Origin: Saururus chinensis
Taxonomy: Eukaryota; Streptophyta; Magnoliopsida; Piperales; Saururaceae
Assembly: GCA_035235625.1 (NCBI GenBank)
Contig: CP141146.1
Span: forward strand, 26,034,501 to 26,098,500
Direction: 5' to 3'
DNA: 64,000 nt
Part shown: positions 1-64,000 of the stretch, one piece after another
How positions within the stretch are numbered: position 1 is the stretch's first letter
Layout of the letters: each line of letters starts with the position of its first letter
Program-made: the position numbers and the translations under genes
The notes under the pieces: model-generated
The model's database searches: none
What the model was told of the DNA's origin: nothing
Seen by the model: only the letters and a program-made list of their open reading frames with translations

Positions 1-2150
1 TTCATTCTTTCTTCCGGAGAAGTTTTTGGAGTCATTCTGAGTCTGTTTTCTTCCGTTCAAAAAACATTATTAGCTAATTCGAGGGTGTTCTACGCAATGG
101 AAACATCCATTCTTCGAGTTAGCGACCCTATATAGGGGAAATGTCCCGGGGGAAAGGGAGGTTTTGTCTGTCACCTACAGGCACGTGAAGGGTAAAGTAT
201 CTCCGAGTAAGGGAAGATTTTGTCTGTCACCTACGGACGTGTTGTGAGAAAAGTGTCCCAAGCTAAGGGGAGGATCTGTCCGTAGCCTACGGGCATGAAA
301 AGAGAAAAATGTTCCGGGTCAATGGGAGGTTCTATCTGTAGCCTATGGGCACGGAAAGAAAAAATTGTTCCGAGTCAAGGGGAGGTTCTGTCTGTAGCCT
401 ACGAGCACGGAAAAAGAGTTTCTGGAGTCGATATGAGTCCATTTTCTTTCGTTCAAGAGGTGTTCTTACCTAAATCGAGCGTGATGGACGTTGTGACAGG
501 GTTATTTTCCTGGTTGGAGACCTCTAGAACCCCAGAAGTGGACATCCAATTTCTTGGTGCCAGTTTATCAGTTTCAAACTCGCACGGAGAGCGAGGTAGG
601 GGCTTTTATCCTTTCTTAAGGCATGATTATAAACTTTGGTTGTGTTTTTAACTTATTATTTATCTGACTCTCGCATGTTATGCGTTAGAGATTACTTTCA
701 AGTTATGATTTATGATTTCTGCACATATATTTGATATGTCAAATGGTTAATCGTTGAGATAGAATATGATTTATATATCGTATGTTTATAAGCTATTATG
801 TATATTATGGAAGTGGATATGTTTTATATATTGCATGCTTTACGATTGCCTCATATATGATAGTTTAATTGAATGTTTATCCGTGGATTTTGACATATAT
901 TATACACATTGGATTGTGTGCGATAGAGACAAACTAGCTTCGCCACTGTTTTAATTGTGAATGAATACAATATATTTGAAAGACGGTTTTAGAGGACTCA
1001 TCCTTGTTGAAATGAGGATTTTCAATATTATTTTTGAAAAGATGGATAAGCATGGTGATCAAGTCACTAAAGCAGGACAAAGAATGGGTAATTGTCTCAT
1101 TGGAATGAGCGACCAACCTTGCCTTTGTAGTCGTTGACAGTGACACTCCCATGACTTATAGAGGCGGAGCTAGGGTTTTCAAAAGGATAAACATTGGGAT
1201 ATAATGTTTTAAAAGAAAACAACCCTTTTTGGAGTTTGGGAACTCTAGATATTTTGATTGAGTCTAGGACTCAAGATTATGAGTCTGGGACTCAAGACTA
1301 TGAGTCTGGGACTCATGAGTGTTTTGGTTGTCTGGAGCTATTGTTGGGCCCCCCGATAGAGCTCCGTTGACTAGTTAAGGGCACAATTAATCCGTTTCGG
1401 AATCGGATGCACGATACCTATTCTAGACTGGTGAGCCCCTAACGAAGGGTAAGACCCCTAATTAACCCCTAACAAATGGCACATATCAAGGCTACACGCG
1501 CTAGAGTAGAGATTATCATGGGAAGACTCTCTACTCTCTGGATCCCGGTGCCCCATGAGCACGGGTGGCTCTTCTATCCACAAGCACGAAATATTTTGAG
1601 ATGATCTGTGGAAGACTAAGAGGTCGCTGCTTTATACCCGCATCAAATTCCTATTAATAATATATGTCTGGGACATTTGTAGTAACACGCAAGAGCTTAC
1701 AAGCTCTAGAAGCATCTTTGATGCATAGGAAGAAGCACTAGGGGTGGTTTTGGGTGAGAGACACACCCTGTTTTCATGAAAAATATTCTATATGATCTGT
1801 GCTGTGAAACTGCCATTTGTTTATTTATGCCTGATTGTATAAACTCCCCTATTGGGTATTTTAAAATACTCACCACCCCCAGACTTTGCAAGACTCGACG
1901 AAGCTTAGTGTGTGGGTAGAAGGGCCTACTCCAAGTTTTGTCGATGTGATTTAAAGGATTTCAACCACACCGAAACAAGTAAGAACTCTCATTATTTTTC
2001 TCTTATGTGTTTGTACACAGACCATGGTTCATGGGGATATTATTATTTTATTATTGCATATGGCGAACGGCTCTAGCCGTGGGCCCGGGTAAGCTTCGAT
2101 ATTTTTATGAAAAGAAATTTTATATGCTTCCAAAATCTCGGGGCGCAACA
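1..2150 (+). mobile_element. Long LTR piece (family Y), 5' end outside the window
   Basis: This stretch ends in a typical LTR terminus (GGGGCGCAACA) at 2150. It resembles the complete solo LTR at 22636-24811: both contain the block about a 'tctacgcaatgga' motif followed by repeats of a 'ggggaggttctg' type. It is followed directly by CTAAC. In the related LTR copy at 51175-57058 the same site reads 'cctctaacacactg', so this piece appears to have inserted at a CTAAC target inside the LTR at 2151-4347. No gag or pol coding is seen. A solo LTR is likely, of a Ty3/gypsy-type family (inference). It is a fossil. Confidence 0.6.
155..430 (+). repeat. Five diverged ~55-bp tandem repeats inside the LTR
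   Basis: A 'gggaggttttgtctgtcacc'-like block recurs at about 157, 211, 267, 324 and 381, each copy followed by a 'gggcacg' or similar stretch and 'aaaatgttccgagt'. Spacing is 54-57 bp. Related repeats occur in the second family Y LTR near 23300-23900, so the array belongs to the LTR. The ORF at 295-651 is a by-product of this array and is not called as a gene. Confidence 0.65.
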
Positions 2151-4347
2151 CTAACACACTATCACAACCATGCTTATTGATAAATCAACCCTGCTTAATC
2201 GGCCGAAGCTTAAGCACTCCTTGCTCACTCTAGACAATCCCCAAATTAGAAAGTCTGAAGGAATTACGCAGTTTGGATAAATTACGTAATAGGGAAGATT
2301 ACTCCCTAGTAAGCAAGTGCACTCAGCTACACTAGCTTAGATTCTTTAGGGTCCAGATGGTCTCAATAATTTTAGTCTCCTTATAGCATTGCCGCTCTTC
2401 TCAACCTGGGGAGGAAAACTCGTCCTCAAGGGACGTAAAATCTCATCCTTTCGGATGTAAAACCGAATTGACAAGCCTCCGATTGATTAACCCGACAAAC
2501 AATATTACACAATTGCATCTAATCGATCAACCATAGCTAATCTTGATAAAATCTCATTTGTAATTCCATCTCATGATGCATGCAACGTGGTACATACGTG
2601 AGCAATAGCTACATGAATCCTAATTCATGAAACATGCTCCCAACAGCCATACATGCATTATTTCTAATCATAAGTGTTAAGTAATCACCATAATTACCCC
2701 CACACGTGTGTGTACATGGTAGTAACATTCAAGCATAAGCATATGGATATGCATTGTGAACAACCCATCAACATATTACACACATGCTTATTGAAACTAA
2801 ATCATGGCTCCTTACAGAAATCATGGGTGAAAACTATTGAAAAATATAATTCGAGTCAAATACAACCTCACACTAGATTTATGTAAGCATATTTATTACT
2901 GCACTTAAAGCTAGACATGGCACCATCATTCACCCATAAATTAATCATAATATGTGAAGACATACAAATCCATTCTCATGCTATAATCTTGTTGGAATCA
3001 TACTTAAAATATGAAGAATCACTCAATACAGATTCAAGATAAGAGATCATAACATGTTTAACCGAATATGTAATCCACTTCACATTTGAACATCATCATA
3101 GCTCTCAACATTATGTCCATGTCCTCACAATAGCATTTCCAAGTAAAAATCACTCACCATGATTATTATAAATGATAGTTAAGAAGTAGATATGAAAATG
3201 GTAAAAAAATGACCCAAGTGGCAAAACTACCATTTGGGCGTTCGATCGGCTTGTATGGCCATTTGAATGCCAACACAGTGGCTCTGGTTCGTCTTCTTCC
3301 TTTTGAACCCAAAATCGAAACTTTACAAAATCACCACAAACATTCAAATCTCACACTCAAACATCATCATAATAAATCCTATGCCATTTATAAACAAAAA
3401 CACGAAGAAATCGCAAGAAAGATTAAACTTTTCTTAATCCGCCATAGCTCAACTCCATGCAAACCCACTTAAAACTTTACCAAAACTCAAATCTGAAAAC
3501 ACATACCTATTTTAGGAGAAATGCCTTACCTTCATTGTGCTTCTTGACTTGTAATCAACACTCCAACTCCTTCAAAATCCTACCCACAATAGGGTTTTGA
3601 TGATACTTGCATAAATCTGCTTAATAATGCTTAAATCACTTGAAAACTTGTAGATCTAGGGTTTATTTATTTCAAAAACAAAACTTCTTCCATAGAGGTT
3701 TGAAATAGGGGTCAAAATCAAAAGTTTTAGAGGTAAAAATCAAGATTAATCCTTGGCAAAATATGAGATTTTAAAAATTTAGGAAAAAACCCTAGGTAAT
3801 TAGTGGAAAATTAAGCTAATATTTACCTTAATTACCTTTCCTTCTTTAAAAATGTGGATTAGGGCCTCCTAGGCTCCAGATCCCAGCCCTTCCCAATTGG
3901 AAATGTGGTTGTGCTATTCTATTTATAGTAGGTATTGGGGTAGACCTAATAAGAATGTAGGGTACAAATAGAATTTAACACTAAAAATAGAAATTTTGTT
4001 TATTTTAAGCCCAAAATGAAGTCTAAAAATTTTGAAACCTTTAATACCTAATATAAGATGTTTTTAGGGTCTTATGGGACCCATCATCTTAATTTATGAA
4101 TGTGGGGCCCATGGCAGGTCCATCCTCATAATTTTTTAAAACATAATAAAAAATTCTAAAAATTTTAGAAAAATTTAAATTGACTTATCTTAACATAAAT
4201 ACCATCAAAGTGAGGAAAATTTTGTTTGAAGCCTTAGTTAACCACCTTAAATTTAAAAATAAGTTAAAATTGACCAAATTAACATTAAACCATACAATAA
4301 CAACTAAATAAAATTAAATAAACCGGTTAGAGTTTAAGGATCTTACA
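2151..4347 (-). mobile_element. Long LTR piece (family X), interrupted by the family Y LTR
   Basis: The segment is similar along its length to the LTRs at 51175-57058 and 53618-56630. Shared blocks include 'gtctcaataattttagtctcc', 'aaatcatgggtgaaaac' and the terminus 'aaccggtt...ggatcttaca'. Read on the minus strand it would begin TGTAAGATCC, a common start for plant gypsy-type LTRs. Its other end lies beyond the left edge because another LTR is inserted in it. No coding domains are seen. It is an old fossil. Confidence 0.65.
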
Positions 4348-6398
4348 CATGAGAGCCCTTAATATTTAATATCACACATGTTATCACCATTAGTGTTAGT
4401 GATACTGATGCTAACATAAGTTAACATGTGCGTCGTCAATTTTGTGATAAAAGACTCCCGTACATAACTTATGCTAAGTTTATTATTAATGAGAGAAGAT
4501 TCTTTTCCTATCCCGAACACAAATTATTGCAAAACTCGGTTTTTCTAGTAATAGTTTATCAATCAGCTCATTATTGGGCTTCTCAATGCCTACAATATCC
4601 GAGTATGTCCAATGTTAGAGTACTAGATGAACATAGGCTTAGTTTGTCATTAAGTGTCACATGAAGCATTTCAGCTGGTGACTCAAATGACTAAAGATGT
4701 AGTAGCTAACATGGTTTTCCTCTCTACAATTCTATAAAATAGGCTCTTGATCCTTTTAATTTATGTGTCGATTCTATTTCGTTCTCTCCTATGTGCCTTA
4801 TGCAGCTAGGCCGACTATGCTACAACCGGCAACTCTAGTCAAACCTCTGGTATCCTCTCCATCGTCTATATCAGCCACAAGAAGCAACTCAACATCCTCC
4901 ACATGCATGTTGCCTTCTGCGCCATGCATCAATTATTAGCATGACCCCCACAACTGCTGGTGCAAGTTTCTTTTTGACTTCATCAATGTCTTCCATTATG
5001 CTTCTCTATACAAGACTAGAGGTTATGCTATGACAATGAGCCCAGTATAAGAAATGTCTAATATAAGGTACTGACACTAATGTGCACTAGTATGTGCACC
5101 ATAAATTTTAAATATTAAAGGTTCTCATGCATTCTTTATGCTGAGCTTTTGACACTAATGTGCACTAGTATGTGCACTATAAATTTTAAATATCAAAGGT
5201 TCTCATTCATTCTTTATGTTGAGCTTGTCAAAGGGATAAAAAACTCTTCTCAATTACATCTGTGTGCAGACTTTGGTGTTGGTTTTAATATACCACATGT
5301 TTAATAGAATATCCCACTGAAGTGTATGCTTTAGTTTTTTTTTTTAAGAGTCGTGCTTAAGTCTTGAGGGGGGGAATGAAAGGTTTTCTCTGCTATTATA
5401 CCAACCCGGGCCAACTTGACTGACCCGCCGGTTGGACTGAGTTAACTCGACCCAACTACCAATCCAGTTCAGTGCCGGGTTGCCTTAAAAAACACAACCC
5501 GAGCCAAGCGGAGCCCGTCCCCCCTGCTGTCTGCCCAACCCAATTTCTCTCCTCCGCAATTCCCAATTATCTGACTTCTGAGTCTTCCATTTAGACACCG
5601 TCTTCCCGGCCATCCGGCGTGCCCCTTCGAAGTTCCATCTCCTTTGCCATCGGCCCCCACCTGATTTCTCCCTTTTCCATTCCCGGTTTTCTTCCGTCCA
5701 AGACCAAGTTTTTCCCTCCTTCCCCCGTGCCTCCTGTCAAGGTTTCATGCGGTCTCCCACTGTAAGAGCACGAGACTCAATTTGACTACAGTTGTCTCAT
5801 GAAGAGCATCCTTTTTGGTGACAGGGGTATGTGATCCTCGGTTTCAAGGTTTTCCCATTCTAATGCGTGTGTGCTTTCTGCATTTGATCTCAACTATTTG
5901 TCTGGTTGCGGTTTTTTTATGTGACATTCTGATTAATTATCTGCTCATTGTTTATCTCTGGATTTTGCGTGTCATTTAGTTGGTTGGTTTTCGGAGCCGG
6001 CTATTTTATTTACACAATGTATGATTTTTTAATAAAAGACTTGTTTTTTCTACGTCTCATATTAATGATTATATTTTAAAAAATAATAATTTTTATTAAA
6101 TAAATAAATTTATATTTAATAGAAGAAAAAAAAGTTTAAAATATTTTTTAAAATATAAATTTATTTAAATTAAATAAATTTTTTTATTAAATGAAGATAT
6201 TAATTTAAGATTGGTGAGGAGGGAAAGATGAGAACTGGGAAGAAGGTTAGACGTTAGCAACCGGGTCAAGCCAAACCGACCCAGCCAAAAATATGAGTCA
6301 AAATAGCCGGGCCGGTTTTAAAAACATGGCTCAAAACAGCGGGACTCCATTCCTGTAACAATAAGAAAACCGCTAACCCAGGCGCACGGGCGACACCG
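4348..6398. other. Intergenic, no recognised gene
   Basis: Mostly AT-rich. A 78-amino-acid reading frame at 4428-4664 has no family I recognise. A 78-bp tandem duplication lies at 5073-5228. A pyrimidine-rich stretch at 5500-5760 resembles a 5' leader but leads into no recognisable coding exon. GC-rich 'cccgggcc/ccgacccgg' blocks at 5398-5470 and 6240-6320 could be ends of a small transposon, but I could not show a target duplication. Confidence 0.5.
5073..5228. repeat. 78-bp tandem duplication
   Basis: Two adjacent copies of a block beginning 'gacactaatgtgcactag' start at 5073 and 5151. They differ at only a few positions (for example 'gcacc' versus 'gcact', 'atatt' versus 'atatc'). Confidence 0.85.
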
Positions 6399-9300
6399 AT
6401 GCCGCCTTGTGCCGCTCTTGGTCTGCGCCTACTGCTCTGCGGCCGCTCTCGCCTTATCGCCTTCCCTTCGCCCTGGCTCTCATGGCCGACACCCCCGGCT
6501 CCTCCGCTTCCTTCTCCGCCTCTGCCCACCCCAGAAGAAGGCACCTTCACCCATCTTCTTCTTTCCTGTTGTATCTCACTCTCCGCTGTAGCAATTCGCC
6601 CTCTAATCTGTTGTACTTGTTTCTTTTCGCTTCTGTGTTTCAGTTGCAGGGGACGAGGTTCGGACTCTGCTGGATTTCAGATCGGAGAAAACCGACAGAG
6701 GGGTCGCGGCGGCAGCGGTGGGGGAGGGAGAGACGGTAAAATGGATAGGATTGATGCTCTCGGAAGATTGTTGTAATGAGTTTGTTAATTGTAGTTTGTT
6801 TATTTGTGTACTTTACTGTTTTAGTTTTATTTTGTATATGTTCACATTCCGGTTTGTATGTTTTAGAACTCGGGTGCTTCGGCATATGGCTTCCCAGCTG
6901 AATTTGGATATGAGGAGTAATGGGTATGTCCGCGTGAGAGATTTGCTGCAATAGAACTTGACCACCTTTGCCAACGTTCGGCTAAGATCCCACACTATAG
7001 AGGATAGTCGTGAGGTAAATTCCTTTTTTTATTTTTTACGTTGCAACTATTGGGCATTGCTTCTGCTTGTTATATTGCTTCAGTTCTAAACGAAGTTTAT
7101 AATGATAAATTGGTTGTACCCTCTATTTTGTGTTCTTTTCCTTTTAAACTCGATGGGATATGAATGATGCTAAATTTGTCACACACTTGTTTCATAGGCT
7201 GTTAGAAGGGACAATAAGCAGCGGTTTGGTCTCTTGGAAGAGGATGGAGAGCTGTTTATTCGCGCAAGCCAGGGGCACACAGTAACGGTAATATTCTTTT
7301 TGGTTAAATGTATGACGTTTCATGCAATGGAAATTTGGTTGCAATTGTGGGTCACTTTTAGTTAATGGCTTAGTGCATGAGCTAAATTACTTACAATGAA
7401 CGCTTGAGAAGGCAGAGTAAGTGATCTATGAGTTGTGAGTTAATGCCGTCATCCAGCATTTGTACCTCAGAGTTATCTTTATTTCTGTTTAGTGTGACCA
7501 GAAACTAATGTGAATTTCATTTATCAATTAGTCCAAGCAACTTGATTAACTAGTTACATTGTTAGGATGATCTACATGATTGTCTCTTGTCCACATTCTA
7601 ATGTAAATTAACAACTTACGATTGGCTATCAATCCATTATGACTGGATTTCCACAGTTTCTGTTGCAATGGGTTCTAGTTGGTTGTAGCTAGTGATGTTT
7701 TCTACCCTTCTTCCATTTGGAAATATTAAAGATATTTGGTAACATAGTTTTAATAAGATGATGGGATGATTTTAATCAGTATACTTTTTAAGGGCATTCC
7801 TTCTGTCTTTTGTTTAGTGCTACCTGAAGAAAATTATTGTTCTCTGATACTTTTTGTTACTTATCTTTTCTTTTACTTCTTGGACAACATTTATCTCATA
7901 AACTATTGTTTGGTGTAACCCTTTTGGGCTTTAGGTTGTTGAATCTGAAAGCTTGCTAAATCCCATACTTTTGGCCGATGAAATTGCAGGTAAAATTGGC
8001 ATAGGCTTTCAATTATTCTTCAAAAACAAAAAAATTATTGCTAACATAGACTCTAATTTATTTCATACTAGTTTGTGTGCATGGAACCTATAGAAGAAAT
8101 CTGGATCCAATTCCGGAGTCTGGTCTTAAACGTATGAAGAGGTTACATGTTCATTTTTCAAGTGGCTTGCCGACTGATGGTGAAGTAATAAGTGGTATGT
8201 GGGTTTGAGTTTTCAATATTAATCAGCTATTCGGTGTTTTGAGAGAGTCTTGCTCTGGCATTAGAAATTCAGTATATTTACACTGGAAAAACCCTCTTCA
8301 AATGTCTATTTGGCTCATATTCAAGCAATCCCAGATTTGCTTCAATTAGATCACTGATAGTTGAGATCATGCTATTACTTTAGTAAGCGACATACTTTTT
8401 TGCGCTAGTCATGGTCATTATTCTTACCTTCACTTTTTACTAGGATGCTTGATACTTGAAAGAAAACCCCTTTTGATTTTAGATACTAACTGCAATTGTG
8501 TAGAATATCAAAATGCTGTTTGCATGGATGATTTTAGCATGCAGTTAAAGTTGTCATTTGCTTGTGGTCTTTCACTTCAAAGTGCACTTGTTTAGAAATT
8601 CATTATATTCAGATTCTAAATACCATTTCTGCTTGAATGATATACAATAATAGGCAGTGTTATTTGCTAACTGTGTGTGGTTTTGATAATTTTCATGGCT
8701 AATTGCGAACTTCTGAAAGAGGAAGCAACGTCATGTTTTCTAGCTTCAAATAGTACATATATTTTATTCATTTTACACTAATATTTAATCTTCATATGCC
8801 AATGCTAAGAACATTTAAGTGGATGATGCAACATTGTTATAGTTTATCCTGAGACATTACAAATTTATTTCTCTTGTCAAGGTTTCCAATTTGGTACATG
8901 TAAAATGAGAAGAGTAGTTTTAAACGGGATGTGCATTATGTGATACTCTATTTATTATAATTATAATCATAATTAAGTAGCATATTTTCCCAGCAATTTG
9001 GGGTCGTTGACATGGATCTTATGCCTCCATTTTAGTTTGTTCTGTGTTAACTCTTTTGTAAGAGATAACATAGTTGTCTCTTTTCTTATTAACTCCATTT
9101 AAGTTCTCTTAGGTCTCCCTCTCCCTCTTTTGTCATTATTTACATAGATCCTTTTCAACCTTCTTACTGGGGCATGTTGGTCTTCTTTGTATGTGATATA
9201 TTATATATATTTTAAGAAAATTTTCTAAACAAAGCTAGTAGGCCACTTCATAGGTTGCAAGTTATTACTATTAATAATAATATTATTTTGGATCAGTAGT

Positions 9301-9856
9301 AAATAATGGTAGCATCAGTGCTCCCGAGAATTGAGCTATTATCATTGTCTCTTCTTAAAAAATTCACGTTACAATCCACTGTATGCATCACTACAATTAA
9401 TTTGGGGGGCCCACCATGTAAAACCATGGTAGTGATTCATACATTGGGTAGTGCATAATCAGTAGCACTTGTATCTCCCATGAACTCAATTTGTCATTTA
9501 TGCGGCAAATTTCAGATGTGTTTTTCTATTTTCAATTTTCTTCTGACATTTTTCATTTCCAGGCATGCGAAGGGATGTGAATGTATTGGTTTTCATAGAT
9601 GTAAGAAAAGCATTAGAAGGTATCCTTCTTAAGAATCCTGGACTGATAGATTTTGATGGTTTCACGCTTTTATTCACAAACCTTATATATTATGTTTTTT
9701 CCATGTTCTCCTTTCTCTAAAGAGGGCGTGAAGCTCTACATTTTGGACAACAAAGTGATTTTGACTGAGGGTTTTGATGGAGTTGTTCCAGTCAGATTCT
9801 TCTAGAAAATAGAAACTTGGCTAGGAAGGCAACTGATACCATTTCAATCACAGTGA
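6399..9856 (+). pseudogene. TPT1: tRNA 2'-phosphotransferase (TPT1/KptA family), broken copy
   Basis: Tpt1 transfers the splice-junction 2'-phosphate of ligated tRNA to NAD+, the last step of tRNA splicing. Exons read from the sequence: ..-6772, 6867-7014, 7198-7287, 7935-7989, 8072-8194, 9563-9619 and 9723-9856, all with GT/AG introns in phase. Family blocks appear in order: LLTRVLRHMASQLNL, NGYVRVRDLL, TFANVRLRSHT, NKQRFGLLEEDGELFIRA, SQGHTVTV, VCVHGTYRRNLD, GLKRMKRLHVHFSSGLP, GMRRDVNVLVFIDVRKAL, LTEGFDGVVPV. The LRH, QGH and RRD catalytic-core motifs remain. Two in-frame TAG codons break it: 6952-6954 in exon 2, where relatives have a sense codon after DLL, and 9803-9805 near the C-terminus, where Gln is usual. 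The family reading otherwise runs to the TGA at 9854-9856. The true start is unclear; 6399 opens the longest frame into exon 1, and MDRIDALGRLL at 6741 is the first part that resembles relatives. The intact splice sites suggest recent loss or an expressed truncated form. Confidence 0.85.
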
Positions 9857-11050
9857 AGTACAGGATAAGGATAGTTCTCAAGATTGTGTGGCTCAGTTGA
9901 TAAGTTGCATGTAATTTGTACCATGAGAGTAAACTTTTTTCGATGATGGAGAAAAAGCTCAAATAAAAAAGAAATTAAATTGATTGGGCTTGTGCAAAAA
10001 TTAATCCAGTCCTGGTTTGATGAAGAGTAGCGGGAGACTTCATACCAAGCATGTGTATGAAGTTAATTTTTTGTATGAATTTCAGCATGAGTTGGGCTTG
10101 TGCAAAAATTAATCCAGTCCTAGTTTGATGAAGAGTAGCGAGAGACTTCATACCAAGCATGTGTATGAAGTTAATTTTTTGTATGAATTTCAGCATGAGT
10201 TGAGTCCTTAATGTTCTTGTATTGTTTTTTCCATACTCCTTCTGTCTTATATTAATAGTTCCAATAGAAAAAAAATAGTGTTCTACATTAATTACTCCAT
10301 TTGGCTAATTTAAGTTGTTAGTTAGAGTCTCAAGAGCTTCTTAGATAAGTGGAAGGGCAATAGGAAGTCCATCAGATCGGCAATCCACTCAAGCCGGTTT
10401 TTGGAAGAATTTGGGGAGGGCGATGCTGGAGGTGGAGTAGAGGTAGCGGGTGACCTGGTAGCTAGGGTTGGCATGCTGAGGGACTCGAAGAAGCTGCAGC
10501 GATAGAACTTGCAGCTGCCGCAATAGCAAGAGCAGGGACCATAGTCTAAAAGCTTGCCATTGTTCGAATTGGGCGTTCTTGTGCAGACATCCAATGAAAT
10601 CAATGGAGTTGGAGACGAAGGAGAAGATCGAGGAGACGGTGCTGGTCTAAATCAACTCATAGCATGAACCGGAGCGTCTAAGTCGGGTAAGTGAACCATA
10701 ACTTAGCTAGAAGGGTAAAATAGTTATTTTATAGATGTTGGGATTTTCCCCCGATATGAAACTTGGTCCAGTTACTCTTTATGTTCCCTTGGGCATTATA
10801 TAAATTTTTTTTGAATTTATTTTTTACATACCTAAACCCTACTAAACCGGACGCGATTCAGTGGGTATTATATTTTTTTACTGAACTGGACCGGAATTAA
10901 TATTCAGTCTAGTCATCTTCTTCGCAGAACATTGTTCAGGGATAAAGATCCCCTATTCCAGTGGCTGACCTGTTTTAAGCTTTCTGCTTTTAAATTTCTT
11001 CAAGACCCTTATTGAATTGTTTCTAAGATTCTAATACTTGTATTTTTTAA
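9857..11050. other. Downstream flank of TPT1, no recognised gene apart from a duplication
   Basis: Holds the 108-bp tandem duplication and a 'tactccttctgtcttatattaatag' Stowaway-like end at about 10229 without a clear partner. A GC-rich stretch at 10330-10640 looks like an old exon but I recognise no protein in any frame. 10680-11050 is AT-rich with nothing identifiable. Confidence 0.4.
9985..10200. repeat. 108-bp tandem duplication, two copies
   Basis: The copies start at about 9985 and 10093 ('tgggcttgtgcaaaaatt'). Only two differences are visible (cctGgt/cctAgt and gcgGgag/gcgAgag). Because 108 is a multiple of three, the minus strand gives a 73-residue open frame made of two near-identical halves; I do not regard it as a gene. 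Confidence 0.9.
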
Positions 11051-12395
11051 TGTTAAAGAATAAATATTTACTCTAGATCATGCCAAAGAAGTTATTGATT
11101 TTACTCAGGCTGTAACATGATGCTGTCTAGTTCAACCCACTATGAATAAAGCCATTGAAACCTTCAACAAATGTTCCAAACAATCAAACTCGCACTGGAT
11201 GAAACAGAACATTGAAAAACATGAAACCTACAACAAGATTTCTGGCCAATCGAACCAACCACTGGACATGAAAAGAGCATCCATTGGGCTTAGAAATGTA
11301 GCATAAAAAAGATCTCCCAGTACTTGATTGCCTAGTTTCACTATCAATGTTATGAACCCAATTTTTTAATCAAATGTCCATGATTACTGCTCAGTTTCAA
11401 ATTTTTACTTAGAAATCACATGATTAAAGAATCCCAACTAGGAAGTTACCTAGGAACACAAGTTCTCTGTGTCGAAGTTCTTGGAAACAAAACTTCTTAT
11501 TTTAACCAGAGATGTTTTATGTGGGTGACAATTCATATCAGGCATAAAAGTTCTAAATAAAGCCTAATTAAGTAATCAGATACAATTTTATTAGTATTCA
11601 CAAGTCTAAGGAACCCAAACTAGGAAATAATTAGAACATAGTTTCAATAAAATAGGTAGGAAGAGCAAGAGATGATGAACACTTATGTAAAATAGCAACA
11701 ATGGACATAAGCACCAAAAGATCGCAGAGACGACTCTAGTCATACTGCACCAAGATCAAAGGATCACTAATAGAAACGTAAAAAAAACTAACTTACCTCA
11801 GTCTATTATGACTTCTCGTGGCCCCTTTTCTCAACAACCTTCATAAATTGTTTTAACATCACTCGGCTGAAGAGGATGACTTAGAAAATAGTCTTTCTTT
11901 CTACGGGTATTCCTCCTCTCTAATAAATTTGAATTCTCCTCTCCGTTTCTCTCTTTTTCTCCTCTTCTTAGGGCTAAAAATTTAGATCCCCTTCCATAAG
12001 CCTTAAGTAGCCTTTTTATAAGCATAAAGATTAGGATTTCTAATCCCCCTAAAATTTAGACCAAACCTCCTCAATAACCAATCTAATTGGGCATCTAACA
12101 ATTAATTTTACAACTCTAATTAATCGGGCCTATAAAATGACTTAAATAGCCCAAATACACGTTTAAATCGGGTAAATAGGCCCCATACAATATGTTCAAC
12201 TTCGAACAGTCATATCTCCTTCGTCTAAACTCCAATTTGTGCGTTCTTAGTGGTATTTTAAAATTCTTTCTGTCTAATTTCTAATCGCATTGGTTCAGCT
12301 AGAAATTCTATTTATTAAAGAAGTTATTCTACTACAATGGGTCAAACAACCTAATTTTCATGTATTTAACTTTTGAAACGTAGGATAAATCTTGG
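11051..12395 (+). mobile_element. LTR remnant (family H)
   Basis: The last ~240 bp (about 12160-12395) match 60670-60927 along their length. Shared blocks are 'cgggtaaat.ggcc', 'tatgctcaacttcgaa', 'gtcgtatctcc', 'aaagttattct' and 'cctaattttca'. At 60927 the matching terminus is 'cccgaacgtcaca', a plausible LTR end. The upstream part (11051-12160) is low-complexity, non-coding LTR-like sequence whose start I cannot place. The copy is a decayed fossil. Confidence 0.4.
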
Positions 12396-13565
12396 ATATT
12401 ATAGTATGTGTGTGTGTGTGGGCATAAGTATGAGTAATAAACGGTAATAGGTGACAAAGGGTTTGGTATGGAGTTGAATGTAGATGTGTAAGCATATGAC
12501 GGAAGACAAAGGATGCAAGTTTGATGGGCGAGGATTGGAATGGATTGGAGTGTATGTTTAGGAATTGTCAGACAGTAAGAGTGTTGCATAATTGTTTAAG
12601 CATAACATACAAATTATAAAGTGAAAAGTAAGCATAATAAGTGAGGTATAAGTAAGAGGGTGATAATTGGAGTTGGCTCTAAGGAACTCAGTTTAATGAC
12701 TTCCGAGTAAGATGTGTTAGCCATAAGGTCAATGACGGAGATTGTATAAATATGTAAGGATTTGATGCATAGCGAGTTATGATCATGAGATAGATTAGTT
12801 AAGTAAAGTTTGTTGGCCTGAAAACTGGGGTTTCAGATTGGGCTTAGCTTCGATTTGATCAGTGGAGCACTGAGATTAAGTTTCTTGTTTGAGCTATAAT
12901 GAGTTAATTGAACATTTCTAATGTCCTGCCATAGTGTTTATCTTACCGGATATTGTCTGTGTGTTGTAGTAATCCCTAGATGCCTGATTCTCTGTTGAGA
13001 GCGATGTATATTTTCAATTTGGTATGTGTTTTGTATTAAGCCTAGACGTTTGATGCTCTATTAAGAACATTGTATGATTCTGCCCAAGAGTGACATTGTA
13101 TAATTTCTACCTAAGAGTGACATTGGCATTATATGACCCCTAAAGTGTAGGCAATTATATGGCCCTTAATGTGTGAGCGTTTATGTTTGCACTTAGGTAA
13201 GTAGTACCATAGAACTGCTTTTACCTGTTTGATCCTGTGCCCTATAAGCATTGGTATGTCTTGCCTTCGAAAAAGTCTATGGTGTCTAGTCACTTCCTAG
13301 AGGTTAAGGTGACGCCTTAGTGACATTCTTTTCCATTTCAACATTGGATCTTATTAGTAGTAATAAGCTTTAGTGGTCGATAGTATGTGTAACACTGTAT
13401 GAGTAAGTATGTTTGTTTCTGAGTAAGTGTAAATTTCTGAGTAAGACTGTAAGAGTATGATTATGTGTAAGACTATAAGCGTAAGTTTCTTAGCAAGACT
13501 ATAGGCATAAGTTTTTGAGAAAGATTGTAAGAGTATGTTTTTGAGCAAGACTGTAAGTGTAAGTG
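12396..13565 (+). mobile_element. LTR piece (family Z), first segment of an interrupted copy
   Basis: This segment aligns over ~1.2 kb with 16600-17810: 'aggaattgtcagacagtaagag', 'aagtgaaaagtaag', 'gtgaggtat', 'taagagggtgata', 'ggaactcagttt' and 'ttagtagtaataagctt' all recur in the same order. Its continuation appears at 22072-22635 and 24812-25627, where the LTR ends with 'gaggcacgaca'. The copy is therefore cut by several later insertions. It has no coding and is an old fossil. Confidence 0.55.
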
Positions 13566-13632
13566 ATATTCATATCAAGTGAAGAGATTAGTTCACTAAA
13601 TTCCGTAGTAATTCAATGCAAGGTAAACAATA

Positions 13633-13833
13633 CTCTCTCCTAATATTAATAACTATCTATATTTAAAAAAATATTAGTTTTTATTGAATGGTGAAACCCA
13701 AATTTAAGACAAGGAAAAATAAGTTTACGGTACTATTTGTAAGTACCCAACCACTTAAATTAGACAAAATAAAGCTATTAATATGAAACAAACTTTTTTA
13801 CTAAATACAGCTATTAATGTAAGATGCAGGGAG
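13633..13833. mobile_element. Stowaway-like MITE (Tc1/mariner type)
   Basis: A 201-bp element with ends CTCTCTCCTAATATTAATA and, inverted, CTCCCTGCATCTTACATTAA, flanked by TA on both sides (13631-13632 and 13834-13835). Size, TA target and CTCCCT-type ends match Stowaway MITEs. It has no coding capacity and would depend on a mariner transposase elsewhere. Confidence 0.75.
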
Positions 13834-13835
13834 TA

Positions 13836-16268
13836 TAGAAATAGTAATTTGGTCAATAGGAAGGCTAATGCAGAGTGAGTATCATACTGTAGTGATATGT
13901 TGCCCTTAATTGAAATACACATTCTAGAATAAAGCCTCATTAAACAAATATATAAGCATTCCTAATCAACATCCATTCTGAAAAGTGAAAATCAAAAGAG
14001 CCCATCACAAAATGATTTAAAGTGGCATGAAGAACAAAAATGGCTAAAAGATATGGGCCAATACACATCACAAAATGCTGAATAAAATATAGAAAAATTG
14101 ATAGAATGTAATATTTACTGCACATTATTCCTATAAAAAAATGGAAATTATCCAACTACTCAAGAAAACCAACTAAATAAACATGAAATCAAAGCCAAAA
14201 TTAAGAGACACCTACCAAAATAAAGGAGACAAAAATAAAAAAATTTGCGCATCAAAGACAAAGAGTTCCCACCTTCCCAGTCGCTCTCCTAATTGAACTA
14301 TTTTATGCGGAGACTTTACAATGCAAATCACAGGGCACCTTGGCTCGAAAAACAACATAGGATCTTCAACAATCGATGAATGTAATAAGATAACAACAAA
14401 AAATTTGAGGCGGTCTAGCAATGTGCTAACCTCCACCTATCACACAAATATACTATTAATCAGAAGAATAGTACAAAGGTGAAGACTACAACCTTTAAGC
14501 TCTCAAACCCTCTTAACTCTCAAAAGCCAAAACTTTTACAATACTTCATCCCCGCCCCTTAGGGTTCAAAAACCTCTTAAATATCCCAAGGTACTTGCAA
14601 GCCTGTATATGCCTATTTGGAGAAAGAAATTACGGAGTAGCCAATCAGAAAGAGTCAAAATTGAATGAACTACATTTCTAGTTATCAACTTATCGATTGC
14701 CCATGCTTGGCAATTGATAGCTTCTGCTTTTGTGCATTCCAATAACCTGAACAATTGGTTGTTTAGCTTGATGATCGATCGATTCCTCCGGATTCAACTT
14801 CCAATAACTCTATCAACCACTCGCACCTGACAATTGATCATTATGTCCGACTCAGCTTCAAGTAACTTCATCACTGCGCTTAGTGATCAATCATTCCATC
14901 CCAAATCAACTTCTAGTAACTTCATCGATCAATCACCCAAGTCCGAACGGTCTTCCATCTTTTTCACAATCTCTCACTTAGAAGACTGATTGGACTTCAC
15001 CACTCTCCAAATAGTCTCCCACTTAAAGTAAGTAGTCTTCAAGTCATTCTTCAGCACCAACTGAAGTCACAACAGAAGGCAAGGAAACCAAAAAGCTTTG
15101 TGAATGGTAGAGAGGACGTTGAAACGTGCTGGCGCAATCTCAGGGCTCAGATGCACGCCTCTCTCAAATCGCAATTTGTCAGCTTGAAGAGGGGAAGAGG
15201 AAGAGTCGAGCTCGGAAGGGGGATGGAACAATTTTTTATATATTTAAGTCTGGTGAAACGATCTGGTCTGAGTTAACGTGCTGGCGGTTCACCCAGGCAT
15301 GCTATTAAGATCCAAACAGGTTGTCTAACCCATAAAACCTAGCCAGTCTGGCCCGACTTCAGAATTGGGCCGGGTCCAATCCGGTTGGGCCAGGCTAGTT
15401 TTTAAAACAGTGGCTCTAGGTTAGAATGAGAATTTTCTTTTACTTGCCAAACTGGTCTGGGTGGCCAGGTTGCTAGTTCAATCGGCAATGTTAAAATTGA
15501 ACTGGCCTGGTCACTTTCCCGTTAACCTCGACAGATTGGCTCATTATTTTTATCGGGTCTGGTAGAACCCGGTTGAACTAGCCAAGCTTGGGCATGACCC
15601 TACTACCCCTTCCGAGCCTTGGGCCGACACCATCTAGCCCTCTCCTCCTCCCCTTTGTTTGCGTAGTATTTGTGTGGTTTGAGCGTCGGTTGGCTTTGCC
15701 ACCGAATGGAGTTGACATCAAAGCCCTCCTCCACTTTTCCTCTAGTCTCTTGTGTCATCTCATGCCCTCCGCCCTTATGTGGGCCCTTATTGACATAAAA
15801 TTGCCGTCGTTGGGTGCTATCTGCGGCTGATTTTGACGTCTTGAGACTAACCGAGTACTTCTTAGCCACCGGCCTAGCTTTAGTGACTACACATCAACTT
15901 CCTATCGCACCGCTACTTATGTTGGCACAACCTTTATCCTAGCCGCCCTAGTGTGCCGCCGTTGATTGTGGATTTTGCTGAGTTAGTTTGTGTTACCTTA
16001 TTTAGCCATGAGTACTTTCGACACTTCCTAAACCATCAGATAGTAGCTTTCTCAACTTGGCAATGCTTTTGGCTGCCAACTCTGCCACAAACACCACCAC
16101 CGTTATGTGCTCACCATTAATTATCATGATTACGAGGTAGGGGAGCTTTAAACTCATAATTTCATGATAGCATGTTTTAAATGTGTAGCAGCATAATAGG
16201 ATATTATGATTTAATATTTTGGATATTAAATCATAATCATTTTGCATAATGTAAGAGAATAAATTATG
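13836..16268. other. Non-coding, probably degenerate repeat sequence
   Basis: No recognisable protein in either strand. A GC-rich part at 15340-15620 carries repeated 'gggccgggtcc/ggttgggcc' blocks next to 'tttttaaaac', like the 6240-6320 region, and may come from one small repeat family. 15600-15990 is open in two frames but resembles no family I know. The rest may be LTR-derived. Confidence 0.35.
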
Positions 16269-18816
16269 CTATATTGAAATGCATATGACATACATGTGGA
16301 TTGTACATAGTTTGAAGCATGTGGTAGTGATGGTTAGTGTATATGTTGGTAAGCTACATATGTGGATTGTGTATGTGATAGCGATGACTAGAGAGTATGT
16401 TGGTAAGCTACGTATATGGATGTGTATGTATGTGCTAGTGATGGCTAGAGAGTACATTTTTATGTATATTGATTATGTGTATGCTAGTGATGGCTAGTAA
16501 GTATGTTGGTAAGCTATGTATAAAAGTATGTATAGGTTATGCGTGTGTGATGGGCATACATATGTATGATGGCTATATGCATATGCGATGATACATGTGT
16601 ATGTGTGTGGAGTATGTGTATAGACAATGAACGGTAAGAGGTGACATAGGGTTTAATATGGATTTGTTGTAGATGTGTAAGCGTATGATAGAAGACAAAT
16701 GAGGTAAATTTGACGAGTAATGATTAGAATAGATCAGTTTGGATTGGAGTGCATGTTGAGGAATTGTCAGACAGTAAGAGTATGCATAATTATACAAGCA
16801 TAATGTACAAATTATGAAGTGAAAAGTAAGTATAATAAGTGAGGTATTAAGTAAGAGGGTGATAACGAGAATCTGCTATGAGGAACTCAGTTTGATGATG
16901 CCGAGTAAGATGTTTTGACCGTAAGGTGCATGGTAGAGATTGTATAAATATGTAAGATTCTGATATACGGTGAGTATTGTTGTGATTTGAATTGGTTAAG
17001 TGAAGTCTGCTGCCCTGATGAACTAAGGTTTTAGATCAGGCTTAGCTTTGGTTTGATCAGTCGAGTACTGTGAGTTTTATGACATAATTGTACCACATAA
17101 TTGACTTAATTCAAACTTGAATTATAAGTAAAGCTAATATGTAACCTTATGAGTTTGAGAACTGAGGATTCGACAGATTAAGTTATGTGTTTGAGCTAGC
17201 CAATAATGAGTCAACAGAGCATTTCTTATGTCTTGCCATGATGTTTATTATGTAGGATGTTGTTTATGTGTTGTATTGATCCCTAAACGTCTGATGTTCT
17301 ATTTAGAGCGATGCATGTTTTTGATTTGGTATGTGTGTTATATTAATCTTATACATTTGATGCTCTATTGAGAGAGCTATATGATTCTGCTATAGAGTAG
17401 CACTGTATGATTTCTGCCCAAGAGTTGCATTAACACTATAAAACCCTTAGAGTGTGGGCAATTGTACGACCCCTTATAGGTAGGTGTTTATGTTTATGTG
17501 CTCAGGTAAGTAGTATAATAATACTGTTATAACCTATTTGATCATGTGCCCTATGCGCATTGATGTGCCTTGTCTTCAGAAAAGTTAATGACATCTAGTC
17601 ACTCCCCAGATGTTAAGGTGATGCCTCAGTGACATTCATTTCCATTTCGACACTGAAGCTTATTAATAGTAATAAGCTTCAGTGGTTGATAATGTGTACA
17701 ACTGTATGAGTGACAGAGTGAGTGTGTATATTTCTGAGCATGACTATAAGAGTATGATTCTGAGCACGACTATAAGAGTACGTTTTTTAGCAAGACTGTA
17801 AACTTATGTTTATGAGTAAGATTGCACGAGTAAGGTCGTATGAGTAAGAATGTACAAATAAGGTCGTTCGAGTAAGATTTTACGAATAAGGTTGTATGAG
17901 TAAGCGTATGATTGTACAAGTTTGTATGACTTTGATTAAGAGTCTATGTGTAAGATTGGTTTGATGATATATATTTGGCATGATTGTATGTATATATGCA
18001 TGATTATTATATGCCTGCCTGATTCATGTTTGAGTTATATGAACGTATTTGTGTATGAACTTACTGTGTTCACTATTTAGAACTCCCCTATTGGGTATTT
18101 TCTTACTAAGTATGAAAATATTTATTACCTTATTTTTTAACCTTATTGTTCTGGAGGCTTTTACAGGTTTGTGTCAGAGAGCTCCTAGAGATGGATGCTC
18201 ATTTCTACAGTAGATTGATTCCCTTCGACTTAAGTATATACTTGACTTACTGCGAGTATTACTTTGTGCCACAATCTAATATATTGGGTGATATGAGAAT
18301 TAAGATATTTATGCTTTCTGGACTTGTAATTTAGATTAGACTGTGGACTGTTATGGGACTTGCACTCAGGGATGCTTCGGAGAAATTTGTATTTAAAGTC
18401 TATGATTATAGCAATTTATTTGTATGTTTGTTTTCTAGTAGCGTCTAAGAATGTTTGGTTTGTCCGTACGATATTTAGTCGAATGAGCTAAAAATTTGTC
18501 AAATTCTGGTAACATAAGATTTATTCGTACCATCTTGCATATGAATGATGATTTATCTAACTTTGACAGATTTATCAGATTCTAGTGACGAACGATTTAC
18601 CCGAGTTTATCGGATTATGTGAAGGAATATTTTATCTGACTTTTTGTATAAGAAGTATGTTTGGATTCTAATTCAATAATATTATTTGGGTTGACTTTTG
18701 AATATAAATTATTACGAGAATATTTTATGTGTCTTTGATTATGCTTTATGTTTCAACATACTAATAGAATTTAATCTTATTTACTTAGTATAATTTTACT
18801 CATGCACCCCTATACG
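16269..18816 (+). mobile_element. LTR piece (family Z), main part of the second copy
   Basis: Aligns with 12396-13565 and then with 22072-22600 ('gacttg.act.ag.gatgct', 'gcgtctaagaatgtttggttt'). It continues past an inserted CACTA element to 21781-22071, where it ends with 'gtcggggcactaca' followed by GAGTG. The start is not fixed; the earliest part I can assign is the tandem array near 16285. It has no gag or pol coding, so a solo LTR or LTR fragment is likely. It is a fossil. Confidence 0.5.
16285..16555. repeat. Four to five ~55-bp tandem repeats
   Basis: A block 'gtatgttggtaagcta...gtatgtg.tagtgatggctagaga' recurs with about 50-57 bp spacing, clearest near 16340, 16395, 16450 and 16500. 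It lies in the 5' part of the family Z LTR and explains the overlapping short open frames on both strands here. Confidence 0.6.
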
Positions 18817-19439
18817 CACTACAAGAAAATGTAGTATTAGTGATGTATTTATTAGCGACGCAATCGTAAATGTCGCTAAAAATAAGTATTTGTGACGCAT
18901 AAAAAAGTGTTGCAAAAAATGAACTATTAACGACGCATTGTCTTATGCGTCGCTAATAGTCATATGTTAGCGACGCTTAGTTTAAAGCGTCGCTAATACT
19001 AATCAAATTAGTGACGTTTTATACAAACATCGCTAAAAGATATATATTTTAATTAAAAAAATTCATAACTATTAGCGACGCTTATTGCAAACGTCTCTAA
19101 TAGTCCTGATATTAGTTATTAATTTAAAATAAAAAAATTAAATTATTAGCAACGCTTGAAAATAAGCGTCACAAATAGCATTCATAATAGTGATGCTTAA
19201 ATATAAGTATCGGGAATACATTTATTAATTAATTTTATTTAATAAATAATAATTTTAAAATTTTAAAAAACTTTCTAAATATAATATATATATTTTATTC
19301 AATATTCCCTATTTGTATATATAATAAATAAATATTAATTTTTTAATCAAAAATAGTATTAATAATAGATTAAACTTTCACTTAGATATAATGTATTTTA
19401 TTTTTAAAATTTTCTTATTAATTTTAAAATATAATTTAT

Positions 19440-20305
19440 AATAAAAGAGAGAGAGAGAAGAGAGGGATCGAAGAGAGAGGGGGGAGAGAGTCTAGAGCGA
19501 GGGGAGGTGAGAGAGTGAGGAGAGATGGAGAGAGAAAGGGAAGAGTGAGATAGAGGAGATCGAGAGGGGTGAGGAGAGATGGAGAGAGAAAGGGAAGAGT
19601 GAGATGGAGGAGATCGAGAGGGGTGAGGAGAGAGACGGAAGAGAAGGATGAGGAGAGAGAGAGAGGAGAGAGGAGGGAGATCAGTGAGGAGAGAGAGAGA
19701 GGGAGATCAGTGAGGAGAGAGAGAGAGGGAGATCAGTGAGGAGAGAGAGGAGAGGGAGAGAGAGGGAGGGTAGAGAGAGAGGGGAGATATAGGAGAGAGG
19801 ATGGGAAAGAGAGGGGGGTGAGAGTGAGGAGAGTGAGAATAAAAAATAAATTATTATATTTTAAAAATAATATATTATTATATTTCTAGATTAATTAGTT
19901 TTTAATTATTTAAGATTTTTTATAAATTATTATATTTTAAAAATAAAAAATAAAATAAACACTATTAGCGACGTATAGGAATATATGACGCTAATAGTAA
20001 AGGTATTAGCGACGTATAATATTATACATCTCTAATACCTGCCTTATTAATGAAGTATATATCTATACGTAGCTAATAATATTTATTTTATTTTTTATTT
20101 TTAAAATTAATTTTTAAAAAAAATTATGAAAAAATTGAAATTAGAGGAGAGGGAGAGAGAGGAGAGGGAAAGAGAGGATTTATTTTAAAATATTAATATA
20201 TTTAAAATATAATAGATAATTAAAATATTAAAAAAATTAAAATAAATGCCCCTACTCTCTCCGCTCTCGTCCTCGGAGCCGGCGCATGTGGGAGAGATTG
20301 GAAAG

Positions 20306-20358
<53 letters not shown>

Positions 20359-20490
20359 GAGAGTGTAGAGAGTGTAGAGAGAAATTAAGGAGAGAGAGAA
20401 GGTGAGGAGAGAGAGACAAGAGAGAGATGAGAGAGAGGGTGAGGAGAGAGAAAGAGGGGAGAGAGAGGGTGAGGAGAGAAGGAGGTGAGT
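19440..20490 (+). repeat. GA-rich low-complexity tracts inside the CACTA element
   Basis: Purine-rich tracts (gagagag, gggagatcagtgaggag and similar) occupy about 19446-19840, 20145-20180 and 20290-20490, including a (GA)n run of more than 50 bp near 20307-20355. Several ~40-60 bp units repeat, such as 'gaggagagatggagagagaa'. AT-rich stretches containing further 'agcgacg' repeats separate them. Confidence 0.85.
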
Positions 20491-20696
20491 GAAATATTTA
20501 TTTTTTATTTAAAAATTCATAAAAAATAAATTTATAGCGACACTTTTTATTAAATTGTCGCTAATACGTTAAGTATTAGCTACGCTTTGCAGGAAGCGTT
20601 GTCAATACATATCGTATTAGCGACTCTTTTGTCAAAGAGTCGCTAATACTATATATATTAGCGACACTTAAACTTAATTGTCGCTAAACATAAAAC

Positions 20697-21260
20697 CCGG
20701 GCGGAAATTCGCTTGAGCAAGAAATTTCGCAGGGGGTGGGAAATTTCGTTGTCGGGGGATTTTCCACCAAAGCCTTTATATTCCACCTCCGGCAGTTGTC
20801 CACGAACCCGAGCATCCTCTTTCCTCTCCTCCGCTTCCACCTGCTTCGCCTCGCTTCATTCCTTGTCCATTAGCAGCGTGGATAGAAAAGGCGGCATTTT
20901 TGGGTCCTTCAGCTGCTGGTTGTTATATTCTCACCATTGGGCGGAGATTTTTCTGAAGCCTGGGAGCCAGTGGGATTCGGCGGACGACATATGGTTTTCG
21001 CTAGAGGTGTTGCTGATGACCCACAAAAATGGGTCGCTCATCCGCCACCCCCTCCCTGCCCCTCCCAGTGCCCACCATCCTGCCCTACCCCTCCCTGCAC
21101 CCCGCCCCGCGCCTACCATCCCGGCCCGAGCCTGCCATCCCTCCCCGCGCTGGTGTGCAGGGCCTCGAGCCCCATGCCCCGCACAGGTGCTAACCCGCGA
21201 CTCGGGTCACCGCGGGTTAGCATTGACCCCTTCAATTCCAAACCAGGTATTGACCCTATT
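20697..21260 (+). other. GC-rich block in the CACTA element, possible captured host fragment
   Basis: The block has sharply higher GC than the AT-rich sequence around it and starts with 'cccgggcggaaattcgc'. It is open in two overlapping frames (20713-21417 and 20937-21266), but both translations turn into low-complexity Pro/Ala-rich sequence and match no family I recognise. CACTA elements are known to pick up host gene pieces. That is my inference; it could instead be a family-specific internal domain. Confidence 0.35.
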
Positions 21261-21780
21261 TTGTAAATTTTTTTATTTAATTATTTTAACGATACTCTTA
21301 TGGAGTGTCACTAATAGAGTTTTTTATTTTTTACTTTTAGTAACTCATTTCTTAAACGCCACAAATTGTGATAATTTTTTTTTATTTACAAATATATATT
21401 TTTATTTTTTTAAATAATTATACACATTAGCAACACTTACATAAACACCACTAATAATTTTTAATTTATTTTTTTAAAATATTAAAAAAATTATATTTTA
21501 ACAAAAAAATAAAAAAATATTTTTTATTAGCAACATTTTGTAAACGTCTCTAATACATATTTTTAGCGACACTTTTTAGTATATGAATAGCGACGTTTGA
21601 TATATGTCGTTAATACATATTTTTAGCGACACTTTTTAGTATGTGTTGCCAATATATAATAGCGACGACAGTTTTATTGACGCATTTAGTAACGTTTTTT
21701 ATGCGTCACTAATAATTATTAAAGATATTTATAGTATTATTAGTGACGCTTAAAAATATTGCTAATAGTCAATTTTCTTG

Positions 21781-22071
21781 ACGCTGTAGGTCTGAGCAAA
21801 GGAGTCGATATTAATGAAGATAGCCCATAGAACTTCAAAAATCTGCACTTGGATTTATTTTATTAAGTTCTTTTGTTATGTATTAATTATGCACTTTTAC
21901 ACTATTTTGATTTTGTTAGGGCATATTAAGCCCTCTTATATTTTGTAAGTTTTTGTAATTATGTACATTAATGAAAAATTACTCTTTTGTACATAGTTGA
22001 TCATGGCCCATTTTCATTACGAATTGACGGCACTCCGACTTCTAAATTAATTAAAAAGTCGGGGCACTACA
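21781..22071 (+). mobile_element. 3' end of the family Z LTR split by the CACTA element
   Basis: Resumes directly after the CACTA element with ACG and ends 'aaaagtcggggcactaca'. GAGTG follows at 22072-22076 and may be the target duplication; I could not find its partner with certainty. Confidence 0.5.
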
Positions 22072-22635
22072 GAGTGTAAGAAAAAGACTGTATGAGTATG
22101 AGTAAAATTGTATGTGTATGAGTATGAGAATGATTATATGAGAAAGGTTGTATGAGTAAGGCTATGCGAGCAAAACTTTATATGTAAGAGTATGTATAAG
22201 ACTATATAGTACGATGGTACAAGTATAAGCATGTTGGTATGTGTATGAATATGAGTATGTTGTTATGTGAGACTAATTTATGTATGAGAATACTCATTTT
22301 CTCCCTTTTCGTTGGTAGATCAATATCTACTAACTTTAGGTTTATCGTTGACTTGATATGAATACTTTGTTATTTTGCCACAACATGATGTACCGTTATG
22401 ATCACATATGTATTGAGTGAGGTGAGAACTTGATATGTAAATATTTTTTAGACTTGTATTTGAGATTATGTATTTTGGACTGATATGGGACTTGTACTTA
22501 GTGGTGCTTGAGAAATGTTTTTGCTTAAACCCATAGCCATGGCATTTACTCATGCTAGTTTCAATTCGCGCCTAACAGTGTTTGATTTTGGACTCATGAT
22601 GATTTGAAAGATTATATCAGAAATATTAATGTATG
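22072..22635 (+). mobile_element. LTR piece (family Z), middle segment of the interrupted first copy
   Basis: Carries the 'gtatgagtaag' repeats and the 'ggtgcttgagaaatg...cgcctaacagtgtttgattt' block that align with about 17820-18450. It ends in GTATG at 22631-22635, where a younger solo LTR has inserted. It is the likely continuation of 12396-13565. Confidence 0.5.
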
Positions 22636-24811
22636 TGTAATACCCTGTTTTTCTGATTATGTCTAACCCAAGGGGTTATGCCTAATTAGATATTTTCTAG
22701 ATAAATTTTAAAAGGGTTTCAGAGGTTAAAACCTTTGTATTTGAGTAGATCTCGAAGAAACAAGCGTAACAATTTAAAGATCGCACGAAATGGAGGTCAG
22801 GAGCAAAAGTTACAACCTTGAGAAGCGTGCAATTTGGGTGAGACCCACTTAAAAATAATGGGTTATAATGCTTTAAGAGGGCTAGTATCAAAGGGCTCGT
22901 TGATACTAGTCCAACGGTACCAAGAACGCGCAAATCTGAATCTGAGGTAGAAAGATATGTGCGTTTGAAGATAAAGATTTTTAAAAAAGAGAGAGAAAAT
23001 CGCACTATGCGCAACTAGCATTAACGCAATGCGTGGAAAATGCATTGCGATGCGCAAATGCTATGAGCGCGCAACACCAAAATTGTTGGTGCTGCCAGGT
23101 AAAACACGCCGCTGCTGCAAAAACCACGGCGCGACGTCGGGGGTCTATTTATATCACATTTCTGTTATTTTTTAGCAAGATCTTCATTTTCTCAATTTCT
23201 GAGCGTTCTAAGTCCGATTACACCCGTTCAAGAGGCATTCTTATGTAAATCAAGCATGCTCTACGCAATGGAGGGCCCTTTTCTTTGAGTTGGAGACTGT
23301 ATGAGAAGGAAACACTCCGAGATAAGGAGAGACCCTGCCCATCGTCCTTGAGCACCAGAGAATTTCTCCTTCTCTGTTTCTGATCGTTCTTACTTTGATT
23401 GAGCCCATTTAAGAGGCATTCTTGAGTAAATCAAGTGTGTTTTATGCAATGGAGGGGTCTGTTCTCTGATTTGGTGACCATATAAGGAGGAAATGCCCTG
23501 AGACAAGGAGAGGCCCCGCCCGTCATCCTCAAGCATTGGAGAAAGAAAAAGGGATAAGGAGCAAGACAGGGTTCTGCCCAAAGTTGTCGGACCACAACAA
23601 GAGAAGCGATCCAAAGTAGGGGAGGCTTTGTCTTCCACTGAAGAGACACCTAGTAAGAAATGTATCTCCAAGCTAAGGGGAGGTTCTGCCCATAGTTCAC
23701 AAGCGTTGAAGGAGAAAAATGTCTCTCAAAAGAAGATGTTCCGTCCGTCACCTTTGAGCAAGGAAATTAAGGAGCATGTCCTGGCGAAGGGATGCTACGT
23801 CTGCCTATTTCAAAGGAGATTATGTCTGCCATATCCAAACCTAAAAGGAGGACGCTCTGAAGAAACAAACAGCTTTGAAGAAATGAATAGCTCTGAACGA
23901 TGCCGCTTTGGATGTCATCTCTCCTATAGGTAAGTATACCTAATCTTTTGTATGAGACTATGTATACATCCTAAGTAGTTAACTTAGGATGTTAAATTAC
24001 GCATATGCTTACACATCTTAATTAGTGATAATAATATACTAATTAAGATGTATGATTTGTTATGATCTGATATATCCTTATTTGAAATTACTTTGTTATG
24101 CTTTATCATATATAATTTGAAGTATTAAGATATGCTTTGATATGATATACTCTGTTATGATCTAATATGCTCTAATATGTTCTGATGGGATCTGATTCAA
24201 TCTGCTCTGTTGTGTTCAAGAATATGCGTAGTCCGTTAATTTGTTAGCTTTCGTTTAACTCCAACGATTTATAAGATTTTAGTTTACCTCCGATGATTTA
24301 TAAGATTTCTGTTTACCTCCGATGATTTATGAGATTTCTGTTTGATTTTGATGATTTATGAGACTTCTGTCTGACTTCAATGATTTATGAGATTTTAATC
24401 TAACTCAGAATGATATATTTGAGTATAAGAATATATGTATTTTAATGTATATGATTTTGTGATGTCTGATGTATGTAGTAGCCGTTAGGCAGAACTACAT
24501 TCGGATCCGATCATATTGGAATAATATTGTGAATGTTATCCAATACGTACGTAGGCAACCAACTGCAAGGCAACGTTGGCCCGATCAAATTAATTATAAT
24601 TATATTTTATTCTGATTTACACGTGAAGAGTTATGAAGTTTCGTTGTGTGTAAATGAACGTTACAACTCAAGTCTAAACAAGGAAGCTTTGAAGCTCTGT
24701 AATGCGTAGATAAACGTTGTACCTCTCGCACACAGATGATGATTCCTTGTTTAAGGAAGAAAAATTTTTATTAGAGATTTTTTGGACCCCGGCTCTGGTC
24801 AGGGCATTACA
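22636..24811 (+). mobile_element. Complete solo LTR (family Y), 2176 bp
   Basis: Starts TGTAATACCCTG and ends CAGGGCATTACA, a good inverted match. It is flanked by identical 5-bp duplications GTATG (22631-22635 and 24812-24816). There is no internal region, so it looks like the product of LTR-LTR recombination. It shares the 'ctacgcaatggag' and 'ggggaggttctgcc' blocks with 1-2150. The perfect target duplication suggests it is younger than the LTR it sits in. Probably of a Ty3/gypsy-type family (inference). Confidence 0.85.
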
Positions 24812-25627
24812 GTATGATAGCCTAAATTTTGAAATTTTTGTTCATATGTTTGAGATTTTGTTAATTTTTCTTAAAATATAGCCATTATATTGTAAAAAAG
24901 TTTTGTGAAATTTTAAAGAACTATTTAGAAAAATCTCAAGTGTAATAATAACAAAAGAGATTTTAATGATCATGAAAGACGAGAATCTAGACCACTTGGG
25001 TCTATAATCCCTTGTGGGCCTTAGTTTTATGACATGAATGGAGTGGGCAATAGTCTTTATCAAAAGTATGAAAATTATTAGTGTTAATGGTATAAATTTC
25101 AAGGAGTCATGGTTATCTCCTTGATGTTGCCATAAAGTCATAATGACCTTGTGTTTTGTCAGTAATGTGTAATGGTAGATTTGAAATATTAAATGAATTA
25201 TTTATCTTATTATTACAAGTTATTGTTATTGTTATTGTTTAGCCATCTCACTAAGTATATTCATATACTCAATATCCTTGTGATGCAAATATTAAAGAAG
25301 ATTAAGTTGTTAGAAGAAATTGGTGTGTGTGGCAATGAAGACTTTTTTAGACTACTTAGTGTGTAGGATTTCTATTGTTTTTAAGTTAACTATTAGACTA
25401 TTATAAATGATTGTAGGCACATAAATGTTAATTTATTTTCGTTAGTATGTAAGATGTTCCTAGACATGTATTCAAGCAAGATCTGTTTCCTTTATACAAT
25501 AGTTTTGAAAAGTAAGGAGTTCATCCCAAAGATTTTTTAATGTGAGTTTTGATTTATTGACATTATTGTTGATTTTTTCCCACTCTAAGATTTATGAAAA
25601 TAAATTTAAAAATCTTGAGGCACGACA
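24812..25627 (+). mobile_element. LTR piece (family Z), last segment of the interrupted first copy
   Basis: Picks up after the solo LTR with GTATG and ends in an LTR-like terminus 'cttgaggcacgaca' at 25627, comparable with 'gtcggggcactaca' at 22071. It has no coding. Confidence 0.45.
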
Positions 25628-26423
25628 TTGCTCCCCTCAAATCGATTTTATCCCTAGCCCCAAAACTTTGAACATGCCCCAACAAAGGCCATAGGTCCTA
25701 AGTGTACGAAGTATCCAAACACAATATTAAAAAAAATTAATACATATGGTGTATACTTTGAATATACAACATGATGCATAGTGTACCGTCAAATTGAGAT
25801 CCGATGAAGTGTTTGTTTTAAGGGGTGGACATAATATAAAAATCATGCTTCCCCCTATATTATGACTGTCATGTAATCAAAATTGTGTGGCCCCATAGCA
25901 CCCAACACATGCATGTGTGAGGCCGAGCACCTGACGCGTATAAATGAGAGTACAATATTACAAATGAATGAACAACATTGGTTACGATTAATACTCTCTA
26001 TGTCCCATATTAATAGCTATATTTTAAAAAATATTATATCCAACGGCCCACGCCATGTGAGTAGTGGGCCTGCGCTCACGCAGCCAAAGCGTGAGCCTAG
26101 GCTCACCTCAACTTCTTCCATCTATATATATATATATATATTATTTTTATTTTTTTAGTTCGAATGTAGGCTCTTGATTTACTTATTTCAATTCGAGTTT
26201 GAACTCGAGCCAAACTTTAGATTTCCAATTCGAGCCAAGCTCTAGTTATAAATTTCGAACTTATTTAAGCTTCGACACGAGCTTCAACAGTTAAAACTCA
26301 AGCTATAAAACCTCGATACTCGGCTCAACTGGGCTTGTTAATACCCTTATAATTAGCTTTTAAAAAGTTGTTTCAATCAAATCACTCTTAGGATCCGCCT
26401 ACAAAGTTTAGCTGACTTACGAG
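25628..26423. other. Non-coding flank with a MITE-like end
   Basis: An AT-rich stretch. 'tactctctatgtcccatattaatagctat' at about 25991 is a Stowaway-like end without a clear partner. It is followed by a block 'ggcccacgcc...gagcctaggctcac' that resembles the 168-bp repeats at 35820-36330, then a (TA)n run at about 26122-26140. Confidence 0.4.
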
Positions 26424-26681
26424 ATGCTCTCCTTTGCTCTAATAGTGGACTTTTTCGCAACAAAGTACAAGAAGCATAAGGCATCTTGCCCCAAGCTGCC
26501 TGAACGGATAGAAGTTCTGGTCTGCCCCATGGACGATCACCATGTTAATTTGGGAAGCTGGGCTTCACGTGTTGAAGAAAATGAAAATGACTTCGGCCTA
26601 ATTGGCGGTGGTGAAGAATTTCATGAAAAGGAAAAAAGAGTGATAACGATGATGCTAGTGACAAAAGCATTGTTTGGTTAA
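26424..26681 (+). pseudogene. Possible exon fragment of a ZIP-type metal transporter
   Basis: An isolated 85-residue frame. Its first part (ALIVDFFATKYKKHK) resembles the transmembrane-3 end that precedes the variable loop in plant ZIP zinc/iron transporters, and its tail (EKRVITMMLVTKAL) sits where ZIPs resume with a helix. No further ZIP exons and no convincing histidine-rich loop are seen. If this is right it is a single stranded exon; the resemblance is weak and it may be chance. Confidence 0.2.
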
Positions 26682-28317
26682 AAATTGAAAACATGATTAG
26701 TTACCCTTCACAATAGACTATGGCAATAGATTAATGGCGAACAAGTGTAGGAATCCGCAATGGGTTAAAAGGTGTTTGACGCCTTCTTAGTTTGCCCCTT
26801 CAAAACCCAGAGTGACAGAAGAGACATAAACCGGGCGGAAAGAATTCAGGATTATGACATCCAATCTCATCAAGAAAGGTAACTTGGGGCAGTTTGGCAC
26901 GCTATTAAACCCAAATGGTATTCATAATTTCGCCAGTGTAAGTGATTTGACGACAAGATGTGAAGAGACGCTTTACTGTCGTCATCTAATTTTAATATTA
27001 TTTAAGAATTATACTGAATACCACCAACCTTTTTCAATTGTTTCACGAGTAATGTTATTTTGACGTAAAAATTCTCACGTCAAAAATGCCACTTCATCAG
27101 TCCCAATCAATGTGGGGTTTACTTGTAGGTCCCATTGTGGGTGTTGAAACGATGAAATAGTATTTTGACGTGACGATCATCACGTTATGAAAGTATTTTT
27201 CTTGTTTCAAGGTTTCATTTATATTGTTCTTCATAATCAATATGTAGAGCGCTGGATATTACAAAATGACATTTTATTATGATGATTAGAGGGACAGCAT
27301 ATCGTTTGATTAATTATCACAATTGGATCTTGATACTTGTGCTGATAATTAAAATTAGGATTTTGACTAGAGGTAATCAGCTGGTGCAAAACCCCGTTTG
27401 TGTGACAGGTCTGTGCATCCTTGATCTTGGGTGATGGATCGCCGGTGAAGCTTAACTAGCTAATCACAACTCCATTTTGGCACCATTAATGATGTTATCA
27501 TTTCCGTTACAAAGAACTTATAGGCATTCCCTAACTAACAAGAGGGATCATACATTGGGGATTTGGTGACAAGAAGATATGATATAGGCCCAAAAGCCTA
27601 CGAATGCTATTTTGATGATGACATATGCTTTTCATTGATGGTGCCAGTTTATCTTAATAGATTATTAGTCTTTCGTCCTTGTGTGGCTGAAATTCGATGG
27701 TTCCTGCTTCAGACACAAATTTGCAGAAATGGACAGAGTGAAGAGGGTCCATCGAGACAAATTTGGAGCCAAGGGGCCGGTTGACGGAGTGGCATCTGAA
27801 TCCCGATTGAGCCCAGCCTTATTCTAGTCTGTACGACTTGAATAAACTATGTTGATTGAGTGGCCGCGTTTTCTACGTTGAGATCTTGTGTGTCTTTCTC
27901 TCTATGATCTCGTACGGAGGCAGGCGGTCATGAACTGATCACAATCCATAAAGAAGTTGCAACTTGTAAGCTGATGGCCTACAGCTCTAATGGCTCATGA
28001 GAAAGGCAGTTAAGTTATACGTTGATTAGAGGATAATCTAATTTTATTGGTTTAAGAGAGTAAGCTGCTGTCTCTATTATCAAAATAACTTCCTTTCATT
28101 TCTGTTTCTTTTTATATAAAAGAACCTCGGCTGATGGTAAAAAGTTATTGTAAGAGCACTATCAAAACTTCTTGATATGCCAAACAAACCGTACTAATTC
28201 CTATCTTTCCCTAATAACAAACTTAAGCTCCCACTGCATATTCAAAAGTGAGTAAGCTTTTAGTATGCGGACAAACATGTTCAGCTTTTATTTATAGCTC
28301 GTGAACATTAAAAATGT
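26682..28317. other. No recognised gene
   Basis: Mixed composition, with scattered short open frames (26854-27063, 27563-27784) that I cannot assign. No target duplications or terminal repeats found by eye. Confidence 0.4.
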
Positions 28318-29377
28318 AAGGGTGTCACTCGATAGGGTATGGGTTAAGTAAGACTTTATCCACATTCATATCTATTTTTAAAAATTTTACCCACACCCTA
28401 CTCATTATCTATTTTCTCATTAATTACTCTTATATTACCCAGTACTCATTATTTATTATCCAATGGGTAAATAAGCAAGTACTAGGTAAACAACGAACCG
28501 ATTAATTAAATAAAAATAATACAAAATAAACTCTCATAAATAATTTATATTTTTTAAAAACCTATCTATTGTATCACAAGTTCAACTTAATAAGGACATG
28601 CGTAATATTACATACACAAACCTCATAGTTCAAATAAAAAATAATATAATAAGAATTTAATACCTTTTAAAAAAAATATAAAGACCTCAAAGTAATTTTT
28701 ATTAGTCCAAAATACCTCGCTCTTCATAGCAAAATGCTACAAAATATAAAACTAATCTTATTATATATACAAACCTTACCTTTTTTATTAGCTATAATAA
28801 AGTAAGAATTAGCTACTTATCAAAACCAAATAATATGATATAAAAAACCAAAAAATAAAATTACCACTACTCACTCAACACAAAATATTTTTATTATCAT
28901 TCGCTCTCTTGGTGTGAATCATCGAAGATAAAACTTATATTAACTCTTCAAAATACATACTTTATAAAGCAAACATAACGTAATAAGACAAAAAAGACTT
29001 ATTATATTCTCTTCTATTTTTTTATTATAAGTTTATATTATAAATTTAGATATATTTCTTAAAAGCCCATATAATATATCACAATAAAATTATAAAATAT
29101 TTCAATGAAAGTACAAAAATATTTCATATATAAGAAATCCTCCTAAGGCAGAATATGCAATTACGTCTTTCTATATAATATATAATATCTATATATAATT
29201 TGGATAATAGGTAAAGGGTATGGATAAAGGGTTACCTCATACCTTACCCATATAATAATCAGGTGGGTAAAATTATCTATTTATCAATTACCCCACCCCA
29301 CCCCATACACATACATACCATGATTTCAAAGCAGGCGAGCGGGTGAGGCGGCTAAATAGTTACCCATTAACAACCCT
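28318..29377. mobile_element. Possible non-autonomous hAT-like element
   Basis: Left end 'agggtgtcactcgatagggt' and inverted right end 'agggttgttaatgggtaact' are alike and of the 'agggntgncaa' type common in plant hAT elements. 'gggtatggg/acccatac' blocks recur inverted near both ends. The AT-rich interior has no transposase. The flanking 8-mers do not match well, so a target duplication is not shown. Confidence 0.35.
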
Positions 29378-29554
29378 AAACGAGTCATGAATATATGTAC
29401 AAAACGCCACTTATTACACCTCAAGAATAAAAATGCCAAGTTTTTTTTTGGTACAAACATGCATGCTAAGTTCTTGGTATATAAAAATTGTAGGTCATCT
29501 TAATTACTTTTTTCTCTTCTTTTTTTCAGCCCAAGATTGTTGCTAAATTCAAAT

Positions 29555-29626
29555 GTGATAAGTTTATAGCTCCAATCTAATTAGCACCCCGTGATAAGTT
29601 TATAGCTCCAATCTAATTAGCACCCC
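29555..29626. repeat. Perfect 36-bp tandem duplication upstream of CKX
   Basis: A block starting 'gtgataagtttatagctcc' and ending 'ttagcacccc' occurs twice with no mismatch (29555-29590 and 29591-29626), about 430 bp before the CKX start codon. It may lie in the promoter. Confidence 0.95.
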
Positions 29627-30056
29627 GTCGGCGCCATGGGATTTTGATCTGTATCCTTCCATATCTACTTTTTGAACGTAAAGAGCTGAAGTATATGGTG
29701 CGTAACTGACAGGGGCCGAGGCCATCGTATGATTTTATCTTGGCGAACTGGCCACGGATGGGGACAAAGAAGATACAAAAGCCCAGAAGATCCCGTCAGC
29801 ATTAATGTTCACTTTCGTGAATCTGGACCTTCGTCTACCTCCGCTACATGGCTGCTGCACCATACTTTGGATAGTGGTTTCGGCAAGTGACATGCAGACA
29901 GAATCTATCCAAATCAGTTGTCTGATTCTCGCTACAACCCTTTCTTCTTCCCATTCATCTCTGCTTCAAAATTGGGGACTCCAGCTGCACAAAATGTCTA
30001 GGATGAAGCTTTCACCCTTCACCAGCCACTAAGTTTCTCCGCTACAGAAAGATATC

Positions 30057-32302
<2,246 letters not shown>

Positions 32303-32896
32303 TTGGTATCATAAGTCTTTTATTGCAATTCAATCTTACTGAGTATCTTGGCGGACTAGTATCAGAACTCTATATGGAACTCAAGCTTACTGATATTAAG
32401 TCTAAACACACAGTCCTCTTTTATTGCATATCCCATTAATCCCCAAAGTTCTATTTTTGCTGAAATCAATCTTTAATAATCCAGTATAATATCAATATCC
32501 ATAAAATGGAGTCTCCGCTACATAGTAATACCCTGTAAGAGTTCAAATTTACTTCTTGTTCTTTTGGAAAGTAATGTTTAAAGCAATTTTATTAGCGTAA
32601 AGAAGATAAGTAGATGGGCACGACAAGTCAAGCATCACTCAAAAAGGTCACATGAAGATGGATCCAATAGACAGAAAAGAACCACGCCCATGCCCATCTG
32701 ATTTAACCGAAGCAGTCTTCTGCTTGTACTTCAACTTCATCTGCGTGAAAACCCAAAGGTTTAAACATGTCACGTCAGATTTAGGGGATGACACCACGCG
32801 CATCACGATTTGAATATGGTGGAAATTTGCATACTAGACAACTCCTGGGCAAGAAGACATTATGTATTGTTTAATTTCTTTAAACAACTCCCCCAC
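32303..32896. other. 3' flank of CKX up to the MULE
   Basis: The CKX 3' UTR presumably lies in the first few hundred bases; no clear polyadenylation signal was chosen. No gene seen. The last 9 bp (32888-32896, CTCCCCCAC) are the presumed target duplication of the MULE. Confidence 0.5.
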
Positions 32897-32978
32897 GAAA
32901 AGTTTTTAGAAATAGACTCAACAAATGCCGGAATTAGGCAAGGAATTCCAGTTTTGCAAAATCAGACTTAGGCACATG
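32897..32978 (+). repeat. Left terminal inverted repeat of the MULE
   Basis: Pairs with 45903-45990 inverted. The match runs from GAAAAG through 'gttttgcaaaatcagactta', then fades at 'ggcacatgcg'. Confidence 0.9.
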
Positions 32979-33004
32979 CGAAACTCCCACACGTATGGTT
33001 CGAA

Positions 33005-33400
33005 ATGACATATATGCCCTTTCTCTTAATAAACTCCCCTCCTCGATTCCACTTTTGGCTTCTGGGTGATTATAGTCGCCTCTCGCCGGAGATCGCCAAC
33101 CAGATCCGCCTCTCCCTAGCCCCATCTCTCCCTCTGCAATCTCCTCCTCCACCTCTGTGCAGTCATAGCTACTGTCCCGCTACTCTAACTCTCCTCTCCC
33201 GGCCTACTGATAAAGGAATGCGCACCTCGTCTAGGCGATCCTCCTCTCTCATGCCCCCCCTCTCTCCCACTCCTCTGTCCTACCTCTACCGACGCTCACG
33301 GTCCCGTCCTCGGACAGATTTTCATTGCCTTTGCGCCCTTGGTGGTGCAGCTTTCATCCGTTAGCCCTCTGAAGCTTGGGCTTCATAATCGATTAGCTAG
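33005..33400 (+). other. Pyrimidine-rich leader and presumed first exon of the transposase gene
   Basis: A C/T-rich stretch just inside the left TIR that ends in a good splice donor (gctag/gtaagatcc at 33400/33401). A 119-residue open frame here is low complexity (Ser/Pro/Arg) and I do not call it protein coding. The most likely acceptor is the cag before the ATG at 37134, which would make a ~3.7-kb 5' intron. Inference from layout only. Confidence 0.4.
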
Positions 33401-34539
33401 GTAAGATCCCTGATCCCTTATTTTTTGCATAACCAAATAAATATTAAGGTAGTTTCAATAATTTTTCGCTCAGAATGGGTGCTATAATTTTATTTGATAT
33501 GATTGCTTCCACTCAGAAGTATATCCATGAATTATTTACGATATTGTTTAAATGTTTGTACTAGCTGTGATTCCACAACAAATATTTGCATTTGTCTAAC
33601 TAAAAACTGTAAGTTGCTGACAGCAAATAATTTTCTTTATGTTCTGTCAAATAGATACTTATTATATGCTTGTCTAGAAACATTTGCTTTGCTTGTTGTG
33701 TAATTTTTTTTATTTTCTCAGGTTCTGTTTTCTTGAGTTTTAATATTTGTTTTGCTGGCTACATTGGGTTGTGGTAAGAGTTCCTCTGCATTGTGATTTG
33801 TTTGGTCTTTGGCATGGTTGTTTCTTTTAGGTTCTCCTTTATGGCAAATTATCATGTATAATTTTCACTTCTGCATGATATCACTATTACCTTTTAAATT
33901 CTACTTTTTTGTATTGTAGTTCTGTTCATGTAATGATTCCATAATATTTAGTTGCAATCATTGATTATAATTTGCAATCAATGTTTATGGTTGCCAAGTA
34001 GTTCATATTATGGTTGAGTTCATTATCTTGTTGGACTTAATGCTTAATATATGTGTTGATGATTATGTCTCTGCTAAGGACTTCAAATAAGCCTTTGGTG
34101 GTTTTAATTTAAGTGCAAGAGAAAATATTTTCTAAATAGTGGATTTGGAGGGAGGCTGTTTACTAATATTCTCTTTGACAATAGGGAGAATTTTGCCCAA
34201 CTGCTTCCTCTCCCAGCATGTTTTTTGCATCGATTTTTGTATTATTTCTTCATTTTTTTTGTGACAGAGAATAGATTTCTGTATTCATGTTTGGAAAAAA
34301 TTCTTTAGATCTATATGGGTTGGTCACAGAAGTTGTTTTTTTTTCTATTTGAGTGGGGCATATATCTTAATAAATGATAGAGAATAAACAACACATTTTT
34401 ATGAGCTTCTCATTAGTTTTTTTTTATGATGATCAATTCTTCTCATTTGCTTTCGACACACATAATTTCAGGGCACTCGTTTTGGAACTTCTCAGGCTAT
34501 ATAGTTATATAGTTAATTCATTTACTCATGACTATGATG

Positions 34540-35010
34540 TGATCTGATATCTAGCGAGTAGGAGACCATATAACCTAATTTATATATTTAAAATAAAGTT
34601 AACTGATGAATCCTAACTGTTGACTGGTAGATGGTAGGAGGTTTTTCATTTTTCAAAGTACATTGTGTGGTCATTAGATGTGCTCAAGATGGGTTTACAA
34701 GGAAGGTTTGAATGTTGTGATATGCTATATAACGAGTAGTATACCATATGACCTAGTAGATGGAATAATACAAAGTTAACTGATACATCCTAACGGTTGA
34801 CTGGTAGATGGTAAGAGGCCTTTATTTTCCGAAGTACATTGCGAGTTCATTAGATTTGTAATAGTTATGTTATACTATCAAGAGTATGGTGTGATCTAAT
34901 ATTTATTGATGATGATACCGTATAACCTATAATATATGGTTAGAAGATAGTTAACTGATTTTGATTAATTGTTGACTGGTAGTTAACTGATTTTGACTAA
35001 ATCCATCCCT
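34540..35010. repeat. Left subterminal repeat array of the MULE (three ~180-bp units)
   Basis: Three diverged units carry 'gttaactgat....cctaactgttgactggtag' near 34592-34630, 34776-34808 and 34957-34984. The units also share 'accatat.acct' upstream and 'gtacattg.g.gttcattag' downstream. The same core appears in reverse orientation in the right array (43900-45100). Confidence 0.75.
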
Positions 35011-35129
35011 TCACTTCACCGCAGTACACTTATATGTCCACCTCCCCGAGGCAGCGGAGGAGAAGCCAGGGCAGAGACCAAGTAGGTGGAGGCCAACATT
35101 GAGGTGCCAGACAGTTTCACAGTGTATAG

Positions 35130-35475
35130 AGTGATTATGCTAGATCATATGATGGGATGTATTTGGAGAGTAAACATTCTGCACATAATATAGTTTCTTC
35201 ATTAGGCGTTGGTGGTTGCAGGTGGAAGTATAAAACCATAATTCCTATTGACTTGGACAATGAAGATGTTAAACTTAATGTGGGGAACATATAGATATGG
35301 TGTTACACCTTATCTATGTTTCCCACCTTACAATTAACATCTTCATCGTTTGAGTGAATAGTAATTATGGTTTTATACTTCCTCTTGCCACCCCCAACGC
35401 TTAATGATTAAACTTTGTAATAATGTGCATGACTGATTGCTCTCCAATTCAGTTACATGTAATCACGTCGCACAT
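35130..35475. repeat. Long imperfect palindrome (foldback) inside the MULE
   Basis: The left arm runs 'gtgattatgctag...attaggcgttggtgg...agtataaaaccataatt' and the right arm is its approximate inverse, centred near 35305 ('atggtgttacacc'). Each arm is about 150-170 bp. It could fold into one hairpin and may be a foldback MITE inserted in the MULE; no target duplication was identified. Confidence 0.7.
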
Positions 35476-35824
35476 CATAGACTGAATTATATTTTGTATC
35501 TTCAGCCATCTTGGTCACGGTGGATAATGTATACCCAAATGTATTTAATGGTTAGCAAATGCCTTTGTATACAGTTTTGTTGATATTGTACAAGCGAATG
35601 TTTCATAGGGTTAGAACTGCCATAATTTATTGATTATGGTGAGTGGATTGGTGGAAATATAAATAGTTTTTAATGCATTCATATACAATTCCGTTTTTGT
35701 TATAATGATGATGATAAATATTATTAAGAACAATATGAGTTGAAAAGCTACAGCTTCCCATATACATCATTAAAATACACATTGAGAAATGTTATTTTCA
35801 TTGGCTGGGGCAATTACGAAAGCG

Positions 35825-36330
35825 TAATGTTAATATGAGCCTGGGTTCATGCACACTCGCGTCTGGCCCTGCGCTATGGGCAATCAAATATACATCTGGA
35901 TGGGGTATAATACTCATATAACGAACCTCATATAGCCCAGGCACATGCATGTGTGCTTTAGCCTGGGATCATATAAATGGTACCGAAAAGTATAACGTTA
36001 ATAGGAGCCCGGCCTCTCGCGCGTCTATGTGAGCCCGGGCTACACAGCCAATCCGAAGTACATCCAATGGCCCATATTAATAAAAAAAAATGGGTCTGAT
36101 ATAGCCTATTGACATGCATTTGTGCATTAGCCAGGGCACATAGAAATGGTACTCTAAATGAAAAATTAATAGGAGACCGGAAATGCGCGCTTCTACTTGA
36201 TCCCAGGCTCCACGGTCAATAGGATGTACATCCGAATATCCGATGGCCCATAAAACATAAGGTCATTTAAACCCTTAGACTATTATGGGTCATCGGATCT
36301 AAATCGATGTAATTGCCCATAGAGCCCGGG
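35825..36330. repeat. Three tandem units with a 168-bp period
   Basis: 'ttaatatgagcc', 'ttaataggagcc' and 'ttaataggagac' start at 35830, 35998 and 36166, exactly 168 bp apart each time. The units share 'acatgcatgtgtgc.ttagcc.gg' and 'cca.tggcccat'. The third unit is partial or diverges after about 36250. Confidence 0.7.
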
Positions 36331-37133
36331 CTCCTATAAATAGATGCACGTGTGTGCGGGCTACTATAAATTTTTTCCTTAATAATATATGCATTTCGCA
36401 TCATATTTCCATGGTGTATTAAGAGAAACAATAAGAATCGCCACATTTGATAAGTCCACACGCGCGCTGCATATAGCAGACATGGGCCATACCTCATCAT
36501 AAATGTGAAAACCGTGAAAAACCCCGACGCACTTTCTAAACATCCCTCCGAAGGTTTCTTCCCAGGCTAACTGCTGAGGTATTCTCTTACGGTTCCATAT
36601 TTTCATCTCCCTAGTGGCAGATTAGATGACTTAGGTTGGCGGAAGGTGGATGTTGAATAGCAGTCTCTGCATATGGACGCATGGAGGAAGACTCGGATAG
36701 TCATGTTTCTACCTGTTGGTGTCCCTACCGGAACAGTGGTAATGTTGGATGTGGAGAATATGTTAATGTTTGTACTTTTGGATGAACTACTTCTTACCTA
36801 ATATGCTCTGCAGATGAAACAACAATGACAACTAATTTTTCAGTGTGGAGATGGTGGGTGAAAGCTTTAACTGATCCGTCTCAACTGATAACTGTTAGTA
36901 GCATTTAACATAGGTAACTCGCGGGTACACAAACTCTTGTCTTGTGTATGTACTTACATGGGTCGGTGTGCCGCATGTACAGTTGTAATACATGAAGTTA
37001 AGTTTGAGGTTAAGAATGAAATTGATGCCTGTTCACACAAAATTGTTTCAATTTTAAGCACGAATATCATTGACTGATAAGTATCAACTGATAACTGCCA
37101 GAGCCTAACTGACATTACATATGGTGTATTCAG

Positions 37134-40100
37134 ATGGATACAGATGAGCAGCCTCTGTTATGTGTGTGGGGTGTGGAGTGGGATGCAAGTCGACACAAGT
37201 ATGATTGCTCCAATGCCAAGTTGGATGTCATATTTGTTAGAGGCTCATTGACGTATGAATCCTTGGTGCCTATGGTTTACAAATTAATAGGATGTTGTAG
37301 CAGGGAATACTCTTTAAAGATGAGTTTTACATATCCTTTGGCAATCCCCATGGACGTACCTCCAACGAAAATATGTGATACTAGGACTCTTCAGTGTTTA
37401 CTACGATATGCCAAGACCAAGCACAATGGTCTACCATTGATAATAACCAAAGTGCGACATGTACATGTGTTCCATGAATGTGAGCCGAATATTGATGTAT
37501 CCGAATCAAAGATGAACGAGTCGATTATTTTCAATGATGCCAAAGAGCATAGTATACCTGCAAATGAAGTGAAGCATACGGTGGAAGTGAAGGAAGTTGG
37601 AGTGAGGCATGGCATTGAAACCAATGATAATTTGGCTAGTGCTGCTTCAGATATGGACATATTGTACATGAACACAATGGATTTCAGTGACGACCGGGAA
37701 GTAGATGACTTACTACGTGAGGCCAGGGAGTTGGAGGCAAAGAAACATCCTCCTGTTTACGTAAATTTGCAATTCGATTCTGATGAAGATCTAGTAGATG
37801 TCCCCATTGAAAGGCTTGAAGTGGATACGGTGAACATCTCCAATGTTGAGGAGAATAATGCTAACTCAAATGAGGGTAATGATGCCGGAGGAGCAAATGA
37901 TGAAGTTAGTGGGCCAAACACGATGTATAACATAGACGAAGAAGATGTCATCTACAATGGAAGGGATACGCAGGAGCAGCTTGAGGAAGACATTGACATG
38001 GCTGAAAGAAAGTGGTAAGAAGTATACAATCATTATTATTATCTGTTTTGTTTGCAAATTTATGCACGTGTAGTAATGGTTTAGTGGTTTTAAATGCAGT
38101 GATACTGAAGTACCAACAATAGCTAATGTAGTAATGTCACTCATAAATGAAGGAGATGGTGGTGGGAGGTGGAAAGCACCACAATTAAGTAGCAATTTTG
38201 GGAAAATTTCGGCACCAAAACAACTTCAAAGGTCATTTCATGTGCTTACGTAGTTAGTTAACTGATTATGCCTAACTTATAACTATTTGTCTCGTTCTAA
38301 TACCTATATAAATATATTCATTCAGCAGACTGGATGCGAAGGTGTGTGTGAACGAAAAGCACAACATGGATGTGGAGGTTGATTTGTATGACTATGGCAA
38401 AGATCCGAATGTGCTTCTACTTGGGCAAGAGTTTATGGATAAGGACTCTCTGAAGCTACATGTACACACAAGTATGCTATGCATAATAACTTTGAGTTCA
38501 AGGTAAAATATTCAAATAAATCTCGATTCACAGTTGTGTGCAATGTGTCGGGATGTCCATGGAGGTTACATGCTGCGATAAGTAATGCGTGTCGTATCTT
38601 CAAAGTGAAAGCTATGAACAATGTTCATACATGTGGGAAACCAATATTTGGAGGAGATCATAAACAAGCAAAAACGGGTATTATTGCTGACTCAGTAGTG
38701 AAATGACTTAGGAAACGTGTTGCTTATACTCCCAAGGATATTCAAGTTGATGTCGATTTGGAATATGGAGTTAAGATGAATTATTCGAAGGCATATAGGT
38801 CGAAGGTTGCGGCTTTTAACAAGTTAAGAGGCTCCTACGAGTCATCGTATGCTAAGTTGGCTACATACTTAGATGAGTTGGAGAAGGCAAATCCGGGAAC
38901 CTCAACTGCTATCCAGTACAACTCATCGGATCTGACATTCAAGTGATGCTTTGTTTCCTTTGGTTCAGCCATGGAGAACTTCAAGAGGTACATGCAACGT
39001 GTTATATGTATAGATGGCACATTCTTGAAAGGAAGGTACAAAGGGACTTTGTTTGTCATATCTACATTGGATAGTGAGAACCATATATACCCAATTGCTT
39101 GTGCTATCGGAGAAGGAGAGAATAATGATGCATGGGGATGGGTCCTTGCACATTTGGAAACCCGACTTGGTTACTTGGAGTGCCTAGTGATACTTTCTGA
39201 TCAGCATAGATCAATCACATCACAAGTAGCTCAAATGTTTCCATATGCCACACATGGATATTGTGCATTTCACATATCTCAAAACATGTTTGCACATTTC
39301 AAAGACAGAGGTTTGAACAGTAACTTCTTCAGGGCGGCTAAAGTATTTAGGTAGGAGACATATATGGAAGAAATGACCATCATTGAGGAGAAAAACCCCG
39401 AGGCCTACAAGTGGTTAACTGGAATTGATAAGTCACGCTGGGTTAATGCTTACTTTCCATCGCCAGGTATAATATAGTCACATCCAACCCATGCGAAGTC
39501 TTCAATGGAATGCTTAGTGAGTAGCGACGCTTCCCCATTGTCATGATCATTGAGGCCATCCTTTTGAAGGCTCAAGAGATGTGGTACAAGCATGGATTGG
39601 AGGCAAAACAATGGAAGGGATACTTGACTAAATATGCCGAAGCAAAGATTCAGAAGTGCAATGAAGCAACTAGAGGGATGATTTGTTATCCCATAAGTAG
39701 CCATGAGGTCTTAACTAGGTCCGAAAGAGGGGATGATCAAGTTGACCTTATCGCAAAGACTTGTACATGTGGAAAGTTTCAACAAATGGAGTTGCCATGT
39801 GAACATGCGTTGGCAGCATGTGGCCACTGAAGACTAAATTATGTTGACTATTACTCCCTGTTCTACACAACGGAAACTTATAGGCAAATCTATAACAATG
39901 GAGTTTATCCAGTACTCGAACATAAAAGATGGGAGACTCCTGAAGATGTGAAGAGCCTTAAGTTGAGGCCTCCAAAGGATAAGGCACGACTGGGCCGGAT
40001 AAAAAAGAAGAGAATTCTATCTCGAGGTGAAGAAAAATGGAGAGTACAATGTCGTACGTGCAAATAATATGGTCACTATAGCAATACTTGTACCGCGGTA

Positions 40101-40424
40101 ATTGGAGAGAACCCGGTCGGGGGACATACTCCTCATCCATCCATAGCTACACCCGCTTCATCTCATGGCCAGCTCCCATCACCACCTCATGCTAACCAAA
40201 AGTTGTCAACATCTAAACAATTCCCACAGGTAGTAGATAAGTTGGGTGGTAAGGAAATCAGGAAGATGCGTCATCCATGTCCAATCCAGTCGAAGATCAG
40301 CCATCTAACCCCAAAGGGGAAGAGAAAGAAGAAAATGAGACAAGTGGTTGAGCTCAGTGCATGTGCGCTTGAGGACAAATTGCGCAAGAGACCAATCGCA
40401 GTGGTCAAAGTCGCACCATTGTAG
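37134..40424 (+). pseudogene. MURA-type MULE transposase, decayed
   Basis: Cuts and pastes MULEs by a DDE mechanism. Parts in order: an N-terminal PB1-like domain (37134-about 37470; WGVEWDASRHKYDC), an acidic linker, the DNA-binding region (38471-38706; FEFKVKYSNKSRFTVVC, GCPWRLHA), the transposase core (38971-39354; CIDGTFLKGRYKGTLF, ILSDQHRSI, GYCAFHISQNM), a SWIM zinc finger (39760-39830; CTCGKFQQMELPCEHA), then a CCHC knuckle near 40045-40095 (CRTCK, YGHYSNTC) and a basic tail. Introns are likely at about 38014-38098 and 38233-38330. A frameshift lies near 38470-38480, and in-frame stops occur near 38703, 38944, 39352, 39475, 39828 and 40066. Several fit C-to-T change (CGA to TGA, CAG to TAG, CAA to TAA). 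The start ATG sits right behind a splice acceptor. Confidence 0.9.
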
Positions 40425-41732
40425 TTTGCTTGACGACATATTTTGGAAAACTTTTATTTCTGATTGTGGCACAATATGTTGGCAATTCAACCATAAATTC
40501 CATGTGCAGAAACTTCATCTCTCAACGTGTTTTTTTGTCTAAATTAATATAAGGCAATACTTCAAGTACCAGTTTATAATAGCAATCTCCTTATTTATCA
40601 CCAGGCAAATTGGTCAATAAAATGTACATCGTCAATCCCAGGTTCCCGAGGTGATTGTGAAGCCCTGAAGCTTCAAGCATATGAATGCTGCCATGCTATT
40701 TTGCACTTTTTTTTAAAAAAATTCATGCTCTTTGCCTTGATATAGCTTCCTCAATTGCAACGAGTCCAAGTCTACTAAAAGTGTCTAATGTACATGCACA
40801 AATTTTAGTGGGCCAATTTAGTGTACAAGTAGAACTGCATTTCCATTTTATGATCTTTTACTAGCATAGCTTGTGAGATGTATGAACAATCAAACAACAT
40901 TTTAATACATCCTCTTCTTCACAGATTGCAAATGATATTTTACCTGATTAAGAAAAGAGCAAAAAAACAGAGGCAACAAGACAGTAATATATATTCTGGT
41001 CTCCATCATGATTCATGACTGAGACATGCCTCCCACTCCATATTGTTTAATCTAGAATTAGGTGGCCAGTGGCCTATTACAAAATCTCACTAATACCTTT
41101 CAGAGACGACCAACCACCGAAACCAAATGCACATAATCTCTTCGTCCTGCAACACCTAATTGACTACAGTATTTGTTTTAATATTTTAATCAAGTGATGC
41201 CTCCATATTTGAGTTCTGTCCCAAAGGGATTTCATAGGCAAATCCCCTGTTATCTGAACGAATACATATTTTAGCAATGACACATCTGTATCGGCTAAAC
41301 GAAATTATGAACGTATTGATTCTTATGAATCACAAATTCTTAACTACTCAACGGTCTTCATTACTGCACATGCACATTTTGGACCATATCTAACCAATCA
41401 TGAACAATATCTCATTCATATCGTACCATCAAATACCGCAATGCCACCTGTCCATTATCATCTATAGTTAACCGATGTGTTATCAGAACAACGTCATACA
41501 AAGAATATTGATTTCTCATCAATCAAATTCAGCCAAAAACTATACAAAACCATCAAATTCTATTAGTCTTGTAACAACACAAATAACTTCAAGATTCACC
41601 TTAAACATTAATCAATTATGGTACTCCTCTATAAAGTATTCATACAAACCATCAGTGAAACACAAACTGAATCACATAGTCAAGGACAAACACTATCAAG
41701 TTAATCCACATCTACTGTCAAGAAAATGGTCA
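40425..41732. other. Spacer between the two MULE genes
   Basis: AT-rich, no recognised protein; presumably the two 3' UTRs. A 187-residue plus-strand frame (41475-42038) overlaps the protease gene in antisense and is a by-product. Confidence 0.5.
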
Positions 41733-43683
41733 TCATATGGAATTTTGCAGAATTTGGTATGCAACCCTATGTCTCATGAAGTGAATGTCCTCTCTGGTAA
41801 AGCGAAAGTGGTACCCATGCGACAGGTACCACATATAAATGCATACACAGACACCGCAATCATTGTTGTTGATTTGTTGTGGCTATTCGGTTATCTCTCT
41901 CACCGGGAGGCGCAAGGTAGTAGCTCTTGTATATCCCAATTTCAACAAAACTATTGGCAAAACATGTCTAAGAATCCCCAATTTCATGTAGTATTGATCT
42001 ACCTCAACCACAGAGTAATATGGGTCCATGATGTATAGGACATCCTTCCTCAAGTCTAGAAGAATGAGAGTCCAATGGTTACTGTTTACATGAAGAGGGA
42101 AGTGGTGGACCTCATATTCCCAAAAGTCTTTCTCATTCACCTTCATCAACTTCATCATATTGGTTGGAACTTCTAGCCATGCGTCTGCAACAGCGGCTCT
42201 GGAGACAGTTGCATCCTTTTCCTTCATTGATGCGTAAATGCTGAGGAGGGTAGATGCATCCATCCTCATAAGCTCCTGTGGAATTATCAACAGACGTCAG
42301 TCAAGTAGTTAGCCGTTGTCAGTTAAATATGATATTAAAAACAAAAGAAGGCCTACCATAAAATATACAAGATGGAAGGCTTGCTTATTAGTTGGGTTCC
42401 CAAGGGCCTTCTTCCGCAATGCCAGCACATACGCATCAATATGCTATATCAGATGAATCGAACATCGAATTAGTATAGTATATAATAGGGATGAAAATAT
42501 GAACCACTATTATTATGTACAACTAAAATTTGCACATACATTATCCCAAAGCCACCTATGCTCAGAAAATTCTTCAGCCCTATAGCGGATTGGACAATCT
42601 CCTCATCAGACTCAGCTTGTGTCAACTCTAAGCGCCTGTGCACCAACACCTAAAAGACAAAAAAATATATTCATTATTAGTCATCATATATGTCGTTTGC
42701 AAATTATAAGTCATTCTAAGTCGACAAACGACAATATATTACCTTCTCTCCGCCAAAAATTGCTTTGTCAATTGCATCATAACTGGGCTTCTTATAGTTG
42801 GCCCAATTCAGCATTCTAGGATAAACATCTTGTACTCTTCTCACACATAAGTCCCTAAGTAGAGGAATCCTTTCCATTGCCCAAACCTTCATATTCAAAC
42901 CATGGACATAAATGTCATAATTGCATATGCAACATAGTACATTAAAACCTCAATCAAAATAACAAAAAAAAAACGTACCAACAGTGCCGGTACAAATCCA
43001 TGCACAATGTAAATGGTTTTGGTAAGAGACTTCCTTGCTTCCTCCAAGCCATGGAGGGTGTCCCAATATGTAATATTACCCCATGGATATGAATAGAATT
43101 CCTCCACATCATCAACCAACAAAAAAAACCTCCGGTCCACCTTATGATCCCACCCTCTGCCCACAATGAAAGAAGCCAACACTAGTATGTGGGCCAACTT
43201 CACCGCGTCTTCATCACTTTTGCTTATGATGATTTTTTGGTATATCTGCTCCTTCGTAATGTGAAGCTTCTCTTTGCCGAACACCCTACAAAGTAGGGAG
43301 TCCTTTCTAAAAACTTTTGGCATTGTTGGAAGGGATGGGAGCACATCAGCCATACGCAGACCGGTTACTTGGGCAAATTCTATGTGTAACAACTTCATCG
43401 AATAGGCTTCCGTCACTTGAAACCTATACTCTCCTTGATGCATTTTTATGATGTGGTGCAAGGCTTGAAGTGGGAACATGAACTTCTCTATGTCTAGCTG
43501 CATGTATTTGCCGAAACATGATCTTTTGAATAGTGTTGCTTGTCTTCTATGCTTATTTAAATGCTCTTTGAGCCTCCGTATGTAAGAATATGTTGATTTG
43601 GGTTGAGGGTCGCCCAAATGGGCTCTACCCTTATCACTTTCAACTGGCTTGAAGATCATTTCCACATTACTTGGTAGCTTCAC
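41733..43683 (-). pseudogene. DUF1985 plus Ulp1-like (C48) cysteine protease gene in the MULE
   Basis: Ulp1-family enzymes cleave SUMO or similar ubiquitin-like tags; the role of transposon-borne copies is unknown. On the minus strand the first clear exon (43683 to about 42980) encodes a DUF1985 domain (KRSCFGKYMQLDIEKFMF, EFAQVTGLRM, FIVGRGWDHKVDRRFFLLVDD). The next exon, about 42898-42742, has the linker VWAMERIPLLRD, YPRMLNWANYKKPSYD. A short one is at about 42650-42545. The last (42290-41733) is the protease: HHFPLHVNSNHWTLILLDL with catalytic His, LYIMDPY with Asp, then PQQINNNDCGVCVC with the oxyanion Gln and catalytic Cys (codon at 41856-41858), ending at the TGA at 41733. One in-frame TAG (41883-41885) falls just before the Gln-Cys block. 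An acceptor precedes 43683, so a leader exon near the right TIR is likely. Confidence 0.85.
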
Positions 43684-43899
43684 CCTGTAATGTTTAACCG
43701 TTCACTTAAATGGTCATGCACTTGGTATCTTCAAGCTGACCATGGGTCATAATTTGGCATGTAACCCACACGCACAACATACATATCGGCAAATATTTAA
43801 GTGAGCAACACCTATTTTGAATCACACAATCAAATTTTGTAGTATATCAAACAAATGCACCAAACACACAATATCAGTTTGACAATATAACTTATGTAC

Positions 43900-45100
43900 A
43901 CTGTCCAAATAATCAAACACACAATATCAGTTAGGCCCTATCAGTTAACATTGTTTTAAGTAGGTGTACTTGCTTAAAGGGTCTACCCTTGATTTTCATA
44001 ATATCACATATCACAGAGGATGGTAAAAAATGGACACTAGTTAGCAAACAATTTACATATGTAGCCTACAGTCGACACAATGCACTTTGTACACCAATAA
44101 AAGATGCCTAAAGACTAACAGTCAACAGTTAGGGTCTATCAGTTAACATTGTTTTAAGCAGGTGTACTTGCTTAAAGGGTCTATCCTTGATTTTCATAAT
44201 ATCACATATCACAGAGGAAGGTAAAAAATGGACACTAGTTAGCAAACAATTTACATATATAGCCTACAGCCGACACAATGCACTTTGTACACCAATAAAA
44301 GATGCCTAAAGACTAATAGTCAACAGTTAGGCCCTATCAGTTAACATTGTTTTAAGCAGGTGTACTTGCTTATAGGGTCTACCCTTGATTTTCATAATAT
44401 CACATATCACATTGGAAGGGTAAAAAAAGGCCACTATTGAGCAAACAATTTACAGATATAGCCTATAGCCGTAGACAATGCAATTTGCATAGAAATAAAA
44501 TATGACTAAAGACTACCAGTCAACCGTTAGGACCTATCAGTTAAGCTTGTTTTAAGCATGTGTACTTGCTTAAATGGTCTACCCTTGATTTTCATCATAT
44601 CACATATCACAGAGAATAGTAAAAAAAGGAAACTGTTGAGCAAACAAATTGCAAATGTAGCCTAGCAACTACATTTTGACCCTTCCTTAATTTTGTCACT
44701 TTGTTTTACATTCCATAAAAGTCATCCATGTTAGCTAAGCCCCAAACACACATTATACAATCGAGAACATGAAAGACCCACACTCGTATGAATCTACATA
44801 AATATAGACCTAACTATATCAAGTCTAAAGCCAGCACAATGTACTTTGCACGTCAATAAAAGATGCCTAAATCCCACCAATCAACAGTTAGGCCCTATCA
44901 GTTAACCTTGTTCTAAGCATGTGTCCTTTGTTTAAATGGTCTACCATTCACTAAGCACCAAATACACAATCTACATTTGACAAGATCAATCTACCCATGT
45001 ATATACCAAACTGTATAGAGTTTATTGACCACACAATTTATTTTCAAGACTAAACTATAATGTACCAGTCAACAGTAAGGCCATATCAGTTAAATTTGTT
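43900..45100. repeat. Right subterminal repeat array of the MULE (~198-bp units)
   Basis: The core 'gtcaacagttaggccctatc' then 'agttaacattgtttt' recurs with its GTTAGG at about 43930, 44128, 44326, 44526, 44887 and a diverged copy at 45076. The first four are spaced 198, 198 and 200 bp and share nearly the whole unit ('aggtgtacttgcttaaag', 'catatcacagagga', 'acacaatgcactttgtac'). Inverted, the core equals that of the left array. Confidence 0.9.
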
Positions 45101-45378
45101 TGTGGCATACAATAATGCTTCTAACAGAGCACGGCTCCAACTTAACTAATCCGCTATATTTTTCTTCCTTATCCTACATACAATATTTTGTTGCATCAGA
45201 GATTTCCTTTTTCAAAATTTATCATGAGATCACATACTTCAAATATTTAAATCAAATTTATCTTACGACATCACATACACTACTCATAGCAGTACATATG
45301 TCCAATTTACACACCTATTATGAATTTCATCACACAATCTCAATAAATTTCAAACCAATTTCAATTAACCATACATAG

Positions 45379-45902
45379 TTGGAGGATCTCACTTTGCCAT
45401 TTATGTCGTCTTCTATTGATCAATGGATGGGGAGATTGGTCAGACGGCCAAGTGAAGAGGCAGAATGTAGATTAGGGCAAAACATCGAAATGCGGGATGC
45501 GGCCGGTTGGAAGAGAGGGATGGTGGGAATGGAGCTTAGCAAAATGTCTTCGGAGGGGGGAAAGGTAGCCGCAATGTATTTCTCCGGTTGTCAAATGATT
45601 GCCGCAGTGAGATTGCCGGCGTGGATAGTGAAGGATGGAACAAAATGGGAACTTTCTCTGCAATACCGGAGGAGAAAAAAAATGTGGGACTGGATGACCG
45701 ATAGCGGAGAAGAGGAAGGTGAAGGATGGGATATAAAAGGCTGGAATGCGATTCTCGTAACGGTGGCGAGCGGTCGCAATCGCCGGAGGGAAAACTGAAA
45801 TCTGAATTTTGGGTTGCACCCGGTGAAGTAGGGTCGAGTCTATTCATTTCCATTGCTTAAGGGTATTCTCGGCAATTCAAGCGCGCATTTGGGTAAGTGG
45901 AA
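45379..45902 (-). other. Presumed leader of the protease gene next to the right TIR
   Basis: On the minus strand this is pyrimidine-rich, with overlapping low-complexity frames (45853-45536, 45819-45472), mirroring the leader at 33005-33400. A donor-like 'aaagtgag' on the minus strand near 45395 could start an intron across the repeat array. I do not call a protein. The 139-residue plus-strand frame (45379-45798) is the antisense by-product. Confidence 0.35.
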
Positions 45903-45990
45903 CGTGCATAAGTCTAATTTTGCAAAACTGGAATTCCTTGCCTATTTTTGTAATTCCGGCATTTGTTAAGTCTATTTCTAAAAAATTTTC
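45903..45990 (-). repeat. Right terminal inverted repeat of the MULE
   Basis: Inverted partner of 32897-32978. It is followed by CTCCCCTAT (45991-45999), the presumed 9-bp target duplication. Confidence 0.9.
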
Positions 45991-46305
45991 CTCCCCTATG
46001 CATACAACCAAACCATACAAGGAAAAAACTAGTTAGAGATGTATTGAGCTAGAGCTCTAGCTCCCTGGCCGTTTAGATAATGGTTCTGACCATGATCTGA
46101 TGTCCAGGGAGCCAGAGCTTTCACTACGGCTCTAGCTACACATCTCACCGACCGGGTCCAACTCCCTCCATTATTCCTTTTTATTGCATTGTTCTCTCTT
46201 TCTTACCATGCCAGGGTTTTACACCATGACCCTGCAGCTTCTCCTCCCCCACCTCCTCCTTGCAGGAACTTCACGTGCGTCTGGGTCGCCATTGGTTTGG
46301 ACATG

Positions 46306-46552
46306 AACCGATTCGGGTTTTGCAACAAGAACCTCTCTTACTAAGAAAGGACCAAGGACTTGATCAGCAGAATGACAACTAGGGAGAAGGTGTTGCAGCT
46401 CGGCAACAAGGCTTATGGCATCCCTCGGCCGGGCTTACCACATTGTGAATGGTGTTTCAGATGTGGGGTCCGACATCCACTTTAACAATGTGACTGTTCC
46501 CATAGCCACCAACTTTCATGCTCCTATTCTTAGCGCGGCATCCTTCAACTGA
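46306..46552 (+). pseudogene. Beta-D-xylosidase / arabinofuranosidase (GH3, BXL type) N-terminal fragment
   Basis: Plant BXL enzymes trim xylan and arabinan in cell walls. The fragment reads [46 protein letters not shown], then in another frame [31 protein letters not shown]. These match the start of the GH3 domain, where functional members have a WWSEALHGVS stretch. Here about six residues are missing after EW, with a change of frame at about 46457-46465. There is a stop after NLSY at about 46342 and a TGA after AASFN. No other GH3 exon follows, so this is a dead partial copy. Confidence 0.8.
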
Positions 46553-48061
46553 ATCCTTATGAAAAAAAAAATGGTCGTAGTGTCCCGACCATGTCACATG
46601 TTATAATTAAAGCTTTAATTTTCTTCTGTTTTTTCTGGGTTAAAATGCTTTTGCTCGGGGGTAAGATATACAACTTTAGTTATATTGTTCTGATGTTAAT
46701 CTTTCTACAACTTTGTTTCAAACATCAGCAGAGTAATATTTTTTATGATCATAAATTTGAACATCGGAGTTAAAAAGAAACTCATATAAAATGCTTTTAC
46801 TTTGCTACCAAAATTTGTTGAATATTAATTTTATGGAAGCAGTCCAACAAACAGATGAAAGCTTTCTACATAATTATTTATACTATTGCATACTTAGTAC
46901 AAGAAAAAGTAAACATTATTTTGCAAATTTTATTGTATTCCTTATCTTGTCAATTACCATACATCCCACACTGACCCCTTCTAGTACTCCCAAGCAGAAT
47001 AACCGTGATCCCAATCTATCAAGTCGGGATTTTAGTGATAGTAGTCCTACTCTAGTCCTCCTAATCATAAGTTTTTAGGTTCCCTTTTCATTTATATTGG
47101 GGTGGCCATTTAATCCAATAGTTAATTTCGTATGTACTATAGTAATTAGTTATATGTAAAGAGTATAAAAAGTAAATTTAATGGTGTGGGGTACTTATAG
47201 TCATTCGCAGCTCCTAGTTGACATTAATTTTGGTATCACAATTATTTGTAGTTTATTAAAACTACGTACCAATTAAATGTTGAGAACTATAACTTGCAAG
47301 ATATTAGGGAGTTATCGTCATTCATTTAGCATGTTGGCTAGCTATAAGTTTAGCATAGTTATGATGTATTCATTTTTATTTACATATTCGTCTCTCTAGC
47401 TAGGTGGCTTGCTCTCATCTATATAATATAAATATTAGATGTACACCCCAGGCTGCCGGTTCCGTACTAGAATTTGAATAGGATACCATTGTGGGCACAT
47501 TAGATTTGAGTGTGGGGTGAAGGGAGAGAATGAGTTTCAAAACAAAATTATACTACGTCCATAATGGTCTTCGTTTTTTTGACAACCAAGCTCTTCATTG
47601 ATATAGTTTAATTATCTAATGCATATTGTCTTGTTGATTGTTAAGAAAAGACTTCTTTTCAAATAGTAGCAAAAATGGTTTTTTCTTCGGCAGTTGAAAA
47701 AATTCATACATTTTCTCTATACATTTAGATACTTAATATGCAATCTTTTAGACGTAGTGATAAAGAGAAATTATATATGTATAATATAATGTATTAGCCA
47801 TCAAATGGGATGACATTCATAGGAAAAATGAAAGAAACTTCTGTTTGAATACTATAGCAATCCCCGTGGCTGGTGGGTTGTTTTAGTTATCATTAACTTG
47901 GTACATAGTTGCCCCCCTTTAGAAGTCTTGTATAATTAGGACTGGCTATTCTTTCAAGCAAAGAACATTTGCAGCAATAATATCATAAAGTGAATTTATA
48001 AATATGTAGTACGCAAAAGATGGAATTACTTTAGAGGTCTACCCCATTATGTAAATATATA

Positions 48062-48254
48062 CTCTTCTCGTCCCATAAAGAGTGTTTGGATTTGGAAAAA
48101 CTTGTACCCCATAAAGAGTACAATAAATTGTTCTTAATGAGAAGGCTTTGAAAAGTAAAACTTGTGCTTTTTACCATATTTTAGTTGTGGGCTCCACTGT
48201 TTCTTAAGTTTTACTTGTTTTACAATCCACACACTCTTTCTAGGATAGAGGGAG
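48062..48254. mobile_element. Stowaway-like MITE
   Basis: 193 bp with ends CTCTTCTCGTCCCATAAAG and, inverted, CTCCCTCTATCCTAGAAAG, flanked by TA on both sides (48060-48061 and 48255-48256). The 'ctcccnccgtccca'-type end is typical. Non-coding. Confidence 0.75.
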
Positions 48255-48953
48255 TACATGGTGTGTATAATAGATTTAAGGTAGGGATGACCTGTCCTTC
48301 CCACTAGCCATTTGAGTGAACCATGAATATAATGCAAATCAACTAGTTTACGTTACATCCAGCACCTGTCTCATTTATTATTCTCAAGGGCTGTGAGTTA
48401 TAGGCACACATTCAGTTTTCCCGAGGTTAACTGCTTTTGTCATTGCTTGTCATAATAATATCACACTGTATGTCACAAGATTTTTCATACTTTCCTTAAT
48501 CTCTTACACATCTCTTTAGTTTAAGTTTTTAACTCTCTACAATTCTTTTATGAGATGACATTCTTTTTCAATTTATTTTAATTACTATACACCAATAAGA
48601 TTATATGAATTTTAGCAAAAATAAAAGATTAAATGAATTTGAGAGTTATATTATTCCATTCCATTATCATAATGTCACAAGATTTTTATCAATACATAAC
48701 TACCTCAGAACTACTGTTTTTCATGACAATGTAGAGGAGGATGACAATTAAGCTGGAGAAGATGATGAGGAAGGAGTTTATAAAGTGGATGAAGAAGAAA
48801 TAGGGGATGTTGATAAGGAAGTAGCAACCAAGTGTCCTCAGAAAAAGGTAAAGTGATCTATCTGGTAGATCTAGTTCACTTGGTGTTTAATGCTGGTTAA
48901 ATAATTATTACAAGCTGATGAGTTGGGCATGTATGCCTTCAGGGATATCCACT

Positions 48954-49352
48954 TGTTGGGAATAAAACAACCCATGCCAAGCCAATCCCTCTCAGCGAAA
49001 GAATGAATCGTAGGAATGTCAACAAGAAAGTAAAGAACACAAGAGAATTTAATGTAGTTTGGCCTTGCTACCTACATCCACGGGATCATACAATTCTACT
49101 AGATAAAGAAACAACTACAACGGAGAATTACAAGGACTTCTGTCAGCATCTCTCACACAACTCACAAACGAAAATAGAGCCTCTCTTCTTCCCAAAAGAT
49201 GGCTGAGTTCCTCTTGGTGCGTGGTGGCCTGTTTCTCCTTAGTTGAATACTCATCGACTTTGCCCTTTCTAATCTCTTAATTAGGTTTACAAGGCAAAAG
49301 ACTAAACTGCCCCTAATCACTCAATCAAGTCAATTAGAGCTCACCGCACACA
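48954..49352 (-). repeat. 3' LTR of the copia element
   Basis: 399 bp, paired with 59391-59799. It lies at the low-coordinate end because the element is on the minus strand. Confidence 0.9.
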
Positions 49353-49507
49353 ATCTCCCACTTGAGACCTAATTACTTAAAATCTTCATCAACAACTCTC
49401 CCATTTAAACTAATCCCTGTTGAATCAATTTTTCAAATAGAGACAATTGCAAACAAGACAATTACTCCACTCTTATCTAATGCAACTGTGTGATCCCCGC
49501 CATCTTT

Positions 49508-51130
49508 CTAGTGTAGAAGGCCAATGTCTATTGAGCAAATGCTCAATTTCTCCATCGTCGCCACTTTAGTGAGCATATCCGCTGGATTCTCTTTAGTATG
49601 TATTTTTTCCAAGAATACGTTTTTCTTTTCAACAAGTTCTCTTACAAAATAATACTTGATTTCAATATATTTTGTTATAGCATGAAACACATTGTTCTTT
49701 GCCATATCAATTGCACTTTTATTATCACAATAGATTATACACCTCTATTGAGGTTTATCCAACTCCTTCAAAAATGCCTTTAGACAGAACATCATTATGC
49801 AAGCCTCAGTAGTTGCAATGCACTTTGCCTCAGTAGATGAATTTATTACAGATTTCTACAATTGTGACTGCCAAGTAAAAATACCACTGCCCAATGTGAA
49901 GACAAAACCTGAAGTACTCCTGTTATCTAGATTACCTTCATAATCTGAATGAACAAATCCAACTAAGTTAATTCTAGATCTCCCACCAAAGCATAAAGAT
50001 ATACTCGAGGAATCTTTCCGATATTTAAGAATCCATTTCACTACTTTCCAATGCTCTTCATCTGGGTTGCCACAAACCTTGCTACCTAACGCACAACATA
50101 AGAAATATCTGGTCTAGTGCATGTGGCTACATACATCAATGAACCTACAAGAGATGTATAAGAAACTCTGTTCATGTGACTTCTTTCCTCCTATGCGCTA
50201 GGAGACTGCTCATTAGAAAGCCTGAAGTGAGCCCTCAAGGGGGTATCAACTTGTTTGACACCCAATATGTTGAACTTCATTACGACCTTTTTGACATATT
50301 CTTCCTAGAACAATTTCAACACTTTATGTTCTCTATCTCTTGTAATTCGCATACCAAGGATTTGCTTGGCTGGCCCAAGATACTTCATTGCAAAATTATA
50401 AGACAACTATTTCTTGACCTTCTCAATCTCACCAATATTAGCTCCTGCAATCAACATGTCATCCACATACAACAACGAGAGGAAATAAGAGGTTCTCAAC
50501 CTTTTATAATAACTGCAATGATCAGATAAGCAACAATAAAATCCAATAGACTACATAAACCCATCAAATTTTCGATACCATTGTCTTGGAGCTTTCTTGA
50601 GACCATACAAGCTCTTAGACAACCTGTAAACGATATTCTCCTTCCCTCTTACAACATAACCTTTGGGCTGATGCATATATATCTCCTCTTTTAAGTTACC
50701 ATGCAGGAAAACTGTTTTAACATCCAACAGCTCTAAATGGAGATCTTCAACTACACCAATGGACAACACCATTCTGATAGTATCAATTCTGACAACAGGT
50801 ACAAATATTTCTATATAATCCACTCCATACTTCTGATGAAAGCCTTTGACAACAAGTCTAGCTTTATACCTCTTACTCCTATCATCCTATAAACTTACTT
50901 GTTATATAATGCCTTTTTACCTAGAGGTAGATGAACTAACTCCCAAATCTGATTAGAGATCAATAAATCCATTTCATCCTCCATAGCACACTCCCACTGA
51001 GCTAAAGAGTCTATCCTGTAAGCTTCCTCAAAGCTTTTTGGTTCGCCACTGTTAATCAAGAGTAAATAATTCAAACTGGGATCAAATATGGAATGCATAC
51101 TAGATGTTCTCTCAGGGTTGGAGAGATCAA
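49508..51130 (-). mobile_element. Copia RNase H and reverse transcriptase region
   Basis: Minus-strand translation shows the RNase H C-terminal part (IKYYFVRELVEKKNVFLEKI, ENPADMLTK) near 49500-49700, connection sequence near 49860-50040 (GFVHSDYEGNLDNRSTSGFVF) and the N-terminal RT part near 50551-50823 (DVKTVFLHGNLKEEIYMHQP, LYGLKKAPRQWYRKFD). Near 50940-51060 is the family's pre-RT block (FEEAYRIDSLAQWECAMEDEM). It is a fossil with several breaks. Confidence 0.88.
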
Positions 51131-51174
51131 ATATCCATTTCTTCTTAATCTGACAAGAGTTGCTCCAACTAAGT

Positions 51175-54100
51175 TGGTACACCCTTGCACTCGCTCGATG
51201 CAAGCCGAACCCGGTGCAAGGGACGATCGAAGCACATGGCGGCGATGAATTAATAAACTGCGGAAGACTTGACCCCTCTAGCAAGTGAATTACACATATA
51301 GAGTTGTGTACCTTTAAATCTTTGTGCAAGATAAATAAGAAAAAGTATAAAGGACTTTAAATCAGAAACAATCCTCAATGTCTCAATCCACAACATAGAA
51401 TACTGAGCCGACAAACATGGCTCAGATCATAAAGTCATAAATAGGTCTAAAACCACAAGGGTTACAAGAGTTTGGAAGAAGATCAACCATATATAAAGTT
51501 CTAACATCATAACAGAGTAAATCAGAAAATATAGCAAAGTATCGAGGCATCCACACCTACTCCAAAGCACTCCCCAACCGTTCCTCGTACAAAGGATCTT
51601 GATAGACTGCATGTCGCACTATGCAGCCCCAAAACTAAAAACACATAAAGTGGGATGAGTATAAACTCAATAAGGGTTTGAATACGGAAATGATAAATCA
51701 GAAAATAACCATGACATATCATTATCAGATCTACATGTCATATAATATCCCATTTCTGATTACTTTCCTTACCATAATCATACTTGCTCATAAGTAATTA
51801 TCCTACATTCCAATAACTTAAACATACAATTCATAGCATGAATAATCACATTATAACATAAACATCCATCCTGCATGAAGGGTGTCTCAAGCATACCATA
51901 TATATCCATGTATACCCATTCTCCTTTATAACATTCATCCTCCATGACACATGTCTCCAACACAATCTTATCATGCATATCCATAACCACAATCAACTTG
52001 CATGAGAAGTGTTTCTACCACACAATCATATAATGCATATTTATCACATTTAACCTTCATGAGAAGCGTCCCTACCACACAATCATATCATACATAATTA
52101 TTCTCATCCACAAGCATTCATCCTACATGAGATGTGCCTCTAACACACTGACCACAATCAACAACGGTGAATGTTTCATAAAACAGAGAGAATAAACCTA
52201 CTCCTCAAGGCAGAAGCCCTCAAGCAACCCCTGCCCATCAAGACTAAACTCTCAAGCAATCTTGTTTGTCAAGACCAAAGTCCCAAGCAACAATACATGG
52301 TAAGCCAGTGCACTCGAATAAACCAACCTAGATTCTCAAGGTGCAGATAATCTCAATAGTTTAGTCTCCTATTATCATTGCTGCCCTTCTCAACTCAAGG
52401 AGGAAAACCCATCCTCGAGGGATGTAAAACCCCATCCTTTTGGACATAAAACCCTGTCATTCTAGACGTAAAACAGAATCGATAGGCCTCCGATCAATTT
52501 GGTAAGTAATATCACACAATTGGATCCAATCGATCAACACAGATAATCTCAATAAAATCTCATTTGTAACATCTCATGATACATACAACAATCACCATAA
52601 TTGCCCTCACATGTGTGTGTACATGGTAGAAACATTCAATTTTAAGTATATGGACATGCATTATAAACATCCCAGTAACATTCGACACACATGCTATGTA
52701 ACATTTAATCATGGCTCCTTACTTAAATCATGAGTGAAAACCATTGAAAAACACAATTCAAATAAAGTACAATCTTATGCTAGACTTAAGTAGATATATT
52801 CATTACCACACTTAAATCTAGACATGACACCATCATTCACTCATAGTTTAATCATGATATGTAAAGGCATACAAATCCATTCTTATACTATAACCTTGCT
52901 GGATTCACATTTAAAGTATGAAGAATCAATCCACATGGATTCAAGATAATACATCATAACATGCTTAACCAAATAACATGTAATTCACATAATATATAAA
53001 CATTCTTCATAGCTTCCACATCAAAGTCATGCGCTTCCAATAGTTCTTCATAGCATAAATTTCTCATCATAATCAAAAGAAATGGTATTTTACAGGAAAA
53101 ATATAAAAATGAACAAAATATCAAAAATCACCAAATTGCTGTGTTGGTGTTCGATCAACCTACATGGCCGTTCAATAGCCAAAACATAAGTTTTGGTTTG
53201 TCTTCTTCCTTTCGAATTCAAAACCGAAAGTACACACACACACATAGATATATATATATATATATATATTCAAATCTTACTCCCAAACTTCATAATAATG
53301 AAATCCAAGTTTAGGAAAGAGTAAATCTAGCCATTTATAACTAAAAATACCAAGAAATCGCAAAAAGATTAAGCTTTTCTAAATCTGCCATTAAAGCTCA
53401 ACTCCATGAAAATGCACATAAAACTCCACTACATTTCAAATTTGAAATCACATACCTATTTCATACGAAATCCCTTATCTCCAGTGAGTTTCTTGACTTG
53501 AAATCAATGCTCCAACTCCTTCAAAATCCTACCCATAATAGGGTTTTGTTAATACTTGTATAAATACGATTAAAAATGCCTAAATCACTAGAAAACTTGT
53601 AGATCTAGGGTTTATTGTGTCACGCCCCGGTGCCCACCTGACCCAAGCCAAACCCGGTCCATGGGCCGGTCGAAGCACACGGGGGCAACTAAATTGCATC
53701 GTGGAAGTCTTTAACCCCTTATTTGGGTATTAACATATACACGGAGTAGCCCACCTTTAGTCCTTTGAGTAAGAGAAATAAGGTAGAATAAAAGTGGATA
53801 ATAATTTTCAAATGAATCCTCACTCTCAACCCACATACATAACTTCCTGAGCTTACACATGGCTCGAAATCAGAAAATCTGAGACGAGTCTAAAAGCATA
53901 AGATATACACGAGTCTGAAACATAAACCACCACACAAGATGTTCAATAATCATTATAGCATAAATCAGAAGACAAACAATGTCAGGAGGCGTCCACACCT
54001 ACTCCCATGCATATCCCGATCGTCCCTCGTATAGGGAATCCTAATTAACTACATGTAGCACCATGCAACCCCAAAACAAAACACAGAAAGAGGGGTGAGT

Positions 54101-57058
54101 AAAACTCAGTAAGGTATGAAATACAATAACATTAATAAAAAAACAACCACGACACATCAACATGGTATTTCAAATTAATATTTTACATAATATCCTCATT
54201 TCTGATTAATCCCCTTACAATACCCCTAATTCTATAAGTAATTATCCCGCATACGAGTATCTCATACATGCTAATCATGACATAAATAATCACATCATGG
54301 CATAATATTTATCCCACATAATAAGTGATTTTTACACAATCACATCCATAATCATACACATCAAGCCATTTTCCTTCATAACATTCAACCTGCATAACAC
54401 GTGTCTTCAACATGTAATCACATAATGCGTATTCATATCATTCATTCATAGATCATCACCATGTACGATAAAAGTCTCAATCACATCATACTAAATCATG
54501 TATAATTCTCAATTATCCCTACACAACCTGTGTAATCTGAGCATAATATTATCTCATACACATGCATCATCAACAAATTGTGAATGTCTTCATCATTGAG
54601 AAAATACAATCATATCACCCGCTCTAGACAATCAACGAAGAAAGATCTGAATCCCACATAGGGAACCTATGGAGTTAGCCCATTATGGATATAGTCTAAA
54701 TTCCACGAAGGAAATCTAGAGTGGTCGGGGTAGTTAGCCCCTAAGTATGCTCGCCCTAGACATTCCTGGCAAAGGATGTCTGAATCTCACACAGAGAACC
54801 TAGAGTAGGTGTGTTTGCCTTGGACATCTCTTGCGGCAGGGAGAGTCAGAATTTCCACACAAGGAACCTAGAACATGTGATAGTCGATGCACGAAGGTGT
54901 ACCACTCTGGATTCTCAGGGCCCAGATGACTTATCTCAAGAAATCTCAACCACAAGACGTGTACACAACATATCTCCATTCAACTCAACACATACTTAGA
55001 TCGACTCAACCTGGGGAGTATCCATGTTCTACACAGGAACTCAAATTGAAATCATGTCCTTTTGGACCAACCAATTTCCGATAAGCCCACGATCAATTAA
55101 TCCAGCATGCAATCTCACATTGCATATAATTGATCAACCATGGCCAAACTCGGTAAAGTCTCAATCGGGAATCCGTTTCATTATGCATGTAACATGGTAC
55201 ATACGTGGGCAATGCATACATTAACCTAATAATGAATCGTGCTCCCATCAGCCCCTCATGCATCATTTATAATCATAATGTCAAACATCATCATATTCAT
55301 CCCCCACATTTGTGTGTGTGCATGGTAGAACATTCAACTCTAAGCATATAAACATGCATTGTAAATAACTCATTATCACACTGCACATGCTCTTTAACAT
55401 TTAATCATGGTTCCTAATTGAAATCATGAGTGAAAACCATCGAAAACCATCAATTAAATCAAGTGTAACTTAATGCTAAACCTATGCAAACATATTCACA
55501 CTACACTTGAATCTAGTCATGGCACCATCAATCACCCATAATTTAATCTTATTATATATAGACATTCCAATTCATTCTCATGCTATAATCTTACTAGAAT
55601 CATGCTTAAAACATAAGGAATCATTTAAACATAGATTCAAGATAAACAATCCTAACATGTGTAGTCAACAACATGCAATTTCACATAAGACTTAAATACT
55701 CTTTATAATTTCCAACATCAATAACATTCCATTCCAGTGGCTCATTCTAGCTCAAATTACTCCACATGAACATTGAAAATGGTATTTAAGAGTAAAAACA
55801 TAAAAAGAAGCAAAATAGCCAAAACTTGCAATACAGTCGTTCGATCGGACTGAATGGCCATTTGAACACCAAAACGTATTTTTCCTGGTTCATCTTCCCT
55901 ACTTCAAAAACGAAAACCAAAACTTTTTATAAATCATTCAAACTCCCAAATCCTTACTCCCAAACATCACCATAATCAATTCCATGCTTAATAAACATCA
56001 AATCTAACTATTACTAGACATAAACCATAAGAAATTTCATCAAAATTAAACCTTTCACAAATCACCATTAAAGCTCATAAGCATAGAACCCATTTCAAAA
56101 CTTCAACAAAACACGAATCTAATCTCCTTTCTCTTTTAGGAAAATGGGGGATTAGGTTCCTAAGCTCTAGGTCTCAACCCTTTTCCAATTGGGAAACTAG
56201 CTGTGCCATTCCTTTTATAATAAAAGGTGGGGTAAACATAATTAACTAGTGGGGTACAAATATGATTTTATACTAAAACTGGTAAACCTTGCTTATTTGA
56301 AACCCAATTTGATGTCTAAATTTTTTGAAATAATTACCCATGATCTTAGGTTAATGTTAGGGTCATTTAGGGCTAATAACCCCAAATTTGCACGTGGGGC
56401 CCATGGTGGGTCCCTCCTCTAACTTTTTGGAAAAAATTAGTAAAAATTCTAGAAAAATTTCAAATGACTTAAATTAACTTAAAAACCTAAAATGTAAAGA
56501 AATTTTTGGTTAAAACTTTTTTAACCACTTTTACTTCAAAAATAGTCTAAAACAGATGAGAATTGGCATTAAACCACACAAAAGCAATTAAATAGAATAA
56601 GTAAACCGGTTCAAGTTCAGGGATCTTACATATTGAGTTCAAAATCGAAATTCCTTTCATTAAGGGTTTGAAATAGAGATTAAAATCAATAGCTTTATGG
56701 GTAGAAATTAACATTAAACCTTAGCAAAAGAAGAGGTTTAGAAAGTTTAGGAGAAACCCTTAGAAATTAGTGAAAGATTAAGTTAATCTTTACCTTAATC
56801 ACATTTCCTTCTTTAGAAATTAATTTCAAAATTTCAAAAAAATTGAAATTGAAATAGTAAACAAATCCAAAAATTTCAAAAAAATTGAAATTGACTTATC
56901 TTAAGATAAAAACCATCAAAGTAAAGAAAAATTGATTAAAACCATTGTTAACCACCTTTAATTAGAAAATAAATCATAACCAACCAAATTAACATTAAAC
57001 CACACAATAACAATTAAATAAAATTAATCAAACCGGTTTAGGATCTAAGGATCTTACA
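51175..57058 (-). mobile_element. Solo LTR (family X) inserted in the copia element, itself interrupted
   Basis: Starts 'tggtacacccttgc' and ends 'ggatcttaca'. It is similar throughout to the solo LTR it contains ('aagccgaacccggt', 'gatcgaagcacatgg', 'gtctcaatagttt' and so on). AAGT lies on both sides (51171-51174 and 57059-57062), a plausible aged target duplication. Without the nested LTR at 53618-56630 its length would be about 2.87 kb. It separates the integrase and reverse transcriptase regions of the copia element. No internal coding, hence solo. Probably gypsy-type (inference). Confidence 0.82.
53618..56630 (-). mobile_element. Complete solo LTR (family X), 3013 bp, youngest layer of the nest
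   Basis: Starts TGTCACGCCCCGG and ends 'cagggatcttaca'. It is flanked by a perfect 5-bp duplication TATTG (53613-53617 and 56631-56635). On the minus strand it reads TGTAAGATCC...GGGGCGTGACA, a common plant gypsy-type LTR pattern. There is no internal region. Insertion order is therefore copia first, then the 51175-57058 LTR, then this one. Confidence 0.9.
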
Positions 57059-57229
57059 AAGTGGTGTTTGCAAGGGGACAACTGGAATGGTAACTACCTC
57101 TGGAACTGTCTATGAAGAAGTATCAACCACCTGTTCATCACTATATGCACCGACCCCCATGTGACCGGACCCCATGTGAACTCTATCATCATCTAAAGAA
57201 TTTTCAGCCTCAAGTTCTACAAATTCAAC

Positions 57230-58468
57230 CTATTTCATCTTCCCCTTTTGTAGATCTTGATGGTGCTTATAAAGCTTTGCCTCATGAACCACAACATTTA
57301 TGCTCTGGATCACCTTCTTATGGATCGGATTCCACAATTGATAACCATAAGCATCTCCACCATAACCAACAAAGTAGCATTTGTTGGACTTTGAATCCAA
57401 CTTGCCTCTATGTTCTGCATCAACATGCACATAAGCAGCACAATCGAAAACTCGTAAGTGATCAATCTTTACCTCTTTCTTTGACCATGCCTCTTCAGAA
57501 ATGCCTCCATCTAGGGAATAACATAGAGACTTGTTGATCAAATACACTGCAGTGTCAATAGCATAACTCTAGAATAAAAGCGGAAGGCCATAGTGTAGCC
57601 ACATACTGCATGCCTTCTCCATGATGGTTCTGTTCATCAGCTCAACAACACCATTATGTTTGGGTTCTTTAGGAGTAGTGTGCAATCTGCAAATGCCATG
57701 CTTATCACAGTAGGATTTGAAATCCCTACTACAATACTCGCCTCCATTGTCTGACTTCAAACACTTCAATTTTAACCTTGTCTCATTCTCAACAAGTGTT
57801 TTCCATTGCATAAAGATAGAAAATACATTAGATTTATTCTTAACAAAGAAAACCCATAACTTGCAAGGAGCATCATCAATAAAAGTAATGAAGTAAGACG
57901 CACCTCCAAGGGATGGAACCTGGGATGGTCCCTAAACATCTGTGTGTACAAGCTCAAGCAGCTCAGTCCTGTGCACTAAGGTAGCTCTGAAAAATAAATC
58001 TTTGTGTTGCTTGCCCATGACACAATCCTCACAGAAATCTAGATCAACACATTTCAAACTGGATAACTTCCCCTTAGCCTGTAACATCTTCATCCCTTTT
58101 TCTGACATATGCCCAAGACAACAATGCTACAAACTCACATCGACAGCATTAGAGGCCACTCCAATAGAGTGCTTATGACAACTGGATGTCTCATATAATG
58201 TCCCAATTTTCTTACCATTAGCCACTACCATGACACCTTTACTCAATTTCCAACTGTCACTCATAAAGTGAGTAGTAACACCACAAGTATATAATTGACC
58301 AACAAAAATAATATTCTTTGTCAAACGAGGCACAAGACGAACATTTTTCAACACAAGAACAACATTATCATCAATCAACAAACGTATGTCACCCTTGCTT
58401 ATGATTTCACAAGCTTGGTCATTACCCAAATAGACATTGCCCAAATCACTAGCCACAAAATTATGCAT
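57230..58468 (-). mobile_element. Copia protease-to-integrase region
   Basis: The minus strand shows the pre-integrase region (58468-58127; LVPRLTKNIIFVGQLYTCG), a zinc-binding FCEDCVMGKQH near 58010-58045, the integrase core (57811-57569; LKCLKSDNGGEYCSRDFKSY, HTTPKEPKHNGVVELMNRTI) and its C-terminal part (57547-57230; VKIDHLRVFDCAAYVHV, NKCYFVGYGGDAYGYQLW). It is a fossil with a few breaks. Confidence 0.88.
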
Positions 58469-58599
58469 TGAATCTTTTTTAGAAGTATCATGAAATGAGG
58501 CACCATGATCAATAATCTAAGCACCATATTTACTTTCCATAGACAATTACATGCATTCATATTCTGCAACATTAACTACGTTTTTGTCATGATTTTGTG

Positions 58600-59257
58600 C
58601 TTCATCATGAGGGGGGTTTGGACATCTCTTTTCATATGGCCTTTCTGGCCACACTTCCAACAAGCCCCATTACCCTTATGGTTCTTAGACTTGGACCGCC
58701 CCCTCTTGGACTTCCCTCTCATCCACATTTGCCCCTATGAGCCACCACCCCCTCTCTTCCATAGTTAGAGCAGAACCAGATGAAGAAGAACCACCCTTAC
58801 AATGTGTTTTTTCAGCAAATATCATTCCACAAACATCATTCAACTTAAATTTATCGTTATTATGAGAACTATCAACAACAACTTTAAATGATTCCCAATT
58901 AGATGACAAAGACTTAAGCAAAGCAATATAATGTATATATTCAGTAAAATTAACATCTACTACTTCAAGTTGATTCACCAAAGCATGGAATGAATTCAAA
59001 TGATTGGCCACAGTCTCATCATCAGACATTTTCAAATCAAAGAAACTAGTCACAAGATGTACCTTATTTATGGAAGAAGGACTCACATATCGCTCAAGCA
59101 GATTAAAGCATTCCTTTGTGGTCTTGGCCTTCATGATGTTTGATACCACCGATGAAGAAATAGACAACCTAACCGCCCCTAGAGCCTTGCGATCAAGCAA
59201 CTCCCACCTTAAGATCTCTTCCACATTGTCTTCACCAATGGGCTTGGTTGTAATCAA
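58600..59257 (-). mobile_element. Copia gag region with zinc knuckle
   Basis: The minus-strand frame 59257-58685 matches the copia gag core (UBN2-type: WELLDRKALGAVRLSISSSV, TTKECFNLLERY, VHLVTSFFDLKMSDDETVAN, DVCGMIFAE). A knuckle-like CWKCGQKGHMKR follows near 58620-58665 on the same strand. Confidence 0.88.
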
Positions 59258-59390
59258 AGGTTGATAGAGATCCTTCTAGTACAAATAGTCTTCAATTTGC
59301 ATGCTCCAAAATCTATAATTTTGGCCATTAAATTTGTCTATCTTGAATTTACTGTCGTTGGTCATCTCCTCCTGAAGCTTCGATACCAAT

Positions 59391-59799
59391 TGTTGGGAAT
59401 AAAATAGCCCACGCCAGGCCAATCCCTCTCAGTGAAAGAATGAATTGTAGGAATGCCAACAAGAAAGCAAAGAACAAAAGAGAATTTAACGTGGTTTGGC
59501 CTTGTTGCCTACACCCATGGGATCACACAATTCCACTAGATAGAGGAACGATTACAAGGATTTCTCTCAGCATCTCTCACACAACTCTCACAAATGAAAA
59601 TAGAGCCTCTCTTTTCCCCAAAGATGGTTGATTTCCTCTAGGCGCGTGGCGGTCTCCTCTCTGGTGTATGATGGTCTGTTTCTCCTTAGCTGAATACTCA
59701 CCATCTTTGCCCTTTCTAATCTCTTAATTAGGTTTACAAGGCAAAAGACTAAACTGCCCCTAATCACTCAATCAAGTCAATTACGGTTGACCACACACA
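59391..59799 (-). repeat. 5' LTR of the copia element
   Basis: 409 bp. Inside its edge the primer binding site reads 'attggtatcgaagc' on the minus strand. Followed by the target duplication CCACT. Confidence 0.9.
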
Positions 59800-59804
59800 C
59801 CACT

Positions 59805-61113
59805 GTATTAAAGAAGTGGTTGACTCATTATTTTTATTTCTCTTTCTTTTTTCCTTTTTGATGATCCTTCATTTCTCTCATTCTTGTTCCTTTACCTTGT
59901 ACTCTGAATTTCCATCTTTTTCCATCCTCATTTGTATTTTTGGAAGTTGCCCTTGAAGAGAGACAAGAGAGGCCACAAGAGTGCAAGCAAGTAAAAGCTT
60001 CAAATACAGATGGATATCGGGTTTTGTTATCAATTTACATGGTTGTGCCATGGGTATACATCCAATTAGGATACATAGGTAATCAATGTACAAACGTTAA
60101 AGCGTATGGACTTTTTTTGTTTTTATTTAAGATAAGTACATAAAACAATGGACATATATGTGATTTTATAGAATAAAAATGTAGTTTCCATTCTATGAGA
60201 TTTTTATGGAACTTCGTATATACGTTTTCTTTTGTTTATAGGTGAATAATCTCATAAGTTGTTATCTTTTATCCATGACAAGCTTCGTGAATGCTTAGGA
60301 CAAATAGAGATAGTTCACAGAATTAAACTAAGATAGCTCTAAAAATTTTATTGGGACAATATGTAAACCAAATTGTGAAGAGCGTCCCAAATTGCTAATA
60401 GTGCTCAATCTATGTTGTTTCAAAAATTATGAGAGATTGTTAATATAGTTCAGCAAAGCTGATCAGATTGATTTTAACTCTCCCAATCAATATCATAATC
60501 CTCTTATTATTTCTTGCATGCATTCAAGCCGTTAATAGTTGGGTTTTTTGTCCTTAGTTATCTTATGTAAGATGGAGCTATAACTGAGTTATATCCAATT
60601 CCTAGTTCTTTTAGGACATTCAATTCTTAGTTCTTTTAGGATTTGTAATTCCTAGTTATTTTAGGACTTCTAATTCGGGTAAATGGGCCCTTTGCGATAT
60701 GCTCAACTTCGAATAGTCGTATCTCCCTCATCCGAACTCTAATTCGCGTGTACTTGGTGGCGTTTTGAAGCTCTTTCTATCTACTTTCCAAATGTATAAG
60801 CTCTAGCCACTAATACTAACTGATGATAAAGTTATTCTCATGAGAAGTTCAAGGGGTCTAATACCTTAATTTTCACGTGGTCGACTTCAAGAATTTAGAA
60901 AAATCCCGAACGTCACACCAGACCTCACAGTGTGCACTACTATCCCCTTCTCTCTCCTCCTTCTTCACCTTCCATTGCCTTCTCTTGTAGTTTATGTTGC
61001 TAGCTCCTCTACATGTGTTGTGCACGTTCATCCAACATCCTTTATTTCAGCACATTAGACTATTTTTATTTGTATTCAGTTAGTATTTGCTTATGTATGT
61101 TATTATTAAACTG
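59805..61113. other. Non-coding with an LTR-end remnant
   Basis: 60670-60927 matches 12160-12395 and ends 'cccgaacgtcaca', an LTR-like terminus. Just before it, at about 60598-60675, a ~30-bp block 'attcctagttcttttaggac' occurs three times in tandem. The rest is AT-rich without recognisable genes. Confidence 0.45.
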
Positions 61114-61315
61114 TGTTAGGAGTGCTAGTGGTCCATGGGATAGCCGGGCCCACTAGTGGCACATTTCCCAAGGAAGGAGGGCACGACTCCCCATAAGAGG
61201 GTCGTCCCCTCCCTTGGTTTAGTTTATGCAATTAACTATTCAGATATTCATCTCCTTTCTTCCTTCTTCTTTCCCTTTCACTGCATAATTCTCCAAGGTA
61301 CTGATTGTGCCTACA
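61114..61315 (+). repeat. Probable 5' LTR of the gypsy element (~202 bp)
   Basis: Bounded by TGTTAGG and CCTACA, near-inverted ends, and placed 13 bp before the primer binding site. It is short for a plant gypsy LTR. The partner LTR is outside the window, so the limits are provisional. Confidence 0.5.
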
Positions 61316-64000
61316 TTGGGTACATCATTGGTATGAGAGCATTTATGATCCCCGGCCATGGCACTCGGTAAGCAAGCAGCCACAGCCCCGGAAGTGCTTC
61401 CAGAGAAGGACGCGCCCGTCTCAGCAGACAGTCCAAAGGTTGTTCTAGAGTCCGCTAGCGAACCAGCTTTGGCCCAAATCATGGCGGAAGTAAGATCCTT
61501 GAGCATGGGGGTGGCCAAGGTGGATGCGTTGAGCCTGGTAGTGGCACAACTATAGGCCGAGCGCTTAGCGCCCCTGCTTCCCAGGCCGCAAGCGGTCTTC
61601 ATGGAAAAGGGGAGTCTGTCCCAAGTTCCAGGTTCATACGGCCTTGACCATGTAGTGCCGACAGATAAGGATACGAGGTTTTCCCAAGGTCCCATGTATT
61701 TTGGCATGTTCGAACAGGGCATGGATGGGAGACATCAGGCCTGGGACACGCGAGGGACACTAGGTGTTCAGGAAAATGCCTCAATGATACCGCCTCCTAG
61801 AAATCTATCTCAGGACATGGAAGATGACTGGGAGGAGTACCAGGGACCTCGTGGGGGACCACAGGGTGCGGCTGAACCCCGTTTGGCCCACCTATAGTTT
61901 CCCCGCTACACTGGGGACGACGACCTTGTGGAATGGCTGTACAAGGCGGACAAGTTTTTCGCCTACCAGGGGACACATTCAGAGGTTGAACGACTGCACA
62001 TAGCAGCCTTCTACCTCAATGGGGACGCCTCTGTATGGTTCTAGAGTTTCGAAAAGGAGGTGCGCTACCCCACTTGGGCTGCTTTCTTTGACGCGCTGTG
62101 AATCCAGTTTGGCCCGAACGAGTTTTAGGACTTCAATGAGATGCTATCATCATTGCACCAAACCACCACTATCTGGGCCTACTACACGGAGTTCATGAAG
62201 GTGGCCAACCGTCTCCCAGACTGGCCGATGGCCGCCTTGGTGGGCACGTTCAAGAGAGGGCTCAAGCCAAAAATTTTGGAGGAGATGCGCCACTTTCCCT
62301 GCTCCAGCATGAGGGTGCGTCATTCATGCATAGAGGAGGAGAAGCTGACCCGACAGCAGAAAGGGAGTCGGTTGGGTGCCTATCCATGTTCCAATGGTCT
62401 GATCACTCCCCCTGCCGATCAGCCCACCATTCCGGCCTTAGGCCGACCTGGCCAGCCATCCCTTCCCACCAGCCATATTGTCCATCGCCTAACACTGGTG
62501 CAAATGGAGAAGCGGTGGTCCAAGGGTCTTTGTTTTCGTTGTGATGAGAAGTTTGTCCCGGGACATCGCTGTGCAGTCAAGGGCAGCCTATTGGTAGAGG
62601 AGGTTGAGGAGGAGGCCATCGACGGTAGAGCTAACGCGCCATTCTCCGATGATGTGCAGCCAGAGATTTTTGTCCATGTTTTCTCTGGGGCCTTTACTCC
62701 CCGCACGATGCGTGTTCAAGGCTATCTAAAGCGGCAACAGGTGGCCATCTTGGTCGACAGTGGCTCCACCCACAATTTCATTAATGATAAGGTGGCACAA
62801 TGTCTTGGCTGCTTCGTCTTTGACTCGATGCCATTCAATGTGTTGATCGGCAATGGAAAGCATCTTCGAAGTTCGGGCGTCTGTGCTCAATCTGCTCTTT
62901 GTATTCAGGGCCACACCTTCATCACCGACCTCTTTCTCTTGTCGACTAAAGGGGCGGATATGGTGTTAGGGGTTCAGTGGTTGTAGGAGCTCGGTGAATT
63001 GGTTTGGAACTTCAGGGACATGGTTATGGATTTTGACATTAACGGACAGTGGGTTCAAATCTAGGGCTCCCAGCCGGGCACCCGGCTTTTAGCCCACAAC
63101 GCAGGGTCCTTCCTCTGGTTCGCACCGCAAGGGATTCTCTTGCAACAGCATGTGACAGTAGAGGTGACACAGGAGGCCCCACCCCCGATCTTTTGGAGTT
63201 ATTGGATGTCCATCAGGACGTCTTTGCCGAACCATCGAGACTTCCCCCTGTGTGGCCTCACAACCACCATATTCCGATCATTCCTAGGGCAACACCAGCC
63301 AATGTTCATCCTTACAGATATCCTCATATTCAGAAGTTGGAGATAGAGCATCTTGTGGCGGACATGCTCCAGTCAGGGTTCATCCAACCTAGCACCAGCT
63401 CCTATTCTTCTTTGGTATTGTTGGTTCAGAAGAAAGACGGTACGTGACGGTTATGTATTGACTATCATGCTCTAAATGCCATTATAGTCAGGATTCAGGT
63501 GCAGCCTACCGATGTGCACAAGACAGTTTTCCAGACTCATGACGGCCATTTTGAGTATCTTGTCATGCTATTTGGGATGACCAACGCCCCCTCTACATTC
63601 CAGTGCCTGAGGAATGATCTCTTCCAACCGTTCCTCCGCCGCTATATATTGGTCTTCTTTGATGACATTCTGGTTTACAATCAGTCAGGGGAGGAGCATT
63701 TGGAGCACCTTAGGTTTGTCTTTGCTATCCTAAGAACTAACTCCTTATTCCTTAAGCATTCCAAGTGTTCCTTTGGCAGCCCGCAGGTTGATTACTTGGG
63801 CCATATTATCTCACGGCATGACATCGCTACTGACCTGTCCAAGGTGGCCGCCATGCTCTCTTGGCCGCAGCCTACTTTAGTACTGGCGTTGCGGGGTTTT
63901 CTTGGCCTCACGGGCTATTATAGAAGGTTTATCAATCAATATGGAGAGATTGCTTGGCCCCTTACAAAGTTCTAAAGAAGGGGGCTTTCGGATGGGATGT
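61114..64000 (+). mobile_element. Ty3/gypsy LTR retrotransposon, 5' part, fossil running off the window
   Basis: A short LTR (about 61114-61315, TGTTAGGAGTGC to GTGCCTACA) is followed by a tRNA-Met-type primer site TGGTATGAGAGC at 61329-61340. Then come gag sequence (about 61358-62520), a CCHC knuckle (CFRCDEKFVPGHRC, near 62530), an aspartic protease (ILVDSGSTHNFI, near 62745) and reverse transcriptase (from about 63250: IPIIPRATPANVHPYRYPHI, LVLLVQKKDGT, FFDDILVYNQSGEEHLEHL, FGSPQVDYLGHIIS). Domain order and motifs are Ty3/gypsy. Integrase and the 3' LTR would lie beyond 64000. The visible coding region is broken, with several breaks. Confidence 0.9.

What the first reader, a model, noticed from the sequence alone, without database searches (positions are those of the whole stretch)
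32897..45990. 13-kb MULE with transposase and a DUF1985/Ulp1 protease gene, bounded by TIRs and a 9-bp duplication
Both ends and both genes can be seen in one piece, and the protease keeps its His, Asp, Gln and Cys residues. Ulp1-carrying MULEs are known (Kaonashi type); many lack clear TIRs, while this one has good ~85-bp TIRs. It sits 594 bp downstream of an intact CKX gene.
Basis: partly seen in the sequence, partly recalled or inferred. Interest (0 to 1): 0.75.

Follow-up and report, generated by a model that had tools for sequence, protein, structure and literature searches.

The report
Decayed plant Mutator transposon with SUMO-type protease
This is most likely a worn-out jumping gene of a plant that carries a broken transposase gene, a SUMO-protease-like gene with one early stop, and two mirror-image sets of a short repeated DNA motif that may be the binding sites of its own anti-silencing protein.

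Summary
The element is real. Inverted ends lie at 32897-32975 and 45904-45990 (75 of 79 aligned bases identical, one 8-bp indel), flanked by a 9-bp repeat that matches at 7 of 9 bases. Between them are a Mutator-type transposase gene (+ strand) and a DUF1985-Ulp1 gene (- strand). The transposase frame meets six stops and two frameshifts. The protease gene has a clean five-exon frame and its His, Asp, Gln and Cys, but a TAG lies between Asp and Gln. Ulp1-carrying TIR-MULEs are already described in grapevine and melon (PMC2528002, passages), so the kind is known. This resembles the repeated target motifs of Arabidopsis VANC anti-silencing proteins, which carry DUF1985 (PMC5735166, passages). I infer that the DUF1985-Ulp1 protein bound these motifs to lift silencing. 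No plant genome could be searched.

The parts
32888..32896 (.). left target-site duplication CTCCCCCAC
   Evidence: 7/9 match to the right flank in the register set by the TIR ends
32897..32975 (+). left TIR (79 bp)
   Evidence: 75/79 identical to right TIR, 8-bp indel; one BLAST pair, no other copy in the window at E up to 1e-3
34598..34991 (+). left motif array: three 33-bp copies (34598, 34775, 34950) plus an extra TTAACTGAT at 34983
35163..35447 (.). 285-nt near-perfect foldback, possibly a nested MITE or an internal hairpin
   Evidence: -82.2 kcal/mol, z -17.27
36866..36898 (+). motif copy upstream of the transposase gene
37069..37101 (+). motif copy ending 32 bp before the ATG of the transposase exon 1 model
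37134..38014 (+). transposase exon 1 model, open (no Pfam match above cut-off)
38257..38289 (+). motif copy inside transposase intron 1 of the model (38015-38325)
38326..40424 (+). rest of the transposase gene: DBD_Tnp_Mut, MULE and SWIM domains, CCHC-like stretch below cut-off; six stops (38704, 38944, 39352, 39522, 39828, 40065) and two changes of frame (~38466-38480, ~39455-39475)
41733..42275 (-). protease exon 5 model: Peptidase_C48/Ulp1 catalytic core with His, Asp, Gln and Cys
41883..41885 (-). in-frame TAG between catalytic Asp and Gln/Cys (codon 473 of the model)
42357..42443 (-). protease exon 4 model
   Evidence: GT-AG, phase 0
42536..42649 (-). protease exon 3 model
   Evidence: GT-AG, phase 0
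42743..42886 (-). protease exon 2 model
   Evidence: GT-AG, phase 0
42979..43659 (-). protease exon 1 model from the first ATG of the open frame, with DUF1985 (E 3.5e-11)
43917..45094 (-). right motif array: six copies (43917, 44115, 44313, 44513, 44874, 45062) upstream of the protease gene; contains a 198-bp tandem repeat at 43928-44664
45904..45990 (-). right TIR (87 bp)
45991..45999 (.). right target-site duplication CTCCCCTAT

Best explanation
An old, very probably immobile copy of a TIR-bearing Mutator-like element of a flowering plant. Shown: TIRs, an imperfect 9-bp TSD, a MuDR-type transposase gene whose frame is interrupted many times, a DUF1985-Ulp1 gene in the opposite direction with one nonsense codon in a five-exon model, and 12 copies of a triple-box motif (YTRACTG-like boxes at offsets 1, 15 and 22 of a 33-bp core) arranged as mirror images in non-coding parts. 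Inferred: when active, the transposase acted on the TIRs; the DUF1985-Ulp1 protein was a VANC/KIU-like anti-silencing factor that bound the motif arrays in front of both genes and in transposase intron 1, and so lifted host silencing of its own family. The Ulp1 part may have removed SUMO from silencing proteins there. Identity as a decayed MULE is about 0.95 likely; the anti-silencing role with these motifs as targets about 0.4. The confidence given is a blend of the two.
For: TIRs and TSD; transposase domains with stops and changes of frame; DUF1985 and C48 in one spliced frame, all four introns GT-AG and phase 0; catalytic residues against SENP2, across the stop. Motif: 12 copies inside, 0 outside, 0 in 5 mononucleotide shuffles; exact TTAACTGAT 12 of 12 inside the element, dinucleotide-shuffle mean 0.13, maximum 1 in 60 shuffles; copies in register are 72% identical left against right in the core and 25-34% in the flanks (all 12 copies). 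Arabidopsis VANC proteins carry DUF1985, bind short motifs found in tandem repeats in terminal, intergenic and intronic non-coding DNA, and remove methylation (PMC5735166, passages). The review PMC13317346 says, citing Sasaki et al. 2022, that Ulp1-carrying VANC genes (KIU) do the same for their own elements (passages).
Against: No binding, expression or methylation data. The motif differs from the VANC21 and VANC6 motifs given in PMC5735166. DUF287, the second domain shown for Arabidopsis VANC, was not found at E up to 1. The copies were collected with a consensus, which by itself raises core identity; the right copies are partly one tandem duplication (core 85%, flanks 81%). The signal is weaker for looser forms: TTAACTGAT with one mismatch occurs 21 times inside and 15 outside (shuffle mean 6.0, maximum 11 in 60), and some of those inside lie off the arrays or on the other strand; TAACTG alone 25 inside, 13 outside. 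TAACTG also looks like a MYB site (recalled), so a host factor could be the binder. No second copy of the element was seen. An intron of 69 or 81 bp ending exactly at the TAG is formally possible in frame, so the nonsense codon is likely rather than certain.
Confidence: 0.5

Rival explanations
1. The motif arrays are promoter modules: host MYB-type (TAACTG) and WRKY-type (TTGAC) factors bind them and drive the transposase and protease genes, with no role for DUF1985.
For: All 12 copies point in the direction of transcription of the gene beside them and lie upstream of its modelled ATG (65-2536 bp for the transposase, 290-1435 bp for the protease) or in its first intron. The boxes resemble MYB and W-box cores (recalled, not tested).
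Against: Several copies are 1-2.5 kb upstream, far for a core promoter; the three boxes keep their spacing as a unit, which scattered host-factor sites need not do.
Confidence: 0.3
2. The arrays are subterminal transposase-binding sites, as in En/Spm or Ac elements (recalled), used to assemble the transposition complex.
For: Inverted orientation at the two sides of one element.
Against: The exact copies nearest the ends lie 1702 bp and 897 bp inside, others 3970 and 5361 bp inside, while the TIRs of about 80 bp are the obvious binding sites.
Confidence: 0.12
3. The arrays are remnants of once much longer TIRs (over 2 kb) that decayed or were patchily gene-converted, without any function.
For: Left and right arrays are inverted and at broadly similar distances from the ends (1702-2086 and 897-2042 bp for the exact 9-mer, leaving out the two inner left copies).
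Against: BLAST shows no similarity between the two sides from the TIRs to the arrays, and in 3 left by 5 right copies the flanks are at the random level (71.4% against 73.1% for 30 random gapped pairs). Three left copies (36866, 37069, 38257) have no right partner at the same distance.
Confidence: 0.12
4. The Ulp1 gene is a passively captured host gene fragment (Pack-MULE style) without a role for the element. (This concerns the gene, not the arrays, so its odds do not add to those above.)
For: The grapevine authors suggest repeated Ulp1 transduplication by MULEs, or frequent loss (PMC2528002, passages); this copy has a stop codon.
Against: It reads as a whole five-exon gene with a clean frame, fused to DUF1985, and has one stop and no change of frame, against six and two in the transposase; the difference was not tested formally.
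Confidence: 0.15

Closest known systems
Ulp1-carrying TIR-MULEs of grapevine (starred Mutavine families with TIRs: Mutavine-3, -4, -18) and of melon
   Same: MuDR-type transposase, Ulp1 region downstream of it in either orientation, TIRs; Mutavine-4 is listed with a 9-bp TSD and TIRs of 141-144 bp (PMC2528002, passages)
   Different: sequences not compared here; motif arrays are not mentioned in the passages I saw
Arabidopsis KI-MULE (Kaonashi) / KIU-carrying VANDAL
   Same: transposase plus an Ulp1 gene in reverse orientation; KIU genes are described as Ulp1-carrying VANC genes (passages)
   Different: KI-MULEs are described as non-TIR, and KIU as one of three coding genes; here there are TIRs and two recognised genes
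VANDAL21/VANDAL6 with VANC anti-silencing
   Same: DUF1985 protein; short motifs repeated in non-coding parts, introns included (PMC5735166, passages)
   Different: VANC21 motif YAGTATTAY and VANC6 motifs AGTTGTCC/AGTTGTAC differ from the motif here; no DUF287 hit here; a Ulp1 domain is present here
VANDAL group 45 of the MULE phylogeny in PMC6446971
   Same: SWIM and CCHC zinc motifs, 9-bp TSD, TIRs of 46-174 bp in some members, PMD and/or DUF in half the members (table passage)
   Different: no tree could be built here; the CCHC match is below the Pfam cut-off

Membership tests
Mutator-like element (MULE) | MuDR-type transposase domains (DBD_Tnp_Mut, MULE, SWIM) | tested here: met
   all three above Pfam cut-offs
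Mutator-like element (MULE) | terminal inverted repeats (most families) | tested here: met
Mutator-like element (MULE) | 9-bp target-site duplication | tested here: inconclusive
   7 of 9 bases match; 441 of 200,000 random pairs do as well
Autonomous MULE | intact transposase frame | tested here: not met
   six stops, two changes of frame; no above-cut-off profile spans a stop, see full report
KI-MULE (Kaonashi) | Ulp1 gene opposite to the transposase | tested here: met
KI-MULE (Kaonashi) | non-TIR ends | tested here: not met
   TIRs of 79 and 87 bp
KI-MULE (Kaonashi) | clusters with Arabidopsis KI elements in trees | not testable with these tools
   no plant protein or genome collection on hand
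VANC/KIU anti-silencing gene | DUF1985 | tested here: met
   E 3.5e-11, 1e-10 in the spliced model
VANC/KIU anti-silencing gene | DUF287 (shown with DUF1985 in Arabidopsis VANC) | tested here: not met
   no hit at E up to 1
VANC/KIU anti-silencing gene | short motif repeated in the element's own non-coding DNA | tested here: met
   12 copies inside, none outside; weaker for looser forms
VANC/KIU anti-silencing gene | binds that motif and lowers methylation | not testable with these tools
   needs experiments
Active Ulp1/SENP (C48) protease | His, Asp, Gln and Cys in one open frame | tested here: not met
   all four residues present, but a TAG separates His/Asp from Gln/Cys; escape by an extra intron is unlikely but not excluded

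The most novel reading that the evidence does not exclude
A TIR-bearing MULE family carries a complete VANC/KIU-like anti-silencing module: a DUF1985-Ulp1 protein plus its own target, a three-box heptad motif in mirror arrays in front of both genes. The truncated protein of this copy would still hold the whole DUF1985 match and might still bind.
Probability: 0.3. Interest if true: 0.5.

Novelty: new member of a known kind. Interest (0 to 1): 0.3.

Why it matters
The element itself is an ordinary, decayed copy of a known kind. The mirror motif arrays next to a DUF1985-Ulp1 gene give a concrete and cheap test of whether sequence-specific anti-silencing, worked out in Arabidopsis VANDALs, also exists in TIR-bearing MULEs, and of what the Ulp1 part adds.

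Tried and rejected
The idea that the protease TAG lies in an intron: the only AG between the TAG and the Cys codon is that of the TAG itself; in-frame GT donors within the 420 bp scanned give introns of 21, 69, 81, 120 bp and longer. A 21-bp intron is too short for a plant (recalled); the longer ones would remove residues that lie between Asp and PQQ, where the unspliced spacing (48 positions) is close to that of SENP2 (45, counted by me on the alignment). Judged unlikely, not excluded. The idea that the transposase stops lie in introns: no above-cut-off Pfam match spans a stop; two matches below cut-off do (ZSWIM1-3_RNaseH-like across 38944, zf-CCHC across 40065). That the sequence around all six stops is ordinary MULE transposase is my reading from a recalled consensus. 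The frame upstream of the first frameshift gave no Pfam match alone; that frameshift rests on the DBD match starting only at profile position 21 of 67 and on reading. Structure prediction of the DUF1985 exon without an alignment gave mean pLDDT 44.7 and is not used. No solved structure matches that exon at E up to 10. Scans of viral contigs with the DUF1985 exon, the MULE exon and the motif found no relative; genome contigs was not scanned. No Rfam match at gathering score and no tRNA in the window. A claim that the stops come from C-to-T change was dropped, because each stop codon can arise that way. The number printed for 12 motif copies all falling inside the element is not used, because tandem copies are not independent.
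Full report
What was checked. The window looks like plant nuclear DNA by its content (a cytokinin dehydrogenase gene, copia- and Ty3-type retroelement pieces). Its species is not known and no genome is held for it. I tested the ends, the genes and the non-coding parts of 32897-45990.

Ends. The first 79 bp and the last 87 bp form inverted repeats: 75 of 79 aligned bases are identical and one side has 8 extra bases. The alignment scores 119; the best of 200 shuffles scores 30 and the best of 971 random segment pairs scores 61. BLAST of the window against itself at E up to 1e-3 shows no further copy of the ends. In the register fixed by the TIR tips the flanks read CTCCCCCAC and CTCCCCTAT, 7 of 9 identical. 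Of 200,000 random 9-mer pairs 441 match as well; lengths 8, 10 and 11 give 4, 3 and 4 matches. So the insertion is well supported, but the 9-bp duplication is imperfect.

Transposase. Stretches on the + strand match DBD_Tnp_Mut (E 1.2e-11), MULE (1.8e-21) and SWIM (1.5e-8), all above Pfam cut-offs. The gene meets stops at 38704, 38944, 39352, 39522, 39828 and 40065 and changes frame twice, near 38466-38480 and 39455-39475. The modelled exon 1 (37134-38014) is open. Limits: no above-cut-off profile spans one of the stops; two weaker matches do (38944 and 40065), and the piece of frame before the first frameshift gives no Pfam match by itself. That all six stops sit in ordinary MULE transposase sequence is my reading against a recalled consensus. 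A pseudogene is by far the simplest account, since escape would need several extra introns.

DUF1985-Ulp1 gene. On the - strand five exons (43659 to 41733) join without a frameshift; all four introns are GT-AG, phase 0 and 81-93 bp. The joined protein of 522 positions matches DUF1985 (E 1e-10) and Peptidase_C48 (1.2e-15), and weakly the plant mobile domain (E 0.01, below cut-off). Against SENP2 the catalytic His, Asp, Gln and Cys all align, and the alignment runs across the stop; which residues are catalytic is recalled. Codon 473 is TAG, immediately before the PQQ that leads to the Cys. An extra intron ending at the TAG (69 or 81 bp among the in-frame options) is possible on paper but would shorten the stretch between Asp and Gln well below that of SENP2. 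A product would thus end before Gln and Cys but would hold all of the DUF1985 match.

Motif arrays. BLAST without any motif already showed inverted similarity between 34.5-35.0 kb and 43.9-45.1 kb. A 33-bp core with three YTRACTG-like boxes at offsets 1, 15 and 22 occurs 12 times with up to 9 mismatches, all inside the element, none in the remaining 50.9 kb and none in five mononucleotide shuffles. Six copies are on + (34598, 34775, 34950, 36866, 37069, 38257) and six on - (45062, 44874, 44513, 44313, 44115, 43917). The exact 9-mer TTAACTGAT occurs 12 times, all inside, six on + in the left part and six on - in the right part; dinucleotide shuffles of the element give a mean of 0.13 and a maximum of 1 in 60. 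With one mismatch it occurs 21 times inside and 15 outside (shuffle mean 6.0, maximum 11), so the looser form is less telling. The three-box pattern gives 11 inside and 0 outside with up to 3 mismatches, 12 and 0 with up to 4, 15 and 3 with up to 5. Every 33-bp copy points in the reading direction of the gene beside it; 11 lie upstream of the modelled ATG (65-2536 bp and 290-1435 bp) and one in transposase intron 1. In gapped alignments of 8 of the 12 copies, the core is 84% identical left against right while the flanks stand at 71%, the level of 30 random gapped pairs (73%); among the three left copies core 91%, flanks 72%; among the five right copies core and flanks hardly differ (85% and 81%), as expected for an array with a 198-bp tandem repeat.

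Reading. Arabidopsis VANC proteins carry DUF1985 (and DUF287), bind short motifs that sit in tandem repeats in non-coding parts of their own VANDAL family, introns included, and remove DNA methylation (PMC5735166, passages; PMC10398659, passages). A 2026 review states, citing Sasaki et al. 2022, that Ulp1-carrying VANC genes (KIU) do the same for KIU-carrying elements (PMC13317346, passages; the cited paper is not held). The set seen here, DUF1985 plus Ulp1 plus a private repeated motif in the non-coding parts, fits that system. The binding itself is inferred, and host-factor promoter sites are the main rival.

Known or new. Ulp1-carrying MULEs with and without TIRs, and with the Ulp1 gene in either orientation, are described for grapevine, and TIR-MULEs with Ulp1 for melon (PMC2528002, passages). 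KI-MULEs are described as non-TIR there, so this element is not filed as a KI-MULE. In the MULE phylogeny paper the VANDAL group includes members with TIRs of 46-174 bp, 9-bp TSDs, SWIM and CCHC motifs, and PMD and/or DUF in half of them (PMC6446971, table passage); the resemblance is a lead only, since no tree was built. In eight literature searches (listings capped, titles and starts of abstracts seen) no listed paper was recognisably about motif arrays in Ulp1-carrying TIR-MULEs; most subscription papers are outside that library, and I did not read any paper whole.

Verdict. The finding is a real but decayed member of a known kind.

Noticed in passing
35163-35447: A 285-nt near-perfect hairpin (-82.2 kcal/mol, z -17.27) inside the element, with no clear target-site duplication by eye; possibly a nested foldback MITE or a small-RNA precursor.
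   Followed up: partly
43928-44664: A 198-bp unit repeated 3.7 times in tandem, 89% matches, with motif copies every 198-200 bp.
   Followed up: yes
32976-33400 and 45379-45856: G+C-richer stretches near the TIRs (54% and 49%, against 39% for the element), open in several frames, with no Pfam match in the frames tried; captured host DNA is possible.
   Followed up: partly
57572-59275 (-): Copia-type gag, Pol beta-barrel and integrase pieces.
   Followed up: no
62129-63972 (+): Ty3-type gag, aspartic protease and reverse transcriptase pieces.
   Followed up: no
2309-4350 and 51201-57058: Long direct repeats, about 70-83% identical, between and within these two stretches; nature not determined.
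   Followed up: no
19446-20492: A cluster of short direct repeats and a palindrome at 19900-20140, mostly about 70-80% identical.
   Followed up: no
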